Shown: positions 1-60,919 of the stretch, piece after piece
How the letters are laid out: every line of letters begins with the position of its first letter
Numbering within the stretch: position 1 is the first letter of the stretch
Origin: a virus
Reading direction: 5' to 3' (one strand)
IMG/VR virus record: IMGVR_UViG_3300042991_000522
Location: 1 to 60,919 of that record
Length of the DNA: 60,919 nucleotides
Notes under the pieces: generated by a model
Seen by the model: the letters and a program-made list of their open reading frames with translations, nothing else
What the model was told of the DNA's origin: nothing
Database searches by the model: none
Made by a program: the position numbers and the translations under genes

Positions 1-605
1 TTAGTACTCATAACATCTAATAAATGTTCTGGTTTATAATATAAATTTTTCACTATGTCATTATAATTATACAATTGTTCATTATCAAAAATAACATTAA
101 CAGACGGCTTTATATTAATATAAAAATCATTATAATAATCTAACATTTTAATCATTTCTAAATAAAAATAGGTTGATGTAAATACACATTTACAATTATT
201 ATTTTTAATATAATAATCCAATATAATATTTTTTTGATAATTAAAATTAAAAACCTCATCATAAATTATTAATTCGGGTTTAATTTTGTGTAATATAGAA
301 TCGTAAGAATTTATACTTTTTATAGTTACATCATTATTGTTTATAAATGACAATTTATTAATACTTTTATTATTTTTTGAAACATATGCACCAATTTCTT
401 TTAATATTTTTGAAAAAATATAATATTCACTTCTTGTATTGTGTACAAGAAGTAATATATCTTTATCTGAATTATTTTTTATAAAATCTTCAATAACAGA
501 AATAATTAAATATGACTTACCACTTTGTCTTGGCCATAATACTATTGATTTATTATATTTAGCCAACTTATTAAAAGTGTATTCTTGATAAGAATTTAAT
601 TGCAT
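1..605 (-). CDS. Terminase-large-subunit-like P-loop ATPase (partial)
   Basis: The ATG is at 605 and the frame stays open for about 201 codons until it leaves the left edge, so only the N-terminal ATPase part is present. Residues 24-31 read WPRQSGKS, a Walker A loop with the R-Q-x-G-K-S form typical of phage terminase large subunits. LIIYDE at 112-117 fits Walker B plus the catalytic glutamate. Terminases package DNA into proheads; the C-terminal nuclease domain that would settle this lies outside the window. A phage helicase is the main alternative. A perfect hairpin ends one base before the start codon. Confidence 0.65.
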   Translation of the reverse strand, partial: MQLNSYQEYTFNKLAKYNKSIVLWPRQSGKSYLIISVIEDFIKNNSDKDILLLVHNTRSEYYIFSKILKEIGAYVSKNNKSINKLSFINNNDVTIKSINSYDSILHKIKPELIIYDEVFNFNYQKNIILDYYIKNNNCKCVFTSTYFYLEMIKMLDYYNDFYINIKPSVNVIFDNEQLYNYNDIVKNLYYKPEHLLDVMST

Positions 606-606
606 T

Positions 607-646
607 AAAAAAGTCTTTTCTTATTTTAATTAGAAAAGACTTTTTT
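607..646. terminator. Perfect bidirectional terminator hairpin
   Basis: A 14-bp perfect stem (607-620 with 633-646, 12-nt loop) carries an A run on one side and a T run on the other, so it can work as an intrinsic terminator on both strands. On the minus strand it closes the KLNE array, and its U-tract runs straight into the ATG at 605. It may therefore also affect translation of the terminase-like gene. Confidence 0.8.
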
Positions 647-666
647 GTTTATATTATTTATAAAGT

Positions 667-894
667 CTATTTATTTTTTGAAGCTTTTTTTCTAACTTCT
701 GATGACTTTTTAGATTTAAGACCATTACATTCTGGTCCAAATCCATTAACCAAACTTTCTGGTACAGTTAAAGTCCTACCACACCTTGCACAAGTACCTC
801 TGTGATAAAAATTAATATCATCATGCGTTTTATCTTTATTTAACAAATTAAAGAAAAAATTAAATGCTTTATAAGAAACAGCGTCCTCACTCAT
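667..894 (-). CDS. DUF6011-like zinc-binding protein
   Basis: 75 residues. A four-cysteine motif CARCGRTLTVPESL...GFGPEC occupies the middle and matches the CxxCGRxLT-x-PxSxxxGxGPxC pattern I associate with DUF6011, a small zinc-binding domain common in phages. The rest is lysine-rich and has no clear domain. It is the last gene of the minus-strand array and its start overlaps the stop of the upstream gene (TAATG). Molecular role unknown. Confidence 0.8.
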   Translation of the reverse strand: MSEDAVSYKAFNFFFNLLNKDKTHDDINFYHRGTCARCGRTLTVPESLVNGFGPECNGLKSKKSSEVRKKASKNK

Positions 895-1040
895 TATACA
901 TAATATCCATCATTATAAGAATTAATATGTGAAAATAATTCATATTCTTTTCCATAAATATGTAAAATTTTTCCTTCTTCGTCATATACATTTTTTATGC
1001 AAAGTACACAGTCGCCTCTTTTTAAATTATTTTCATTCAT
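894..1040 (-). CDS. 48-residue GD-x-V core protein without tag
   Basis: A small frame of 48 codons starts with ATG at 1040 and stops with TAA overlapping the next ATG. Near the N-terminus it has KRGDCVLCIKN, which matches the K-x-GD-x-V/L-x-C-I-K-N opening of several neighbours, but it lacks the basic C-terminal tag. It overlaps the upstream gene by 8 bases, as is usual in this operon. Probably a shortened paralogue. Confidence 0.65.
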   Translation of the reverse strand: MNENNLKRGDCVLCIKNVYDEEGKILHIYGKEYELFSHINSYNDGYYV

Positions 1041-1263
1041 TTTTTAATTTCTTCAATTTAAGTTTTCTATATTCGTTTTTTGTAAAAAAAAAGTCTTTAA
1101 AATTACTTGGATGTAATATTTTTCTTTGGTTATTATCATCAAAGAATTCAAAATATTCAACTACTAACCAACCTTCATCTTTATGATATGTTGCGTCATA
1201 TGTTTTATTTTTTGTGAGTTTAGCTTTTCCTTTTTTAAAATTTTTTTTGGCTATTATTTCCAT
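1033..1263 (-). CDS. KLNE-family small protein
   Basis: 76 residues. The core contains the pattern KGKAKLTKNKTYDAT, like a short beta-barrel opening, and ends ahead of the tag EYRKLKLKKLKNE. Start and stop overlap both neighbours by a few bases, consistent with translational coupling. No known domain recognised. Confidence 0.8.
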   Translation of the reverse strand: MEIIAKKNFKKGKAKLTKNKTYDATYHKDEGWLVVEYFEFFDDNNQRKILHPSNFKDFFFTKNEYRKLKLKKLKNE

Positions 1264-1520
1264 TTTATATTATTTAGTTTTTCTCTTCTATTCATTTTTA
1301 TTGATTTTTCAACAAATGTTTCGTGTATTTTGTTGGCTTTATCAATATCATTTATATTAGGTAAATTTTTATCTAATGTTAATATATTACGATAATTATC
1401 ATGTTCAATAATTTTGAAGTGTTCTGAGGTGTACCATTTTGGTAGTTTACCGCCACACCATTTTAAAATTTCTGGTTTATATAATGTGACAATGTCTCCT
1501 ATTTTAAATAATCCTTTCAT
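1254..1520 (-). CDS. KLNE-family protein, GD-x-V/PxWY subfamily
   Basis: 88 residues. The core opens FKIGDIVTL and contains LPKWYTSEHFKII and DKNLPN, motifs shared with the genes at 1521, 2203, 5215 and 12544, so these are recent paralogues. The C-terminal tag is NRREKLNNIKWK. The GD-x-V start followed by beta-strand-like segments suggests an SH3/KOW-like fold; this is inferred from pattern only. Confidence 0.85.
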   Translation of the reverse strand: MKGLFKIGDIVTLYKPEILKWCGGKLPKWYTSEHFKIIEHDNYRNILTLDKNLPNINDIDKANKIHETFVEKSIKMNRREKLNNIKWK

Positions 1521-1793
1521 TTATTTTATTAAGTTTAATTTTTTTAATTTTTCTCTTCTATTTACTTTTGTTGCTTTTTTTATAAGTGTATTACGTATTT
1601 TATTAGGTTCGACCATTGGATTTAAATTAGGTAAATCTTTATTTAATATCACCACATCTTTCATAATTTTATCATGACCAACAATTTTAAATTCATCTGC
1701 AGAATACCAAATTGGTAGTGTATTGTGACACCATTTTAGAATTTCTTTTTTATTTAATATAACAATATCTCCTATTTTAAATATTTCATCCAT
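1521..1793 (-). CDS. KLNE-family protein, GD-x-V/PxWY subfamily
   Basis: 90 residues, the closest relative of its downstream neighbour: both share FKIGDIV, ILKWC, a P-x-WY-x2-E-F-x-I block and NK(D/N)LPN in the same order. The tag is NRREKLKKLNLIK. The pair abut without overlap, which looks like a tandem duplication. Confidence 0.85.
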   Translation of the reverse strand: MDEIFKIGDIVILNKKEILKWCHNTLPIWYSADEFKIVGHDKIMKDVVILNKDLPNLNPMVEPNKIRNTLIKKATKVNRREKLKKLNLIK

Positions 1794-2020
1794 TTATTTG
1801 ATTTTAGTTTTTTCAATTTTATCATTCTAACTTCTTTTTCTGATATAAAAAATTTGTCAATATACCAATATTTATTACCATCATCTGATAAAATATTAAG
1901 ATATTCTGATTTCATATCTAATATTTTATATTTTTTATTGGGTGATAGAAAGCATAGATAATTATGTTTTTCTTTTTCCCATTTATCGCCACAATATATT
2001 GTATCTCCTATTTTAAGCAT
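1772..2020 (-). CDS. KLNE-family protein with run-on C-terminus
   Basis: 82 residues. The core opens MLKIGDTIYCGDKW and includes KKYKILDM. The tag VRMIKLKKLKSN is followed by extra residues KWMKYLK, because the frame reads 22 bases into the next gene before its stop. The tag is normally at the very end, so the run-on may come from loss of the original stop. Confidence 0.8.
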   Translation of the reverse strand: MLKIGDTIYCGDKWEKEKHNYLCFLSPNKKYKILDMKSEYLNILSDDGNKYWYIDKFFISEKEVRMIKLKKLKSNKWMKYLK

Positions 2021-2213
2021 TTTGTAATTTTTCTAACTTTTCTTTTCTAATTTGTTTTACTGTTGCGAAACATTCTTTTTCAAATATATCTATATAACCT
2101 ATATCACAGAACATTGAATATGTTAATTCATTTTCCTTGACTACTGTGTACCATTGTTCCTTTGTTAATTGAAAGAAGTAGTAAGGTTCGTTATTTATAC
2201 ATTTAACTTTCAT
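2013..2213 (-). CDS. KLNE-family small protein
   Basis: 66 residues opening MKVKCINNEPYYFF and ending IRKEKLEKLQNA. A central phenylalanine/tyrosine-rich strand-like segment is visible but no named domain. It overlaps neighbours by 8 and 11 bases. Confidence 0.8.
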   Translation of the reverse strand: MKVKCINNEPYYFFQLTKEQWYTVVKENELTYSMFCDIGYIDIFEKECFATVKQIRKEKLEKLQNA

Positions 2214-2454
2214 TTAATTTTTGTAGTTTTTCTTTTCTTTCAGTTATTATTGATAATTTTAGAAACTCAGGTGTTATTGTATTAAAATTTTTTAAAGGGT
2301 TTGGAAATTCTGGCTCAAGATATGCGCAATCATGTGTCATATCAATTATTTCGTATGTTTCTGTTGTGTACCAATCTGGTATATGACCTTTATATTTTAA
2401 GATTTTTTCAAAGTTTAATATCACCAAATCTCCTATTTTAAATTCTCTATTCAT
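2203..2454 (-). CDS. KLNE-family protein, GD-x-V/PxWY subfamily
   Basis: 83 residues. FKIGDLVILNFEKILKY, then IPDWYTTETYEII and PEFPNP, place it with the genes at 1254 and 1521. The tag is ERKEKLQKLNES. No catalytic residues are evident. Confidence 0.85.
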   Translation of the reverse strand: MNREFKIGDLVILNFEKILKYKGHIPDWYTTETYEIIDMTHDCAYLEPEFPNPLKNFNTITPEFLKLSIITERKEKLQKLNES

Positions 2455-2701
2455 TTAATTTTTTTAATTTACGTTTTCTATATTGTATTAGTGTACAAAA
2501 GTGTTCATGAAATTTAAATTCATCTGTTGTATCTTTTTTTATTGTATAAAAACTTGATGAATCATTATTAGGTCTTTCATTCATAATTTGTACTCTATTA
2601 ATTCTAACTAGTTCTATTGTATAAAAATTATTTTCAAGAAAGAATGTAACACCATGTTTTTCTATAGTTTTTGTGCAATATAGTTTATCTCCTGCTTTCA
2701 T
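2447..2701 (-). CDS. KLNE-family protein, GDKLYC subfamily
   Basis: 84 residues. It begins MKAGDKLYCTKTIEKHG and continues FFLENNFYTIE, nearly matching the next gene upstream; this defines a second core subfamily. The tag is YRKRKLKKLNE. Confidence 0.85.
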   Translation of the reverse strand: MKAGDKLYCTKTIEKHGVTFFLENNFYTIELVRINRVQIMNERPNNDSSSFYTIKKDTTDEFKFHEHFCTLIQYRKRKLKKLNE

Positions 2702-2951
2702 TTAGTTTTTTAAGTTTAAGTTTTCTATATGCGGTTTCTGTCATAAAATAGTCATAAAAATTATAATCATCGTCAGCATTAAATGGTGATAGATGAAAAT
2801 TTGATGATAAAAAAAGGTTTGACATATCATTTATAATTTCTATATTGTAATTATCTGCTGATTCTATTTTGTGTAGTTTATTTTCTAAAAAAAATATTCT
2901 ACCATGATGTATTAAAGTTTTAGTGCAATATAGTTTATCTCCTGCTTTCAT
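2685..2951 (-). CDS. KLNE-family protein, GDKLYC subfamily
   Basis: 88 residues beginning MKAGDKLYCTKTLIHHG, then FFLENKLHKIE. Strong identity with the gene at 2447 at both ends and divergence in the middle suggest duplication followed by rapid change of the central loop. The tag is YRKLKLKKLNESRR; the last codons also encode the start region of the next gene. Confidence 0.85.
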   Translation of the reverse strand: MKAGDKLYCTKTLIHHGRIFFLENKLHKIESADNYNIEIINDMSNLFLSSNFHLSPFNADDDYNFYDYFMTETAYRKLKLKKLNESRR

Positions 2952-3186
2952 TTATTTTTTCTATTTTAAGTTTTCTTAATTCTTTTTCTGTTATAAAATT
3001 TTCTATGTGGTAGTGATTATTTTGCTTATCTTCTTTTATCCAATAAAACACAGAATTTTCACTTATTTTCATATAAAAACCAATGTTGGCTATTGTATAT
3101 TTTTTACCATTAACCAATTGTTTAACATCTGGTTTTTTTTGATGATATATTACAACTTCACCTATTTTATATTTTACTCGACTCAT
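2935..3186 (-). CDS. KLNE-family small protein
   Basis: 83 residues. KYKIGEVVIYHQKK, then NGKKYTIANIG, look like the same SH3-like core in divergent form; YWIKED follows. The tag is LRKLKIEKINESRR. Confidence 0.8.
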   Translation of the reverse strand: MSRVKYKIGEVVIYHQKKPDVKQLVNGKKYTIANIGFYMKISENSVFYWIKEDKQNNHYHIENFITEKELRKLKIEKINESRR

Positions 3187-3442
3187 TTAGTTTTTGTATT
3201 TTAAGTGTTCTCAATTCTTTTTCTGTCATAAAGTATTTTCTATATTTGATATTTAGTGAATATGTTGGATTTGTTGTGACTTTAATTTTTTCATCATAAA
3301 TATAAAAGTTATTATATTTAATAACATTTGATACATATTGTATTATATGATATTTTAAATTTTCTCTATATGTTATATTATTAATTGTGAATGTTTTTAT
3401 ACATATAACGTTTAGTGATTTCATATCATTTGGTTTTTTCAT
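3167..3442 (-). CDS. KLNE-family small protein
   Basis: 91 residues. The region before LNVICIKTFTINNITY is a short extra N-terminus; the core then resembles the GDKLYC group without the GD pair. The tag is LRTLKIQKLNESSKI. An internal start is possible. Confidence 0.75.
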   Translation of the reverse strand: MKKPNDMKSLNVICIKTFTINNITYRENLKYHIIQYVSNVIKYNNFYIYDEKIKVTTNPTYSLNIKYRKYFMTEKELRTLKIQKLNESSKI

Positions 3443-3695
3443 TTAGTTTTTGTATTTTTTGTTTTCTAATTTCCTTTTTAGTTGCAAAATAATCTTCAAA
3501 AATATAATAATATTTTTTATTCATTTTTGATGATGGTTGATAAATATAATGACAACAAATATGATATTGATTAGTTTCAACACTAATCGAAATTTGATTT
3601 TTATCAATATCAATTTTTTGAATAGTATAAGTATTATTTTTTAAATTTATCTTTTCTCTATTCTTTATACACAATATTTTATCACCTACTTTCAT
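3426..3695 (-). CDS. KLNE-family protein, GDKLYC subfamily
   Basis: 89 residues beginning MKVGDKILCIKNREKIN and containing NNTYTIQKIDIDKN. The central part is rich in His, Cys and Tyr (YHICCHYIY). The tag is IRKQKIQKLNEKTK. It overlaps the next gene by four bases (ATGA type). Confidence 0.85.
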   Translation of the reverse strand: MKVGDKILCIKNREKINLKNNTYTIQKIDIDKNQISISVETNQYHICCHYIYQPSSKMNKKYYYIFEDYFATKKEIRKQKIQKLNEKTK

Positions 3696-3952
3696 TTATT
3701 TTTTTTTATTTTATCTTTTCTTAATTCTTTTTCTGATATAAAATAGTCTGAAAATATAAAATATGTACCAAAATTTTTTATGCTCCAATATTTTTCTCCA
3801 TTTTCTGATGTAGTTTTAATATATTTATCTAGAACATCTAATTTAATTTCTAATATTGTATATTTTTTACTTTTTAATACTACAATATATTTTTGACTGT
3901 CATTTTTACGTATAAGGTTTTTTATACAAAATACTTTATCTCCTTCTTTCAT
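3692..3952 (-). CDS. KLNE-family protein, GDKLYC subfamily
   Basis: 86 residues beginning MKEGDKVFCIKNLIRKN, with KKYTILEI and GEKYWSIK in the core. The C-terminus LRKDKIKKNK is a shortened tag. Its first codons overlap the end of the interrupted gene upstream. Confidence 0.8.
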   Translation of the reverse strand: MKEGDKVFCIKNLIRKNDSQKYIVVLKSKKYTILEIKLDVLDKYIKTTSENGEKYWSIKNFGTYFIFSDYFISEKELRKDKIKKNK

Positions 3953-4220
3953 TTAATTTTTGTATTTTTTCTCTTCTAGTTTTTTTATCATCTTTAACAA
4001 TTATTTTTTCTACTATTAATTGAGATAATGACTAACCGTAAATTCCTTCTGTCATTGCCCAGTGATTATTATGTTCTACAAATTTTAAATTTTCTATTTG
4101 ACAATAATATGGATATTTTATTCTTTTATTAACAGGACAATTTCCATTTAACGTACTAGACCAAATTGATGGTCGTTTGGTTATTATTATATAGTCTCCT
4201 ATCTTAAAATTGTGTTTCAT
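3936..4220 (-). pseudogene. KLNE-family gene interrupted by in-frame TAG
   Basis: The frame from ATG 4220 opens MKHNFKIGDYIIITKRP and stops at TAG 4034-4032 after 62 codons. The same frame continues for 32 more codons and ends with a perfect family tag, TRREKIQKLNERR, at the usual overlap with the next gene. The simplest reading is a nonsense mutation of a 94-residue gene. Amber readthrough is possible, but TAG ends other genes here (for example 16823-17119), so genome-wide recoding is unlikely. Confidence 0.75.
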
Positions 4221-4428
4221 TTATATTATTTAATTTTTGTATTTTTTCTTTTCTTTCTTGTTTAAGATTTATAAAAAAATTTATTGGTACCCAATGACTC
4301 ATACCTTTTTGATCTATTACATAAGCAAAATTGTTATCGTGTATATCATAGTAATCAAAATAAAAAATTCTATTTTTTTTTAATAGTATGCTACCTTCTT
4401 GATATATTAATTTATCTCCTTTTTTCAT
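4204..4428 (-). CDS. KLNE-family small protein
   Basis: 74 residues beginning MKKGDKLIYQEGSILLKKN, with MSHWVPINFF in the centre. The tag ERKEKIQKLN is followed by NINETQF, which comes from overlap with the downstream gene. Confidence 0.8.
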   Translation of the reverse strand: MKKGDKLIYQEGSILLKKNRIFYFDYYDIHDNNFAYVIDQKGMSHWVPINFFINLKQERKEKIQKLNNINETQF

Positions 4429-4681
4429 TTATTTTTTGAATTTTAAGTTTTCTACATTCTTTGATATTATCCAGGTATGATGATGTTATTTTGTCTGAAC
4501 CCATTGATAGCACTTTATTTATATAAACTATTTGATTATCATTATTATCTACTTCTCTTGATATTTGTGTTATTGTGAAAATTTCATTTGTAAGAGTCCA
4601 TTTTGGATTGCTCTTAAGTATTGAATATACTTTTTTTGGATTTATTATTACTTTGTCTCCAATTTTAAATATTGTTTTCAT
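4412..4681 (-). CDS. KLNE-family protein, GD-x-V/PxW subfamily
   Basis: 89 residues. FKIGDKVIINPKKVYSILK, NPKWTLTNEIFTI and NKVLS align with the PxWY subfamily although the tyrosine has been lost. The tag is CRKLKIQKINEKRR. Confidence 0.8.
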   Translation of the reverse strand: MKTIFKIGDKVIINPKKVYSILKSNPKWTLTNEIFTITQISREVDNNDNQIVYINKVLSMGSDKITSSYLDNIKECRKLKIQKINEKRR

Positions 4682-4865
4682 CTATTTTTTGTAATTTAAG
4701 TTTTCTAAGTTCTGTTTTATAATTAATTTTTATATATTCATCATATGTATCTGCTGAATTTTGAAATTTCGTAGCATCTTCTATATTGCTAGAAAATCTA
4801 TAGTCGTAATTATCATAAGAGCACCAATATTTACCATTTTTAATATTTTTCAGTACATATGTCAT
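4665..4865 (-). CDS. KLNE-family protein, NxKxGKY subfamily
   Basis: 66 residues. KNIKNGKYWCSYD, a middle NIEDATKF and a final LRKLKLQKIDENNI match the genes at 15041 and 19138 in order and spacing. This third core type lacks the GD-x-V start. No function recognised. Confidence 0.8.
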   Translation of the reverse strand: MTYVLKNIKNGKYWCSYDNYDYRFSSNIEDATKFQNSADTYDEYIKINYKTELRKLKLQKIDENNI

Positions 4866-5097
4866 ATAATTTATCTAATTTATTTTTTCTATTTTGTTTA
4901 AAATCACTAAAGTAGCCATCTTTTTTATTAAAAGTTGCTAAATCAAAACTATGTCTCTCATTTTCATCATCAATTATATAATAAGAGTCACCTATAATAT
5001 CTATTACTTGGTATATTTTATTAACTGTGGTGGTATGTCTTCGGTCTGACCTCATTATACATGGATCCACACAAATTATATTATCTCCTATTTTCAT
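4840..5097 (-). CDS. KLNE-family SH3-like protein
   Basis: 85 residues beginning MKIGDNIICVDPCIM, then NKIYQVIDIIGDSYYIIDD, a plausible small beta-barrel core. The tag NRKNKLDKL is followed by YDICTEKY, read through the start of the next gene. Confidence 0.8.
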   Translation of the reverse strand: MKIGDNIICVDPCIMRSDRRHTTTVNKIYQVIDIIGDSYYIIDDENERHSFDLATFNKKDGYFSDFKQNRKNKLDKLYDICTEKY

Positions 5098-5218
5098 ATA
5101 TTGTGTTTTGAAGTTTAATTGCTATTCTATATGTTAATGGTGTTGATGGTCTATTCCAATACTCATTATTTTGTATAATAGTATTCAAATCAATATCTTC
5201 TATTATTTCTATTTTCAT
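5081..5218 (-). CDS. 45-residue protein in KLNE operon
   Basis: An ATG at 5218 opens a 45-codon frame (begins MKIEIIEDIDLN, ends NTIYENRR) that exactly fills the space between its neighbours, overlapping each by a few bases as the rest of the operon does. It lacks the tag, so it may be a remnant. No domain recognised. Confidence 0.6.
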   Translation of the reverse strand: MKIEIIEDIDLNTIIQNNEYWNRPSTPLTYRIAIKLQNTIYENRR

Positions 5219-5475
5219 TTATTTTCGTATATTTTATTTAATTTTTCTTTTCTATTTTTCTTTATTGCTGGTAAAAGATAATATGTTGCTATAGTATTAT
5301 TATTATTATTACGTGATAAATTTTTGTCTAAATAAGCTAATGGGTACTCAGAATTATAATCAATATTTATAATTTGAAATATCTCTGGTGAAAACCACAT
5401 GGGTCTAATACCACCAAAACATGATAATTTTTCGTTTATTTTAACAAAATCACCAATTTTTAATTTTATCTTCAT
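5215..5475 (-). CDS. KLNE-family protein, GD-x-V/PxW subfamily
   Basis: 86 residues, first gene of the leftmost minus-strand array. LKIGDFVKINEKLSC, then GIRPMWFSPEIFQII and DKNLSRNN mark it as a PxWY relative. A run of asparagines (ATT repeat) expands the centre. The tag is NRKEKLNKIYENK. An imperfect TATATTAG element lies just upstream on the minus strand. Confidence 0.85.
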   Translation of the reverse strand: MKIKLKIGDFVKINEKLSCFGGIRPMWFSPEIFQIINIDYNSEYPLAYLDKNLSRNNNNNTIATYYLLPAIKKNRKEKLNKIYENK

Positions 5476-5557
5476 ATTACATTAATATTTTACTAATATA
5501 GTTAAAAAATTATTTAAAAAAAATTTTTTTAAAATTTTTTGTTTTAAATATTTTTAT

Positions 5558-5565
5558 TATATTTG
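5558..5565 (+). promoter_or_regulatory. Bacteroidota-type -7 element
   Basis: TATATTTG matches TAnnTTTG and lies 16 bases before the ATG at 5582. The surrounding spacer to the divergent array is almost pure A/T. Confidence 0.7.
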
Positions 5566-5581
5566 AAATAAAAAAAATTAT

Positions 5582-5995
5582 ATGTATAGAATAATTGAAA
5601 AAATTAATGGTAAATCTACTTTTTATGTTCAGAAAAAATATGGATTATTTTGGTCAAAAATAGTAGCACCTTATGGTTATGCTCTTTTATCAACAGCATT
5701 TTTTGTAGCACTGACTATTATGTTTTTTATATTTGGTATAAAATTTAACAGCAATAATTTTCCTGTTGGTCTTATATCTTTACCAATTGCTTTTTTAATA
5801 ATTGCTATTTGTTCAGCTACTATGAGTGATTTTAGAATATTTATAAAATTTGATGATTTATATGATTCTAGAAATTATATAATTAATAAGGAAAAAATTA
5901 AAATAGAAAGAAAAACTATTGTACATTATATGAATGATCGTGAAGAACGTGCTGATAAATTAAAAAAAATAAATAGGAAAAAATTATTTAAATAA
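5582..5995 (+). CDS. Membrane protein, RIIEK/FYVQKK family, KLNE tag
   Basis: 137 residues. The N-terminal block YRIIEKINGKSTFYVQKK is shared with the proteins at 13119 and 14599. Two hydrophobic helices (about residues 32-52 and 60-80) follow, and the cytosolic tail ends EERADKLKKINRK. An inner-membrane protein with cytosolic ends is the best guess; function unknown. Confidence 0.8.
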   Translation: MYRIIEKINGKSTFYVQKKYGLFWSKIVAPYGYALLSTAFFVALTIMFFIFGIKFNSNNFPVGLISLPIAFLIIAICSATMSDFRIFIKFDDLYDSRNYIINKEKIKIERKTIVHYMNDREERADKLKKINRKKLFK

Positions 5996-5996
5996 T

Positions 5997-6458
5997 TTAA
6001 ATATTATATTTATTGACATGATCGCCCATTCCTACTAATGGTAATAGATAATTATATTTTTTTAAGCCATATTCTTTGGCTTTTTCAATTTCTTCAAGTT
6101 GTTCAGAATTTAATATTGGAGCATTTTTATGTATAATTATAACTTCATTTTTTCTTTCATCATTCCAAACTTTAATATTATATTTATCATTTAAATCTGA
6201 TTTTGCTATAATTTCTTTAATTGTTTTATAATCTTTCTCATTATTTCCTTCATCTCCCCATGTTCTTCTGCGATTATAATTAGTTTCAAAATATGGTTTA
6301 TTTATATATTGAGAATTTACCTGTTTTTCTAATTCTTCTGCTGTATGACTTTTTACACGATAATATGTGTTACCATTTCGACCTTTTGATTCAAAATCAC
6401 CAAAATTTTTATTTTTAAAATAGTTATAAATAGCATCATAATCACTATCAACAGCCAT
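5997..6458 (-). CDS. KYNI-ended protein lacking the N-terminal tag
   Basis: 153 residues ending HVNKYNI. It begins MAVDSDYDAIYNYF with no MKHLK-like start, and directly follows (TAAATG) a frame that has the N-terminal tag but no KYNI. The two may once have been a single gene or exchanged ends. The centre contains charged helices (EQLEEIEKAKEYGLKKY) but no named domain. Confidence 0.75.
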   Translation of the reverse strand: MAVDSDYDAIYNYFKNKNFGDFESKGRNGNTYYRVKSHTAEELEKQVNSQYINKPYFETNYNRRRTWGDEGNNEKDYKTIKEIIAKSDLNDKYNIKVWNDERKNEVIIIHKNAPILNSEQLEEIEKAKEYGLKKYNYLLPLVGMGDHVNKYNI

Positions 6459-6711
6459 TTAAAATATTTCATGTAATTCTTTTGTTACTGTATCTATTAT
6501 TGGATTATATTGTGATTCTGTTTGATTAGTAAATCCAAAAAAAGGCATTGAGTATTTATATTCTATTTTATTTGTTATTTCTTTAAATAGGTCTATAAAT
6601 TTATAATAATCTTCGAAGTAATATGATAATTTTTTTTAAGTTAGAAAACAGAGTTCTAATATCATAAATATATTCTTTATTATAATTTTCGTATTTTTTT
6701 AGGTATTTCAC
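6459..6711 (-). pseudogene. N-tagged KYNI-family gene, frameshifted at A8
   Basis: From a GTG at 6711 the frame reads (M)KYLKKYENYNKEY, a clear family N-terminus, and stops early. Removing one base from the T run at 6630-6637 (A8 in the gene) joins it to an open frame ending TKELHEIF next to the ATG of the following gene, giving 83 residues. The GTG may be a decayed ATG. Homopolymer miscall, slippage and true decay are all possible. Confidence 0.6.
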
Positions 6712-6747
6712 AGATTATATATTATTTTTAAAAAATAAATTTTTATT

Positions 6748-6759
6748 TATATATATAAT
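6748..6759 (+). promoter_or_regulatory. Late-type TTATATATATAA element
   Basis: An alternating TA element lies a few bases before the ATG at 6763, at the head of a five-gene KYNI operon. It resembles the T4 late element TATAAATA in sequence; the assignment is inferred from its repeated use upstream of KYNI and structural-type genes. Confidence 0.45.
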
Positions 6760-6762
6760 ATT

Positions 6763-7113
6763 ATGAAATATACTAAATCATTTGAAGATTTTAATGGTAA
6801 ACAAATAACATCACCAGAAATAAATTCAATAGTGAAGTTTAGTGGTTGGAGGTTTAATAAAGATTATTATCCTTGTGATGTTTATATAATTAGTGGTCAA
6901 TATTTATCTGGTGGTAGAGTGAGTAATTTTTGGTATTGGAAAAGAATTTTACCTAATGGTGATTTATCAGAAGAAGAACACGGATATGGTGATTTTTATA
7001 CACCTTTGGTTGATATGACATCAACATATACACCAGAAGAAATTAAAGAAATATATCCTGCTAAATATAAGGAATATGAATTGAGTAAGGATGCAAAAAA
7101 ATATAATATATGA
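6763..7113 (+). CDS. KYNI-family protein
   Basis: 116 residues beginning MKYTKSFEDFNG and ending KDAKKYNI. The middle has a tyrosine/tryptophan-rich beta-like stretch (GGRVSNFWYWKR) and then TPEEIKEIYPAKY, a helix also seen in the ankyrin proteins of this set. Its stop overlaps the next start in ATATGA. Confidence 0.85.
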   Translation: MKYTKSFEDFNGKQITSPEINSIVKFSGWRFNKDYYPCDVYIISGQYLSGGRVSNFWYWKRILPNGDLSEEEHGYGDFYTPLVDMTSTYTPEEIKEIYPAKYKEYELSKDAKKYNI

Positions 7114-7418
7114 TAGCAAATTTTGATAACTTTATAAAAGATGGTAATTATTATCATGGTTTAATTGGTGGACTTTGGGGTGATTTAAGGTCAACTTCAC
7201 CACTACGAAAGAACATTCAAAAATATTTTTTTGAAAAGTATCCACGTAAAGTTAATATATTAAACTCAAGTGGCTCAATAAATTCTATAACCTTAGGTAT
7301 TTTAATAAAATTTGCAAATAAGAGAAAAGATGAAGAATTATTAAGATTAATTCAAGTTTTTTTAGATCGTGTTGAAGAAATTAGAATTGAAAAAGAAGCA
7401 AAAAAATATAACATATAA
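7110..7418 (+). CDS. KYNI-family protein, MIANF-type start
   Basis: 102 residues beginning MIANFDNFIKDG, a variant of the family start, and ending EAKKYNI. The body looks helical (NSITLGILIKFANKRKDEELLRLI). No domain recognised. Confidence 0.8.
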   Translation: MIANFDNFIKDGNYYHGLIGGLWGDLRSTSPLRKNIQKYFFEKYPRKVNILNSSGSINSITLGILIKFANKRKDEELLRLIQVFLDRVEEIRIEKEAKKYNI

Positions 7419-7421
7419 TAC

Positions 7422-7676
7422 GTGGAACATTTGAAAAGATATAAAAATAAATACTATAAAAAAGGTGATTATGTATATGTAGCATATGATAATTACTTAC
7501 CTTACGCTAAAATTATAGATAGGGCGGGTATTAGTTATAATGTATTAATATATACAATATACGATGATTTGCTTGACGATGCTTGGTTTTCTGAAGAATC
7601 AATCATTAGAAGCCTTATATCATCAGAAATTGAAGAGTTTGAATTAAAATTAGCAGTAAATAAATATAACATATGA
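7422..7676 (+). CDS. KYNI-family protein with GTG start
   Basis: 84 residues. GTG at 7422 encodes the first residue of (M)EHLKRYKNK, aligning with MKHLKxYE, so GTG is chosen. The core KKGDYVYVAYDNYLP is the SH3-like GD-x-V type; the end is AVNKYNI. Confidence 0.8.
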   Translation: MEHLKRYKNKYYKKGDYVYVAYDNYLPYAKIIDRAGISYNVLIYTIYDDLLDDAWFSEESIIRSLISSEIEEFELKLAVNKYNI

Positions 7677-8101
7677 AACATTTAAAATCATATGAATCAA
7701 CAAGTAAGTATAATTGGAAGAATATTTATGAAGAGGATGGTAAATTATATATTAATGTATATAAGTTAATATATGAAATGGAAGAAACAGTGAGAGATTT
7801 GGGTAAAAATGAAATATTAAAAAAGGAAGATGAATATAGATATTTACTTGAGACATCATTTATCGGTAAGGTGATAAGTTTTCAATGTTCTGATTGTGGT
7901 GAAACTCATACAGGTATTTGTGAAGATGTAGAGTTTCATACTGGATTCGAAGATCCAGGTAACAATAGATTTCAGGTTGATTTTATACAATTTGTGATAG
8001 AAGATATTGATGATTCACATGCTATTGATGATGATAAGATAACTGTACATTTAGATATTGATCCAGAATTATATAGAAATATAAAAAGGTATAATATATG
8101 A
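7673..8101 (+). CDS. KYNI-family protein with CxxC
   Basis: 142 residues beginning MKHLKSYESTSK, ending KRYNI. A CSDCGETHTGIC segment around residue 70 could bind a metal, and a related FTHRETTNTYVHT block occurs in the protein at 37660. The acidic second half is predicted mostly beta. Confidence 0.8.
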   Translation: MKHLKSYESTSKYNWKNIYEEDGKLYINVYKLIYEMEETVRDLGKNEILKKEDEYRYLLETSFIGKVISFQCSDCGETHTGICEDVEFHTGFEDPGNNRFQVDFIQFVIEDIDDSHAIDDDKITVHLDIDPELYRNIKRYNI

Positions 8102-8433
8102 TAATAGATAGATTTGGAGACTATAAAGAGCCCAATATTGGTGACTATGTTATTTGTTCAGATAATGAGGATTTTTTGAGTGCTGATGATAATGTTACCA
8201 GTAAAAATATTAATTATTATTTGGAAGTTAATGTTGGTAAAATAATAGCAAAGAATGAATTTGGTTTTGATTATATTGTCGGATATAATAATATACCAAA
8301 AGATATATCTAATTATTTTTTACATTTTGGGTATAAAAATTCCAGAGGTTTTAACTCCAACGAAATTGTAAAATTTTCAAAAGATAGAATTGAATTAGAA
8401 CTCTCATTGTCAACAAAAAAATACAATATTTAA
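8098..8433 (+). CDS. KYNI-family SH3-like protein
   Basis: 111 residues. An N-terminal variant MIIDRFGDYKEP leads into NIGDYVICSDNEDF and then YLEVNVGKIIAKN and VGYNNIPKDI. The genes at 9711 and 11515 have the same order: GDYV, NNNIGxI, then YDNxP. It ends STKKYNI with codons AAA TAC AAT ATT, unlike the usual TAT AAT ATA, so the peptide rather than the DNA is conserved. Confidence 0.85.
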   Translation: MIIDRFGDYKEPNIGDYVICSDNEDFLSADDNVTSKNINYYLEVNVGKIIAKNEFGFDYIVGYNNIPKDISNYFLHFGYKNSRGFNSNEIVKFSKDRIELELSLSTKKYNI

Positions 8434-8456
8434 AATAAATTCTAAAAATTTTTAAT

Positions 8457-8464
8457 TATATTTG
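8457..8464 (+). promoter_or_regulatory. Bacteroidota-type -7 element
   Basis: TATATTTG, 12 bases before the ATG at 8477, between the end of a KYNI operon and the start of a two-gene KLNE unit. Confidence 0.7.
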
Positions 8465-8476
8465 CAATAAAAAAGT

Positions 8477-8719
8477 ATGATAAAGGCGGGTACTAAATTT
8501 GTTGTTCATAAATATGGAGATACAGAATATACTATATCTAAAGTGTATGAATATTCTTGCGACATTAAATGGAATGAAGATGGTTTTGATAATAGTGTTT
8601 CTTATAAAATTCAAGAAGTTGAAAAATATTTCAAAGACAATATATGGATTAATAGTTTAGCTTATGATAGAAGAAATAAATTAGATAGATTAAAAAATTT
8701 ATGGAACAATAATGCATAA
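8477..8719 (+). CDS. KLNE-family SH3-like protein
   Basis: 80 residues. IKAGTKFVVHKYGDTEYTI opens a small beta core, and the tag DRRNKLDRLKNL precedes a short tail. It overlaps the next gene by 8 bases. Confidence 0.8.
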   Translation: MIKAGTKFVVHKYGDTEYTISKVYEYSCDIKWNEDGFDNSVSYKIQEVEKYFKDNIWINSLAYDRRNKLDRLKNLWNNNA

Positions 8720-8990
8720 GAATTTTTATATACAATGTAATAATAGTGAGGAATTTATATTTGCTCAAAAATATTTATTTAAAAATAAATATTTATGGTA
8801 TAGTTCTGGTGAAGTTGTTAAACCTACATCTAGAATTTATCCGATATATTTATATGATGCAGATAATAGTGATAGTGATAGTTTAAGATTTCTTTATCTC
8901 AATTCAAATACTTTGGTATTAAATAAAAAATTGTTTGATATTAAAATAGAGATGAGAAAAGAAAAATTGAGCAATTTAGATTTATTGTAA
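8712..8990 (+). CDS. KLNE-family protein
   Basis: 92 residues beginning MHKNFYIQCNNSEEF and ending EMRKEKLSNLDLL. The first 25 residues resemble the start of a small alpha/beta fold. Its 3' end overlaps the convergent zinc-ribbon gene. Confidence 0.8.
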   Translation: MHKNFYIQCNNSEEFIFAQKYLFKNKYLWYSSGEVVKPTSRIYPIYLYDADNSDSDSLRFLYLNSNTLVLNKKLFDIKIEMRKEKLSNLDLL

Positions 8991-9103
8991 TTTTTCTGGA
9001 TGACAAACGTTTTCTTTTTTACTAACTTTAAAATCACATTTTTTACATTTAAATTTAGGTGAATCAACTTTGTTATTTTTTTATCTTTACACGCTTTTGT
9101 CAT
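8982..9103 (-). CDS. Small zinc-ribbon protein, frameshifted at A7
   Basis: From ATG 9103 the protein starts MTKACKDK. Adding one A in the run at 9076-9082 continues into VDSPKFKCKKCDFKV and KENVCHPEKLQ, giving 40 residues with a CxxC...C-H pattern seen in many small bacterial ribbon proteins (DSPKFKCKKCG type). As printed, the frame instead runs on without cysteines. A homopolymer miscall is likely. Confidence 0.65.
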
Positions 9104-9409
9104 AAATTATATTTTTTAGATTTAACATACAGGTTTAAAAAATTTTTGCAATCATCTAATTTTTTTTGACGTAAACAACACATTTGGTATATATTTATCA
9201 ATTTTACATTCTGATTTTATATCTGACACATCAGTATCATTAATTTCATCTGTGTCATTGTCATATTTGCATAGCATATGATATATTACACTATCACCTT
9301 TATAGTTAGCAATACGGTCAATAAAATAATCTTTATTTTCATGAACATACACTGTGTATTTTTTAATATCTTTTTTATTATAAAGTTCGTATATTTTTAA
9401 GTGTTTCAT
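9100..9409 (-). CDS. KYNI-family protein, TSDDL-DC subfamily, frameshifted at A8
   Basis: It begins MKHLKIYELYNKK. As printed it stops at 9152 (ends FTSKKIR), but dropping one base from the T run at 9160-9167 gives LFTSKKLDDCKNF and the end KSKKYNL at the usual overlap (102 residues). The restored segment matches TSDDLxDC of the proteins at 16823, 24312 and 39808, which supports the correction. Confidence 0.75.
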
Positions 9410-9714
9410 ATATTATATTTATTAGCTGTTAATTTTATTTCTAATTCTTCTTTTTCTTTTGTTGTTGCTTTTCTTTCAATAAAAGTTTTATCTAAATAAA
9501 AATTTATAATACCACTTAATGTTGAAACCGCTATAGTATAATTATAATTACTATTACCATTAATTATTTTACCACAATTAAATAATCCTTTATATACATC
9601 TTTCCAATGATTCATGTATTTATCTTTAAAAATAATATAATCTCCTATTTTCAATTTTACTTTATATTTATCTAATTCAATAATATGTTTTTCGTATGCT
9701 TTAAGGTATTTCAT
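9406..9714 (-). CDS. KYNI-family SH3-like protein
   Basis: 102 residues: start MKYLKAYEKH, core LKIGDYIIFKDKYMN with FNCGKIINGN, end TANKYNI. The ATG overlaps the stop of the upstream gene by four bases. Confidence 0.85.
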   Translation of the reverse strand: MKYLKAYEKHIIELDKYKVKLKIGDYIIFKDKYMNHWKDVYKGLFNCGKIINGNSNYNYTIAVSTLSGIINFYLDKTFIERKATTKEKEELEIKLTANKYNI

Positions 9715-10085
9715 ATATTATATTTTTCAGAATCTTTTTTAACTTTCATAATTTCAATTTCTTCTGGTGTTGCCAATCTAATAAGGTTCTCTTTATCTGC
9801 TGTGAAAATTTCACCTTGCTCTTTTAATCCATCTGTCATCGAACCCATATATCTTGTATATTTAAAAATATTTTTTGGTACATTATCATACCTAACATTA
9901 TAAAAGTAATATTTTTTTCCAAATTTATTAAATTCTATATTATGTATTTGACCTATATTGTTATTTAGAAAATCTTTTATTTCATTATGTATATTTTCTC
10001 TGGGTGTTAATTTAACGTAATCACCAACTTTGAATTTTGCATCTGATAAATTTGTAAAATATTCATATGTTTTTAAGTGTTTCAT
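9711..10085 (-). CDS. KYNI-family SH3-like protein, NNNIGxI subfamily
   Basis: 124 residues: MKHLKTYEYFTN, then FKVGDYVKLTPREN, LNNNIGQIHNIEF and VRYDNVPKNIF. It is the longest copy of the GDYV/NNNIG/YDNxP core and pairs with the genes at 8098 and 11515. It ends SEKYNI. Confidence 0.85.
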   Translation of the reverse strand: MKHLKTYEYFTNLSDAKFKVGDYVKLTPRENIHNEIKDFLNNNIGQIHNIEFNKFGKKYYFYNVRYDNVPKNIFKYTRYMGSMTDGLKEQGEIFTADKENLIRLATPEEIEIMKVKKDSEKYNI

Positions 10086-10393
10086 ATATTATATTTATTT
10101 AAATCTTTTTTCATTTTTATAAAATCTTGTAAATTCCAATAATTATCAGATGTATATACTTTAAATAAATTTGCTCTAAACTCTCCATTTTCTGTTGTAA
10201 AATATAAATCTGATCTAAAATCACGTCTGCTAATAATTGTTCCTTTATTAGTATGATCTCCTACTCCTAATTGCGATAAACCACCATTAAAATTTGTATA
10301 AAAACCATTCCATAATACATCAACCAATTTAATATTTGATGGTAGAGGTTCGCTTTTTATTATATTTTCTTCATATGTTTTTAAATGTTTCAT
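10082..10393 (-). CDS. KYNI-family protein
   Basis: 103 residues: MKHLKTYEENIIK to LNKYNI. A glycine-rich centre (LSQLGVGDHTNKGTIISRR) precedes strand-like residues. GVGDHTNK recalls GMGDHVNK in the protein at 5997, hinting at a distant relation. Confidence 0.8.
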   Translation of the reverse strand: MKHLKTYEENIIKSEPLPSNIKLVDVLWNGFYTNFNGGLSQLGVGDHTNKGTIISRRDFRSDLYFTTENGEFRANLFKVYTSDNYWNLQDFIKMKKDLNKYNI

Positions 10394-10788
10394 ATGTTAT
10401 ATTTATTTGAGTTTAATAATATTTCAAAATTATTAGTATTTAGTTTGGTATTTCTATCAAACTTAAATGAAAAATCATAATCATTTTCATACATTAATTC
10501 CATAGTTATTGAAAAATATTTTATTAGAGTATCATTTATAGTATATTTTGGATTGTAAACATTAAATGTTAATACTTTAGCGATTGTGTGAATAAATATA
10601 TGTGAAATTAGTTCTGTGAAATCGGAATTACTATTTTCATATAATGAAATTTTATTATTATTAGAAATATATACTGAATATTGATGATGTTTATCATCAA
10701 CTTTTTTAATTATTTTATTGAGAAATTTAACTATAGATTTATTATCTATAGTATAATTATTTTGTTCATATGCTTTAATGTATCTCAT
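10390..10788 (-). CDS. KYNI-family protein
   Basis: 132 residues: MRYIKAYEQNNY to SNKYNI. The middle is a run of amphipathic helices and strands with no known motif. It overlaps the next gene by four bases. Confidence 0.8.
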   Translation of the reverse strand: MRYIKAYEQNNYTIDNKSIVKFLNKIIKKVDDKHHQYSVYISNNNKISLYENSNSDFTELISHIFIHTIAKVLTFNVYNPKYTINDTLIKYFSITMELMYENDYDFSFKFDRNTKLNTNNFEILLNSNKYNI

Positions 10789-11126
10789 TATATATTATAT
10801 TTTTCTGCGTCAATTTCTGCTTCAGCTTTAATGTCCCAAGCAATACTAAATTTTTTAGCTTTTTTTGGTCCAACACACCAACTTAACACATCATCAAAAT
10901 AATGTTTTTCCATATCTGTAAATTGACCATCTTTTAATCTTTCTTTTTTATATTCTTTCCAAGAGAGATGTCTAAATTTATTACCAGTTCTAGATAAAAT
11001 TACCATTATATTTCTAGCTATTGTTTCATGTTCTGATTTTCTAAAAACGGAATTCCTTGGATTAACTTTTGCGAAATCTGATGGTTTCAACTCAATATAA
11101 TTTTCGTATTTTTTTAGATATATCAT
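10788..11126 (-). CDS. KYNI-family protein
   Basis: 112 residues: MIYLKKYENYIEL to DAEKYNI. The centre is positively charged (TGNKFRHLSWKEYKKERL), then VLSWCVGPKKAKKF. DNA binding is conceivable but no named fold is seen. Confidence 0.8.
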   Translation of the reverse strand: MIYLKKYENYIELKPSDFAKVNPRNSVFRKSEHETIARNIMVILSRTGNKFRHLSWKEYKKERLKDGQFTDMEKHYFDDVLSWCVGPKKAKKFSIAWDIKAEAEIDAEKYNI

Positions 11127-11518
11127 ATGTTATATTTTTTTGCATTTTTATATAAATCAAAATTATCTCTTGTAACATTCTCCCCGCTTAATTTTAATTC
11201 ATAAAACATTTCAGCATCTTCTAAACTATCTGCTTCAAACAATAACCCAGTCACCATATTTCTTTTCCAATAAGAAAGACTCACTTTATTACCTTTATAC
11301 GTATAACTAGTTTTAACAGAATTTGTAAAAAAATCATAATAATTACCATCGGTTCTTCTAATTGCATCATAGTATATAGAACCATTTAAAATGCTATTAA
11401 TTTTTATAATAGCTAATGTTATTCCAAGACCGTATCTTGCTGGAGCTTTCCAAACATAATATTTTTTATCAATATTAGTTTCTTTATATCTGGATTCATA
11501 TGTTTTTAAATATTTCAT
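11123..11518 (-). CDS. KYNI-family protein
   Basis: 131 residues: MKYLKTYESRYKET to NAKKYNI. Contains KKYYVWKAPARYGLG, like the YxxWK segment of the TSDDL-DC subfamily, and then LEDAEMFYELK where the others have DDLxDC. Confidence 0.8.
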   Translation of the reverse strand: MKYLKTYESRYKETNIDKKYYVWKAPARYGLGITLAIIKINSILNGSIYYDAIRRTDGNYYDFFTNSVKTSYTYKGNKVSLSYWKRNMVTGLLFEADSLEDAEMFYELKLSGENVTRDNFDLYKNAKKYNI

Positions 11519-11826
11519 ATATTATATTTATTTGCTGCTAATCTTAATTTTAATTTTTCTTTTGATTTATCAAAATCAACAATTCTATCCATATCAAATG
11601 TTCGTGCACCATTAAATCCAAACCATTTTTCTAATTCGGGAGGTGGATTGTCATACACCACTTTTACATTCTCTGTATATTTATATGCTATTTTACCTAT
11701 ATTATTATTAATAAAATTATTCACAACATCTTTGAGTACATACATTTTTAAATCTATTCTTACTAACACATAATCTCCAACTTCTGGTTCCTTATTTAAA
11801 TCTTCAAACATTTTAATATGTTTCAT
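11515..11826 (-). CDS. KYNI-family SH3-like protein, NNNIGxI subfamily
   Basis: 103 residues: MKHIKMFEDLNKEP, VGDYVLVRIDLKM, FINNNIGKIAYKY, VVYDNPPPEL, end AANKYNI. First gene of an eight-gene minus-strand KYNI operon; the stop-start overlaps suggest coupled translation. Confidence 0.85.
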   Translation of the reverse strand: MKHIKMFEDLNKEPEVGDYVLVRIDLKMYVLKDVVNNFINNNIGKIAYKYTENVKVVYDNPPPELEKWFGFNGARTFDMDRIVDFDKSKEKLKLRLAANKYNI

Positions 11827-11873
11827 GTATTATATATTAAAAATAATAATTATAAAAAAATTATATATAAGTT

Positions 11874-12182
11874 ATGAGGATTTTAAAAACATATGAAGAG
11901 TTGAACTATTATGGTAAAAGTGAAAAATTTTTTAGAGATTTATCTAAAAATAAACCAAATTATAAAGAAGGTGATTATATAAAATTTATAGGACCAGATA
12001 AACGAGGACTAGATAAAAATGAAATATATGTTGTTGATGATATTACACTTGATAATGTTGGAGATCCAATTATGCCAGATTATTATTACTTTACCAGATT
12101 AAACAACGGATATAATATATATTCTGGTAAATTAAGAGCATTGATAGATTATGAAGCATCTATAATAAAATATAATATATAA
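11874..12182 (+). CDS. KYNI-family SH3-like protein (single gene)
   Basis: 102 residues: MRILKTYEELNYYG, core YKEGDYIKFIGPDKRG, end IIKYNI. No gene follows on this strand, so the KYNI end here cannot be explained by overlap with a downstream start. TTATATATAA lies about 15 bases upstream of the ATG. Confidence 0.85.
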   Translation: MRILKTYEELNYYGKSEKFFRDLSKNKPNYKEGDYIKFIGPDKRGLDKNEIYVVDDITLDNVGDPIMPDYYYFTRLNNGYNIYSGKLRALIDYEASIIKYNI

Positions 12183-12185
12183 ATA

Positions 12186-12554
12186 CTATTGGTTAATTTC
12201 TATTAATTTTTCAACTTTTTGTTTTCTTATGTTATTTACGTATTTTGATATATAATTTAAATACGTTTGGTGATTGTAATCTTTTGATTTAGACATTAAA
12301 TTTTTAATTTCAACTATTTCTTTTAGTGTTGGTAATCTATACGCATAATTAGCTTCTTCTCCTATTACATATTTTTCGAATTGATACATTCCACCGTCTT
12401 CATTAAAAGTTAAACCTAAATATACAATACCAGGAAAATTATAGCAATTATATACACCTATTGCTGTTCTCCCAGATTTATAAATTCTAACTATCAAATC
12501 TCCCGATTTAGCTTTAATAAGATCTCTATGGTATTTAATTTTTTTAATTCTCAT
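12186..12554 (-). CDS. KLNE-family protein
   Basis: 122 residues. The centre AKSGDLIVRIYKSGRTAIGVYN is a beta-rich GD-type core; helical residues then end in IRKQKVEKLIEINQ. It converges with the KYNI gene at 11874. Confidence 0.8.
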   Translation of the reverse strand: MRIKKIKYHRDLIKAKSGDLIVRIYKSGRTAIGVYNCYNFPGIVYLGLTFNEDGGMYQFEKYVIGEEANYAYRLPTLKEIVEIKNLMSKSKDYNHQTYLNYISKYVNNIRKQKVEKLIEINQ

Positions 12555-12816
12555 TTATTTTTTCAAGTTTTGCTTTTCTGTTGCATTTTATATCTAAATC
12601 TAAATATATAGAAGATATTCTACTATCATCAAAATTTGAATCTGGTATAGGTTCTACAACCTCTATTATTCTAAAGCCATTGAAATCTAATTCTCCTGTT
12701 ATTTTTGCAACTGTAAATATCTTATCGGTATACCACTTTGGTATAACACCGTTTGTTTTAGATAGTATTATATTTAAATTCATTCTAACTTTTGAACCAA
12801 CTATCAAATTATTCAT
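12544..12816 (-). CDS. KLNE-family protein, PxWY subfamily
   Basis: 90 residues: VGSKVRMNLNIILSK, VIPKWYTDKIFTVAK, VVEPIPD, tag NRKAKLEKINEN. The PxWYTxxxF block places it with the genes at 1254-2454 about 10 kb away. Confidence 0.85.
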   Translation of the reverse strand: MNNLIVGSKVRMNLNIILSKTNGVIPKWYTDKIFTVAKITGELDFNGFRIIEVVEPIPDSNFDDSRISSIYLDLDIKCNRKAKLEKINEN

Positions 12817-13119
12817 CCAATTCTTTTAATTGTTTTTCAAAATCTGTTATTATTTTTTATGATATTTTATTCTATTTTCTATGCGATTTACTTCCTCTTT
12901 TTTTATAGTTTCTTTGGATTTTAATATTTCTGCTATTGATATTGAAAATATCATAATCAAAGCAATAAACAAGCAACCAATAAAAAAGTATGTAACATAT
13001 TTTGGTTCTAAATCTAGTTCAGCAAAATCATTTCTAAATATTATACTCATTGTTATAACTACAATAATATACAATAAGAGTAATGAATGTTTAATCTTAT
13101 GTGTTGTTGTTTTTTTCAT
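12809..13119 (-). CDS. Two-helix membrane protein, frameshifted at A6
   Basis: Begins MKKTTTHKIKHSLLLL with two hydrophobic helices (about residues 11-27 and 44-64). As printed it ends KYHKK, but one extra A in the T run 12853-12858 extends it through IITDFEKQLKELDE to a stop overlapping the next ATG (103 residues), giving a KLNE-like end. The correction is inferred from the operon's spacing and tag pattern. Confidence 0.65.
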
Positions 13120-13610
13120 TATTTTAAAATTTTTAATTTTTCTTTTCTAAGTTGAGACTCATTATAAAAGTAATGATATTTTTTAACTTTATTCTTTTTT
13201 TGATTTAATTTTTCGGCTTTCAATTTTAATTTTTTAATTTCCGAATTAACTAAATTATCAACAGAATTTTTTGATTGATTAATATTATATGATTTATCAC
13301 AAAAAAATTTAGTAAAATGAGTAATGTATATAAAACTTGATATTAAAATAATATACGGTATTATTAATAATAAAAAAACTTTATTTAATTCATGTTCATA
13401 AATAATTTTAATAATTTCTTTAATAAGTACCAGTGTATAAAAACCAATTATAATATATGATATAACAACAAATGAATTATCAGTATATTTTGATTTGTCT
13501 GTAAAATTAGACCAAAAACCAATTTTTGTTTTTTTCTGAATATAGAATTTGTTGTTTGTTTCACAAATTCTATATTTTGATTTTATTTGCTCAAAAGTTT
13601 TTATTAGCAT
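13119..13610 (-). CDS. Membrane protein, FYIQKK family, KLNE tag
   Basis: 163 residues. KSKYRICETNNKFYIQKK near the start matches the proteins at 5582 and 14599. Two transmembrane helices (about residues 48-66 and 75-97) follow, then a charged tail ending LRKEKLKILK. A TATATTTG element lies upstream. Confidence 0.8.
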   Translation of the reverse strand: MLIKTFEQIKSKYRICETNNKFYIQKKTKIGFWSNFTDKSKYTDNSFVVISYIIIGFYTLVLIKEIIKIIYEHELNKVFLLLIIPYIILISSFIYITHFTKFFCDKSYNINQSKNSVDNLVNSEIKKLKLKAEKLNQKKNKVKKYHYFYNESQLRKEKLKILK

Positions 13611-13625
13611 ATTATTTTTTATTTA

Positions 13626-13633
13626 CAAATATA
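13626..13633 (-). promoter_or_regulatory. Bacteroidota-type -7 element
   Basis: TATATTTG on the minus strand, about 15 bases before the ATG at 13610; head of the KLNE run reading left to 12186. Confidence 0.7.
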
Positions 13634-13677
13634 ATAAAAATATTAATTAAAAAATAATATCAGTAAAAAAACATTTT

Positions 13678-13685
13678 TATAAATA
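13678..13685 (+). promoter_or_regulatory. Exact T4-type late element TATAAATA
   Basis: TATAAATA lies 10 bases before the ATG of the receiver-domain gene and continues into TATATAA. This is the only exact copy of the T4 late consensus I noted; function is inferred. Confidence 0.5.
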
Positions 13686-13695
13686 TATATAATGA

Positions 13696-14061
13696 ATGGT
13701 TTATGATATAGTATCGTTTGAAGATAATGAAAGCAACATAAAATATTTAGAGATTATTATAAGAAAACTTGGCTATAGTCATATTAATTTTATATTTCCA
13801 CAAAAGGGTATAGACTATGTTATGAATAATCACAAAACTATCAAATTAATATTAATGGATATAATGTTACCAGAGATTGATGGTAATGAAGTTATAAAAA
13901 TAATAAAGGCTGTTTATCCTGAAATACCTATAATTGTACAAACTGCTTTAATATCAAGTGAAGATAGATATGATTCTTTTGCTGCTGGATGTGATGGCTT
14001 TATAACTAAACCTATAAATAAAAATAGATTATCTTCTATGATAAAATCATTTGTTAAATAA
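13696..14061 (+). CDS. Stand-alone response-regulator receiver domain
   Basis: 121 residues, all of it one REC domain. The acidic pair is E9-D10, the phosphoacceptor D55 sits in LILMDIMLPEIDG, the switch threonine is T83 in VQTA and the lysine is K105 in TKPI, so it should accept phosphate. There is no output domain. In bacteria such proteins relay phosphate or bind targets directly; in a phage it could divert a host histidine kinase, which is inference. The next plus-strand gene is 2 kb away. Confidence 0.92.
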   Translation: MVYDIVSFEDNESNIKYLEIIIRKLGYSHINFIFPQKGIDYVMNNHKTIKLILMDIMLPEIDGNEVIKIIKAVYPEIPIIVQTALISSEDRYDSFAAGCDGFITKPINKNRLSSMIKSFVK

Positions 14062-14220
14062 TTGTTTCATTTTAGTTTTTCTGATTTCGTTATTGGTAGG
14101 TGAACATTCACCTTCATTAAATATACATTTGCCACCGCATGTTAAACTTTTTTTGTGCAAAAATGCATGTGAACACGAATCTCCTAAACAATTTTTATAA
14201 TTACTACATCTAACTTTCAT
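14047..14220 (-). CDS. Cys-rich 57-residue KLNE protein
   Basis: An ATG at 14220 opens MKVRCSNYKNCLGDSCSHAF with seven cysteines and two histidines overall, suggesting a small metal-bound fold. The end EIRKTKMKQLFNK is a family tag. The opening MKVxC recurs in the proteins at 17088 and 17284. It overlaps the 3' end of the convergent receiver gene. Confidence 0.75.
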   Translation of the reverse strand: MKVRCSNYKNCLGDSCSHAFLHKKSLTCGGKCIFNEGECSPTNNEIRKTKMKQLFNK

Positions 14221-14598
14221 TTAATTTATCTAATTTTTCTTTTCTTTGAAATTTTATAGGTAAATTATCTATTATTTTTTTTTAAGTTTATTTAAATCAG
14301 AAGAATTTTCTTTATAATATGATATTTCTTTTAATTTTAATTTTAATTTTTTGTTTTCTATTCTTAATTTTTTATTAAATAAAAATGAAAATTTAAATTT
14401 AACAGGATAAATATCATATTCATAATTTTCCCATTTAGATGCACCTTTAAATATAATCTCAAATCTATTATTATATGCATATATAATAACATTATTTTTA
14501 CTAAAACCATTGTTCCAATCTTTTTCAACATCAGAATTAAGAATAAGTTCTATTACGTATTTATTTACTTTTTCTTTTAATTCTTCTACTTTTTCCAT
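14210..14598 (-). CDS. KLNE-family protein, frameshifted at A9
   Basis: It starts MEKVEELKEKVNKYV and has a long lysine-rich helix. The printed frame ends NKLKKK, but one extra A in the run at 14275-14283 continues as IIDNLPIKFQRKEKLDKLNES, a perfect tag, with a stop overlapping the next gene's start (129 residues). Homopolymer miscall likely. Confidence 0.7.
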
Positions 14599-15051
14599 TT
14601 ATGATAATTTTTTTAATTTATCTCTTCTTTCTGCCTGTTCAGATAAATAATGTATTTTAAAATTTCTTCTTTTCTCTTTTATTTTTTTTAAATTTTCAGA
14701 ACGTGACTTTTTTTCTGCTTTTTTTTCATTCTTCATTATTTCTTTAATTTCTTCTTCATTTATTTCACGTGTAATAAAAACTAAAGTTTGATCATATGAA
14801 TTAAATTTTCTTTTTTTAGAGTATCTAATTAAAAGAAATATAATACTTAATAATAATACCACCAAAAAAAGTGTATGATTAAAAATAGAAGCAATTAAAA
14901 ACCCTAAAATAACAAAAAATAGTATAGATACAGTTATAAAAATTGTTTCGGTGGTATCATACATATATACCCAACCAAACATTTTACGTTTTTTTTGTAT
15001 AAAAAATTTATCCTTTTCTATAATTCTATAATAATCTTTTTTATTTTTCAT
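14599..15051 (-). CDS. Membrane protein, RIIEK/FFIQKK family, KLNE tag
   Basis: 150 residues. YYRIIEKDKFFIQKKRKMFGW is the family block, followed by two helices (about residues 38-80) and a long charged tail ending ERRDKLKKLS. With the proteins at 5582 and 13119 it forms a three-member membrane family in this window. Confidence 0.8.
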   Translation of the reverse strand: MKNKKDYYRIIEKDKFFIQKKRKMFGWVYMYDTTETIFITVSILFFVILGFLIASIFNHTLFLVVLLLSIIFLLIRYSKKRKFNSYDQTLVFITREINEEEIKEIMKNEKKAEKKSRSENLKKIKEKRRNFKIHYLSEQAERRDKLKKLS

Positions 15052-15244
15052 GTTTTTCTATTTTTTGAATTTTTGATCTTCTTAATTCTTTAAAGTATTC
15101 ACATCTAATATATTTATCGTTACAAAAATCATAATGCATAAATCTACTTGCATATTGTATATTTTGAACATCTATATTTATCATATAATTTAAATATCTG
15201 CCAGTTTTTTTATTTCTAAAAACAAATAAGAATTCACTTTTCAT
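15041..15244 (-). CDS. KLNE-family protein, NxKTGRY subfamily
   Basis: 67 residues: VFRNKKTGRYLNY, YASRFMHYDF, tag LRRSKIQKIEKHEK; the same plan as the genes at 4665 and 19138. Confidence 0.8.
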   Translation of the reverse strand: MKSEFLFVFRNKKTGRYLNYMINIDVQNIQYASRFMHYDFCNDKYIRCEYFKELRRSKIQKIEKHEK

Positions 15245-15569
15245 TTTTTCTATTTATATGTTTTTCAATTCTATCTAATTTTGCTTTTCTTGGTGTTTTT
15301 ATGTGAACATCATAACCTTCAAATCTAATTTCTTTTGCTGAAAATTGAGAATCTAATCTAACGTAATTAGAATCACCACCCTTTGCCAAATATGTTATAA
15401 CAGCGATTCCATCATTTTCATCATGCTTATAATACCATTTTTTACTCCAGCCATTTATAACTTTTTTTATAGCTTCTTCTTTATCTTTTGCAATTACAAG
15501 AACTGATGAATCAGCACCAGATTTCCAACCGCCTGGATTATTGTCTATTGTAACTTCAAATAGTTTCAT
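15234..15569 (-). CDS. KLNE-family protein
   Basis: 111 residues beginning MKLFEVTIDNNPGGWKSGAD with an alternating strand-helix pattern (VLVIAKDKEEAIKKV) that looks like a compact ferredoxin-like or dsRBD-like fold. The tag PRKAKLDRIEKH precedes a lysine-rich tail. No named family recognised. Confidence 0.8.
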   Translation of the reverse strand: MKLFEVTIDNNPGGWKSGADSSVLVIAKDKEEAIKKVINGWSKKWYYKHDENDGIAVITYLAKGGDSNYVRLDSQFSAKEIRFEGYDVHIKTPRKAKLDRIEKHINRKNEK

Positions 15570-15858
15570 TTTCTAATTTTTTTAATTTTTTTAATCTACT
15601 TTCTTTCTTACTAAAAAACTCACCTTTATATTTGTGTTTTTGTTTTTTAAAATATTCATCTGTTTCTTTTTTATCATAATGCATATAGCCTAGTGAATTT
15701 TCAGAAAAACTAAAGATTGGTTTTTTATTCTTCACAATATAAATATACTTTTTTCTATCAGCTTCAATAATTTCAGTCCAAGCCATCAATTGATATTCTG
15801 TTATATTTTCAATATATTTTAAATTGTCCTTATGTACTTTCCAGTATATAGCTCCCAT
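15556..15858 (-). CDS. KLNE-family protein
   Basis: 100 residues beginning MGAIYWKVHKDNLKYI and ending ESRLKKLKKLENETI. An aromatic-rich N-terminal half is followed by a basic helical tail. No domain recognised. Confidence 0.75.
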   Translation of the reverse strand: MGAIYWKVHKDNLKYIENITEYQLMAWTEIIEADRKKYIYIVKNKKPIFSFSENSLGYMHYDKKETDEYFKKQKHKYKGEFFSKKESRLKKLKKLENETI

Positions 15859-16027
15859 ATATTTTTTTTATTTTATTTTTTCTATCCAGTTTAACATTTA
15901 TGTAATGTTCATCCATTTTACAGTCACAAGAGAAATTTATGCCACAATAATCTCTAGCTTGACAATTAACACATCTACCAATTTTTTTATTTTTAATTTT
16001 TATTATTTTTAAATCTGATTTTTTCAT
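15830..16027 (-). CDS. Cys-rich KLNE-family protein
   Basis: 65 residues. CVNCQARDYCGINFSCDC gives five cysteines in a compact cluster, a likely metal site. The tag LDRKNKIKKIYG is followed by a short tail read into the next gene. First gene of the minus-strand run behind the 16047 promoter. Confidence 0.75.
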   Translation of the reverse strand: MKKSDLKIIKIKNKKIGRCVNCQARDYCGINFSCDCKMDEHYINVKLDRKNKIKKIYGSYILEST

Positions 16028-16046
16028 TCTAAAAATGTTATAATTA

Positions 16047-16054
16047 CAAATATA
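16047..16054 (-). promoter_or_regulatory. Bacteroidota-type -7 element
   Basis: TATATTTG on the minus strand, 19 bases before the ATG at 16027. Confidence 0.7.
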
Positions 16055-16081
16055 ATAAAATAAAAATTACTATCAAAAAAA

Positions 16082-16095
16082 TTAATATATAATAT
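16082..16095 (+). promoter_or_regulatory. Late-type TTAATATATAATAT element
   Basis: Directly abuts the ATG at 16096, the first gene of a three-gene KYNI operon. It faces away from the TAnnTTTG element at 16047, so the two classes sit back to back. Confidence 0.4.
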
Positions 16096-16533
16096 ATGAA
16101 GCATATTAAAACATTTGAAAACAATAAAAATGTTAATGATAGTATATTACTATTTAAAAGTTTAAATAAAGCGATTACCGATTTTTATAAAGAACTTGAG
16201 CTAATAGCTCATGACGTAACACAAGTACAAGACGATAGAATTGTTTCATATTTAAGAAAAGTTAATGATCCACGTTATCCTTTTCTTGAATCTGATCAAA
16301 ATTATTCTTTTATACGTTACTATAACAATAAATATATTGAAATTAGACATTTCAATTTAGGAGGATATGATAATTTAAATATTTTTATAAGAGAGACATT
16401 AAAATCATTTTCAATAGATAGTCACAAAGATAATATTTTTGATATATTAGTATCTGACGTACAACGCTTAATAGATAAGTTATCAATTGAAAATTATAAT
16501 GTGTTTTGCGATTCAAAAAAATATAATATATGA
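16096..16533 (+). CDS. KYNI-family protein
   Basis: 145 residues: MKHIKTFENNKNVN to SKKYNI. Mostly helical, with two segments (LFKSLNKAITDFYKELEL and VQRLIDKLSI) of coiled-coil character. No named domain. Confidence 0.8.
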   Translation: MKHIKTFENNKNVNDSILLFKSLNKAITDFYKELELIAHDVTQVQDDRIVSYLRKVNDPRYPFLESDQNYSFIRYYNNKYIEIRHFNLGGYDNLNIFIRETLKSFSIDSHKDNIFDILVSDVQRLIDKLSIENYNVFCDSKKYNI

Positions 16534-16826
16534 TAACAGATTTTAAAATATATGAATTAAAAAGTTGGAGTGATAATAAATTAAAAAACCATCTTAATGA
16601 TAGAAAAGAATTATTTGAATTGTTGTCTGCATATATGGAATATAAAATTAATGACAATAACCAAATTACAGCATATGATTTTTATTTTGATAAAAATGGT
16701 TCATTTTGTATTCATTATTATGATGAAGATAATCAAAGTAAATATATTGTTAAAGACTACGATGAATTGTTAAAATTTTTAAATAATCCAGAATTATTAA
16801 AAAATAGCAAACTATATAATCTATGA
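16530..16826 (+). CDS. KYNI-family protein, MITDF-type start
   Basis: 98 residues beginning MITDFKIYELKSW and ending SKLYNL. The start lines up with T4 capsid-targeting sequences (MKTYQEFI) as well as with MKHLKxYE. The last residues use L in place of I. Confidence 0.8.
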   Translation: MITDFKIYELKSWSDNKLKNHLNDRKELFELLSAYMEYKINDNNQITAYDFYFDKNGSFCIHYYDEDNQSKYIVKDYDELLKFLNNPELLKNSKLYNL

Positions 16827-17119
16827 AACATTTAAAGTCATTTGAAAATATTAATTATAATAATCTTAAAAAATATATTATCTGGAAAGATCCAATTGAA
16901 AAAAGAGAATATGATATTTTAGAAATATACGATTTTAAACACGGAGTTATATATGTTAATTTTTTATATTCTTATAAAAATAAGCTTAGAAAAATTAATA
17001 TGGATTATAGAAGTTTTATCAGTGATAGTTTTTATAATATTAAATATACTTCTGATGATTTACAAGATTGTATAGATAAAATTTATACTATTGCAGATTC
17101 TGAAAAGTACAATTTATAG
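16823..17119 (+). CDS. KYNI-family protein, TSDDL-DC subfamily
   Basis: 98 residues: MKHLKSFENINYNN, KKYIIWKDPIEKREYDIL, KYTSDDLQDCIDK, end SEKYNL followed by a TAG stop. This is the cleanest copy of the subfamily seen also at 9100, 24312 and 39808. Confidence 0.85.
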   Translation: MKHLKSFENINYNNLKKYIIWKDPIEKREYDILEIYDFKHGVIYVNFLYSYKNKLRKINMDYRSFISDSFYNIKYTSDDLQDCIDKIYTIADSEKYNL

Positions 17120-17300
17120 CTTTTAATTTTTCATTTACTAAATATTTAGATGAGCACTCACACATAATATCACAACCTTTCATATCATTTAAAATTGTAG
17201 CACAACTAGCATATTCTTCATTATTTATATCATGAGCTATTGAATGGTTACACTTATAACTCAAATCACAAGTTTTATGTCCTTTACAAATTACTTTCAT
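17088..17300 (-). CDS. Cys-rich small protein, MKVxC family
   Basis: 70 residues with nine cysteines (MKVICKGHKTCDLSYKC, then CATILNDMKGCDIMCEC). Spacing suggests one or two metal sites. The end VNEKLKAIN is a weak tag followed by a tail overlapping the convergent KYNI gene. Confidence 0.75.
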   Translation of the reverse strand: MKVICKGHKTCDLSYKCNHSIAHDINNEEYASCATILNDMKGCDIMCECSSKYLVNEKLKAINCTFQNLQ

Positions 17301-17484
17301 TAATCTTTTTCATTTTATCATTTCTTAATAATATTTGATATGATTTTGTTGTACAGTTACAACAATCCATATTCCAACCAGTACAACTTTCTTCTATAAA
17401 TTTATGTGGTTTTGAATGTAAGCAAATATCACCATTCAAACATATAGCATTACAAGTTTTATTACCGTTACAAATTACTATCAT
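17284..17484 (-). CDS. Cys-rich KLNE-family protein, MKVxC family
   Basis: 66 residues: MIVICNGNKTCNAICLNGD, then CTGWNMDCCNC, tag LRNDKMKKINESNL. Sister of the gene at 17088; the ICxGxKTC block is shared. Confidence 0.8.
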   Translation of the reverse strand: MIVICNGNKTCNAICLNGDICLHSKPHKFIEESCTGWNMDCCNCTTKSYQILLRNDKMKKINESNL

Positions 17485-17728
17485 TTAATATTTTTAATTT
17501 ATTTTTTCTTTCTTCTTTTATTGTTTGAAAATAATCTTCAAAAAAAATAGCATCATAATATTTCAAGTAAGGTCTATAATCTTCTTTATAAAACTTATAA
17601 ATATCTTCATTTTTTTCAAGATACACCCAAACATACTCCTTTGTTATTATATCTATATCATAAGAATTATGTTTTTTAAACAATACTCTATTATTTTCTA
17701 TGTAATTTTTTTTACAAACTACTTTCAT
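17468..17728 (-). CDS. KLNE-family protein
   Basis: 86 residues beginning MKVVCKKNYIENNRVLF, like the ICIKN opening of the GDKLYC group without GD, and ending ERKNKLKILNDSNL. Aromatic-rich middle. Confidence 0.8.
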   Translation of the reverse strand: MKVVCKKNYIENNRVLFKKHNSYDIDIITKEYVWVYLEKNEDIYKFYKEDYRPYLKYYDAIFFEDYFQTIKEERKNKLKILNDSNL

Positions 17729-17969
17729 GTAATTTTAAATTTTTAAGTTTTTGTTTTCGTAATTCATTAGTAAGAATAAAAAAGTTTGGCACAAGATTAG
17801 AGCTTTTTGAAAAACAACGCATTTCAAATTTATCATCTCTTATCCAATACCTTATATCAGGTTTATCATCATATGAAATTTCTAAAATCTTATATTTTTT
17901 ACCATGCGTAAAATCATATCGTGGTTGACCGATATAAGCAACACAATCATTTAATCTAATGTCTCTCAT
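17712..17969 (-). CDS. KLNE-family SH3-like protein
   Basis: 85 residues: RLNDCVAYIGQPRYDF, GKKYKILEISYDDKP, then RYWIRDD, tag LRKQKLKNLKLHESSL. The YKILEI...YWI order matches the protein at 1772. Confidence 0.8.
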   Translation of the reverse strand: MRDIRLNDCVAYIGQPRYDFTHGKKYKILEISYDDKPDIRYWIRDDKFEMRCFSKSSNLVPNFFILTNELRKQKLKNLKLHESSL

Positions 17970-18159
17970 TTTTTATAAATACATGATTAATAGTGTTTAT
18001 AATAATAAATATCATAAATGCAGCAACTCCATATTGTAACATAGTAGCTGAAGCTTCAATAAAGCCAAATATAAATATTTGTATCATGTAATACAATGAT
18101 AAATAAAATATTGCTACAATATATAATAATAAAAATAATAATATTTTAATGTTTTTCAT
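17956..18159 (-). CDS. Small two-helix membrane protein
   Basis: 67 residues, nearly all hydrophobic: helices at about 5-28 and 38-58, then FIKNERH. It overlaps both neighbours. Position and size would fit a small inner-membrane accessory protein; no evidence for a holin beyond that. Confidence 0.7.
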   Translation of the reverse strand: MKNIKILLFLLLYIVAIFYLSLYYMIQIFIFGFIEASATMLQYGVAAFMIFIIINTINHVFIKNERH

Positions 18160-18565
18160 AATTTAACTTTTTTAATTTTTGTTTTCTTATATCTTTTTTA
18201 TTATTAACATTTCTATTAATATTTTCTGATGTGGTTCTATTTAAATATATGAATATTAAAAATTTTATATATGATAGAAATGTAAATCTATATCTAACTC
18301 TATCTATTATTATAATAGAAGCGTGTATGTAATTTTCATGAGACATATAGTGTAAATCAAAAAAAGATTTTTTAAATCTTAAATTCCTACGCCATTCTTT
18401 TTTATTAAATGCGTTTTTAAAATCTTTAAAATTACGTTTTATGACAACATGTCCGTTAACGTATTGTGCCATCATATTCAAATGTGTCAAATATGATATG
18501 TAATAAATAAATACAATAGAGACTATTACTATAATAACTGTTATTAAAAGTGTAAGTAAAATCAT
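18146..18565 (-). CDS. Membrane-anchored KLNE-family protein
   Basis: 139 residues. An N-terminal helix (1-27), a basic middle (WRRNLRFKKSFFDLHY) and a second hydrophobic stretch near residue 105 precede the tag IRKQKLKKLNYEKH. Confidence 0.8.
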   Translation of the reverse strand: MILLTLLITVIIVIVSIVFIYYISYLTHLNMMAQYVNGHVVIKRNFKDFKNAFNKKEWRRNLRFKKSFFDLHYMSHENYIHASIIIIDRVRYRFTFLSYIKFLIFIYLNRTTSENINRNVNNKKDIRKQKLKKLNYEKH

Positions 18566-18843
18566 TTTTCAATTTTTGACATTAAATTAAGAATTTGCAT
18601 TTTTATTTTTCTTTCTTCTTGTTCTGTATTAAAACAATCCCACAAATAACAAAAATTAATTGATGAAAATGGTCCTAAGCTTTTATAAATGGAAAAAATT
18701 TTATCATTAATTACAACAATACCAGCAGCATTTAAAACATCAGTTATTTCATAATATTTTCCTATCATGATTTCTTCATATGAATCATAATTTTTTTTAC
18801 ACAATAATTTATCACCAATTTTAAAATCTTTGATATTTTTCAT
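18562..18843 (-). CDS. KLNE-family protein, GDKLLC subfamily
   Basis: 93 residues: FKIGDKLLCKKNYDSYEEI, GKYYEITDVL, tag ERKIKMQILNLMSKIEK. The core matches the GDKLYC genes at 2.4-3.9 kb. Confidence 0.85.
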   Translation of the reverse strand: MKNIKDFKIGDKLLCKKNYDSYEEIMIGKYYEITDVLNAAGIVVINDKIFSIYKSLGPFSSINFCYLWDCFNTEQEERKIKMQILNLMSKIEK

Positions 18844-19141
18844 TTATTGAAACTAATTTACTTGTCCTATCAGTATAAAAAAATTTATGAAAACTAAATA
18901 ATGAATTGGTTTTATCTTCTTTTTTATTAAAATGAAATCTCATTCCAGATGTAAAATCATCTCCAAATTTATCATAAATTACCCAAATTGTATCACCATG
19001 ATTTTCAAAATAATATTCATAAATATTATTTTTTTTAAATAATAATTTGTCTTTACGGTTTTTAAAAACATCACTGCAATATTCACTAATTGGAAAATCT
19101 TTTTTACAAAGACATTCTTTTATGTTGGTACTATATGTCAT
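18821..19141 (-). CDS. KLNE-operon protein with weak tag
   Basis: 106 residues. LFKKNNIYEYYFENHGDTIWVIYDKFGDDF is a beta-like core; the end FYTDRTSKLVSINEKYQRF keeps R-x-x-K-L-x-x-I-N-E, a degenerate tag. Confidence 0.75.
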   Translation of the reverse strand: MTYSTNIKECLCKKDFPISEYCSDVFKNRKDKLLFKKNNIYEYYFENHGDTIWVIYDKFGDDFTSGMRFHFNKKEDKTNSLFSFHKFFYTDRTSKLVSINEKYQRF

Positions 19142-19347
19142 TTATTTTTTTTTAATTTATTTTTTCTTAATATTCTTTGCTCATTTGAATATGAACATTC
19201 TTCATATATTTCGTAAAAAATATAATTCCATTTAGTTTTTGATAAAGAAATAATAGCAAAATTTAAATCTTGTGTTTCTGAGAAACCTAAATTTCCACAA
19301 AAATAAAGACCTGTTTTTTTATTTTTGTGTACTACCTTTTCTGTCAT
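19138..19347 (-). CDS. KLNE-family protein, NxKTGLY subfamily
   Basis: 69 residues: HKNKKTGLYFCGN, LNFAIISLSK, tag ILRKNKLKKNK. Relatives at 4665 and 15041. Confidence 0.8.
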   Translation of the reverse strand: MTEKVVHKNKKTGLYFCGNLGFSETQDLNFAIISLSKTKWNYIFYEIYEECSYSNEQRILRKNKLKKNK

Positions 19348-19513
19348 TTCTTAATTTTTTTTCTTTTTCTTTTTCTTTTTTATGATAATCCATATAAGGA
19401 TCATACCAAGACGGCTTTTTATTTGGATTTATAAAATCATATCTTGAAAAAATAAGAAAAAAACAAATACCTATAAAAACTATTACTGATAAAACTATTA
19501 CTAATGTATTCAT
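19319..19513 (-). CDS. Single-pass membrane protein
   Basis: 64 residues: one hydrophobic helix at 4-24, then a short tail with PSWYDPYMDYH and a lysine/glutamate-rich end. Overlaps the next gene by 29 bases. Unknown function. Confidence 0.7.
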   Translation of the reverse strand: MNTLVIVLSVIVFIGICFFLIFSRYDFINPNKKPSWYDPYMDYHKKEKEKEKKLRNDRKGSTQK

Positions 19514-19788
19514 AACTTTTCCAATTTTTTTATTTTTTCGTTTCTATCTCCCTTTAAATATGGTTTAATTTCATTGAAAAAAAATGTATAACTTACCCAT
19601 CCTTGTTTGGATGATTCTGTACTGAACCATACAATAGCCTTTGATGAAAGTGGTTCTAAATATAATCCATTAAAATCCATTTTCATATTTACTATTACAC
19701 CAACACCCAAATCGGTTTCAACTTCTTGTCCTAAATAAAATCTGGGCAAATCTGAAAGAGACTCTTTTGCTCTTTTATAGTCATTCAT
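19510..19788 (-). CDS. KLNE-family SH3-like protein
   Basis: 92 residues. YLGQEVETDLGVGVIVNM followed by AIVWFSTESSKQGWVSYTF looks like a KOW/SH3 barrel, here in a less AT-rich form than its neighbours. The tag is RNEKIKKLEKL. Confidence 0.8.
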   Translation of the reverse strand: MNDYKRAKESLSDLPRFYLGQEVETDLGVGVIVNMKMDFNGLYLEPLSSKAIVWFSTESSKQGWVSYTFFFNEIKPYLKGDRNEKIKKLEKL

Positions 19789-20345
19789 TTTACAATCAAT
19801 TCGTTTAAATAATCAAACATTTCTTTATAATCAGATTCTTTTCTGAAATGAAAAAATTTATAACATTTATCAAAAATATTATCTTTCAAAGATTTTTGAA
19901 AATGCTTTTGCTCTTTTTGATACATTTTAAACATTCTATTATTAGTATCTAAACTATATTTAACGTTTGCAATTCTATCACAAAGCTTTACAAATTTTGC
20001 ATATTTAGTTCTCTTAATACCTCTGTAGTATTTTTTGTTGGCTCTTTCGGCTCTTGTCCTACCCTTTTCGTTGGTACATGCATATGCAAGTTCAGCAACT
20101 ATTTCATTAGTTGCATTTTTAACATCATTAACTGTTAATCCACAATCTTCGATAGTATCATGTTCCCATATACCACCAATTACATTATTTCTATCTTTTT
20201 CTGGAATAAGATGAATGAATCTGACACCAATATTAACAGCCATTTGTAAATGAGTTTCACCATATGGTTTACCATTATATAAATGGTTAACTGCTTTATG
20301 AGCTTCAATAGAATGAGTCTTTGATATTTCTATTATGTTTTTCAT
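19785..20345 (-). CDS. HD-domain (p)ppGpp-hydrolase-like protein
   Basis: 186 residues. The metal ligands of the RelA/SpoT-MESH1 type HD fold are in place: H32 in GETHLQMAV, H62-D63 and E66-D67 in WEHDTIEDC, and D123 in KLCDRIANV. Length fits the stand-alone small alarmone hydrolases, and there is no synthetase domain. Such enzymes remove the 3'-pyrophosphate of ppGpp; a phage copy could blunt the stringent response or a toxic alarmone synthetase. Other HD phosphohydrolase substrates cannot be excluded. It has its own host-type promoter. Confidence 0.85.
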   Translation of the reverse strand: MKNIIEISKTHSIEAHKAVNHLYNGKPYGETHLQMAVNIGVRFIHLIPEKDRNNVIGGIWEHDTIEDCGLTVNDVKNATNEIVAELAYACTNEKGRTRAERANKKYYRGIKRTKYAKFVKLCDRIANVKYSLDTNNRMFKMYQKEQKHFQKSLKDNIFDKCYKFFHFRKESDYKEMFDYLNELIVK

Positions 20346-20349
20346 GCTA

Positions 20350-20357
20350 CAAAGATA
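20350..20357 (-). promoter_or_regulatory. Bacteroidota-type -7 element
   Basis: TATCTTTG on the minus strand only 4 bases before the ATG at 20345, implying a leaderless or very short-leader transcript. Confidence 0.7.
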
Positions 20358-20367
20358 AATAAAAATA

Positions 20368-20562
20368 TTAAATTAGATTAATTTTGTTTAATTTATTTTT
20401 TCTTTCTCTATTTAATAATGATAATTTAACCAACTTATACATCTTGGTACTTGCAATAAAACAACCCTCTTCACTCATATAAATTATTTGATCCTCTTTC
20501 AAATAAGGATTTTCATAGATAGGCATATAATTTGGTATATCATGTGCATTATATATTATCAT
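20368..20562 (-). CDS. KLNE-family small protein
   Basis: 64 residues beginning MIIYNAHDIPNYMPIY and ending RERKNKLNKINLI. Contains EEGCFIASTKMYKL. No domain recognised. Confidence 0.8.
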   Translation of the reverse strand: MIIYNAHDIPNYMPIYENPYLKEDQIIYMSEEGCFIASTKMYKLVKLSLLNRERKNKLNKINLI

Positions 20563-20569
20563 CTATTTT

Positions 20570-20944
20570 TTAATTTTTAATATTTTTTAGGTTATTTAAT
20601 TTTTCTTGTCTTAAAAAGTAATTTATATTTTTAATATCATTAGAGCCAAATTTATCAGTACCCTTATAAATTTCATCTAATATTTTATACTTTTCTATTA
20701 ATGTATCTTCCCATTCCATTACATCAAATAAGTGTTCTGTTTTATTTGATGTGTTAATTTCTAATGCTTCTTTTAATTTATCAATATTACTCTTAATGAA
20801 AATACCACTTTGCATAGTATAATGATCAGATTTTATAAAACAATTTAGAAATTTATTATATTCATTTATTAGATATAAATTATATTTATAATAAACGCCA
20901 GTAGGGTAATAAACACAATTATCTTTTATGATACTTATTGACAT
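20570..20944 (-). CDS. KLNE-family protein
   Basis: 124 residues; N-terminal strands (CVYYPTGVYYKYNLYLI), then helices, ending FLRQEKLNNLKNIKN. Separated by 7 bases from the next gene. Confidence 0.78.
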   Translation of the reverse strand: MSISIIKDNCVYYPTGVYYKYNLYLINEYNKFLNCFIKSDHYTMQSGIFIKSNIDKLKEALEINTSNKTEHLFDVMEWEDTLIEKYKILDEIYKGTDKFGSNDIKNINYFLRQEKLNNLKNIKN

Positions 20945-20955
20945 TTTTATTTATA

Positions 20956-21237
20956 CTATTTTTTTTGAAAACACTCTTTCCAAAATGAAGTTTTACCAGC
21001 AAAATAGTGACAACCAGTTAATTGTTGATAAATAGCATAAGCATTATCATTAAAATACTCCATATCTTCTTTTGTTCTATCTGGAAAATTTTTTTTAAAT
21101 AACTCTTCTCCTTTTTTTCTATATTCCGTTGCTTTTTCCCAACTAACATTAGAAGAATTAGTTATTTCATATATTTGATTACAAAATGGAATTACTGTTT
21201 CAAGAACTAATAAATTATGTGGATCATCAAGTATCAT
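20956..21237 (-). CDS. Hypothetical helical protein
   Basis: 93 residues, untagged. Entirely helical by composition, with GCHYFAGKTSFWKEC near the end. Three untagged genes (20956, 21246, 21527) follow each other here and may form a separate unit behind the 21752 promoter. Confidence 0.75.
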   Translation of the reverse strand: MILDDPHNLLVLETVIPFCNQIYEITNSSNVSWEKATEYRKKGEELFKKNFPDRTKEDMEYFNDNAYAIYQQLTGCHYFAGKTSFWKECFQKK

Positions 21238-21245
21238 ATTTTTAA

Positions 21246-21518
21246 TTATTTATTTTCTCTATTTTTACCTAAATGATAACCATCGCAATAAATGCACTTA
21301 TACACAGAGAAATGTTTATCCATTTTCTTTTTCATACTTTCTGCTGCTTTTTGTGCTGTCTCTTTCGTATTATACATCACCTTGAGCTTACCATTATCTC
21401 TCTGGTGGCTTCTAATACTAAATAGACCCCAAGCATTACCTGTAATAATAAAGTTCCTAAAAGCTCTATTTAAAGGTCCCTGGTCATATAGTGCTAATAT
21501 TAAATTTTTAAATTTCAT
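21246..21518 (-). CDS. Hypothetical protein with CxxC-x3-H zinc motif
   Basis: 90 residues. A C-terminal VYKCIYCDGYHLGK motif is a short zinc-binding knuckle seen in many small phage proteins. The preceding basic helix (KETAQKAAESMKKKM) could contact nucleic acid. Less AT-rich than its neighbours. Confidence 0.8.
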   Translation of the reverse strand: MKFKNLILALYDQGPLNRAFRNFIITGNAWGLFSIRSHQRDNGKLKVMYNTKETAQKAAESMKKKMDKHFSVYKCIYCDGYHLGKNRENK

Positions 21519-21526
21519 TTTTATTC

Positions 21527-21736
21527 TTAAAATGTATTATAAAAAGGATCTTCAGTATAAAACACAACACTATTCATTCCATCATCAGAATGACCTTTTT
21601 GAAGTCTACCTTCTTTAACTAATCTATTTGCTACTTTAATTTCAATTCTAGTTAGCAGTTTTCTCAAAACTGGAAACTCTGATGAAATAGATAGTAAATA
21701 TTCTTCAGCTTCTTTTATAGCATATTGTTCTTTCAT
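21527..21736 (-). CDS. Hypothetical protein, possible winged helix
   Basis: 69 residues from ATG 21736 (a TTG at 21754 lies further up but sits inside the -7 box). Begins MKEQYAIKEAEEYL; LLTRIEIKVANRLVKEGRLQ then SVVFYTED resembles a recognition helix plus wing. DNA binding is a suggestion only. Confidence 0.7.
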   Translation of the reverse strand: MKEQYAIKEAEEYLLSISSEFPVLRKLLTRIEIKVANRLVKEGRLQKGHSDDGMNSVVFYTEDPFYNTF

Positions 21737-21751
21737 TGTTAAATTTTTTTT

Positions 21752-21759
21752 CAAAATTA
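21752..21759 (-). promoter_or_regulatory. Bacteroidota-type -7 element
   Basis: TAATTTTG on the minus strand, 15 bases before the ATG at 21736. Confidence 0.55.
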
Positions 21760-21775
21760 ATAATAATAAATGAAA

Positions 21776-22207
21776 TTAAAAAATATTTTTAAACAGCTTT
21801 TTAAAAAAGTTAATTTTTAATTCTATTTTAGCTTCTTTTGAATCTTCTAATTTTTCTAATGCTATTAACTTATTTCTTCTTGTATTTATATTTAAAAACT
21901 CTGATATTTTTTTAATATTTTCCTTATCTTTTTCATTTTTAAGTATATCATATTTTATATTTTGTAGATTTTTAGCTTCTTTATGAAGTTTTTTCATTAG
22001 ATTATCATCTTTAAATTTATAAGAATATGGTTTATGTATTTCAACATTATTAAAAGTAGAAACGTTTAATTCAAACTGGTCTTTTATTCTTCTTAAACCC
22101 ATAATAGATGTTTCCCATATTTCTGGTTCATTTTTTAAACTCTTAATTATAGTTTCTACTAATAAAAATTCAAAGTTGTTATTATTATTATTATTATTAT
22201 TATTCAT
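21776..22207 (-). CDS. Asn-run protein with internal KLNE-like motif
   Basis: 143 residues from ATG 22207; a GTG at 22216 is an alternative. Ten asparagines from an ATT repeat follow the start. The helical body carries NTRRNKLIALEKLEDS, a KLNE-like motif, before an additional basic-hydrophobic tail KKLFKNIF. Confidence 0.75.
   Translation of the reverse strand: MNNNNNNNNNNFEFLLVETIIKSLKNEPEIWETSIMGLRRIKDQFELNVSTFNNVEIHKPYSYKFKDDNLMKKLHKEAKNLQNIKYDILKNEKDKENIKKISEFLNINTRRNKLIALEKLEDSKEAKIELKINFFKKLFKNIF
22179..22204. repeat. TTA trinucleotide microsatellite
   Basis: About nine TTA/ATT units encoding an asparagine run; a site prone to length change that would alter only the spacer after the start. 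Confidence 0.85.
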
Positions 22208-22266
22208 AGTGTTCACATTTTAAAATTTATAATATAAATATAATATTTTTTAATTAAATAAAAAAA

Positions 22267-22280
22267 TTTATATATAATAT
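22267..22280 (+). promoter_or_regulatory. Late-type TTTATATATAATAT element
   Basis: Abuts the ATG at 22281, the head of a four-gene KYNI operon. Confidence 0.45.
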
Positions 22281-23321
22281 ATGATAAAAAAGTTTACTAG
22301 TTTTAATAAATTAAACGAGAGTCCAGATAGTATTTTTTTTAATAATAAAAAAAGCACATATAAATCTGATGATGCTGTACCTTTTTCAATTTTTAAAAAT
22401 TTAAAAACCGATGAATATTTTTTATATGTGCATAATAAAAAAGGTGTAACACACTATGAAATGCAGTATGTTCCATATGGAAACGAAAAGATGCCAAAGT
22501 ATGAAAAAATATGGAGTATATTTTATGGTAGATTATGGTTAGATAGTAAAGTTATAGCTTTTTGGAAGATACCTTTAAAAAATAGAATAGAGGGAAAAAA
22601 TATTTTAGATATTGAGCAATATTACAAAGAAAAAATACCAACCAATAAGGAAAATGATATTGATGTATTTAATTATTATATGAAAGATTTAAAAAACAAA
22701 TTAGTAAAAAGAGGATTTATAAGTAAAAATGAGGATATGGGTGAATGGTACATTGAAACTACTAATGAACTTGATTTTATAAAAGTTAAAGATTTTACGG
22801 GGGATTTTACACCAAATGAAGATGAACTTAAATATCATTTAATGAAAAGTGAAGACGAGAGAAGAAAATTTAGAACAAAAAAATATTTTGGTAATGTAGA
22901 TGATTCTAAACCACTTAAATTTAAACAAGCATTATTAAAATCAGAAAAATTAATAAATGAAAGTATTGTTGATGAAGAATCATTAATTAATAAAATAAAA
23001 GATATTATTAATGAAATATCTAATGATGCTTATGATGATGATGATAATGAGTTATTAAATATAGATGATTGTCCATTTTATACTGAAATAAATATATTAT
23101 ATCAACAAGAATATATAGAAGAGTTGTATTGGGATTATGAGTGGTCAGAAAATTTAACAATAGGAGAATTTAGAAGAGTATATAAAAAATTAATTTCAGA
23201 AGCAGAAAAAACAATAATTAAGCAATTAGAGGATAATCCAAAATTATATGACGAATATAAAGATTACATTTATATAGATGTTCCAGATTGGATAGTTCAA
23301 CAAAATAAATATAATATATGA
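22281..23321 (+). CDS. Large KYNI-family protein
   Basis: 346 residues, the largest of the set. It starts MIKKFTSFNKLNES, a form close to T4-type N-terminal targeting peptides, and ends QNKYNI. The body is acidic and lysine-rich with alternating helices; segments such as RLWLDSKVIAFWKIP and GRLW look globular. No named domain is recognised. Its size makes it the best candidate for detection in virions. Confidence 0.85.
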   Translation: MIKKFTSFNKLNESPDSIFFNNKKSTYKSDDAVPFSIFKNLKTDEYFLYVHNKKGVTHYEMQYVPYGNEKMPKYEKIWSIFYGRLWLDSKVIAFWKIPLKNRIEGKNILDIEQYYKEKIPTNKENDIDVFNYYMKDLKNKLVKRGFISKNEDMGEWYIETTNELDFIKVKDFTGDFTPNEDELKYHLMKSEDERRKFRTKKYFGNVDDSKPLKFKQALLKSEKLINESIVDEESLINKIKDIINEISNDAYDDDDNELLNIDDCPFYTEINILYQQEYIEELYWDYEWSENLTIGEFRRVYKKLISEAEKTIIKQLEDNPKLYDEYKDYIYIDVPDWIVQQNKYNI

Positions 23322-24315
23322 TAGCAAAATATAATATATTTGAAAGTGCTGGTTTATTTCGTGCTAGTGATTGGAAAAATAATGATATTGATAAAGTAAA
23401 AAGTATTATTAAAAATAGTAAAAAAATAAAAATTTTGATATAGATTATAGAGATTGGAACAACCGCACACCACTAATAAATGCTGCCGATAATAACAATT
23501 TAGAAATGGTAAAAGTGTTAATAGATGCTGGAGCTGATGTTAATGCAAAAACAAGAGAATCATTAACACCATTAATTGCTGCATCATATAAAAAAAATTT
23601 AAAAATGATGTTATTATTAATAGATGCTGGTGCAGATTGGAATATAAAAATTAGAAATATAACATCCAAATCAGTATATTTTTATGAAAATTTACCTGAA
23701 AATATGCAAAAAATAATAAGAGAAAAATATCCAGAAAAATATAATGAACTTAAAAAAATACTTGATAAAGAGGAAATGATTCTAAAAAAATACAAACCAG
23801 CAGAAGAATTAATGTATGCAGCAGCAAATGCAGATATAAATAAAGTTAAAATGTTAATCAATAAAGGAGTAGATATAAATATAAAATTTGATCCAAATAT
23901 TAACAATGGTGGTAATAATAATAAAAATAAAACCGCTTTAATTTTTGCATTAGCAGCTATTTTTAGAAGTGGTAAAACTCCAATAGTTGTTGATGAATTA
24001 ATAAATGCTGGAATAGATTTAAATGTACAAGATAACGAACATGGACGTACTGCATTAATAGAGGCTGCATATATGAGTAATATTGGTTGGTCAGGAGATA
24101 GAAGTAATGGATTATATTCAGAAACTTATGAATATATTGAAATGCTAAAAAACTTAATTAAAGCTGGTGCAAAATTAGATATTAAAGATAATTATGGTAA
24201 AGAATTTTTTTATTATTTAAAAAATGATATTAAAGAAATTTTAATAAGAGAATTTCCTAAAAATGATTATTTTATTAAAAAAGAAATGGATATAAATATA
24301 ATATATAATATATGA
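23318..24315 (+). CDS. Ankyrin-repeat KYNI-family protein, frameshifted at A7
   Basis: From ATG 23318 it begins MIAKYNIFESAGLF and hits a stop unless one A is added to the run at 23420-23426. It then reads through RDWNNRTPLINAADNNN into repeats with A-G-A-D-V/W-N turns (residues about 45-115) and again at about 170-300, ending IIYNI (332 residues). Ankyrin repeats bind proteins. A tagged ankyrin protein could act on a host target; that is inference. The companion at 37112 has the same plan. Confidence 0.8.
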
Positions 24316-24668
24316 AACACTTAAAAAAATATGAATCAAGTAAAAAAGATATAGAATTTGTAAATAACCTTAAAAAATATTCTATATTAAAATATACAAA
24401 TGATTTATTTGAAATATTAGAATTAATATCATTCGAAGATAAAGAAAGAGAATTTTATGAAAATCGTTCATGGGAAGAAAAATATGCGACATTCTTAATA
24501 AAATATAATATAGAGTATGGAAACCTAATTAAAGTATTGAAAAAAACCAGAAAATCTATATCATATTCAGATATTAAATATAGAACAATATATACATCAG
24601 ATGATTTGAATGATTGCTTAAAAGAAATGGAATTAGAAATATCAACAAAAAAAAAATATAATATATGA
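24312..24668 (+). CDS. KYNI-family protein, TSDDL-DC subfamily
   Basis: 118 residues: MKHLKKYESSKKD, LKKYSILKYTNDLFEIL, YTSDDLNDCLKEM, end KKKYNI. Slightly expanded middle compared with the copy at 16823. Confidence 0.85.
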   Translation: MKHLKKYESSKKDIEFVNNLKKYSILKYTNDLFEILELISFEDKEREFYENRSWEEKYATFLIKYNIEYGNLIKVLKKTRKSISYSDIKYRTIYTSDDLNDCLKEMELEISTKKKYNI

Positions 24669-24973
24669 AAAATTTAAAAACATACGAAGCAAAAAAAGTA
24701 AGTGATTACGTAAAATATTATCCATACTTATATAAATTATTTGAATGTACAGTAAGAATAGATGATAGATATGGCGAAATTAATATAATTCTTGAGAAAC
24801 AAAATTTCAATCAAAATGATATCAAAAATCTACATGAAAATTTTAAAGATTTAGATATAATCATTAAAAATAAAAATTATAGTACATTTGTGATTATTCG
24901 TATAGAAAATGTACCATGGAGTTTTTTTAAACCATTTGATTTAGATATAGATGCAAATAAATATAATTTATAA
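24665..24973 (+). CDS. KYNI-family protein, paralogue of 49998
   Basis: 102 residues: MKNLKTYEAKKVSD to ANKYNL. The segment YGEINIILEK...LDIIIKN...VIIRIENVPWSFF aligns with YGELIISLQY...LDFRIYN...IIFEVSDVPAQYF at 49998, so a defined small fold recurs 25 kb apart. Confidence 0.85.
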   Translation: MKNLKTYEAKKVSDYVKYYPYLYKLFECTVRIDDRYGEINIILEKQNFNQNDIKNLHENFKDLDIIIKNKNYSTFVIIRIENVPWSFFKPFDLDIDANKYNL

Positions 24974-25267
24974 TTATTTTTTAAATAATTTATAACCTAA
25001 ATATATCATATAAATTAAAATTAATACCACTCCAACAGGTATAGCAATCATCAAAAATCTAATAGACAAGATAATTAATATAATTGCCATTATTATTATA
25101 AATATAATAAACATGGTTATTATGGAACCAGCTCTTATGAAATCTAAAAATGTTGGTAGTTTAGAATAGTTAACCAATTTATCATTTAAAAGCTTTTTTT
25201 GAATGGCTAACTTACCAAAAAAATAACACACCAACAACGCCAATCCAAAACCTATTAAAATTTTCAT
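24974..25267 (-). CDS. Membrane protein
   Basis: 97 residues with hydrophobic helices at about 1-18, 47-68 and 70-92. Untagged. It converges with the KYNI operon and is downstream of the small protein at 25272. Confidence 0.75.
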   Translation of the reverse strand: MKILIGFGLALLVCYFFGKLAIQKKLLNDKLVNYSKLPTFLDFIRAGSIITMFIIFIIIMAIILIILSIRFLMIAIPVGVVLILIYMIYLGYKLFKK

Positions 25268-25271
25268 GTCT

Positions 25272-25493
25272 TTAAAATTTAAATTTTATTTCTCTATCAT
25301 CAATCATTCTATTGAATTCTCCCAATATTGCTTTTTCTTGTTTATCAATATGACCATCTTCTGTTGCGATATGAATAATTTTATCATATTCTACACGTGT
25401 TATAAAACCATCTTTAATGGCTTTTTCAACAGCTTCTCTTAAATTTAAAGCACTTTGACTAACCTTAGCATCATCTAACAATTTGTGTTTCAT
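25272..25493 (-). CDS. Small acidic protein, EF-hand/TerB-like
   Basis: 73 residues, helical, with two similar turns DGFITRVEYDKI and DGHIDKQEKAIL. The DG-x-I loops resemble EF-hand or TerB-like turns but lack several calcium ligands. Behind a TATATTTG promoter. Confidence 0.7.
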   Translation of the reverse strand: MKHKLLDDAKVSQSALNLREAVEKAIKDGFITRVEYDKIIHIATEDGHIDKQEKAILGEFNRMIDDREIKFKF

Positions 25494-25525
25494 AATTTAT
25501 TTTTTACTTGTTTATAATTAAAGCA

Positions 25526-25533
25526 CAAATATA
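25526..25533 (-). promoter_or_regulatory. Bacteroidota-type -7 element
   Basis: TATATTTG on the minus strand, 32 bases before the ATG at 25493. Confidence 0.65.
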
Positions 25534-25542
25534 ATAAAAATA

Positions 25543-26562
25543 TTAATCACGGTCATTATAATCTTTATAATAATCAATAAAAATTGGCATAATTTTCACT
25601 TTATATAATTGTCTTAATATTTCATTTATTTGCATAATATTTTTATTTGCTTTTGTTTTTCTAAATGTTTCATCTTCAATGTGATATTCCCAAACTCTTT
25701 CCCAATACCTACGTTCAATATATTGACAGTCTAATATCCATTCATAAAAACCAGTGGTATTAATATCAAATGTATCTTCTATCCATTTTTCTAAATCAGA
25801 TAAAAAATATGCTTTTTCTAATCTTGGCCAATATTTTTCTTTTTCATAATATAATCTATTAACACCAGGATATATAATTCCAATGGAATCTTGAGAACCT
25901 GATATTATTTTTGTTCCTGGAATATTTTCAAATCCAAATAATGTTTTAGCTAATATTTCTTTATCATCATTAGGAATATTTGTTTTCCACAATTCAATAG
26001 CTTTCTTACGTGTACTACTTGACATACCACTTCTATCATTAAAATTGTAATCTGGATATACACTTATAGTAATTACATTACCTGGACAATATTTTGAAAC
26101 AAATGGTTGATCTAACCAACCACCAGCTAAATCAAGACGATAAGGAATATTACAAATTGATCTGAGTTCTGTTGTTGAACGTGCTGGTAATCCATCGTGT
26201 GGTATTCTTTTACTAACTATTAATTCTGTGCCTGTATCATTGCAAATCTTTATTTTATCTGGTGTAAATCCATCATCATTAACAAAGAAAATGTCAGGCT
26301 TTAACATTACAAATTCATCTTTAAAATCAATTAAACCTTCACCGCTATTAATCCACGCATCTTTTACATACTTAATAGATTTAACCATAAAAAGTCTTTC
26401 AATATCTGTATTAATTGTGGTTCTACCTTTCAATTTTTGTATTGTGCTATCTGATCCTATACCAACATATAAATCACCATATTCGGATGCTTCTTTAAAA
26501 AAGGCAACATGCCCACTATGTAACATATCAAAACAACCAGATACAAAAACTTTTTTATTCAT
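25543..26562 (-). CDS. Bifunctional nucleotidyltransferase / GHMP-kinase-like protein
   Basis: 339 residues in two parts. Residues 1-130 are a cytidylyltransferase-type Rossmann domain (VFVSGCFDMLHSGHVAFF with the HxGH-like motif, then a GRTTINTDIERL stretch). Residues about 140-330 carry PYRLDLAGGWLDQP and SGMSSSTRKKA, which recall the substrate and glycine-rich loops of GHMP sugar kinases. Together this resembles enzymes that phosphorylate and activate a sugar. With the SDR next to it (8-base overlap) and the GT4 enzyme at 33469 it suggests a phage sugar pathway; the substrate is unknown. Confidence 0.8.
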   Translation of the reverse strand: MNKKVFVSGCFDMLHSGHVAFFKEASEYGDLYVGIGSDSTIQKLKGRTTINTDIERLFMVKSIKYVKDAWINSGEGLIDFKDEFVMLKPDIFFVNDDGFTPDKIKICNDTGTELIVSKRIPHDGLPARSTTELRSICNIPYRLDLAGGWLDQPFVSKYCPGNVITISVYPDYNFNDRSGMSSSTRKKAIELWKTNIPNDDKEILAKTLFGFENIPGTKIISGSQDSIGIIYPGVNRLYYEKEKYWPRLEKAYFLSDLEKWIEDTFDINTTGFYEWILDCQYIERRYWERVWEYHIEDETFRKTKANKNIMQINEILRQLYKVKIMPIFIDYYKDYNDRD

Positions 26563-27319
26563 TAATTAAATTTAATTTAATTTCAATTTCTCTGATAGTA
26601 TCATTGTATATATTATTATATAGTATCTTTTTAGAGTCAAAATAGTAAATATTCTTACTATTTTGACATATATGTTCAGTAACATAGTCATCATATTCCA
26701 TACTAAAATATAGATATAAACTCCTTATAAAATCATTATAAAATAATAATCTACCAGAACCTATAATACTATCATTATCAGCTTTTATAGATTGTTCCAC
26801 TACAAATTTTGGATGTAACAATTCTTTATAATAATATGTGTTTATATCTATATTAATTTTATTTTTATTTATTATAGAATCAAAAATATTATAGAACAAA
26901 TGATTATTATTTATATTAATAGAATTAAATTCAAATGGATATAAAACTATTATATTTTTATATAATTTTTTAGATATTTCTATTAATAATCTCTTTGAAT
27001 CTATATAGTCATTTGTATTATATTTAAATGGTAAGTTTATATTAATAGCGCCATTGTAGGCATTCCAAAATTCTGTTGTACCATATATGATTATATTATT
27101 ACAATTTTTTGAATAGTGATCAATAATTTTTAATGTATAATCTATATTTATAGAATAATATAAATCTTTATCTAAATTCTCTCTTCGTTCTGAAAAACAT
27201 AAATAAACTCTATCATATTTTTCATTTGTAAATTGTATATTTCTTGATGATATTTTTTCATATTCATTTGGAAAATATTTAGCTAATTGTGATGTGTTTC
27301 CTATTACTAAATTTTTCAT
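26555..27319 (-). CDS. SDR-type NAD-dependent epimerase/dehydratase-like protein
   Basis: 254 residues. The opening MKNLVIGNTSQLAKYF is a degenerate Rossmann glycine motif, IIIYGTTEFWNAY is the strand with the active-site serine/threonine position, and YIDSK is the YxxxK catalytic pair. Shorter and more divergent than typical sugar epimerases. It overlaps the nucleotidyltransferase gene, so the two are probably translated together. Confidence 0.7.
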   Translation of the reverse strand: MKNLVIGNTSQLAKYFPNEYEKISSRNIQFTNEKYDRVYLCFSERRENLDKDLYYSINIDYTLKIIDHYSKNCNNIIIYGTTEFWNAYNGAININLPFKYNTNDYIDSKRLLIEISKKLYKNIIVLYPFEFNSININNNHLFYNIFDSIINKNKINIDINTYYYKELLHPKFVVEQSIKADNDSIIGSGRLLFYNDFIRSLYLYFSMEYDDYVTEHICQNSKNIYYFDSKKILYNNIYNDTIREIEIKLNLINE

Positions 27320-27320
27320 A

Positions 27321-28072
27321 TTATTTTAAATAATTTTTTGAATCTTCATAAAATTCTTCAGATAATTCGCTACCTATATAATTACAATTTTTGTTTATAC
27401 AACCTTTTGCAGTTGTACCTATGCCCATAAATGGATCATATATTAAAGAGTTTTCTGGAAAATATATATGAATTAGTTTTTCAACCAATTCGCTTGAAAA
27501 TGATGCTTTTAAATTTGATTTAAATCTATCATTATTTTTTGCTTCTATTAAATTTGTATAATTTTTATAAAATTTTTGACCAGTTTTTTCATTAATTTTA
27601 CTAACTTCTTTGTTAGTTAAAAATGTATGTAAACTATCTTTTTTTACTATTATATAAATTAATTCGCAAATCCTGCTTAATTTTGTCGGCGAAGTTTGAA
27701 ACGGTATGCTACTTTTTTTTTTTTTTTCCAGCTTATCACATCTGCAAGTGCTAAGTTGGTTCTTTTATATATCTCTGTAATTAGTAATTGTGGTAATATT
27801 GGATTTTCGTTGTGGTATGATATATTGTAACATATTACTCCATCATCTCTGAGTATTCTCTCAAATTCTTTAAATTCATTTAATCTAGTATTTATATAAT
27901 CATATTCTGATAAATTATCATTATCACTATAACCATTATTATAATAGCAATCATTTCTTTTTGTTGTGACATTGTATGGGGGTGATGTTATAATTCCAGA
28001 TATAAATTTGTCTGGCATTTTACTCATTGTAATTAAATTATTTTCATTATAAATTTTATTTATTTCAACCAT
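27321..28072 (-). CDS. DNA methyltransferase (beta class), frameshifted at A15
   Basis: The N-terminal half has the catalytic TSPPYN (residues 29-34), which favours N4-cytosine or N6-adenine transfer. The printed frame ends soon after a 15-base T run at 27713-27727. One extra base restores PFQTSPTKLSRICELIY and then the S-adenosylmethionine motif YDPFMGIGTTA and GSELSEEFY, ending 250 residues after the start. Motif order (IV before I) is that of the beta class. It may protect phage DNA from host restriction. Confidence 0.82.
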
Positions 28073-28117
28073 AAATTAAAAGTGTTTTTTATTTTATAGA
28101 ATAAAGGATCATAAAAG

Positions 28118-28132
28118 TTTTATATATAAATC
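28118..28132 (+). promoter_or_regulatory. Late-type TTTTATATATAAATC element
   Basis: Five bases before the ATG of the endonuclease at 28138; divergent from the methyltransferase gene. Confidence 0.45.
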
Positions 28133-28137
28133 AATAA

Positions 28138-29289
28138 ATGATAATTCAAAAGACAATAAAATTCAAAGTAAATTCTAAAGATATAAAATATTATAATAAT
28201 TTAGGTTATAATATAAATTCTTGTGCTGAAATAGAAATACCAATAATAGATTTGCAAAAAGGTAGCAGTAGAAAAATAGAAGCTGTGTGTGATATATGCG
28301 GAAATAAAAAAAACATATCATATAAAGATTATAATATAAATATTAAAAAAACTAATATTTATTGTTGTTGTTCAAGATGTGCAAACATTAAAAGAGAAAA
28401 AACTAATATTGAAAAATATGGTAAAAAATATCAAGTTGAAACTAATAATTTTAAAATTAAATCTAAACAAACAAAAATAAAAAAGTATGGTGATGAAAAT
28501 TATACAAATAGAATAAAATATAAAAAAACTTGTCAGAAAAAATATAATTGTGAAAATGTATTCGAAATAGAAGAAGTTAAAATTAAATTAAAGAAAACCA
28601 AATTAGAAAGATATAATAATGAAAATTTTACAAACAGAGAAAAGGCAATAACGACTAATTTAAAAAAATATGGTAAAAAATATTATAATAATCATGAAAA
28701 AGCCATAAAAACCAATTTAGAAAAATATGGTGTTAAAAGTATATTTGAATTATTATATCACAATAAATTTCATAATTATAATAATCTTTATAATTTTGAT
28801 ATTAAAAATTGGTTTAAAAATAATCCTGATGAAATAAAAAAGAGACAAATATGGATGTCATCAGATGAATTTAAACAAAAATCAAAAAAAACCTGTAATG
28901 AAAAGTATGGTGTATCTCATCCTATGCATATAGATTCGGTTGTTTTAAAAAATCATATATCTGGGTATTGGTTAAAAAAATATAAAGAGACAGAATTATA
29001 TTATAGAGGAACATATGAGTATGATTTTTTAGATAAATATTATAATAAAATAGGTATTAAAAACTGTGATTCCCTATATTATACTTTTGATAATAAAAAA
29101 AGAAAATATTATCCAGATTTTTTTATTGAACGTTTAAATTTAATAGTTGAAATAAAATCTACTTACACTTATAATAGATGTTTAGAGTTAAATTTAGAAA
29201 AGAAGTCTCAATGTATAAAAAATGGATTTAATTATATTTTTATTATTGATAAAAACTATACAGAATTTGAAAAATTTTTAAAATATTAA
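28138..29289 (+). CDS. Homing-type endonuclease, PD-(D/E)XK C-terminus
   Basis: 383 residues. A CDICG...CCSRC ribbon lies near residues 55-85, then four or more copies of a KT-x4-YG-x-x-N/Y motif (about 90-260) typical of modular DNA-contact repeats in phage endonucleases, then YYPDFFIERLNLIVEIKS, a PD-x(n)-ExK nuclease core. The paralogue at 46842 has the same plan. Free-standing genes of this type spread by cutting uninserted relatives. It overlaps the 3' end of the convergent membrane-protein gene. Confidence 0.82.
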   Translation: MIIQKTIKFKVNSKDIKYYNNLGYNINSCAEIEIPIIDLQKGSSRKIEAVCDICGNKKNISYKDYNINIKKTNIYCCCSRCANIKREKTNIEKYGKKYQVETNNFKIKSKQTKIKKYGDENYTNRIKYKKTCQKKYNCENVFEIEEVKIKLKKTKLERYNNENFTNREKAITTNLKKYGKKYYNNHEKAIKTNLEKYGVKSIFELLYHNKFHNYNNLYNFDIKNWFKNNPDEIKKRQIWMSSDEFKQKSKKTCNEKYGVSHPMHIDSVVLKNHISGYWLKKYKETELYYRGTYEYDFLDKYYNKIGIKNCDSLYYTFDNKKRKYYPDFFIERLNLIVEIKSTYTYNRCLELNLEKKSQCIKNGFNYIFIIDKNYTEFEKFLKY

Positions 29290-29745
29290 CATTCCCGCTA
29301 AAATACTAACAAATGCTGAAATTTCAATCCACCAAGTTAAGTTTTTAATCTTTAATGATGATAATAATATTGATGCTAAAATAAATACGCCAAGTGGTAT
29401 CCATGAACTAATAATTCCAATTCCAATTAATGCACCTCCAATACCAATAGCTGCACCAACACTATGAACAATATCTGTATGATCCTTTTTCATTTTAAAT
29501 TGTGTTGAAGCTCCAACAAAGCATAAACCTGATCCAGATATAAAAAATAATGATGTCTGTTCATTTCCTTGGAATAACATTAAAATACCAATAGACCAAC
29601 AAAATAAAACAAATAAAAAACTTAATTTTAATGGTTTAAGTCTATACCAAGACTCAGAAATTGATGGTAGTGGACCTTTAAATTTAATCCATAAAAAAAT
29701 GACATAGGATAAAAATATTAATCCTTGTAATAATGTTAGTATCAT
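29278..29745 (-). CDS. Multi-pass membrane protein
   Basis: 155 residues with about five hydrophobic helices and glycine-rich stretches (VGAAIGIGGALIGIGI). Untagged and less AT-rich than its neighbours. It lies just downstream of the TonB-dependent receptor but is separated from it by a terminator. Function unknown. Confidence 0.78.
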   Translation of the reverse strand: MILTLLQGLIFLSYVIFLWIKFKGPLPSISESWYRLKPLKLSFLFVLFCWSIGILMLFQGNEQTSLFFISGSGLCFVGASTQFKMKKDHTDIVHSVGAAIGIGGALIGIGIISSWIPLGVFILASILLSSLKIKNLTWWIEISAFVSILAGMLIF

Positions 29746-29772
29746 ATTTTTTTTATTATTATATATAAAAAA

Positions 29773-29800
29773 AAGAGATGTAATAAATATTACATCTCTT
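29773..29800 (-). terminator. Intrinsic terminator of the receptor gene
   Basis: A 12-13 bp perfect stem with a two-base loop, followed on the minus strand by eight T residues. Its T run overlaps the TTTTATATATAAT element of the next gene (29278-29745), so termination and re-initiation are adjacent. Confidence 0.85.
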
Positions 29801-29838
29801 GTTTAAATTTTTTAGTATATTTGTACTATAAGTACATT

Positions 29839-32800
29839 TTAATTACCAAAAATATATCTAATACCAAATTGAGCAGTCCAAACATCATAAACAGATGAAT
29901 TTTGACTATAAGTATCTTGTATTAACTTTTTTGTACCATCTAAATTGGTTTGTGTTGCTAAATTATAAACAGGTTCACCATTTGCAACAGATTTATATGC
30001 TAGAATTGATGGATTTGTTGCTCTTTGAGAAACACCCCAAGAATCATTTAACATATTACCAAAATTTAAAATATCAAATCTAAATTGTAAAGTATTTTTA
30101 CTTTCTTTAACTTTTAAAGTAATATCTTGAACAAATGATAAATCAAATCTGTGTAGCATTGGTAAGACTGAACCATTTCTTTCAGCATATGTACCTCTAT
30201 TATTAGATAAATATTCATCTTGATTAATATATGCTTCTAATGCTTCTTGTTGTTGTGCTTCAGTATAAACAGTTGTTCCAACAGTTAACGGTGAGAATTT
30301 AATATCAGAACCTTTTTCTGGTATCCACATTAATTCATTATTAGATATACCGTCACCATTCATATCACCACTTATATTATAAGAGAATGGTGAACCTTGA
30401 TTACCAACATATCCAAGTGTTACTGATGTTGCGCCACCTGCTTTTTTACCATATTCAATTCTATAACCAACCAAACCAACTAAACGATTTGGAGACACAA
30501 AATCTGATCTTGATAAACTAAGATCATTATTACCATTAACTGATCTTGCACCTGTCCAACTACCACTAGCAATTGAACCAGCACTCATATAATCTTTAGC
30601 ATTTGATTTTGTCCAAGCAAAAGAACCAAATAATCCTTTTTGATAAGGATATTCTAATTTTAATGTTATAGAATTAAAATCAGAACCATCACTATTTGTT
30701 AAAACAATTGCATTTGAAACATTGTCATTTATTCTATTACCATTATTATTTCTTGCATACATTGCTCTGTTATCAACACCAGTAAAATTACCAGTTGGTG
30801 ATTCCATATTAGCATTATAGTAATGAACAGCATTTAAATTTTTATTATAAAAATATTCTGCTGTTACTATAAAACCTAATGGTAATTTTTGATCTATCGC
30901 AATATTAGTTTTCCAAACTTGTGGAAATTTATAATTTTCGTCTGTTAATGCTATATCAAATGTCGTAGGAAGTGTAGGTGTTTCTGGTATATAATATTCA
31001 TTAGGATTAGCAGTAAAACCAAATTTGGAAGTACCTTTATTATCACTATCAATATAACCAGTCAAAACACCATTGTTTCCAATCTGATTAGAAATAAATA
31101 CATAAGGTGGTCTACCTGTAAACACTCCACTTCCACCTCTAAGTTGTGTTTTTGCATTACCAAATAAGTCATAGTTAAAACTAAATCTTGGCTCCCACAA
31201 AACAGATGTTGTTGGCATTGTTGATGTGTTATGTTTTTCACCATTAACAAATGTCATGTCTGATATTGCTGGATTTTCTAAGGATGTTTGAGCAAAGCTA
31301 ACTATAGCATTTCTTAATCCAACTGTAACATTTAATTTATCTGTTACTTTATATTGATCTTGTACATATAGATCTAATCTATTTGTTTTTAAGATTTGTA
31401 ATGGTTCTTCTGCATTAGGTAATGCAGAATATCTAAGTTGAAATCTTGCAGGTAAATATTGAGTTGATGGTGCTCCATCATTAGCTAAACTCTCATTAGA
31501 TGCATTATAAAAATCACTTAAACTATTAAAAATATAAACACCATTTGAAGCTGGATAAAATAAATTATTAGATTTATAATTTTCATAGTTAAATCCAGTA
31601 GTTATTGTATGTTTACCAATATATTTAGTTAAATTATTAGTAATATGAAAAGTATAATAGTCTAATTTATTACTTGGAGTAAATGGATCAAATCCAACAG
31701 AAGTATAAGTTGAGCTACCTTCTCTAATATCAATAGTAGGAAACATAGATGAGCGATACGCTCTATCTTCAATTTGTTTATCATATCCAACAATCAAATT
31801 ATTAAATAAACTTTCAGACAATTTACTATTTAATTCTAATACTGCTGAACGAGTGTTGTCCATAATTATATATCCACTATTTTCAAATGACATGGCAAGT
31901 TGAGATTGTGTTCTACTACCAGCACCAGCAGATGAAGAATTTGAAATATTTATTTCTGCACCTGAATTGTGATGTACATATCTTGCTGATAATTTGTGAT
32001 TATCATTAATGTTCCAGTCTAGTTTTAATAAGAATTTATCAGACGTATTAGAATTAGAATAACCTTCCCATGCACCTGTATAATAATTATAATTCGTTTT
32101 CATATAATTAGAAAGAGTTTCCATATCTGAATAAGTAACTCTACTGATTTGTGAACCTGTTAATGGTGAACCTGTTGATATCCATGTTGTACCTGGTTCA
32201 GTTTTTGATAATGTTTCAAAATTACCAAAAAAGAATAATTTATTTTTAATAATTGGCATACCTAAACGACCACCAATAACTCTTTCATTAAATTCTGATG
32301 CTGTTACTGGAACACCATTTGCAGAATTACCAACAAAATTAGAACTATTGTCTCTTTGTGATGTGTATATAGAACCTTCAATACTATTAGTACCACTTCT
32401 TGTTACAGCGTTAATACCAGCTCCTGTGAATCCACTTTGACGAATATCATAAGGAGCAACATTAATTTGAAGTTGTTCAATTGCATCTAATGATATTGCT
32501 GATGAGCCAGTTCTACCACCTGCTTGTGCTGATGATCCTAAACCAAAACCATTATTAAATACAGAACCATCAATAGTAAAATTATTTAATCTACTATCTT
32601 GTGATCCAAATGAATTTCCATTACCATTTGGGTTATACTTAGTAATACCATCAATAGTTCTCGCACCAACAATAGGAATACTTTGAATTTCTTTCCTACT
32701 AAATTGCTGAGATGCTCCTGTTCTCTCTTTAGAAATTATACTACTTCTATTAGATAAAACTACTACTTCCTCAATTCCTAAATTTTCTTCCTTTAATAAG

Positions 32801-33114
32801 AAATCAATATTACTTGTTATACCTAAAGATGTATTAATATCTATAATTTCTTCTTTAGACATACCAATAAATGAAGCTTTCATAGTATAAGGTCCACCAA
32901 CTCTAACAGATGGTAATACATACACACCTGATTTGTTGGTCGTGGCATAGTACTTAGTGCCTGTCGGTGTATGTTCTGCCTGAATTGTCGCACCGACTAA
33001 CAATTCATCTTTATCACTTTTTACTATACCTGATATTGAGGATGTCGTAACCTGGGAATATGTTATTAATCCACTTATCGAAAATAGTAAAATAAAAATT
33101 AATTTTTTTATCAT
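29839..33114 (-). CDS. TonB-dependent outer-membrane receptor (Oar-like)
   Basis: 1,091 residues from ATG 33114; a TTG at 33141 opens the same frame earlier but lies inside the promoter box. A signal peptide (KKLIFILLFSISGLITYSQ) is followed by a carboxypeptidase-regulatory-like domain (about 30-105, SISGIVKSDKDELLVGATI), a plug domain (about 120-240, IGIEEVVV-like start and NNFTIDGSVFNN) and a long beta barrel ending in aromatic FGIRYIFGN. Length and order fit OmpA-related/Oar-type receptors of Bacteroidota. These import large substrates and often serve as phage receptors. Its base composition is closer to a host gene, so recent acquisition is likely. Confidence 0.93.
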   Translation of the reverse strand: MIKKLIFILLFSISGLITYSQVTTSSISGIVKSDKDELLVGATIQAEHTPTGTKYYATTNKSGVYVLPSVRVGGPYTMKASFIGMSKEEIIDINTSLGITSNIDFLLKEENLGIEEVVVLSNRSSIISKERTGASQQFSRKEIQSIPIVGARTIDGITKYNPNGNGNSFGSQDSRLNNFTIDGSVFNNGFGLGSSAQAGGRTGSSAISLDAIEQLQINVAPYDIRQSGFTGAGINAVTRSGTNSIEGSIYTSQRDNSSNFVGNSANGVPVTASEFNERVIGGRLGMPIIKNKLFFFGNFETLSKTEPGTTWISTGSPLTGSQISRVTYSDMETLSNYMKTNYNYYTGAWEGYSNSNTSDKFLLKLDWNINDNHKLSARYVHHNSGAEINISNSSSAGAGSRTQSQLAMSFENSGYIIMDNTRSAVLELNSKLSESLFNNLIVGYDKQIEDRAYRSSMFPTIDIREGSSTYTSVGFDPFTPSNKLDYYTFHITNNLTKYIGKHTITTGFNYENYKSNNLFYPASNGVYIFNSLSDFYNASNESLANDGAPSTQYLPARFQLRYSALPNAEEPLQILKTNRLDLYVQDQYKVTDKLNVTVGLRNAIVSFAQTSLENPAISDMTFVNGEKHNTSTMPTTSVLWEPRFSFNYDLFGNAKTQLRGGSGVFTGRPPYVFISNQIGNNGVLTGYIDSDNKGTSKFGFTANPNEYYIPETPTLPTTFDIALTDENYKFPQVWKTNIAIDQKLPLGFIVTAEYFYNKNLNAVHYYNANMESPTGNFTGVDNRAMYARNNNGNRINDNVSNAIVLTNSDGSDFNSITLKLEYPYQKGLFGSFAWTKSNAKDYMSAGSIASGSWTGARSVNGNNDLSLSRSDFVSPNRLVGLVGYRIEYGKKAGGATSVTLGYVGNQGSPFSYNISGDMNGDGISNNELMWIPEKGSDIKFSPLTVGTTVYTEAQQQEALEAYINQDEYLSNNRGTYAERNGSVLPMLHRFDLSFVQDITLKVKESKNTLQFRFDILNFGNMLNDSWGVSQRATNPSILAYKSVANGEPVYNLATQTNLDGTKKLIQDTYSQNSSVYDVWTAQFGIRYIFGN

Positions 33115-33138
33115 ATAATTTAATTTTTTTTTTATATC

Positions 33139-33146
33139 CAAAATTA
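33139..33146 (-). promoter_or_regulatory. Bacteroidota-type -7 element
   Basis: TAATTTTG on the minus strand, 24 bases before the ATG at 33114. Confidence 0.6.
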
Positions 33147-33198
33147 GATATATTTATCAAACATCTTATAAAAAAAAATATTAAATGTTTAATAAAAT

Positions 33199-33465
33199 TT
33201 AACCAACTTTATCGTTTAATTCTTTTAATTTTTCATTTCTAATCTTAATTAATAAAAATGGACAAAATTCAGGAGTTATTTTATCTGATGTTATATCACC
33301 AGCCATAATATTAAATCTATTATTTTTACTTATTATACTATCGTGATAACATTTATATTGATATTTACTAGTAATACCATTTAATGTTGCTGTGCTTAAA
33401 TATTTACAACCATCACATGTAAATACTTTTTTTAAAGTTGGTCCATCAATTCCATTAATATTCAA
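33199..33465 (-). CDS. Cys-containing KLNE-family protein
   Basis: 88 residues, probably starting at TTG 33465 two bases after the upstream stop, as no ATG fits. FTCDGCKYLSTATL and YKCYHD with EFCPF give five cysteines; the end KIRNEKLKELNDKVG is the tag. A metal-binding role is likely. Confidence 0.75.
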   Translation of the reverse strand: MNINGIDGPTLKKVFTCDGCKYLSTATLNGITSKYQYKCYHDSIISKNNRFNIMAGDITSDKITPEFCPFLLIKIRNEKLKELNDKVG

Positions 33466-33468
33466 TTT

Positions 33469-34710
33469 CTATTTAATCATTTTTATAATATTTAATGCTT
33501 TCTTTGCAGCATTATTCCAAGAAAACTCATTTCTAATTATTTCAGAATCGGTTATAGCTTTTAATTTATATTGCCAATAATTAATATAAACATCTCTCAT
33601 AATTTTTGATAAATCTTCAAAATCTGGTTCATAATAATTACCAATACTATTAGGTATAGGTTTTTCACCTAAAATTTTAACAGGATGTCCTTTACCATTA
33701 GTAAATTCAAGTTGTCCACTACAATTAGAATATATTGATGGTGTACCACAAGACATTGCTTCTATAAGAGGTAAGTTCCATCCTTCTGATCTTGAACAAG
33801 ATAAAAAAACATGACCATTTTGTAAGTATTTTATATAATCTTGTCTATCTACAAAATGTAATATTTTAAGTCTATCATCTTTTAAATTAAATTTATTTAA
33901 TCTTTCTTCTGTTGTTTTCATTCCATCATTAGAATAATCAGAATTATCTACAGCTAATATTAGATCAACTGGCTCTTCTTTTTTAAAAGTTTTAATAAAC
34001 GTTTCTATAATTTCTTTTGTTGCTTTTCTATATTCCCATCTACCAAAAAGTACAAATTTAAATCTATTATCCTTATACATTTCTAAATCATAATTAAAAT
34101 ATTCAGGATTAAAAATTTTACCATCAACTGCTTCAGGTACAACAAATACTTTCTCATATGGATATCCTTGATTAATTATACATTGTTTTTGCCATTCAGA
34201 TGGACACCAAAATTGATCATATTGTTTTAGTAATTCAAAAAATTTTTCATCATAAAGTGTTGATTCCCAAACATTATAAGCAATTTTGAATCCTTTATAT
34301 CTATCAATACAATGAAAATAATGATGATTTGTTTCACTCAATATTATATTAATAACATTTTCTTTATTAAAATTTTCTAATCCGCTATTAATTTCATAAT
34401 CACACAAACCAATACCATACATATTTGCAACATCATTACAATATAGTGTTTGTTCACAAATTAATTTTCTTTGATATTCTGTCAAATAATTTTCATTTTT
34501 ATGTGGGTCATTATATATTGCTCTTGATCCATTTGGTATATTATGTATTTTATATGGTGTTCCTAATCCATTCCAAGATTTGCCTACTGTAAAGTTTCTT
34601 ATTTTAAGATTAACTAAATGACTTAATGCTGTAAAAAAATCTCTTGCATGTGCATTATATCCAGTTTGTCCAATAAAACTTGTATGACCTTTTATAAAAA
34701 TATTATTCAT
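33469..34710 (-). CDS. GT4-family glycosyltransferase
   Basis: 413 residues with a GT-B fold. The N-terminal half opens IFIKGHTSFIGQTGYNAHAR (acceptor side). The C-terminal half has FKFVLFGRWEYRKA and the donor-binding SEGWNLPLIEAMSCG with its E-x7-E pair around residue 310. GT4 enzymes transfer sugars from nucleotide donors with retention. Targets could be phage DNA bases, virion proteins or the host surface. The 34703 gene overlaps it by 8 bases. Confidence 0.9.
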   Translation of the reverse strand: MNNIFIKGHTSFIGQTGYNAHARDFFTALSHLVNLKIRNFTVGKSWNGLGTPYKIHNIPNGSRAIYNDPHKNENYLTEYQRKLICEQTLYCNDVANMYGIGLCDYEINSGLENFNKENVINIILSETNHHYFHCIDRYKGFKIAYNVWESTLYDEKFFELLKQYDQFWCPSEWQKQCIINQGYPYEKVFVVPEAVDGKIFNPEYFNYDLEMYKDNRFKFVLFGRWEYRKATKEIIETFIKTFKKEEPVDLILAVDNSDYSNDGMKTTEERLNKFNLKDDRLKILHFVDRQDYIKYLQNGHVFLSCSRSEGWNLPLIEAMSCGTPSIYSNCSGQLEFTNGKGHPVKILGEKPIPNSIGNYYEPDFEDLSKIMRDVYINYWQYKLKAITDSEIIRNEFSWNNAAKKALNIIKMIK

Positions 34711-35137
34711 TTATTTTAATTAATTTTTCTTTTCTTATCATATTTTTGCATATTAACATATCATTTTTAAATAACTTTTCTATACCATAACACTCATAGA
34801 TTTTTTTATCTTCTAAATATATTTTACTTGAATCATCACAAACACATTTTAATATATTTTTATCATACTTAATAAGATTAAATTCGAATTTATTATTATA
34901 ATCATTTTTAACTAATAAATAATTATATTCTTTACCAATAATCACAATTTGTTTATAACTATAATCTATAAAATAATAATTATCTCTACGTTGATTTAAT
35001 TTTGAACTTTTATATATTGCAAAAGTATATCCACTACCATTTTTTATATATGATTCATATATAAAATAATCTTTATCTTCAATTCTTATTAAAAAAGTAT
35101 TAGTTACAATTCTCATCTCTTTATTTTCAGCTTCCAT
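34703..35137 (-). CDS. KLNE-family protein
   Basis: 144 residues, strand-rich (FLIRIEDKDYFIYESYI) and ending MIRKEKLIKINE. It sits between the possible capsid-like gene and the glycosyltransferase. No domain recognised. Confidence 0.78.
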   Translation of the reverse strand: MEAENKEMRIVTNTFLIRIEDKDYFIYESYIKNGSGYTFAIYKSSKLNQRRDNYYFIDYSYKQIVIIGKEYNYLLVKNDYNNKFEFNLIKYDKNILKCVCDDSSKIYLEDKKIYECYGIEKLFKNDMLICKNMIRKEKLIKINE

Positions 35138-35141
35138 ATAT

Positions 35142-36014
35142 TTATTTTATTCTTTGCAATTTTTTATTCCTATAATATTCTAATGTTCTAGTGTTTATTT
35201 TAATATATTGGTATTCTGGATTTTTTCCAATATCAAATACTTCATAAAACATAATTAATTTGTTATTAAAATTATCAAATGATTTTACCTCTTGAAATAT
35301 AATATCATTATTTTCATCGGTTAAAATAGCACAATGTACACCACTTTGATCATTTTGAGTTTTTCTACCAAAAATAATAATATCATCATCTATCAAATCA
35401 TCAATTAAATATGGTGTATGTCCATTATCAATAAAAAAATTACCTTTTTTATCATAAGTAAGATCAATAGGATCTAAATTATTTAAAATATAATTATATG
35501 TTTTAAAATTTGAAATTACATATTGTGCTGGTACTATTCTACCGTTATTTGCAATATAATTACTTAAACTAATAAATTTAGCAATGATACTTCTTGATAA
35601 TCTATCATTATATTTATCTTTTAATTTTTTTATATTAAAATCTGAAAGATTTGTAGGCATTGTTATTCTACTTTTTTCACCTAATAATGTTATCATTTTA
35701 TAAGCATCTTTATTAATTTCATGTTTTATTATATTAAATATTTGTTCTGTGTTATTTGTGTTACATAAAAAAGTATTGATTGGTATTTCTAATCTTTTCA
35801 GTTGAATATTTTTTAAATATACATTAGGACTAACTGTACCATATGCTGAAGATGAAGAAGCATTTAATGTTGGTTGTGGTTGTGTATAACTAAAGTCAAT
35901 ATAGGATATTGATGATGTAATATTTTTTGAACTTATTATTGAATAAATATCATTTTCTAAATACTTTATATTTATTTTTGGAATCATTAGTAATATTTTT
36001 TTATAATATATCAT
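35142..36014 (-). CDS. Possible capsid-like structural protein
   Basis: 290 residues. SLSNYIANNGRIVPAQYVIS followed by IDNGHTPYLIDDLIDD and SGVHCAIL recalls the P-domain strand order of HK97/gp23-type heads (GRxGANxIIxxP, then a late tyrosine-rich segment). The resemblance is weak and there is no glycine-rich N-terminal arm. A TATATATT element upstream is of the late type. The end RNKKLQRIK is tag-like. Structural role is tentative. Confidence 0.45.
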   Translation of the reverse strand: MIYYKKILLMIPKINIKYLENDIYSIISSKNITSSISYIDFSYTQPQPTLNASSSSAYGTVSPNVYLKNIQLKRLEIPINTFLCNTNNTEQIFNIIKHEINKDAYKMITLLGEKSRITMPTNLSDFNIKKLKDKYNDRLSRSIIAKFISLSNYIANNGRIVPAQYVISNFKTYNYILNNLDPIDLTYDKKGNFFIDNGHTPYLIDDLIDDDIIIFGRKTQNDQSGVHCAILTDENNDIIFQEVKSFDNFNNKLIMFYEVFDIGKNPEYQYIKINTRTLEYYRNKKLQRIK

Positions 36015-36052
36015 TAAAATAATTTTTTGTTTTTAATATATAAATATAATTT

Positions 36053-36403
36053 ATGAAACATTTAGAAATATATGAGAAATATTCTGGTAAATTTATATTA
36101 GAACGAAAGCCTGATGATAAAATAGATCCACAAAAAATACATAAAAAATTGAATGTTAATGATTGGATTGAATATTATTTTACATATTGGAGCTATGAAC
36201 AAAATAAAACATTGACAGGAAAAGAAATTGGTCAAATTGTAGAAAAAGGTGATCCTAATGTTGATTTAGATATTATAGTTAAACCATTAAATACAATTAT
36301 TAAAGATGAAATGTGGAAAACTGGAGAAAGACCAATCAGATCACATTATATAATTAGGAAGTTAGAAGAACACGAAATTAATTCAATGAAATATAATATA
36401 TGA
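36053..36403 (+). CDS. KYNI-family protein
   Basis: 116 residues: MKHLEIYEKYSGK to SMKYNI, first of the longest operon of the set (to 41427). NDWIEYYFTYWSYEQN and GKEIGQIVEKGDPN suggest a divergent GDYV/NIGxI core. Confidence 0.82.
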   Translation: MKHLEIYEKYSGKFILERKPDDKIDPQKIHKKLNVNDWIEYYFTYWSYEQNKTLTGKEIGQIVEKGDPNVDLDIIVKPLNTIIKDEMWKTGERPIRSHYIIRKLEEHEINSMKYNI

Positions 36404-36843
36404 AACATTTAAAAATATATGAGAATTATATACCATCAGAATATGATGTTAATTTGGAAAAATTAAAAATATTACTTAAGCACTTTAGGATAGTATTAGA
36501 AGAATTTGGCTTTAATTATAGAAATTATGTAGATGGACATACATATGAAATTGAATTTGATGATCAAAATGACGATTATGTATTTTATTTAAATATGAAA
36601 ATTGATTCGTTTCAAAAAAATAATATAATATTACAATTTAAAAAATCTTTAGCACATAAAAATAATATTGTGACTTTTATTACTGAATATTTAAAAAATA
36701 TAAATGGTATTAAATTTATTAGCTATGATAATAGTCATACATATACTTATTATATAAATATTAAAGATGTAGATAAATTAATTAATCAAATATCTGTGAA
36801 TGATATAAATTTTAAATTAAACGCAAATAATTATAATATATGA
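36400..36843 (+). CDS. KYNI-family protein
   Basis: 147 residues: MKHLKIYENYIPS to ANNYNI. Alternating strands (YEIEFDDQNDDYVFYLNM) and helices; VDKLINQISVNDINF recalls VQRLIDKLSI of the protein at 16096, possibly distant paralogues. Confidence 0.82.
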   Translation: MKHLKIYENYIPSEYDVNLEKLKILLKHFRIVLEEFGFNYRNYVDGHTYEIEFDDQNDDYVFYLNMKIDSFQKNNIILQFKKSLAHKNNIVTFITEYLKNINGIKFISYDNSHTYTYYINIKDVDKLINQISVNDINFKLNANNYNI

Positions 36844-37115
36844 AATATTTAAAAAGATTCGAAAGAAAATATTTTTTATTTGAAGTTGGTGATAAAGTAA
36901 AATTAGACACCTTAATAAGAGATTATAAAAATAGAATATATATCATATTACAGCAACATTTTGATCCTACTGATGGTTGGACACGATATTATATTACAAG
37001 TGATGACGATGATAAACTTAAGTTTTGGGAGTATGAACAAAATTTAAAAAAAGCAACTAAAAAAGAAATAGAAGATTATCAATTAAAAATAATAGCAAAA
37101 AAATATAATATATGA
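36840..37115 (+). CDS. KYNI-family SH3-like protein
   Basis: 91 residues: MKYLKRFERKYF, FEVGDKVKLDTLIRDYKN, YIILQQHF, end AKKYNI. A compact GD-x-V core of the kind also found with KLNE tags. Confidence 0.85.
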   Translation: MKYLKRFERKYFLFEVGDKVKLDTLIRDYKNRIYIILQQHFDPTDGWTRYYITSDDDDKLKFWEYEQNLKKATKKEIEDYQLKIIAKKYNI

Positions 37116-37663
37116 GATATTTAAAAACATATGATAAAATGATAAATTTTGATTTAGATGAAAATATTCAATCATTAGTACTCGTTGATGCCATAAAAAG
37201 AAATAATATAGATTTGATAAAAAAATTATTTGATAGTGGATTAGATCCGAATATGAATTTTAGTGATTATGGTCAACCAATATTTTTAACAATACTCGAA
37301 CAAACACCTGTTAATATTGATATTGTCAAACTTTTTATAAAATATGGTGTAAATATTCACGAAAAATTTTATAATGATGGACTTTCAATATTTCATTATG
37401 TAATGGGTTTGTTATTAGATAAAAAAACTAAGCATGATTATTATATTGAACTTCTATCTATTTTCTTAGAGGCTGGTGCTAATTTACTATTAGAAGATAA
37501 ACATAAAAAAGAAAATTATTTAGAAACAATAGAAAGATTTTTTATAAACGAATATATAACAAAAAAAATGGCTATTAAAATATTTGATACAATTAAAGAA
37601 AAAGCACCAGAACAATATGAGCAGTATGCTATGAAAAAAGCAGCTAAAAAATATAATATATGA
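37112..37663 (+). CDS. Ankyrin-like KYNI-family protein
   Basis: 183 residues: MRYLKTYDKMINF to AKKYNI. Between them lie three to four ankyrin-type units (LVDAIKRNNIDLIKKLFDSG, VKLFIKYGVNIHEKFYNDG, FLEAGANLLLEDK). It keeps frame, unlike its larger relative at 23318. Likely a protein-binding module. Confidence 0.82.
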   Translation: MRYLKTYDKMINFDLDENIQSLVLVDAIKRNNIDLIKKLFDSGLDPNMNFSDYGQPIFLTILEQTPVNIDIVKLFIKYGVNIHEKFYNDGLSIFHYVMGLLLDKKTKHDYYIELLSIFLEAGANLLLEDKHKKENYLETIERFFINEYITKKMAIKIFDTIKEKAPEQYEQYAMKKAAKKYNI

Positions 37664-38034
37664 AATATATTAAAAAATTTGAAATAAGATTTGATTTAGA
37701 TGTCGAAGAAATATATTTGGAAGACATTTATAAAAAATCTAAATATAGGTTTTTGTATAGTAACATGTATAGACATAAAGATCATAAAATAGTAAAAGAT
37801 ATACTTGAAGAAAAATTAAAAGGTAAGATTATATCATTTACTCACAGAGAAACCACAAATACTTATGTTCACACACAACTTAAAAAAGATAAAATATTAG
37901 ATGTTGAATATGATAATGATGGTGGTAATCGAATATCGTATGTAAAGACAAAAGATAGTTGGTATTCAATTTACGAAGAAGAACCAATATATATTCATAA
38001 TACCGAATCAGACGCTGATAAATATAATTTGTAA
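37660..38034 (+). CDS. KYNI-family protein
   Basis: 124 residues: MKYIKKFEIRFDLD to ADKYNL. The segment KGKIISFTHRETTNTYVHT parallels IGKVISFQCSDCGETHTG of the protein at 7673 without its cysteines, so one may have lost a metal site. Confidence 0.82.
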   Translation: MKYIKKFEIRFDLDVEEIYLEDIYKKSKYRFLYSNMYRHKDHKIVKDILEEKLKGKIISFTHRETTNTYVHTQLKKDKILDVEYDNDGGNRISYVKTKDSWYSIYEEEPIYIHNTESDADKYNL

Positions 38035-38069
38035 TATTAGATTTTAATATATAAAAGAAAAATCTTTTA

Positions 38070-38651
38070 ATGGAAAAATTTACAAAAATGAAAGATAAGC
38101 CAGCATTACCTCAAGAAGAAGTTTTATATAAAGGCAAACATCTTGATATGATAAAATATAAAGATACTGAAATATTACAAATTGGAGATAAAGTTGCAAT
38201 ATTACCATATTTTAAAGATGAAGGTACATTTCTAATGAGATTAGAATACACACCAGCTTTTCAATTTAAAAATAGAGATAAATCAGAGTTGAAAAAAATA
38301 ACAAATTATTTAACTGTTATTACAGGAACAATAGAAGAAGGTGAAACACCAGAAAAAACAATTAGAAGAGAATTATATGAAGAAGGTGGTGTAGTATTAA
38401 ATAATTTATTTCAATTTGAAATTGAAGGACCATTTTTTGTTCAAAAATATAGTACTGGACAAGCTTATTTGTGTTTATTAGAATTACCTGTTAATTCCTA
38501 TCGTCAAATTAAACCACCAACAGATGGCTCTGAAAAAGAAAAATTATCAAAAAACATTAGAATATCTGTAGCTGATGTTAATCAAATTGTAAATAATGAC
38601 CTTATAACTAAATATTTAATAACTAAATTAAAAACTGTTCTTGAAGGATGA
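38070..38651 (+). CDS. Nudix hydrolase
   Basis: 193 residues. The Nudix box is complete: G86, E92 and then R100-E101-L-Y-E104-E105-x-G107-V (RELYEEGGV). The N-terminal part (LYKGKHLDMIKY, VAILPYF) resembles the ADP-ribose/ADP-sugar pyrophosphatase group. It would hydrolyse a nucleoside diphosphate linked to another moiety, perhaps NAD-derived or an RNA cap. The only untagged protein in this operon; the next start overlaps its stop. Confidence 0.9.
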   Translation: MEKFTKMKDKPALPQEEVLYKGKHLDMIKYKDTEILQIGDKVAILPYFKDEGTFLMRLEYTPAFQFKNRDKSELKKITNYLTVITGTIEEGETPEKTIRRELYEEGGVVLNNLFQFEIEGPFFVQKYSTGQAYLCLLELPVNSYRQIKPPTDGSEKEKLSKNIRISVADVNQIVNNDLITKYLITKLKTVLEG

Positions 38652-38932
38652 AATATTTAAAGAAATTTGAAGAATTAGATGAAGATAATGAACCTATTGA
38701 TATTATAAGTTATCCAGATGGATATATTATTACAGTCAATAATAGTGAATTTGAATTATTGAAACAAGAATTTGACATTTCTTGGGATGATGAACCAGAT
38801 TATGAAGAGGGTGTAATAGGACAATGGAGATTTAATGATGATGATAGTGATGAGATAGAAAAATGGTTAGAAGGATATAGATTAATTAAAGATCCAAAAT
38901 TGTATAAAGACACAAAGAATTATAATATATGA
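38648..38932 (+). CDS. KYNI-family acidic protein
   Basis: 94 residues: MKYLKKFEELDED to TKNYNI, strongly acidic (DDEPDYEEG, DDDSDEIE), with IGQWRFNDDD. Possible DNA-mimic-like charge, but no named fold. Confidence 0.82.
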   Translation: MKYLKKFEELDEDNEPIDIISYPDGYIITVNNSEFELLKQEFDISWDDEPDYEEGVIGQWRFNDDDSDEIEKWLEGYRLIKDPKLYKDTKNYNI

Positions 38933-39210
38933 TTAAAAATTTTAAAATATTTGAAGAATATTCAATTAATTCATTTAAAAAAGGAGATTATGTAAAATGT
39001 ATTTATGATGAAACTTTATTTGATAAATATTTAAAAAAAGATAAAATATATATAGTTACCAGTACAGTAGGTGAGGCTGGTTCTGACAAAAGATTTATTA
39101 AAATTGATAATTATCCACAACTTAATAATATTAGAAGATTTGTAAAAGCTACAGAAAAAGAAATAGAAGAATATAAATTTAATAATGCAATAAAAAATTA
39201 TAATATATGA
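38929..39210 (+). CDS. KYNI-family SH3-like protein
   Basis: 93 residues: MIKNFKIFEEYSIN, KKGDYVKCIYDETLFD, KDKIYIVTSTVG, end IKNYNI. Close in plan to the gene at 36840. Confidence 0.85.
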   Translation: MIKNFKIFEEYSINSFKKGDYVKCIYDETLFDKYLKKDKIYIVTSTVGEAGSDKRFIKIDNYPQLNNIRRFVKATEKEIEEYKFNNAIKNYNI

Positions 39211-39518
39211 AAATATTAAAATTTAATGAAAATAATAACGATGATGATTCTTACAAAAAATTTGTAAAAATTACATTTGAAGGTGAACTTGAAGTACCAT
39301 TTGAGGATATAAAAAGAACTGAGGCTTATCAAAATGCATTTTATAAAAAATATGATAATCCTTTATTTTATGGTGTTGAAGGATATTTAGAACAAAATAC
39401 TGATAATATAAATTACAATTATAGATTAGTTGATGGTAATGGTAATCCAATTGATGATGAGGAAGAATTTGATAAGAAAGTAGAATTATATAACGCTGGA
39501 AAAAAATATAATATATGA
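39207..39518 (+). CDS. KYNI-family protein
   Basis: 103 residues: MKILKFNENNNDD to GKKYNI. Strand-rich (KFVKITFEGELEVPF) and acidic; no domain recognised. Confidence 0.82.
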   Translation: MKILKFNENNNDDDSYKKFVKITFEGELEVPFEDIKRTEAYQNAFYKKYDNPLFYGVEGYLEQNTDNINYNYRLVDGNGNPIDDEEEFDKKVELYNAGKKYNI

Positions 39519-39808
39519 GATTTTTAAAAACATATGAATTATATACTGGAAATAATGTTGATTACAGTGTTGGTGATATCGTAGTTTGTGCAGATGATAA
39601 AATAAAAGGTATTAAAACAACATCATTAAAAGAAGGTGATAAATATAACGTTTTAAAAATTTATAGTAATCCAGAAGATAAATTTTTAAAAACACCATTT
39701 TTAAGAGTAGATGTTGAGAATATAGAAACAGGTGAAATATCAAAAGGATGGGATTCAAATAGATTCAAATTAGAATTTGAATTTGATGCAGGAAAATATA
39801 ATATTTAA
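39515..39808 (+). CDS. KYNI-family SH3-like protein
   Basis: 97 residues: MRFLKTYELYTGN, YSVGDIVVCADDKIKG, GDKYNVLKIYSNPEDK, FLRVDVENIETGE, end AGKYNI. The order GD-x-V, KYxVLKI, VENxxTGE is typical of SH3-like beta barrels. Confidence 0.85.
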   Translation: MRFLKTYELYTGNNVDYSVGDIVVCADDKIKGIKTTSLKEGDKYNVLKIYSNPEDKFLKTPFLRVDVENIETGEISKGWDSNRFKLEFEFDAGKYNI

Positions 39809-40098
39809 TGAAACATTTAAAAACATTTGAAAATATAGAATTAAAAAGATATATAATATGTGATGATATTAGAGTAGATGGTACATCTATATATCAAATT
39901 CTTGGTGATAGAAATAGAGATATAACACTTAAAATTATAGCAAGATATAATAATGGTGTGGACGTTGGTTATATAAGAGATATGATATATTATGGAAATA
40001 AATATGAAAATTTAAATATTTATTATCAAACCGATGATTTAGATGATGCTCTTGATAAATTAAAAATGGTTGACATTTCAAAAAAATATAATATATAA
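39808..40098 (+). CDS. KYNI-family protein, TSDDL-DC subfamily
   Basis: 96 residues: MKHLKTFENIELKR, YIICDDIRVDGTSIYQIL, YQTDDLDDALDKL, end SKKYNI. The conserved cysteine of the other copies is alanine here. Confidence 0.85.
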   Translation: MKHLKTFENIELKRYIICDDIRVDGTSIYQILGDRNRDITLKIIARYNNGVDVGYIRDMIYYGNKYENLNIYYQTDDLDDALDKLKMVDISKKYNI

Positions 40099-40101
40099 TA
40101 T

Positions 40102-40461
40102 ATGAAACATTTAAAAACATACGAAGAAAAACAAGAATATGACTTACCTAATGAAACAGATAAAAAATATTGGACACTTCTTGATAAAGATTATAAGCCA
40201 GTTGCAGTATTTGAGCTTGAGGAAATTATAAAAGAAATTAAAAATGGTATTGAAAGAATAACATATATGTTTGAAGGGTTAACAATAGATAAATCTAACA
40301 AATTTAAAGGTGGTAGTTTTGATATAAACCAATTAATTATTGCAGATATTGAGAAAAAAACATTTGAAAAAAAGAAAAAGGATAAAAGATTTAGACTTGC
40401 AAATGAAGAAGAAATTAATACTTATAACATGTTAAGAAATTCAGCAAAATATAATATATGA
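40102..40461 (+). CDS. KYNI-family protein
   Basis: 119 residues: MKHLKTYEEKQEY to SAKYNI. A lysine-rich patch (EKKTFEKKKKDKRFR) near the C-terminus. Separated from the preceding gene by three bases. Confidence 0.82.
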   Translation: MKHLKTYEEKQEYDLPNETDKKYWTLLDKDYKPVAVFELEEIIKEIKNGIERITYMFEGLTIDKSNKFKGGSFDINQLIIADIEKKTFEKKKKDKRFRLANEEEINTYNMLRNSAKYNI

Positions 40462-40760
40462 AACATTTAAAAACATATGAAATAGTAAATAAATCTAAAT
40501 ATAAAGTAGGTGATTATATATTACATGAAAAACCTTTTTATGGTAGTTTATCTATAAAAGATATAGAGATGGATAGAAGACAAAAAATAATAAAAATTAT
40601 AGAACCAAGATATTATTTGGTAGAAGTTTATAGATTAGATACATTATCAAAAATAAACATAAATCTTGGATGTAGAGAAGACAATATAGAAAGAGAATTA
40701 ACGTCAAAAGAAACAGAAGATTTTAAAATAGAACTAATGGCAGCGAAATATAATATATGA
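40458..40760 (+). CDS. KYNI-family SH3-like protein
   Basis: 100 residues: MKHLKTYEIVNKSK, YKVGDYILHEKPFYGS, IKIIEPRYYLVEVYRLD, end AAKYNI. Confidence 0.85.
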   Translation: MKHLKTYEIVNKSKYKVGDYILHEKPFYGSLSIKDIEMDRRQKIIKIIEPRYYLVEVYRLDTLSKININLGCREDNIERELTSKETEDFKIELMAAKYNI

Positions 40761-40939
40761 AACATTTAAAAACATACGAAGAACATACAGCGGTTGAATA
40801 CGTTGCTCCAGAAAGAGAACAACCATCTTATAAAAATGAAATTAAGAAAAAGAAAAGAAAAAAACGTGGTGAGTTAGGTACTGTTAATGTATTACCTAAT
40901 CATGTTAAAGATGTGATTTCATTCAAAACTTACGCATAA
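40757..40939 (+). CDS. N-tagged basic protein without KYNI
   Basis: 60 residues. The start MKHLKTYEEHTAVEY is family-typical, but the rest is a lysine/arginine-rich tail (KNEIKKKKRKKRGELG) ending VISFKTYA. Either the C-terminal half was lost or this is a tagged DNA-binding peptide similar in character to small internal head proteins. Confidence 0.7.
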   Translation: MKHLKTYEEHTAVEYVAPEREQPSYKNEIKKKKRKKRGELGTVNVLPNHVKDVISFKTYA

Positions 40940-40941
40940 TT

Positions 40942-41427
40942 ATGAAATATATTAAAAAATTTGAAAAAACAGAAGAATTACAAGAATATAAAGGTAAAAT
41001 TTATATTAACAAACCATCAACAAATTATTTCAAAAGTTCTATCGTATTTCAAGTCATTTTTGTGGATAGAGTATATAGCTATACATCAAAAAGTCATAAT
41101 AATGAGTATGATATTTCAAGTGATGTGATAAATATAGAAGGAGAAGATATGATTCAATTTAATAGAAATAGCAATAAAGAATATTTTACATATAACAACA
41201 GCACTCAGACATATAATATAGATGAATTTGAAATGATTAATTTTATGACAGCACAAGAATTTTATAATAAATACAAAAGTTCATATTTACGCATATTAGA
41301 AGAGTTGCTAGATTATTCAGAAAAAAAACTAACAGAATACGGTAGATCTAAAGCTGATAGAATGATTAATAAATTAACAATACCAGATGTTGAACACATA
41401 ATTAGTTCAAGAAAATATAATATCTAA
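40942..41427 (+). CDS. KYNI-family protein
   Basis: 161 residues: MKYIKKFEKTEELQ to SRKYNI (last codon ATC). Strand-rich first half and helical second half (YLRILEELLDYSEKKL). Last gene of the operon. Confidence 0.82.
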   Translation: MKYIKKFEKTEELQEYKGKIYINKPSTNYFKSSIVFQVIFVDRVYSYTSKSHNNEYDISSDVINIEGEDMIQFNRNSNKEYFTYNNSTQTYNIDEFEMINFMTAQEFYNKYKSSYLRILEELLDYSEKKLTEYGRSKADRMINKLTIPDVEHIISSRKYNI

Positions 41428-41437
41428 TATAATTTAT

Positions 41438-41445
41438 TATATTTG
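41438..41445 (+). promoter_or_regulatory. Bacteroidota-type -7 element, leaderless spacing
   Basis: TATATTTG ends only four bases before the ATG at 41450, so the transcript should start at or within the start codon. Confidence 0.65.
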
Positions 41446-41449
41446 TATT

Positions 41450-41791
41450 ATGGTTATAACAAATTTATTAGATATTATTGAAAATCTTGGTTTCAAATGG
41501 AATGGAACTTGTTATACTTGTGGTTTTTATAGAATTAAAGAAAATAATCATTATTTATATCTTCAAAAATTTAAAGGTTATAAATATAAAAGAGTTGTAT
41601 ATGATGAAATATATTCAATATTTTTAAGAGATGATAAGTATTCGTGGTTTGATTATCATGTTAATGAAGAAGAATTTAATAAATTTAAAAATTCAATAAA
41701 AATTGCTTTAAGAGACACAAAATTAAAAAGAATAGAAGGACATTTTAAACATTCCGAAGAACATTATTCACATTTACATTCAATGCATTAA
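41450..41791 (+). CDS. KLNE-family protein
   Basis: 113 residues: IENLGFKWNGTCYTCGFYRI carries a CxxC, and ALRDTKLKRIEGH is the tag, followed by a histidine-rich tail (EEHYSHLHSMH) that may bind metal. Sits between two KYNI genes but has its own host-type promoter. Confidence 0.8.
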   Translation: MVITNLLDIIENLGFKWNGTCYTCGFYRIKENNHYLYLQKFKGYKYKRVVYDEIYSIFLRDDKYSWFDYHVNEEEFNKFKNSIKIALRDTKLKRIEGHFKHSEEHYSHLHSMH

Positions 41792-41807
41792 ATTTTAAAT
41801 ATTAATC

Positions 41808-41820
41808 TTTTATATATAAT
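41808..41820 (+). promoter_or_regulatory. Late-type TTTTATATATAAT element
   Basis: Three bases before the ATG of the single KYNI gene at 41824. Confidence 0.45.
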
Positions 41821-41823
41821 CAT

Positions 41824-42384
41824 ATGAAATATATTAAATCATATGAAAGCATAAGAGATGAATATCCAGGTATGTTTCCACCAAAAAAGGAAGAAGATAT
41901 ACCACAAACTGTACCAGGCTTTGAACTTGGTACAATAGATCCAGATGATAATGAGCCTTATAATTTTAAAGGAGATGGTCATATAGAAAAATCCGATGCC
42001 GAATCTTATAAAACATTTTTAAAAGTAACTAAAGAAAGAAATTTTATAGAAACTTCAACAGAAATTAAAATAAATATCAAAAGATTATATCAAGATTATT
42101 ATATGTCTATATATAATTATCATAAGCATTTTAGAAAATTTTTAAATGATGAACTATTAGGTAAATATGTTTCTGATGGTTTCTTTTCAATATTTACGAA
42201 TGATAATAATGAACCAGATAAATTTTTTCAAGGTGTAATTGAAAGAATTTATATAATTTTTCAGGAAGACTATGCATTTATTAATTTTAAATTAAAAAAT
42301 CAAGAATATTCAGAAGATAATATGTGTGGAGATTTTATAACTATTGATAAAATTAAATCAACAGCAAATCAATATAACATATAA
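41824..42384 (+). CDS. KYNI-family protein
   Basis: 186 residues: MKYIKSYESIRDEY to NQYNI. A proline-rich N-terminal third (PGMFPPKKEEDIPQT) leads to a globular part with LGKYVSDGFFSIF. Ends TAT AAC ATA, a synonymous variant of the usual codons. Confidence 0.82.
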   Translation: MKYIKSYESIRDEYPGMFPPKKEEDIPQTVPGFELGTIDPDDNEPYNFKGDGHIEKSDAESYKTFLKVTKERNFIETSTEIKINIKRLYQDYYMSIYNYHKHFRKFLNDELLGKYVSDGFFSIFTNDNNEPDKFFQGVIERIYIIFQEDYAFINFKLKNQEYSEDNMCGDFITIDKIKSTANQYNI

Positions 42385-42390
42385 TAATTA

Positions 42391-42618
42391 TTATTTACTA
42401 AATAATTTATCAAGCTTACTTTTTCTAATAAGTTTTACACCATATTTAAATCTTTTCAAATTATAATATATATCAGAATCTTCAATTAAAATTAGAATAT
42501 CATTTCCTCTATGATAAACTTCTGAAATTTTATATTCTTTACCTATTTCTAATTCATAGATACTATGCGCTTTGTCATGTTTTAATATAACAGTGTCTCC
42601 TACATTAACAATTTCCAT
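42391..42618 (-). CDS. KLNE-family SH3-like protein
   Basis: 75 residues: VNVGDTVILKHDKAHS, GKEYKISEVYHRGNDILIL, tag LIRKSKLDKLFSK. A clean small-barrel core. Confidence 0.82.
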   Translation of the reverse strand: MEIVNVGDTVILKHDKAHSIYELEIGKEYKISEVYHRGNDILILIEDSDIYYNLKRFKYGVKLIRKSKLDKLFSK

Positions 42619-42653
42619 ATTTACATATATTAAAATTAAAAAATATGTAATTT

Positions 42654-43508
42654 TTAATCACTTTTATTTTTTCTAAAATTAAATTGAAATATGTCATAAT
42701 GTACACCAACGCCAGCATTAAATCCAAAATGTGCAGGATTGCTACCACTAATAGTAACTCCATAACCTACATATGGTCCAATACCCCACCTTTTTGGTAC
42801 TTTATTTGGTGGTACAATTTGTTTATTAATAAAATATCCACCAGTTAAATCTGTGAATGTAATTTTCTTTGATTGTGATATTGCAAAAACTTGGTACTTA
42901 TCATTTAGTTCTTTAAATCCATATGTTATTTTAATGTTACTACTAAGTGTATCAATTTGTGTTGAATCTGGTGTTATTGTCCATTTATTTGTTAAATTAT
43001 TAGGCGTAACATAAAACTTACTAATACCAGATAATTTAGCTTCAAATCCAGGATCAATATAATTTTTATTAAATCTTAGCCCATAATAATTTGTTGTTGG
43101 ATTTAAAACTAATAATTCATTAGGAAGTGTTAATCCACCTAAGTCTGTTTTTGCTTCTGTTTTAATTGCAGCCAAAACATCACCTTTTACATTTTCTAAT
43201 TGTTTAGCTAATTGTTTATCGTATTTTTCTAATTCTTCTAATTTATCTAAAACATAATTATCTTTTGTAGATTCCCATGCTTTTAATTTTTTGTCAAATA
43301 CAGTAGAAATACTATCGGTCACCGCTCTAATATTTTGTTCATTCATTTTTTGATAAAATTCCATATTCTTTCTTTCAGTTACCAAATTAGTATAAGTTCT
43401 AAATAAAAGAAAACCTAATACAATTACAATTGCTGAAAATATAAGAATCACCTTTAACAATATGCTATTGCTCATAATTGCTGATAAAAAACCATTATTT
43501 GTTGCCAT
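42654..43508 (-). CDS. Membrane-anchored coiled-coil protein
   Basis: 284 residues. A hydrophobic helix at about 17-38 and a coiled coil to about residue 115 lead into a strand-rich region. The last 45 residues (WGIGPYVGYGVTISGS...GVGVHYDIFQFNF) look like an outer-membrane beta hairpin. This plan is frequent in Bacteroidota phages (I associate it with DUF6808) and could bridge the two host membranes, for example in lysis; that role is inference. Confidence 0.7.
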   Translation of the reverse strand: MATNNGFLSAIMSNSILLKVILIFSAIVIVLGFLLFRTYTNLVTERKNMEFYQKMNEQNIRAVTDSISTVFDKKLKAWESTKDNYVLDKLEELEKYDKQLAKQLENVKGDVLAAIKTEAKTDLGGLTLPNELLVLNPTTNYYGLRFNKNYIDPGFEAKLSGISKFYVTPNNLTNKWTITPDSTQIDTLSSNIKITYGFKELNDKYQVFAISQSKKITFTDLTGGYFINKQIVPPNKVPKRWGIGPYVGYGVTISGSNPAHFGFNAGVGVHYDIFQFNFRKNKSD

Positions 43509-43588
43509 AATTTTAATTTTTATTAATATTTATCTAATATAAACATTAAATATAAAAAAGTTTTTTAAATCTACAAAAATTTTTAAGA

Positions 43589-44953
43589 TTATTTTCTAAC
43601 TATGAAGTTTTTAGGCTTGATTTGATATTTTAAATATTCAACACCATTCTTTAAACCATAGTGGAATGTACCACCATACCAATTACCTACAAATATACCA
43701 CCATAAAAATGTCCATCATACCAATTAGCATTTGATGAACCAGAAGAACTATCATAATTACATTCAATAAAACCAGCTAATGAGCATCCTGAATAGCCAT
43801 CCTCATCAATTTCACCACCAATATAGCAATTATTAATTGTTCCATGACCAAAATAACCATCGTTCCAATAACCATTATACCAATTAGAATTATACATATT
43901 ACCTTCTGTATATACACCATAATTCCAAGTTATATTATAAGCATCACAATTAGTAAAAACGCCATTGTGTACTATGATAGAATCAAAATAACATTTATTA
44001 AAAATACCATTGTGTATAATTGTATCCACATTAACTATATCACAATTTATATATTGTCCATTATATATATCACCTTTACGAAAAATACTATCATTGTATA
44101 TACCATTATGAAAATGACCATCATTAACAATTAAATTATATCCATCCATATATAAAACAACAGCATCATTTATAGTACAATCATAAAATCTTCCACCGTT
44201 AATAGTAGTACCACTATATATTGTACAACCTGAAAAATTACCACCATTGATAGTACCACCACTTATAGTAGAATTTATCATATCTCCGCCATTAAAAATA
44301 CCATCCAAAAATAGACTATCACTAAATATTCCATCGTTAAATGTTCCACTCTCAAATATACAACCATCTCTAAATTCAGCATATCTAACTAGTCCGTGTT
44401 TCCAGGTTATTCCACTAAATATTCCACCATTTGCAACGCCATTATACCATATGGCAGGTGGCATAAATGTACCTCCATTAAATGTACCATTAAGCCAACC
44501 AGATGGATTATCAAATATACCACCATTCCAAGCACCGCCATTCCAAGCAGCATTAAAATCTAAATTACCATTAGGATTTTCAACATAACCACTCTCCCAT
44601 ATATTATTAGATGTTATTATACAATTATAAAATTTACCACCTCTAATAATATAACCTGAAATAGTACAACCACTAAAATATCCGTTATTAATATAGTGTG
44701 TAATTCCAGATAAACCAGTCAATTCACTATTAATAAATCTACCATTTTCAACATTACAATTTGTTAATATACAATTTAAAACTGTGTTATAATAAACTTT
44801 ATTTGTTGTTTGTACAGATGATGTACTAGACACATTAGTATATGTAGAATTATAATTTTCTTTTGTTAATATAGTTTTAGTATTTATGTATTTATTTTCA
44901 AATGTTAATCCATAAGCATTTGAATATGCTAGCACACCTTGAGTTATTATCAT
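43589..44953 (-). CDS. Repetitive beta-solenoid fibre-like protein
   Basis: 454 residues made largely of short WNGGxF/NGGxFSGC repeats (from about residue 70 to 430) rich in Gly, Asn, Trp and Tyr. The regular hydrophobic/glycine spacing suggests a beta-helix, as in receptor-binding or tail fibre proteins. No chaperone or lyase domain is seen. A TTTTATATATAA element precedes it, in line with late expression. Confidence 0.75.
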   Translation of the reverse strand: MIITQGVLAYSNAYGLTFENKYINTKTILTKENYNSTYTNVSSTSSVQTTNKVYYNTVLNCILTNCNVENGRFINSELTGLSGITHYINNGYFSGCTISGYIIRGGKFYNCIITSNNIWESGYVENPNGNLDFNAAWNGGAWNGGIFDNPSGWLNGTFNGGTFMPPAIWYNGVANGGIFSGITWKHGLVRYAEFRDGCIFESGTFNDGIFSDSLFLDGIFNGGDMINSTISGGTINGGNFSGCTIYSGTTINGGRFYDCTINDAVVLYMDGYNLIVNDGHFHNGIYNDSIFRKGDIYNGQYINCDIVNVDTIIHNGIFNKCYFDSIIVHNGVFTNCDAYNITWNYGVYTEGNMYNSNWYNGYWNDGYFGHGTINNCYIGGEIDEDGYSGCSLAGFIECNYDSSSGSSNANWYDGHFYGGIFVGNWYGGTFHYGLKNGVEYLKYQIKPKNFIVRK

Positions 44954-44976
44954 TTATATTATTTACTTTTTCATTC

Positions 44977-44990
44977 TTATATATAAAAAT
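44977..44990 (-). promoter_or_regulatory. Late-type TTTTTATATATAAG element
   Basis: Minus strand, about 23 bases before the ATG at 44953 of the fibre-like gene. Confidence 0.45.
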
Positions 44991-45039
44991 TTTATTACTC
45001 ACTTATATTTTTAATTGGTATTATTTTATATATAACAAT

Positions 45040-45345
45040 ATGGATATATCTAATAAAAAAGAATTATTAAAATCTGCACTTATTCAATCCTTTGTTGATA
45101 GTCATGATATATATATGAATGCTATTAATTTTATAAATAGTGATTTAGAGTTATATAATATTAATTTTAAATATACTTATGATAATTTTTGTATAGATTT
45201 TTTAAATTATGCATTATCTAATATTGAAAAGAATGATATTTTCAATGAAACAAATATTGATAATTTCTACTATAAATTTTGCCAGTTTAATTTAAAAATT
45301 TTTGAGGATATGTTGAATGAAAAAATAGATAATTATAGAAAATAA
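45040..45345 (+). CDS. Hypothetical helical protein
   Basis: 101 residues from ATG 45040, chosen because the upstream extension of the frame is hydrophobic noise over the promoter region and TTTTATATATAAC ends just before this ATG. Begins MDISNKKELLKSALIQ; helical, with conserved-looking aromatic residues. No domain recognised. Confidence 0.75.
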   Translation: MDISNKKELLKSALIQSFVDSHDIYMNAINFINSDLELYNINFKYTYDNFCIDFLNYALSNIEKNDIFNETNIDNFYYKFCQFNLKIFEDMLNEKIDNYRK

Positions 45346-45366
45346 AATCTATAAAAAATATTTTTT

Positions 45367-45400
45367 TGGACAGTAGGAGGGAGGATAAAGTGTTGATATA
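45367..45400 (+). other. Purine-rich block with strong Shine-Dalgarno-like core
   Basis: GGACAGTAGGAGGGAGGATA stands out in an almost G-free region. It contains AGGAGG, complementary to the 16S rRNA tail, yet the next start is GTG-TTG-ATA-TAA, a three-codon frame. Its GGGAGGAT is complementary to ATCCTCCC in the micro-ORF at 57067. Confidence 0.5.
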
Positions 45401-45447
45401 AAAACTTTTAACAATATATTAAAATTATAAAAATAAACAACTATAAA

Positions 45448-45789
45448 ATGAAAATTAAACCTATAAACAAATTTTTAAAAGCGTTTTTAAAACCAACAGT
45501 TGCTGGTATAACATTATGCCCTTTTGGAATTTATGTCAAAGAGGAATATCTTAATGATTTAAATTCTGAATTAATAAATCACGAAAAAATACATTGGAAA
45601 CAACAATTAGAAATGTTGGTTATACCATTTTATATATGGTATTTAGTGGAGTATTCAATAAGATATTTTAAATCACCTAGAACAGCATATAAAAATATAT
45701 CTTTTGAAAAGGAAGCATTTGATAATGATCAAAATTTAGAATATTTAAAATCAAGAAAAAAATATTCTTGGATAAAATATTTAAAATAA
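45448..45789 (+). CDS. HExxH membrane-associated metallopeptidase-like protein
   Basis: 113 residues. NHEKIHWKQQLEML at about 47-60 is a zinc HExxH motif (HEKIH), followed by a hydrophobic PFYIWYLVEYSI segment and a downstream glutamate (FEKEAFDND) that could be the third ligand. I recognise this compact pattern from small Bacteroidota proteins. Substrate unknown. Confidence 0.75.
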   Translation: MKIKPINKFLKAFLKPTVAGITLCPFGIYVKEEYLNDLNSELINHEKIHWKQQLEMLVIPFYIWYLVEYSIRYFKSPRTAYKNISFEKEAFDNDQNLEYLKSRKKYSWIKYLK

Positions 45790-45828
45790 TAAAAACTTTT
45801 TTTTTATATATACTATAACTTATAAATG

Positions 45829-45891
45829 TTTTAAGGCTTAAATGTGTTTTAAAATATAAGGCTTAAAGGCTTCAAAAATTAATTAAAGGCA
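45829..45891 (+). promoter_or_regulatory. GGCTT-repeat leader of the SSB gene
   Basis: Within 60 bases before the SSB start lie two copies of AAGGCTTAAA (45833, 45858), a variant AAGGCTTC (45866) and AAAGGCAATG at the start codon. T4 gp32 represses its own mRNA by binding the leader, so these repeats are a candidate translational operator. A TTTATATATACTATAA element lies further upstream. Confidence 0.5.
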
Positions 45892-46833
45892 ATGAAAGAA
45901 TTTGAAAATGTTGATATTTTCGACAGTATCGACGCTCAGAGTGAAACACTCGATTTTTTAGAAAAAAAAGGTGGTAGTTTAGATGGTATTTACAGACCAA
46001 AAATAACCGACAAGAAAAAGGGTTATGTCTCAACTATTAGATTCTTACCAAATCTATCAAAAGAAGGTAAAGTATTACAAGCAGCAATTGAAAAACATCA
46101 ACATTATGTTGATTTTAAAAATCATCCTGAATTAGCAGGTTATTATGACTGCATAAAAAACTTTACAGACAAATGTGATTTTTGCACAATGTATTGGAAA
46201 TTGAGAAATTCAAAAAATGCATCTGATGTAGAAAAAGCAGAACTTATTAGTAGAAGTACTAAATACTATTCTTACATTTTAGTTGTAGAAGATGAACAAA
46301 ATCGTGAATTAGAAGGTAAGATATTAATTTATCCATATGGATATAAAATTAAAGAGAAAATTAAAGACCAAAAAGATGGAATGGCAGGTGATCCTTGTAA
46401 TGTTTTTGACTTAGCTAATGGTAAAAATTTTAAACTTGTAATGAAACAACTTGGAGATTTTCCAAATTATGATTCAAGTACATTTATGGAAGTTTCTCCA
46501 TTATCAATTCAAGGACATAAAGTTCCAGTAGAAGTTGATCCAAAAACTGGTAAAAATAAAATTACCAACACTAAGGTTAAAGATAAAATTACTAAATTTT
46601 TATTAGACAGAACTGTTGATTTAGAAGATCATATGGCTAAAGAATGGACTGCAGAAGATAAATATAAAGTATCACAAATTCTTGAAATTCTCTCTGGTGC
46701 AGATGTCCACACATCAAAACGTGAAGTAACAAAATCTTCTTCTGATAATTTATTAAAAGATATGGATGAAGATGAATCAACATTTGGTGAAACAGATGAT
46801 GCCGAAGATTTCTTCGAACTTGATGACAATTGA
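45892..46833 (+). CDS. gp32-like single-stranded DNA-binding protein
   Basis: 313 residues. The core has a metal site typical of T4-like gp32: HQHYVDF, then YYDCIKNFTDKCDFC (about residues 60-100). The C-terminal tail is acidic (DMDEDESTFGETDDAEDFF), the part that in T4 contacts replication partners. It coats single-stranded DNA in replication and recombination. It is followed by a strong terminator that lies inside the convergent endonuclease gene. Confidence 0.85.
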   Translation: MKEFENVDIFDSIDAQSETLDFLEKKGGSLDGIYRPKITDKKKGYVSTIRFLPNLSKEGKVLQAAIEKHQHYVDFKNHPELAGYYDCIKNFTDKCDFCTMYWKLRNSKNASDVEKAELISRSTKYYSYILVVEDEQNRELEGKILIYPYGYKIKEKIKDQKDGMAGDPCNVFDLANGKNFKLVMKQLGDFPNYDSSTFMEVSPLSIQGHKVPVEVDPKTGKNKITNTKVKDKITKFLLDRTVDLEDHMAKEWTAEDKYKVSQILEILSGADVHTSKREVTKSSSDNLLKDMDEDESTFGETDDAEDFFELDDN

Positions 46834-46841
46834 TTTGATAA

Positions 46842-47753
46842 TCAAGTATTTACAAAAAAACTATAATCTTTATTGATTATAAATTTAAAATCGAAGCCAC
46901 TATTTATAGTGGCTTCTTTTTTTGCTTCATTTTTTTCTTTATCTCGTTCATAAATATATAATGATTTTATTTCAATTACCATATTTAATTTTCTAATAAA
47001 AAAATCTGGAAAATATTTTCTATTTTTCCCATCAAAAAAATAGTTAATAGTACCATTAAAATTTTCAATTTCTATATTATGTATTAAACAATAATCTATA
47101 AAATCTTTTTCATATGTTCCTCTATAATGCAGTCCACTAATATGATGTTTTTGTATATATCCAGAATGTTGTTTTTTATGTATTTCAAATGATTTTGATG
47201 GGCTTGTAACACCATAATTCTTAAAACACGTTTCTTCCTTTTTCAGTTTAATCTTAGATGATTTTGATGGATTTGAGACACCATAATTTTTAAGACAAGT
47301 TTCTTCCTTTTTTAATTTAATTTTAGATGATTTTGATGGATTTGAGAAACCATATTTATCTATCATAAATTTTTCATATTCTTCTGTTTTAAAAAAATAA
47401 TTATTACCATTTTCTATCATTGTTTTTTTAACTTTTTCTTTAACTTTTTCGTTTTTAGAAACATTATCAGTACCATATTTTTTTAGACATGTATTTTTTC
47501 TTTTCTCTAAATTACATATTTTACAAGTATAAATACCATCTTTACTAATATATTTACAATAATTATTATATTTAATTTCTTTCTCATTACCACAAATATC
47601 ACAAGCACATAATACTTTAAGATGACTGTATTTACTTAATTTATCTATAGTTAATTCTATATTATCATGTTGTTTAACGTTAAACCCCATTTCTTTATAT
47701 TTTTTAACCATTTTACCATTTACTTTTAAACTAATCGTTTTTGTTAATATCAT
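46842..47753 (-). CDS. Homing-type endonuclease, PD-(D/E)XK C-terminus
   Basis: 303 residues with the plan of the protein at 28138: CDICGNEKEI...CKIC ribbon, KYG/NYG repeats, then YFPDFFIRKLNMVIEIKS. Two to three tandem units of 22 residues (CLKNYGVSNPSKSSKIKLKK) are nearly identical in DNA as well as protein, a recent expansion. It is inserted tail-to-tail against the SSB gene. Confidence 0.85.
   Translation of the reverse strand: MILTKTISLKVNGKMVKKYKEMGFNVKQHDNIELTIDKLSKYSHLKVLCACDICGNEKEIKYNNYCKYISKDGIYTCKICNLEKRKNTCLKKYGTDNVSKNEKVKEKVKKTMIENGNNYFFKTEEYEKFMIDKYGFSNPSKSSKIKLKKEETCLKNYGVSNPSKSSKIKLKKEETCFKNYGVTSPSKSFEIHKKQHSGYIQKHHISGLHYRGTYEKDFIDYCLIHNIEIENFNGTINYFFDGKNRKYFPDFFIRKLNMVIEIKSLYIYERDKEKNEAKKEATINSGFDFKFIINKDYSFFVNT
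46893..46923 (+). terminator. Intrinsic terminator of the SSB gene
   Basis: An 11-bp perfect stem (46893-46903 with 46906-46916, two-base loop) followed by seven T. The bases also encode residues near the C-terminus of the minus-strand endonuclease. Confidence 0.88.
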
Positions 47754-47816
47754 ACTTTTTTATTTGTATATATTAAAAATGTTAGGTCAAAAAAGTCATC
47801 AGAAATTATAAATAAG

Positions 47817-47868
47817 AAAAAGACCATTTTACTATTGTTTCACGTGAAACATAGTAAATGGTCTTTTT
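47817..47868 (-). terminator. Long terminator hairpin with parS-like tip
   Basis: A stem of about 24 bp with two single-base bulges, flanked by A and T runs so that it works on either strand; on the minus strand it follows the Ig-like gene. The top of the stem is the palindrome described at 47836. Confidence 0.85.
47836..47851. promoter_or_regulatory. Perfect parS-like site
   Basis: TGTTTCACGTGAAACA is a 16-bp palindrome matching the bacterial ParB-binding site (TGTTnCACGTGAAACA) at every position. It is the only copy I noticed in the window. In a genome this AT-rich a chance match is improbable, though the palindrome also serves as the tip of the terminator. Confidence 0.65.
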
Positions 47869-47891
47869 TATTACTCTTTTAATTTAAAACG

Positions 47892-48338
47892 TTATGTAGT
47901 AATCGTAATTGGCACTGTCACTGCTGCTACTACATCTGGATGTCTTACTATAACACTTGATGAACCTGCTGGTCCTACTAATGTAACTAATCCAACATAA
48001 TTAACAACTGTTACACTTGCTGTTGTTCCTGAGAATGTACATTCTGTTGTAACATTAACAGCATTTTGATCAGTAACTGTTATTTGAAAAGTTGAACCTG
48101 ATGCTGCTGTACGTCCTGTTGGTGAAACTGTTATAGCTGTGGTATAAGAATTTTCAATTATAATACCAGATGGGTTTAAAGGATCTCTTCCAGTCCAGCC
48201 TGATAATTTTTTTAAATTTCCTGAAGTATCAGTAAAATGGTAAAAATAATCTGATGTTAAACTATCAACACTATCTACGCCTGAAAAACTTTGGTTATTT
48301 GAGTAAAAAGAATCATTCATTAATTTTTTTGCTTTCAT
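47892..48338 (-). CDS. Ig-like (Big_2-type) decoration protein
   Basis: 148 residues. After a 65-residue N-terminus, residues about 68-148 form a bacterial Ig-like domain: ITVSPTGRTAASGSTFQITV and VTLVGPAGSSSVIVRHPDV fit the paired-strand pattern. Richer in G/C, Thr and Val than its neighbours. Ig-like domains often decorate phage heads or tails. TTTTAATATATAAAG lies upstream. Confidence 0.78.
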   Translation of the reverse strand: MKAKKLMNDSFYSNNQSFSGVDSVDSLTSDYFYHFTDTSGNLKKLSGWTGRDPLNPSGIIIENSYTTAITVSPTGRTAASGSTFQITVTDQNAVNVTTECTFSGTTASVTVVNYVGLVTLVGPAGSSSVIVRHPDVVAAVTVPITITT

Positions 48339-48450
48339 TTTTCTATAATTATTTTTTAAAATATATCTTTATATATTAAAATAAAAATATGATTTTTTAA
48401 TTTTATTTAAAATATATTTTTATTTTTTTTATATATATAAAATAATAAAT

Positions 48451-49269
48451 ATGAAATTTTTACAAACATACAAATTATTTGAAAAATCATCACTAATAAA
48501 TATTGGTGTACCATATATAGTTATGCAAGACATTCAAAAAAATTATAATATATCATCAAATGCTCAATGGGAAAAAATAAATAAGCTTTCTTATGAAAAT
48601 TTATTTATATCTATTTGCAATGATAATATAGATATTATATTTAATGATGATGATGAATATTACATTCAAAGTTATATACTATTAAATAAAGATGATTTTG
48701 GTACAGAAGAATGGAAAAAATTGAAAAAATCAAAAATGACAATAGGAAATGTAATTGATAAAATTAAAACATGTACATCATATAAATTAGTATCTGGAGA
48801 TTGGAATATTAATAAAAAACCGAATAATCCTCACCAAAAAATAGAAGAAATTACAAACAACTTTAAATTAGATTTTATTAAAAATTTTAATAAAATAGTA
48901 AAAAAATTATATGGTGATAAAGCAAATAAAATATCAAATGATATTATTAATAATTTAAAAGATGTTAAAAAAGGAATCACAAAAGATGAGATAGTTGATA
49001 TATTTTTAAAAAGTACAGAAAAAGTTAAAGAAATAGAATATTATAAAAATAAAGCAAAATCAAATGATCCATATAATATGTCAGATAATACTATTAAATC
49101 AAATTCTTTAGCTATATTTGATGAATATTTAATAAGTTTTGAAAATGCATATTCAGAAAAATATGATGAATATTTAAATATACCAATAATGATAAAAAAA
49201 TATGATAGAGATAAAATTATGAGAGCGTTTTGTTATTATCTATATTCAGGTGCTTTAATAAATTTATAA
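48451..49269 (+). CDS. N-tagged protein without KYNI
   Basis: 272 residues beginning MKFLQTYKLFEKSS, a variant N-terminal tag, and ending YSGALINL. Mainly helical and lysine-rich (FIKNFNKIVKKLYGDKANKI). An endonuclease gene overlaps its 3' end by 53 bases on the other strand, which may have replaced the original C-terminus. Confidence 0.78.
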   Translation: MKFLQTYKLFEKSSLINIGVPYIVMQDIQKNYNISSNAQWEKINKLSYENLFISICNDNIDIIFNDDDEYYIQSYILLNKDDFGTEEWKKLKKSKMTIGNVIDKIKTCTSYKLVSGDWNINKKPNNPHQKIEEITNNFKLDFIKNFNKIVKKLYGDKANKISNDIINNLKDVKKGITKDEIVDIFLKSTEKVKEIEYYKNKAKSNDPYNMSDNTIKSNSLAIFDEYLISFENAYSEKYDEYLNIPIMIKKYDRDKIMRAFCYYLYSGALINL

Positions 49270-49951
49270 TATTATCATTATATTTTATAATAATCAATTT
49301 AATATTATTATTATTACAAAAATTTTCTTTTATTTTAAATCTCTCTTCATTTACATTGTATTTTTTTATACCACCAAAATATTTTATTGGTTTATAATGC
49401 TGAATGCCATTATATTCTATACAAATATTATAATCTGGTAAATAAAAATCAAATCTTAATACATATTTATATTTACAATCTTTAAATGTTTTTTGTGTTT
49501 CATATTTAATATTATATCTATCCAATATTTCTGATATATTATTTTCACCTTTAGATGTATTACAAATAGGACAACCTTTACCATTTAGATGATTATATGG
49601 CAGTTGTTCAAATACACCATGTTTATTACATATAATATTAATTTTCTTGTGTGAATTAATATATTTAATTTGAGAATAGTTATATTTGTTTTTATGAATA
49701 TTTTTAGCCTTTTCTATAAATTCATTATCACTTGATAACATTAATTGGCTTTTCAATAAATTAGCACATTTCGGACAACCTTGATTATTATTTATGTGTG
49801 CAGATGGTGTTTGTTCAAATATACCATGTTTATTACATATAATTTTAACTTTTATATTATTTTTTTTATATTTAACTTGAGAATAATCATATTTATATTT
49901 ATGTATATTATTAGATTTTTCGATAAACTCATTTAATGTTAATTTTTTCAT
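49217..49951 (-). CDS. Homing-type endonuclease, Vsr/PD-(D/E)XK-like
   Basis: 244 residues. Two zinc-finger-like repeats (KIICNKHGIFEQTP...GCPKC and NIICNKHGVFEQLP...GCPIC) of the DUF723 kind precede LRFDFYLPDYNICIEYNG, a D-x(n)-ExN/ExK nuclease core. Free-standing, late-type element shared with the divergent KYNI gene. Confidence 0.82.
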   Translation of the reverse strand: MKKLTLNEFIEKSNNIHKYKYDYSQVKYKKNNIKVKIICNKHGIFEQTPSAHINNNQGCPKCANLLKSQLMLSSDNEFIEKAKNIHKNKYNYSQIKYINSHKKINIICNKHGVFEQLPYNHLNGKGCPICNTSKGENNISEILDRYNIKYETQKTFKDCKYKYVLRFDFYLPDYNICIEYNGIQHYKPIKYFGGIKKYNVNEERFKIKENFCNNNNIKLIIIKYNDNIINLLKHLNIDNNKTLS

Positions 49952-49971
49952 AATTATTTTAAAATATTATA

Positions 49972-49983
49972 TTTATATATAAA
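49972..49983. promoter_or_regulatory. Palindromic late-type TTTATATATAAA
   Basis: The 12-base palindrome sits between the divergent genes at 49951 and 49998 (20 and 14 bases from their ATGs) and could serve both. Confidence 0.45.
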
Positions 49984-49997
49984 TTAAATAAGATTCT

Positions 49998-50309
49998 ATG
50001 AAATATTTAAAAAATTATGAAAGAAGAAATTTTAAAGATTATAAAAAATATAATATAATATTAAAAAAGAATTTTATTGCAGATAAAGCATCAGTTTTTG
50101 AAGAATATGGAGAATTAATTATATCTTTACAGTATAGTTATATAATAAGAAATGAAATTCTTGTAAATCTTTTTAATATTTTTAAAGGTTTAGATTTTAG
50201 AATTTATAATGGCACATCAAATAGTATAATTTTTGAAGTTTCTGATGTTCCTGCTCAATATTTTGAGAGAATTGATATTGAAAAAGATAGTAATAAATAT
50301 AATATATAA
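49998..50309 (+). CDS. KYNI-family protein, paralogue of 24665
   Basis: 103 residues: MKYLKNYERRNF to SNKYNI. YGELIISLQY, LDFRIYN and FEVSDVPAQYF are the shared blocks. Confidence 0.85.
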   Translation: MKYLKNYERRNFKDYKKYNIILKKNFIADKASVFEEYGELIISLQYSYIIRNEILVNLFNIFKGLDFRIYNGTSNSIIFEVSDVPAQYFERIDIEKDSNKYNI

Positions 50310-50324
50310 AAAAAAATTATAAAA

Positions 50325-50792
50325 ATGAAACACGTAAAAAGTTTTGAAAGATTAACTTCAGATGAAGTATTTGATATATTTAAAGATACATATAATCAAA
50401 ATCCATTAAAAGAGGATCATGATTTTTATATATTTTTAGCTGGTGAAAAATTTGAAGAAGCTGAAAATGGTTTATATAAAAAAGTTTTAGATATTGAAAA
50501 TATGGTGAGAATTAAACTAGATAAAGAAAGTGTTGGTGCTATGCAAGGATTAAAAATGAGAGCAATGACTCAACAAGGTGTTAAAATGTATCATATTTGG
50601 TTACCAAATGATATTAGAGAACTAGTTGATGGTAAAGGTTCCAATAGTATTGAATCATGGTTAGTTGATTTAATAGATAAACATAAACAAACTGGTTCTG
50701 ATGATCATGGTAAAAAAATATATAAGGAAGTTATAAATAAACACGAAGAAAGAGAAAAGATAAAAAAAGATTCAAACAGATATAATATATGA
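50325..50792 (+). CDS. KYNI-family protein
   Basis: 155 residues: MKHVKSFERLTSD to SNRYNI. Less AT-rich, mostly helical, with GAMQGLKMRAMTQQG in the centre. No domain recognised. Confidence 0.82.
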   Translation: MKHVKSFERLTSDEVFDIFKDTYNQNPLKEDHDFYIFLAGEKFEEAENGLYKKVLDIENMVRIKLDKESVGAMQGLKMRAMTQQGVKMYHIWLPNDIRELVDGKGSNSIESWLVDLIDKHKQTGSDDHGKKIYKEVINKHEEREKIKKDSNRYNI

Positions 50793-51262
50793 AGCACATT
50801 AAATATTTTAAAGAAAAAAAAGAAGTTGAATATCATGATATTGATGATATATTAAAACACTATCTTGAGGCTGCATTATGGACAAATGAAGGAGATGAAG
50901 GTTTTGAAGATAAAACTATTTATGATTTCTCTGAAGAATCAACAAATAACGCAAAAAATGAAATAGAATGGTTTGTAAAAAGTGCAGGAAAATATATTAA
51001 TGATATAAGTGACGAAAGTATTGGACATGATATATGGCTAACTAGAAATGGACACGGTACTGGTTTTTGGGATAGAGGATATTCTGATAAAAAAACCACA
51101 CTTTTTAATCATCTGTGTGACATATTAGGTTCTGCTGATGCTTATGTTGGTGACGATGAAAAAGTTTATATTAATAGTTATCAAGAACTTCCTGAATTTG
51201 ATTTATACACTTATATGAAAGAATTAAAATTTAAAGGTGACATTAAAAAATATAATGTATAA
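50789..51262 (+). CDS. KYNI-family protein ending KYNV
   Basis: 157 residues: MKHIKYFKEKKEVE to KKYNV. Contains ISDESIGHDIWLTRNGHGTG and FWDRG, a motif I have seen in phage hypothetical proteins (DIWLTRNGHGTGFWDR) without known function. The V at the end is a conservative change. Confidence 0.85.
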   Translation: MKHIKYFKEKKEVEYHDIDDILKHYLEAALWTNEGDEGFEDKTIYDFSEESTNNAKNEIEWFVKSAGKYINDISDESIGHDIWLTRNGHGTGFWDRGYSDKKTTLFNHLCDILGSADAYVGDDEKVYINSYQELPEFDLYTYMKELKFKGDIKKYNV

Positions 51263-51285
51263 TTTTTTATTTTAAAAATATTTCA

Positions 51286-51293
51286 TATCTTTG
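51286..51293 (+). promoter_or_regulatory. Bacteroidota-type -7 element
   Basis: TATCTTTG, 21 bases before ATG 51315. Confidence 0.72.
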
Positions 51294-51314
51294 CATCAAT
51301 TAATTTTTGATATC

Positions 51315-51653
51315 ATGACAGAATATGATGAAATATTTGAGATTGTTTTATATTACAAACGAAGTATAATTGAAAAACCAATTAAACCAATTTTCAAAGA
51401 ATTACAATTATCTAATCCAACATTAAATACAAATGATGTTCTTGATATATATTCTAAGTCTTTAAATACCTATAAAGAAGAATTATCTCAATTAAAAATA
51501 ATGGAAGATAAAATTTTAACTGGTTATGTATTTGTAAAAGAAGATGAAAATTTCATGTCAAATGTTAAAAAATTTGAAGAAAATGATTTTTTTATTGAAT
51601 GGGAGAATGACACAAAAGAAACTATTAAATTAGTCACACTTAATTTAAAATAA
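51315..51653 (+). CDS. Hypothetical helical protein
   Basis: 112 residues from ATG 51315 (a TTG at 51291 lies in the promoter box). Begins MTEYDEIFEIVLYY; helical, acidic. First of three co-directional genes ending with a KLNE-tagged protein. Confidence 0.75.
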   Translation: MTEYDEIFEIVLYYKRSIIEKPIKPIFKELQLSNPTLNTNDVLDIYSKSLNTYKEELSQLKIMEDKILTGYVFVKEDENFMSNVKKFEENDFFIEWENDTKETIKLVTLNLK

Positions 51654-51654
51654 C

Positions 51655-51942
51655 ATGAAAAAATTTTTCTCACTTAATTATCTCTATGAATTAAAAATAT
51701 TATTCTTTTTAGAATTAATTATTCTATCATTAATATTATTATTAAATGCATCAGGAGATAATTTAATATCTTTTTTACTACAAAAAAGCACATTCAATTT
51801 ATATGCACTTATTATGTCAGTATCAACATGGTTATTGTCTAGTATTGTAGATCCTAAAAAATATTTTAATTTTTTTACATTTATAGCTTTAACACCATTT
51901 GTATATGGCTGTTTTTGGTTTATGATTACAGTTATAAAATAA
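51655..51942 (+). CDS. Membrane protein
   Basis: 95 residues with three hydrophobic helices (about 9-29, 40-62, 70-93). One base separates it from the preceding stop. Unknown role. Confidence 0.75.
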   Translation: MKKFFSLNYLYELKILFFLELIILSLILLLNASGDNLISFLLQKSTFNLYALIMSVSTWLLSSIVDPKKYFNFFTFIALTPFVYGCFWFMITVIK

Positions 51943-51943
51943 T

Positions 51944-52549
51944 ATGTATCACGATACAATTCATATAAGATTTAAATATTATAATCATAAAGATATTAAT
52001 TTCGATTATAGTTTTTTTATTTCAAAATATGAAAACAATAGTAATTATAAAACTAATAATTTATTTTCACCTATAAAATATGGTGAACTTTTACACAAAT
52101 TTTATAGCATTGGTTTTAATTTAAAATATTTAAGATTTAATGATATATCAGAAGATGATACTGTTTATTGTAGTTATAATTATCAGCCAAATTTTAATAA
52201 ATTTTTTTTACTGTATAGCAAATTAATTGAACAAAAAAACTTTGAAATAAGTCTTGAATATGGTAATATAATACACGGAAATTTCATACCTAATAATATG
52301 AATTTTTTTGCAGGTGTGCATTTTATTCCACATAAAAAAGAGGTTCAAACTGAATTTTCAGAGAGTGTAGTTGGAGGTAAATTACATAAAAAATATACTG
52401 AATTATATCAAATAATAGATAAAAACGGTTTAGTTATAGCAAATGAGGTAACAAGTGGAATTTTAAATTTCGAACAGCATTTTTTTGAAAAACACGAAGT
52501 TAAAGTTGCACTCAGAAAATATAAATTGAGTAGATTAGATTCTCTATAA
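51944..52549 (+). CDS. KLNE-family protein
   Basis: 201 residues, the longest with this tag (VALRKYKLSRLDSL). Strand-rich first two thirds, with AGVHFIPHKKEV. Overlaps the convergent polymerase-like gene by 6 bases. Confidence 0.8.
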   Translation: MYHDTIHIRFKYYNHKDINFDYSFFISKYENNSNYKTNNLFSPIKYGELLHKFYSIGFNLKYLRFNDISEDDTVYCSYNYQPNFNKFFLLYSKLIEQKNFEISLEYGNIIHGNFIPNNMNFFAGVHFIPHKKEVQTEFSESVVGGKLHKKYTELYQIIDKNGLVIANEVTSGILNFEQHFFEKHEVKVALRKYKLSRLDSL

Positions 52550-53719
52550 ATTTTCAATCAAATTATTAAAATGCTTATTAAATATTAACTCAACCTTATC
52601 TCTATAAGAGATAGGAAATAATATAGAATCATGTACCGTAAATAATATTATATCTGGATATGTTTCAAAAATTTCCTTAATTACAACATTAAATACAAAA
52701 TCACTTTCCTTTTTTTGTAATTCGTGTGCTAATTCCTTATAATTTTTTCTGTTCTCTTTAAACTCTAAAATATATTCATAAACAGATGGATATATCTTCT
52801 TAAATATATTATTTACTTTTTTACCAGACTTTAAATTGTTTCCAAATAAAACTTTATATATCAACTCTTTAGCCTCCCTCCTACTATTCAAATCAGAATT
52901 ATTTATGATGTCATCGTATAATAAACCTGACTTAACTAAATCAAAATATTTTTTAGTGTCGCCATTTATATGTAATAATTCATTTTTTAAGATAACAGCA
53001 AAAAATAATGGTTGTGAATTTTTTATATCTAACTCTGTAATCAATTCATTATTTATTGTTAGATAATTATTTCTTATTTCTTTTTTAAGAATAGTGAAAT
53101 TTGTGTGTAATCTACCATAATCATCAAAGTTAAAATATATGTGGTTGTGTTCAATATTATCAATTGATATTATATTCTTTTTGTATTTATTTTCATCAAT
53201 ATCTGGCTTTATTTTGTGCATATATTTTATAGCACCATTATAATCAATATCTATTTTATCAAGACAGTTTATTAATTTTTTTCTTATATCAGGTTGAATT
53301 GAACTTTGAGTAATTTCTGTAATAGTAGTTTCACATCTATTATTATTTTTCTTAACTAAGAAAGCATCAAAATTTTTCCATCTAATTATATCGTAAGCGT
53401 ATTTAACATTTATTTTATATGAATTTGTTTTTTTACCAACGTAGTATTTTGATGATAAATTGATGAAATTATTATCACATAAATAACTTATATAATAATT
53501 ATAAAATTCACCATATTTTTTTCTTAATATTTTAGATGATAAATTAAACTTATCATCATCTATAAAATAAAATTTACTTATTAATTCATGTATAATATTA
53601 ATCAAATAAGAACATTTTAAATTGATACCTTTGTATTCAATTTTTTTTTGTTGAGTGAGATATTGAAACTCTTTTGGAACGAATTGTATTAGGTAATTGT
53701 TATTAGATGTAGAAATCAC
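52544..53719 (-). CDS. Compact family-A DNA polymerase-like protein
   Basis: 391 residues from GTG 53719. In order: YGRLHTNFTIL (202-212), like the thumb/palm GRLxS-x-x-PNLQ; motif A ELDIKNSQPLFF (229-240) with D231; motif B RREAKELIYKVLFGNN (280-295) with R, K284 and FG; motif C FTVHDSILF (360-368) with D364. These are the palm and fingers signatures of family A polymerases in the right order, but the protein is about half the usual length and has no 3'-5' or 5'-3' exonuclease domain. A template-dependent polymerase or primase-like role is likely; activity is inferred. Confidence 0.72.
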   Translation of the reverse strand: MISTSNNNYLIQFVPKEFQYLTQQKKIEYKGINLKCSYLINIIHELISKFYFIDDDKFNLSSKILRKKYGEFYNYYISYLCDNNFINLSSKYYVGKKTNSYKINVKYAYDIIRWKNFDAFLVKKNNNRCETTITEITQSSIQPDIRKKLINCLDKIDIDYNGAIKYMHKIKPDIDENKYKKNIISIDNIEHNHIYFNFDDYGRLHTNFTILKKEIRNNYLTINNELITELDIKNSQPLFFAVILKNELLHINGDTKKYFDLVKSGLLYDDIINNSDLNSRREAKELIYKVLFGNNLKSGKKVNNIFKKIYPSVYEYILEFKENRKNYKELAHELQKKESDFVFNVVIKEIFETYPDIILFTVHDSILFPISYRDKVELIFNKHFNNLIENL

Positions 53720-53808
53720 AGATATATTTTTTTTTCTTAATATATGAAAAAATAGTATTTTTGTTTTATAAAAAATGCGTGTATTTTTTTTTTATTAAAT
53801 TATTTTTA

Positions 53809-53816
53809 TATATTTG
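53809..53816 (+). promoter_or_regulatory. Bacteroidota-type -7 element
   Basis: TATATTTG, 22 bases before ATG 53839. Confidence 0.7.
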
Positions 53817-53838
53817 CAAAGAAATTAAATATTAAAAA

Positions 53839-54018
53839 ATGAAAGAAGAAGATATTTTGAAAATAATAGATGAAACTTTTGATGAAGAGATTTCATCTTA
53901 TGCATTTGAATCAATTCTTGGTTTAGAGAGTTCAGTAGAAGGTAAGAAAGAATTTATGAAAAGTGTATCAGAAAAATTAAAAGTTCTTTTTGGTGATAAT
54001 GATTTATCTAAATTTTAA
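53839..54018 (+). CDS. 59-residue acidic protein
   Basis: ATG 53839 opens MKEEDILKIIDETFDEEISS and ends DNDLSKF; 59 codons, three bases before the next start. Helical, net acidic. No domain recognised; real by promoter and spacing. Confidence 0.72.
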   Translation: MKEEDILKIIDETFDEEISSYAFESILGLESSVEGKKEFMKSVSEKLKVLFGDNDLSKF

Positions 54019-54021
54019 ACA

Positions 54022-54309
54022 ATGGAAAACGAAACTTGGAAAGAAGCTTTTTGTGATCAGGTAGATGATGGAAAATTTTGGAAAAATTTGTTTAAAGATG
54101 AATTTGACAATCATCAATTTTTAGATAGGAGTGATGCTGTTTATTTGTGTAAAAAAGCACAAGCTGATGCATATGAAAATATCATATCTAAATTAGAAGG
54201 AAAAGTGAGTGATGATATCATTAATGACATTAAACAAATTTTGGAGGATAATTGGAATAAAGATGATTCAACACTTGGTATGTATTTTAACGGTGAACAA
54301 ATAAAATGA
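54022..54309 (+). CDS. Hypothetical acidic protein
   Basis: 95 residues beginning MENETWKEAFCDQVDDG; helical and acidic. It shares composition with the preceding small protein and overlaps the next gene by four bases. Confidence 0.75.
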   Translation: MENETWKEAFCDQVDDGKFWKNLFKDEFDNHQFLDRSDAVYLCKKAQADAYENIISKLEGKVSDDIINDIKQILEDNWNKDDSTLGMYFNGEQIK

Positions 54310-54488
54310 AAAAAATATTAAACATATTATTTCAAAGGTATATATTAATACCTATATCATTTTTGCTAGGTATTTCAATTGACCAGTTTTTTATACGTAA
54401 GAATGAAACTTGGTTATTTGTTTTAATATTAACTGCAATTTATACGATATTATATTTTTACTATTTAATAAAAAATAAAAATAAATGA
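54306..54488 (+). CDS. Small two-helix membrane protein
   Basis: 60 residues with helices at about 9-27 and 33-54 and a lysine-rich end (LIKNKNK). Overlaps both neighbours by four bases. Confidence 0.72.
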   Translation: MKKILNILFQRYILIPISFLLGISIDQFFIRKNETWLFVLILTAIYTILYFYYLIKNKNK

Positions 54489-54937
54489 AAAAGTTTTTAA
54501 AAATTTACAACAAGGACAGAAATATTTTTAAGATGATAAATCCTTCAGAAAAAGGTTTTGAATTAATTATCTTAAATGATGCGCTATTTAAAGAATATTT
54601 AAGCATATTAAATTTTCATGGTGATAAAGGTGTTAATGTTTTGTGGCAAATGAAATTTAAAGAACATTCTTATGCTCTATATAAAAATTGTAAATTTTCA
54701 GATCCAATGGACAATTTTTATGCAGAACCAACTAACAGGTTTTTTGGTTTACAGTATAATATTAAAAGTGGTACAGATTTGAAACCTTTTGGTAAAAAAT
54801 TTAAAGTTACTTGTGATTGTGTAGAATACTATTCTAATTCTGTTAGAAAACCAGCAGTTGCAAAAAATAAATTTAAAGACTTTCTTTTATTAGAAAGAAT
54901 GTTAAAAATTGACGAACTTAATTCAAAAAGTGAATAA
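54485..54937 (+). CDS. Hypothetical protein with tag-like ends
   Basis: 150 residues. It starts MKKFLKIYNKDRN, near the KYNI-family start, and ends ERMLKIDELNSKSE, near the KLNE tag; both resemblances are weak. The middle (GVNVLWQMKFKEHSYALY, FKVTCDCVEYY) is strand-rich. Confidence 0.75.
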   Translation: MKKFLKIYNKDRNIFKMINPSEKGFELIILNDALFKEYLSILNFHGDKGVNVLWQMKFKEHSYALYKNCKFSDPMDNFYAEPTNRFFGLQYNIKSGTDLKPFGKKFKVTCDCVEYYSNSVRKPAVAKNKFKDFLLLERMLKIDELNSKSE

Positions 54938-55016
54938 TGGATAATTATATAAATTATTAATATTTTAATTATAAGGACGGTTTGATTTTTATATATAATA
55001 TAAAAATAAAACCAAA

Positions 55017-55826
55017 ATGAAAAAATATTATATTTATGTATATTTAGATCCAAGAAAAAGTGAAAATTATAATTATTCAGATTTGAATTTTGAATATGAA
55101 CCATTCTATGTCGGAAAAGGAATAGATGATAGATATAAATATCATTTAACTGATAAAAGAAGAAATAAATTAAAAATAAACAAAATAACAAAAATATTAG
55201 AAAGTGGTTATGAACCTATAATAATAAAACTATATGAAAATTTAACAGAAGAGGAAGCATTTGATAAAGAAAAAATGGTCATAGATAAAATAGGTAAATA
55301 TATTAATAATAATGGTCCATTAACAAATATATTAGATGGCGGTAATGTGTTTAATTATTCTGAAATATCAAAAGATAATATAAGAAAAAACCACAAAACT
55401 AAAGAATATAGAGAAAAAATGAGTAAGAAAATGACTGGAATTGTTAATATAACAGATGATATAAAACAAAAAATTAGTAAATCATTAAAATCAAAAAATT
55501 TAAAAAGAAGTGATGAGACAAAATCAAAAATAAGTTATGCTAATAAAAATAGAAAACATAGTGATCAATCAAGAAAAAATATGAGTTTATCTCACATCGG
55601 AATATCTATAATACAATTTAAATATATTTTAATTTCACCCACTAATGAAATATATATTTTTATTGGTGAGGATGAGTTAGCTAAGTTTATTAAAGAAAAT
55701 AATATGTCATATAGTTTGATTATTAATAATATTAATAAAGAAAAAATTACAATAAAAAGAAAAACAAGTAAAACATTAAATACTGAAAATTGGATTTCTA
55801 AAAAAGAAAAATATGATAGAATATAA
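55017..55826 (+). CDS. GIY-YIG homing endonuclease with NUMOD3-type motifs
   Basis: 269 residues. YIYVYLDP and FYVGKGIDDRYKYH are the GIY-YIG core with Arg, and EEEAFDKEKMVI fits the catalytic glutamate region. From about 120 come helical DNA-binding segments with KISKSLKSKNLKRSDETKSK and SDQSRKNMSLSH, the NUMOD3 pattern. Late-type element upstream; overlaps the next gene by 14 bases, consistent with insertion into an older operon. Confidence 0.85.
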   Translation: MKKYYIYVYLDPRKSENYNYSDLNFEYEPFYVGKGIDDRYKYHLTDKRRNKLKINKITKILESGYEPIIIKLYENLTEEEAFDKEKMVIDKIGKYINNNGPLTNILDGGNVFNYSEISKDNIRKNHKTKEYREKMSKKMTGIVNITDDIKQKISKSLKSKNLKRSDETKSKISYANKNRKHSDQSRKNMSLSHIGISIIQFKYILISPTNEIYIFIGEDELAKFIKENNMSYSLIINNINKEKITIKRKTSKTLNTENWISKKEKYDRI

Positions 55827-56436
55827 ACCTCAAATATTAGTTTGGATAGAAAAAATGTTTCAACATGCGGAAGAAAAAAAATGGTATGAAACATATTGGT
55901 TTATTGATTTGCATGGAGTAATATCTATACCAGATTATAGAAAAAATTCAAAAGAAATTATATATTATCCTTATGTTAAGCAAACATTGCAATTTATTAC
56001 AAATAGTAGACCAGATATTATTATGATTTTATTTACATCTTCTTATCCTGATGAAATTGAATCTTATATAAATCAATTTAATAATGATGGAATTTTATTT
56101 AAATATGTAAATGAAAATCCTGAAGTTTCAGATGCAAAAGGTTCTTTTGGATTTTATGATAAAAAACCATATTATAATGTACTTATAGATGATAAATGTG
56201 GATTTGATCCATTTTTAGATTGGAAACCAATTTATGAATATTTCATTAATTCTGAATATAAACCAGATCCAAATTGGTCAACAAAAACAATTGAAAAATA
56301 TCATACTTCTGATGAAGAAATAAAACCTATATATTCAGATTTTATAATTGAAAATGGTAATGGTATAATGGGTGCTGATGGTATGTATTATCATTTTTCA
56401 GAAGTTATAAAAATGTTGAAATTATTTAAAAAATAA
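55813..56436 (+). CDS. HAD-superfamily phosphatase
   Basis: 207 residues. Motif I is WFIDLHGVIS with nucleophile D32 (the usual second Asp is His34), motif II MILFTSSYP, and motif IV NVLIDDKCGFDP. The set fits a small C1-capped HAD of the 5'-nucleotidase type. The substrate could be a deoxynucleotide or sugar phosphate. The His at position +2 is unusual and may change activity. Confidence 0.78.
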   Translation: MIEYKPQILVWIEKMFQHAEEKKWYETYWFIDLHGVISIPDYRKNSKEIIYYPYVKQTLQFITNSRPDIIMILFTSSYPDEIESYINQFNNDGILFKYVNENPEVSDAKGSFGFYDKKPYYNVLIDDKCGFDPFLDWKPIYEYFINSEYKPDPNWSTKTIEKYHTSDEEIKPIYSDFIIENGNGIMGADGMYYHFSEVIKMLKLFKK

Positions 56437-56470
56437 TCATATTATATTTTTTTATTCCAATTATTATATC

Positions 56471-56478
56471 TATATTTG
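56471..56478 (+). promoter_or_regulatory. Bacteroidota-type -7 element
   Basis: TATATTTG, 23 bases before ATG 56502. Confidence 0.7.
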
Positions 56479-56501
56479 TACCATAATTAATAACAACAAT
56501 T

Positions 56502-56642
56502 ATGAAAACTGTTCAAGTAAAAAGTAAAAAAGAAAGAAACAAGTTTTTAACTGATGTGGAATTTAATTATTCTTTAGGAATACAGCCAAATTTTAATTTT
56601 GAAAAAGAGAATCAAATTCTAAATAAAAAAATTTTAAATTAA
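56502..56642 (+). CDS. 46-residue basic protein
   Basis: ATG 56502 opens MKTVQVKSKKERNKFLTDVE, ends NQILNKKILN; 46 codons, five bases before the next start. Basic, no domain. Confidence 0.68.
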   Translation: MKTVQVKSKKERNKFLTDVEFNYSLGIQPNFNFEKENQILNKKILN

Positions 56643-56647
56643 TTATC

Positions 56648-56926
56648 ATGAAAAACAAAAATGGATATATTAGTATTTCAATATTCTCGGCTTTGACAGT
56701 ATTAATTGGTAGTATTATTTTTAATTCCTATACTTATATAGTATATAATGCAATAGTTCCATTTAAATATTTTATGCTTTTTGCAATATTTATTATTGCA
56801 TTTGGAAATTTATTGGTTTTTGTTAATAATGGCACAAAAAGAAAAATGATTAAAGATATTGTCAAAAAATTTCCAGAAACTGAACAACAAAAAATAAAAC
56901 AAGAATTAGAAGAAAAATTTTTATAA
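56648..56926 (+). CDS. Two-helix membrane protein
   Basis: 92 residues; helices at about 7-30 and 38-60, then a basic amphipathic tail (KRKMIKDIVKKFPETEQQ). Could be a small membrane effector; no family recognised. Confidence 0.75.
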   Translation: MKNKNGYISISIFSALTVLIGSIIFNSYTYIVYNAIVPFKYFMLFAIFIIAFGNLLVFVNNGTKRKMIKDIVKKFPETEQQKIKQELEEKFL

Positions 56927-56938
56927 AAAATTAAAATT

Positions 56939-56974
56939 ATGAATAGAGGAAAAGATCCGCCGTCATTATATTAA
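56939..56974 (+). other. Micro-ORF MNRGKDPPSLY
   Basis: Eleven codons starting 12 bases after the previous gene. It resembles the micro-ORF at 57067 (MN-R/K-G-x-DPP) and opens a 400-base segment without longer plus-strand frames. Confidence 0.4.
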
Positions 56975-57066
56975 TATAATAATTTAATAATATAATAGAT
57001 AGCCAAAAAAGCAAAAAAGTTAGAATAATAGATAAAAAAATAAAATAACAAATAAAAATTACAAAT

Positions 57067-57099
57067 ATGAATAAAGGACACGATCCTCCCAAGAGGTAA
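57067..57099 (+). other. Micro-ORF MNKGHDPPKR
   Basis: Ten codons, second copy of the MNxGxDPP pattern. Both copies are followed by AGCCAAAAAAGCAAA, so the whole unit of about 125 bases is a diverged tandem repeat. Its ATCCTCCC is the most GC-rich stretch nearby. Confidence 0.4.
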
Positions 57100-57170
57100 A
57101 CTATAATATATAATAAATAAAGATAAAAGAAGCCAAAAAAGCAAATAGATAATAAGGCTAACAATATATA

Positions 57171-57310
57171 AAACCAAACCAAAATTTAATTTTGGCTGTT
57201 AGATTAAAGGTTATATTTAATGAGATAGTAAAAGACTGACAAAATATCCGTTACAATAATACCGAACCAAGATTTAAAAGTCTATCTTGGCTGTCAGAAT
57301 AGATAGGTAT
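57171..57310 (+). ncRNA. Two hairpin repeats, candidate structured RNA
   Basis: Two copies of a module: ACCAAACCAAAA-loop-TTTTGGCTGTTAGA at 57171-57214 and ACCGAACCAAGA-loop-TCTTGGCTGTCAGA at 57261-57310. Stem bases change together (CCAAAA/TTTTGG against CCAAGAT/ATCTTGG), which is covariation supporting an RNA structure. The segment ends in a strong terminator. Confidence 0.5.
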
Positions 57311-57312
57311 AA

Positions 57313-57340
57313 AAAAAGCCACCTCGATAGGTGGCTTTTT
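57313..57340. terminator. Perfect bidirectional terminator
   Basis: A 12-bp perfect stem AAAAAGCCACCT / AGGTGGCTTTTT with a CGAT loop closes the repeat segment on the plus strand and the GIY-YIG gene on the minus strand. Confidence 0.9.
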
Positions 57341-57346
57341 CCATTT

Positions 57347-58210
57347 TTAATTTATATTAAAATCAGATATTTTTTCAGCTTCAATATCTTTCCAATTTTT
57401 ACCTCTAATTATATTATTTAGACTTGAACTTGATATATTAAAAAAATTTTTAATTTTTTTCTTATCTGTATTATTCTCAATTAAATATTTAATGTGTTTA
57501 ACTTCTTTTTCAATTAAAACTGAATTTTTCCTTATATTTTTATTAGACTCAAAAATATTTTTATAATATTTTATTTCATCGTTTGTTAACTTTTCGGTTA
57601 TTATTAAATATTTCCATCTTATATTATATTTTATATTACCAATTGTTCTAAAATTAACATTAAAAAATTTAGATATATCAGTTATACTTAAATCGGAATT
57701 TAACATTTTTTTAATTATAATTACTTCATTTTCTTTTAATTTTGATAAATGATTATTATTTTCACCACAGCATATACCTATTCTATTATTTGCCATTTTA
57801 ATTTTTGATTCCACAGAAAAAATTCTATTTTTTGATTTTTCTCCTATTTTTATTTTAGTTTCATCTGTGTGTTTATATCCATTAGTGGTGGATTCAACAA
57901 TAGGAACTATATTAAATCCATTATCGCACGAATTATATAAATCTATATAATATTGTTCTTTAATTAATAAGTCTTCTATTTTTTCAACAATTTCAATAAT
58001 TTCAAATTCTAAATTATTTATTCCATGTTTATTTGAAAATCTTTGTAATTTAAAATTCCTATGATAATTACCAACTAAACACTCAAAATGATGAAGATTT
58101 CTACCATATAAATTTTTAGTTGATCCAATATATATTTTATTATCAATTAAACTTTTAATTTTATAGACACCATATATATTATTGTATTCACTTCTTTTTA
58201 GTGTTTTCAT
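57347..58210 (-). CDS. GIY-YIG homing endonuclease
   Basis: 287 residues from ATG 58210, the first start after the ferritin stop; the longer frame from 58243 would overlap ferritin. GVYKIKSLIDNKIYIGSTKN is the GIY-YIG core, with a glutamate in IEDLLIKEQYYIDLY. HTDETKIKIGEKSKN is NUMOD3-like, and two helix-turn-helix-like segments (LSITDISKFFNVNFRTIGNI and KIKNFFNISSSSLNNI) end the protein. Confidence 0.85.
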   Translation of the reverse strand: MKTLKRSEYNNIYGVYKIKSLIDNKIYIGSTKNLYGRNLHHFECLVGNYHRNFKLQRFSNKHGINNLEFEIIEIVEKIEDLLIKEQYYIDLYNSCDNGFNIVPIVESTTNGYKHTDETKIKIGEKSKNRIFSVESKIKMANNRIGICCGENNNHLSKLKENEVIIIKKMLNSDLSITDISKFFNVNFRTIGNIKYNIRWKYLIITEKLTNDEIKYYKNIFESNKNIRKNSVLIEKEVKHIKYLIENNTDKKKIKNFFNISSSSLNNIIRGKNWKDIEAEKISDFNIN

Positions 58211-58211
58211 A

Positions 58212-58751
58212 TTAATTATATAAATCTTTAAATATCTCATCAATTTTCCATTTAGGCATATCTAAATTTATTTTATCTAAAACATCTCTAAACTTATTTT
58301 CTTCAGATATTTGTTCAGTTAAAAACCATTGAGCAAATTCAAATGTTGTACTATCATCTTCTTCTTTAGAAATTCTTGAAATTTCTTCCCATTCAGTTGA
58401 AACTAGCATCTCATGTTTTAATGATTCTCTTAAAACTTCCTCAATTGAATCAAAATCCTGTTTAACTTCCTCTGTAACTGGAACTTTAGCTACAACATTT
58501 CTATTAAATAAATACTGATAAACTTTATCCATATGAGTTAATTCTTCTTGAGCAGCTTTAAAATAGTATTTTGCACCATCAACCCATCCTGCATTATCTA
58601 GCCAACAAGACATAGCCCTGTAAATTTGTGATGATTGCAATTCATTCTTAATTTGTTTATTTAACAACTCTGTTATTTTATTTGGCAATCTACCTTCATC
58701 TTCGATATTTTCAAATAAACTAAATTTTACTATTCTATTCCTGGTTTTCAT
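58212..58751 (-). CDS. Ferritin with tag-like N-terminal extension
   Basis: 179 residues, four-helix ferritin. All ferroxidase ligands of E. coli FtnA are present at a constant offset of 20: E37, E70, H73, E114, Q147, E150 (FtnA E17, E50, H53, E94, Q127, E130), so the site should oxidise iron. The offset shows a 20-residue extension, MKTRNRIVKFSLFENIEDEG, whose KFSLFENIE resembles the KYNI-family start (LKTFENIE). Ferritin stores and detoxifies iron in 24-mers. A targeting role for the extension, for example into the head, is inference. Confidence 0.92.
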   Translation of the reverse strand: MKTRNRIVKFSLFENIEDEGRLPNKITELLNKQIKNELQSSQIYRAMSCWLDNAGWVDGAKYYFKAAQEELTHMDKVYQYLFNRNVVAKVPVTEEVKQDFDSIEEVLRESLKHEMLVSTEWEEISRISKEEDDSTTFEFAQWFLTEQISEENKFRDVLDKINLDMPKWKIDEIFKDLYN

Positions 58752-58768
58752 ATCTTATTGTATTTTTT

Positions 58769-59263
58769 TTATATATTATATTTCCTATAATCTAACATCC
58801 ACCTACAAGCATCTTTAACTGTATCTGTTACCAAATCACCCATTGAGATAAGTCTATTTTTATATTTTGTTGGTTCTTTTTCTAACAATTTTATCAATTT
58901 TTTTTCCATTTTATTATCTAAATTTAAAGCTTTCATTTTAGAATCAATAATATTAAATGCTGAATTTCTAATTTGTGGTGCTGTTATTGATGTACCTTTA
59001 GATTTAAATTGAGTATCAATTTGATAGAATATATTATTTGAATCATATTTTTTACTAGTTAGCATATCTTCAAATATACTCTTATAATCAAAATCAGCAT
59101 CATAAAAATCACTATATGTTAATTTATTTATATTACCATCAATATCAATATTTTTAATAAAATTTGTAATAAATATTTTTAATTCTTTACTATCTTCTTC
59201 ACCTAAATATTTATATTTGGATTTTCTTTCATATCTATCTTCAAATTTCTTTATAAATTTCAT
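58769..59263 (-). CDS. KYNI-family protein (single gene)
   Basis: 164 residues: MKFIKKFEDRYER to YRKYNI, located just upstream of ferritin on the same strand and probably co-transcribed. Helical; DLVTDTVKDACRWMLDY near the end. No following gene overlaps its KYNI end. Confidence 0.82.
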   Translation of the reverse strand: MKFIKKFEDRYERKSKYKYLGEEDSKELKIFITNFIKNIDIDGNINKLTYSDFYDADFDYKSIFEDMLTSKKYDSNNIFYQIDTQFKSKGTSITAPQIRNSAFNIIDSKMKALNLDNKMEKKLIKLLEKEPTKYKNRLISMGDLVTDTVKDACRWMLDYRKYNI

Positions 59264-59318
59264 TATATTGAATATATTTTTAAGTATATATTAATTTTTT
59301 TTATTAATAATATTTTTG

Positions 59319-59326
59319 TATATTTG
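59319..59326 (+). promoter_or_regulatory. Bacteroidota-type -7 element
   Basis: TATATTTG, 23 bases before ATG 59350. Confidence 0.72.
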
Positions 59327-59349
59327 CACAAAATTAAAATGTAATTATT

Positions 59350-59856
59350 ATGAAAAATTTATTTTTAGCATTATTTTTATCGTTTGGTTTATTAAATTCA
59401 GAATCTCAAATTGGAGAATTATCCAAATTTAAATTGAACAAAGACACAAAAAAAACAGTTATTAATAAATTAGAACAAAGTTCTTTTGTAGAAAACAAAC
59501 TGTTTGATGGAGTAACTGTCACTACTATTACTGTTGAAGACAAATTAAATTATAATAAATATGAATTTAAATTTGTTGGTAATAGTACCAATAGTGTTGA
59601 TGATACATTATATAGTATGAAATTTTATCCTTGCATTACTTATAACAAGGTGGAAGTAAATTCAAAGAAAATTAAAAATTGTGAAAAACAAATTGAAAAT
59701 TATATTAATTTTTTAAATAGAAATTATGAGGAAATTTTTAATAGACAAGAATGGTCAGATGAAGAAACATTAATTGAATATAAAGCTATTAGAAATGATG
59801 AATTTTTTATACATTATAGCAAAAAATTATTGGAAAAATATCCAAAATATAAATAA
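59350..59856 (+). CDS. Secreted or periplasmic protein
   Basis: 168 residues with a signal peptide (MKNLFLALFLSFGLLNSESQ; cleavage near residue 18-20). The mature part is charged, contains FYPCITYNK and KNCEKQ (two cysteines) and no named domain. Host-type promoter. Confidence 0.78.
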   Translation: MKNLFLALFLSFGLLNSESQIGELSKFKLNKDTKKTVINKLEQSSFVENKLFDGVTVTTITVEDKLNYNKYEFKFVGNSTNSVDDTLYSMKFYPCITYNKVEVNSKKIKNCEKQIENYINFLNRNYEEIFNRQEWSDEETLIEYKAIRNDEFFIHYSKKLLEKYPKYK

Positions 59857-59862
59857 TTTAAT

Positions 59863-59870
59863 TATCTTTG
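59863..59870 (+). promoter_or_regulatory. Bacteroidota-type -7 element
   Basis: TATCTTTG, 23 bases before ATG 59894. Confidence 0.7.
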
Positions 59871-59893
59871 TACAGTATTTAAAAATAAATATT

Positions 59894-60091
59894 ATGGTTT
59901 TTGGAAAATTAAGTGATATTGAAAAATTAAAACTCAAAAAAATTTGCAGGGTAAATGAAGAATTAAAAGGCTGGTTACCTTCAGATGATGATCATGTTAT
60001 TTTTAAAAATGGTCAACTTGATGCTCTTTTTTCTGAAAATTTAGAAATTGAATTTGAAAATAACAATATTAAGTCTGTAAATAGATTTTAA
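59894..60091 (+). CDS. Hypothetical small protein
   Basis: 65 residues from ATG 59894; the longer frame upstream lies over the preceding gene and promoter. MVFGKLSDIEKLKLKKIC resembles a KLNE tag placed at the N-terminus; the rest is acidic with DDDHVIFKNGQLDALF. Confidence 0.72.
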   Translation: MVFGKLSDIEKLKLKKICRVNEELKGWLPSDDDHVIFKNGQLDALFSENLEIEFENNNIKSVNRF

Positions 60092-60136
60092 TATTTTATA
60101 AATAAACCTTAAATTATTAATTAAAAATTAAAAATT

Positions 60137-60509
60137 ATGAAAAAAGTTGTATTAAGTCTTATTGTTATATTAAGCTTTGTTTTAGGTTTAATGTTGCCAC
60201 AAACAGCATTATCAAAAAACAAAAAAGAGAAAAGGGGCAATGGATGGTGTAGAATTCACTGACGAATCAGGTAATTTACTTGAAATTGGTCCAATTTATG
60301 AATTTACATTTACATTTATAATTGAAGAAAAAGAATCTTTAAAATATATAAATTCATTTCCTAAAAATACAGAATGTAATTTTAAAGTTAAACAGTGTAA
60401 AAACGTGTGTTTTGGTGGAACTTGTGAAGTTCAAGAAGTAACTTATTTAAATAATGTTGTTAATATAACAGTACTAACTAAAACTGTTTCGAGTACAAAG
60501 GCTTTTTGA
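60137..60509 (+). CDS. Secreted protein, frameshifted at G4
   Basis: ATG 60137 opens a clear signal peptide (KKVVLSLIVILSFVLGLML) and the frame ends early. Removing one G from GGGG at 60234-60237 joins it to MDGVEFTDESGN and a strand-rich domain with four cysteines (FKVKQCKNVCFGGTC), total 123 residues. The unbroken signal peptide and matching codon use favour a single gene. Overlaps the convergent gene by 32 bases. Confidence 0.72.
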
Positions 60510-60919
60510 TTTTGTTTTTTAAATCAGATATTGTTGATTTATGACCAATAAGTTCATAAGGTATACTTAACTTCCATAATATATCTTCTGAACTTTTATC
60601 ATGACTAGTTAAATAAATTTTTTTGATATATTTTATAATATTTGGTATTTCTTTAGTTACTATTAATTCTTCTGATATATCATGATCAGATGCATCCTTA
60701 TTTGTTTTTAAATCCCAATATTGTTTGCCATATTTTTTGTTTCTTAAAGCTTTATCTACTTTATCATTTAATTTTGGTGACTTTCCTTTTATACTATGAC
60801 CCCATTCATCACCACTATACCATAAATAATAATCTGGATTTTCAGAAAATGGTATAATTTTATAATTATCACTTAATTTTTGAGTATCAAATTCTATAAC
60901 AGCACCACCATAATATCTT
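60478..60919 (-). CDS. C-terminal part of a hypothetical protein (partial)
   Basis: The frame is open from the right edge to TAG 60480-60478, about 146 residues. It begins within RYYGGAVIEFDTQKLSDNYK and contains NPDYYLWYSGDEWGHS; the order of strands recalls small phage enzymes with an RYYG start, but I cannot name the family. The N-terminus lies outside the window. Confidence 0.75.
   Translation of the reverse strand, partial: RYYGGAVIEFDTQKLSDNYKIIPFSENPDYYLWYSGDEWGHSIKGKSPKLNDKVDKALRNKKYGKQYWDLKTNKDASDHDISEELIVTKEIPNIIKYIKKIYLTSHDKSSEDILWKLSIPYELIGHKSTISDLKNKIKKPLYSKQF

Follow-up and report, generated by a model that had tools for sequence, protein, structure and literature searches.

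Why should a phage carry a ferritin gene, and what is the role of the 20 residues that precede the ferritin core of its product? These questions were raised by one ORF in a 60.9-kb virus fragment with 22% GC, the whole of which (60,919 nt) was analyzed here and is called the window. We lean, somewhat beyond an even balance, towards the following answer. The ferritin lineage would be phage-borne, and its extension would act as a capsid-targeting propeptide that brings the protein into a T4-like prohead and is probably trimmed there. The features of the window that bear on this reading are collected in Table 1. The gp32-like protein indicates that the record is T4-like. No gp23, portal or protease gene was identified on the window fragment, whereas relatives have gp23 and portal genes. 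A large outer-membrane beta-barrel protein with a carboxypeptidase-regulatory-like domain (TonB-receptor type) is also encoded inside this phage record (29839-33114, minus strand).

Table 1. Coordinates and basis of the features discussed in the window
Feature	Position	Strand	Basis
FtnA-type ferritin gene	58212-58751	-	Pfam, gapless structure matches, iron ligands, predicted fold
Ferritin core with conserved C-terminal DMPKWKIDEIFKDL	58212-58691	-	Alignment with viral relatives
20-residue N-terminal extension MKTRNRIVKFSLFENIEDEG, proposed head-targeting propeptide	58692-58751	-	Absent in cellular ferritins; predicted disordered
LFE, residues 12-14, sole L/I-x-E within the extension, possible protease site (weak)	58710-58718	-	Fits T4 gp21 rule
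Upstream KYNI gene, product with N-terminal MKFIKKFED and C-terminal KYNI; its orthologues define the corresponding slot in sister phages	58769-59263	-	33% identity to G023 orthologue
GIY-YIG ORF, directly downstream of ferritin	57347-58210	-	Pfam GIY-YIG, E = 1e-11
T4 gp32-like single-strand DNA-binding protein	45892-46833	+	Pfam gp32, E = 1e-22; PHROG 224

The ferritin ORF runs from 58751 to 58212 and encodes 179 aa from an ATG start; the plus strand across the same interval contains stops throughout. Its product matched the full-length Pfam Ferritin domain (107 bits, E = 9e-31). Residues 25-163 aligned without gaps to residues 5-143 of E. coli FtnA (1eum), at an offset of exactly 20, and other solved ferritins also matched. 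A previous sequence-only reading of this DNA had proposed that the protein has 20 extra N-terminal residues relative to FtnA and that the ferroxidase ligands lie at +20, and the gapless alignment agreed with both statements. The FeA and FeB ligands are all present: FtnA E17, E50, H53, E94 and E130 correspond to E37, E70, H73, E114 and E150. In addition, FtnA Q127, Y24 and W122 are matched by Q147, Y44 and W142, while one ligand of the third iron site is altered (E129 to S149). The E. coli FtnA reference used for this numbering and for the tree was the sequence in the structure alignment, completed at its first residues. The AlphaFold model has a ferritin fold (mean pLDDT 88.6), and its predicted helices (24-54, 57-83, 103-130, 134-160 and 167-178) form a four-helix bundle with a short fifth helix. 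Judged by sequence and model, the ORF is an FtnA-type ferritin that looks catalytically complete, for which a 24-subunit cage and ferroxidase activity are predicted. An identity as encapsulated ferritin (EncFtn) was ruled out by the full-length Ferritin match; only the protein found in the same slot of sister phages, P0001, is EncFtn-like.

Cellular FtnA proteins (Flavobacteriaceae, E. coli) share this fold and the iron sites. However, the window ferritin was at most about 39% identical to them among the best listed matches from 395 sampled Bacteroidota genomes, and the cellular proteins do not have the extension. The bait of the cellular search was a typical Flavobacteriaceae ferritin sequence. 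A comparable extension was seen in none of 80 Flavobacteriaceae ferritins and in none of the 34 Bacteroidota ferritins examined, which were mostly best matches from the 395 genomes. The latter begin at the usual Met or up to about 10 residues before it. Host ferritins with the same N-terminal extension, which would have spoken against a phage-specific feature, were thus absent from both sets. With the phage ferritin alignment as query, a scan of the genome contigs returned no cellular relative.

In IMG/VR, seven contigs encode ferritins that are 48-51% identical to that of the window, and six of these are N-terminally complete. The ferritin of a crAss-like phage (L018) is 43% identical. In the ferritin tree, which has long branches and a cellular sampling drawn mostly from Bacteroidota, the viral ferritins fall on one side of a branch with support 99/92, and the window ferritin groups with its nearest viral relatives, L001-L006, at 97/84. 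Four ferritins from gut scaffolds, which are unverified records without annotation, were placed apart from the viral clade. Matches to the window ferritin among 50,697 phage records were confined to unverified scaffolds and two S. aureus phage records (H2 and H3), and the latter matches may represent host DNA. From the alignments and the tree, the extension appears to be a phage feature, and the window ferritin belongs to a well-supported viral ferritin clade.

The extension would vanish if translation began at the TTG of codon 22, and the protein would then be an ordinary phage-borne ferritin. This codon sits where cellular ferritins start and has AAGG upstream. However, Shine-Dalgarno-like sites precede only 3 of 111 genes in the window, and such a site also lies ahead of 9 of 110 internal TTG codons. 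An A-rich stretch precedes the ATG, as it does in other window genes; the ATG was preferred for these reasons. The sister ferritins also keep a conserved long extension. A start at the TTG therefore seems highly improbable to us, and the 179-aa product with its extension was retained.

What the 20 residues of the window copy resemble is less clear. The sequence-only reading had likened KFSLFENIE to LKTFENIE, the start of the KYNI-type proteins of this phage. This resemblance did not hold. A position matrix was made from the N-termini of the window proteins that end in KYNI, which were picked by their C-terminus and hence independently of the start (33 training tags). The window ferritin scored 1.66 bits, compared with 9-20 bits for 31 of the 33 training tags, and a score this good was reached by about 10% of random or internal 25-mers. 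Because this is the level of chance, the window sequence alone is insufficient to identify the extension as a KYNI-type tag. AlphaFold gave a pLDDT below 50 for residues 1-12 of the extension (predicted disorder) and an average of 49 for residues 11-20. T4 gp21 cuts after L/I-x-E (PMC9026906), and the LFE in the extension is a weak candidate for such a protease site, a motif short enough to occur by chance.

The KYNI-type proteins form a family of their own. In 38 window ORFs (e.g. 9406-11826 and 36053-42384), a start of the form MK[HY][LI]K[TKS][YF]E is combined with an end of the form K[YF]N[ILV], and the proteins are small and otherwise different. The relative G026 has 81 KYNI-type ends whose codons vary synonymously. 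This variation indicates that selection acts on the C-terminal motif at the peptide level, and the idea that it is a DNA signal only (promoter or overlap) was rejected on the same ground. Another repeated arrangement occupies 1033-5475 on the minus strand, with similar arrays in G026: a long tandem row of small divergent ORFs, each overlapping or abutting the next, with alike starts (MK.GD.) and alike ends (RK.KL.K.N).

The relatives L001-L006 were more informative. Their ferritins carry about 50-53 residues ahead of the core, beginning MKIISEAKRKEEALKKQKLMLEGFADTFNKIKRGDDTNILTEEAKK... (MKIISEAKRK...ILTEEA). A model of this extension also matched a non-ferritin protein on the L002 contig (likely start MKKKEFLTEAKRKAIISDKEKAIIESFAKIFNKIKRIDENQINE, E = 6e-8). 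In a scan of viral contigs, it found ten more loci, two of them identical, whose products have the same start and otherwise appear unrelated to ferritin. The start common to the ferritin extension and the unrelated phage proteins is MKKKEFLTEAKRK... One of the tagged proteins, on contig G432, is encoded 89 bases behind gp23, in an operon that comprises terminase-like, portal-like, S77 protease, scaffold-like and gp23 genes, with position and size as the only basis for naming the terminase, portal and scaffold. The N-terminal region of the G432 gp23 contains SLLTE↓A and the tag contains FLTE↓A (the arrow follows the glutamate of the site). In the L001-L006 ferritins themselves, KIISE↓A/T/N and I(L/I)TE↓E also conform to the L/I-x-E rule. 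An N-terminal peptide common to unrelated proteins, L/I-x-E sites and linkage to head genes were thus all found, which demonstrates that the extension of L001-L006 is a tag that these ferritins share with other phage proteins. The search for phage ferritins and for tagged proteins sharing their extension, which the sequence-only reading had suggested, was therefore positive for the longer extension of the relatives, while the motif in the window copy stayed at chance. No S77 protease was found in contigs G001-G007, which are fragments. A second common start, MKxxIKxLLRE↓G, was observed in G001, G002, G004 and G006 (L009-L017) on a poly(A)-polymerase/CCA-type enzyme, a GP88 protein, an AAA_33 kinase-like protein and others; these proteins are perhaps also head cargo.

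A second line of evidence came from the genomic slot. As had been claimed, the ferritin follows a KYNI gene on the same strand. Orthologues of this upstream gene were present in G023, L182, L183, L187 and G026. In G023, L182, L183 and L187, one of the next two genes encodes P0001 or a close relative, a 119-129-aa EncFtn/rubrerythrin homologue. The best PDB matches of P0001 were the Pyrococcus encapsulated-ferritin domain (5n5e) and a virus-like particle containing that domain (2e0z); it had no match among the 50,697 phage records. The protein in the slot of G026 was considered as a ferritin and rejected, being another tagged protein. P0001 starts MKNFEEFMRINE↓LLATT, and its relatives start MKNFYEFMKINE↓ in L183 and MKKYEEFKKMNE↓ in L187. 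This start is of the same type (MKxFxEF) as those of the T4 internal proteins, in which IpII and IpIII start MKTYQEFIAE↓A and IpI starts MKTFKEF. P0001 has aromatic residues at positions 4 and 7 and I-x-E at 10-12. Targeting in T4 depends mostly on residues 4 and 7, and processing on residues 8 and 10 (PMC9026906).

An [LIM]xE motif was found in the start region of all 12 phage EncFtn proteins, some of which are close relatives of each other, compared with a shuffled mean of 5.1; none of 5000 shuffles reached the observed number. The EncFtn of L192 has no tag and begins just past the site. The capsid proteins of these giant T4-like phages have [LIM]NE at residue 43. A prohead core protein begins MKIIKTFEDFISE↓ in G024, where its gene stands between those of gp20 and the S77 protease. 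Portal_T4 and Gp23 are present in G027, a KYNI-type relative, together with an ORF that resembles a protease (above the cut-off for S80, below it for S77).

Ferritin-like genes or domains were also associated with head genes elsewhere. The crAss-like L018 (9995-13395) encodes its viral-clade ferritin, without an extension, two genes before the Crass_capsid major capsid gene. EncFtn-like domains were found at the C-terminus of a portal-type protein (L184, 3472-5223; the portal match was just under the cut-off), inside a long head-module protein named by its position (L197, 4477-7134), and in two NUDIX proteins, one beside weak prohead-protease and capsid matches (L185, 4213-6261) and the other in L202 (4861-7638). 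BFVD contains ferritin-like folds inside entries named prohead protease, with weak scores.

These observations bear on two other accounts of the extension. According to one, the ferritin works in the infected cell as an auxiliary metabolic protein and takes up cytoplasmic ferrous iron and oxidant during infection, a role comparable to that suggested for the Dps and manganese catalase of gut phages; the extension would then be a functionless, loose leader. Phage Dps and manganese catalase have been read as stress enzymes (PMC8008677), and the intact catalytic ligands of the window protein, the chance-level motif and the extension-free crAss-like relative all fit such a role. It does not fit well with the shared phage tag of L001-L006, with the tagged EncFtn in the same slot, or with the several ferritin-like genes beside or within head genes. 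We consider this account possible but rather unlikely. According to the other, the extension sends the ferritin to a different phage-made place, such as the tail, the baseplate or an intracellular compartment. The EncFtn genes of L193-L196, L200 and L204 lie near sheath and tube-like genes, and these phages carry other conserved terminal motifs, such as the KYNI ends. However, where the tags are clearest, they match the head-targeting starts and protease sites of T4 and their genes belong to head operons, and we give this destination very little credence. An intact ferritin 24-mer measures about 12 nm. A tail tube should be too narrow for it, so its site of action would be the head, unless it entered the cell as separate subunits.

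The head is therefore the destination that we prefer. Late in infection, the extension would take the ferritin into the core of a T4-like prohead. In a ferritin cage the N-terminus faces outward, so the tag would be exposed. The prohead protease would probably trim the extension after a glutamate, and the trimmed ferritin would remain among the packaged DNA. There it could oxidize and hold ferrous iron, so that the DNA is spared iron-driven damage or iron is carried in the virion.

For the L001-L006 and P0001 lineages, head targeting seems quite probable. The case for the window copy is built on the viral clade, the extension-free cellular ferritins, the relatives' shared tag, the T4-type start of the slot-mate and the head-gene neighbours. 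On the other side are the chance-level motif of the window copy, the fragment on which no gp23, portal or protease was identified, and the extension-free crAss-like ferritin of the same clade. Our view of the window copy is more guarded: it belongs to the same ferritin clade, occupies the same slot and has a disordered extension where the relatives are tagged, but its motif is not significant alone. Since the tags of the window lineage, L001-L006 and the EncFtn proteins differ in sequence, function is transferred by analogy, and the 20 residues of the window copy may do the same job as the relatives' tag. The idea in the sequence-only reading that the ferritin is targeted to the head thus gained from the relatives' shared tag, found once behind gp23, and from the tagged EncFtn in the slot, and lost the motif match on which it had drawn.

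In a wider reading, several unrelated tailed phage groups may load ferritins of FtnA or EncFtn type into their heads, by propeptides, portal fusion or co-expression with capsid genes. Much like an encapsulin, the virion would then serve as a container that holds iron, protects DNA or delivers iron. We regard this generalization as evenly balanced between right and wrong. Iron in phage particles has so far been discussed mainly for tails. If true, our reading would offer a concrete route for it, and would give capsid targeting sequences a role beyond anti-defence proteins. The shared tags would also allow us to predict which uncharacterized proteins of these phages enter the head.

Phage ferritins as such are already known from database entries. 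PHROG 16594 and A0A8D9C9X5, from an uncultured marine phage, likewise contain the ferritin domain; the structure match is 31% identical, and PHROG 16594 has no function assigned and a profile that spans the ferritin domain only. Phage Dps and manganese catalase (Gratiaviridae and others; PMC8008677) are also phage-borne members of the ferritin superfamily with an oxidative-stress reading, but they belong to different families and head targeting was not proposed there. In the literature searched, with subscription journals mostly outside its coverage, we found no paper describing a ferritin that is directed into the head of a phage.

The closest parallel in mechanism is provided by T4 IpI-IpIII, with their capsid targeting sequence and gp21 trimming (PMC9026906, PMC3012670), in which a short N-terminal targeting peptide likewise precedes otherwise unrelated proteins. 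The window phage has a T4-type gp32, its relatives have a T4-type portal, protease and gp23, and the P0001 start matches MKTYQEF/MKTFKEF. However, the T4 cargo is an anti-restriction or unknown protein and not a ferritin, the window peptide has no significant T4 match, and packaging is predicted here. The closest parallel in cargo is the EncFtn/encapsulin system (PDB 5n5e, 2e0z), in which a ferritin-type iron protein is likewise held in an HK97-type shell and to which P0001 is related in sequence. The window protein differs in being a full FtnA-type ferritin, and the shell around it would be the head of an infectious phage, filled with DNA. Ferritins are a frequent cargo of encapsulins, which are relatives of phage capsids; head-loaded phage ferritins, if real, would be the mirror image of this arrangement and a possible link between the two.
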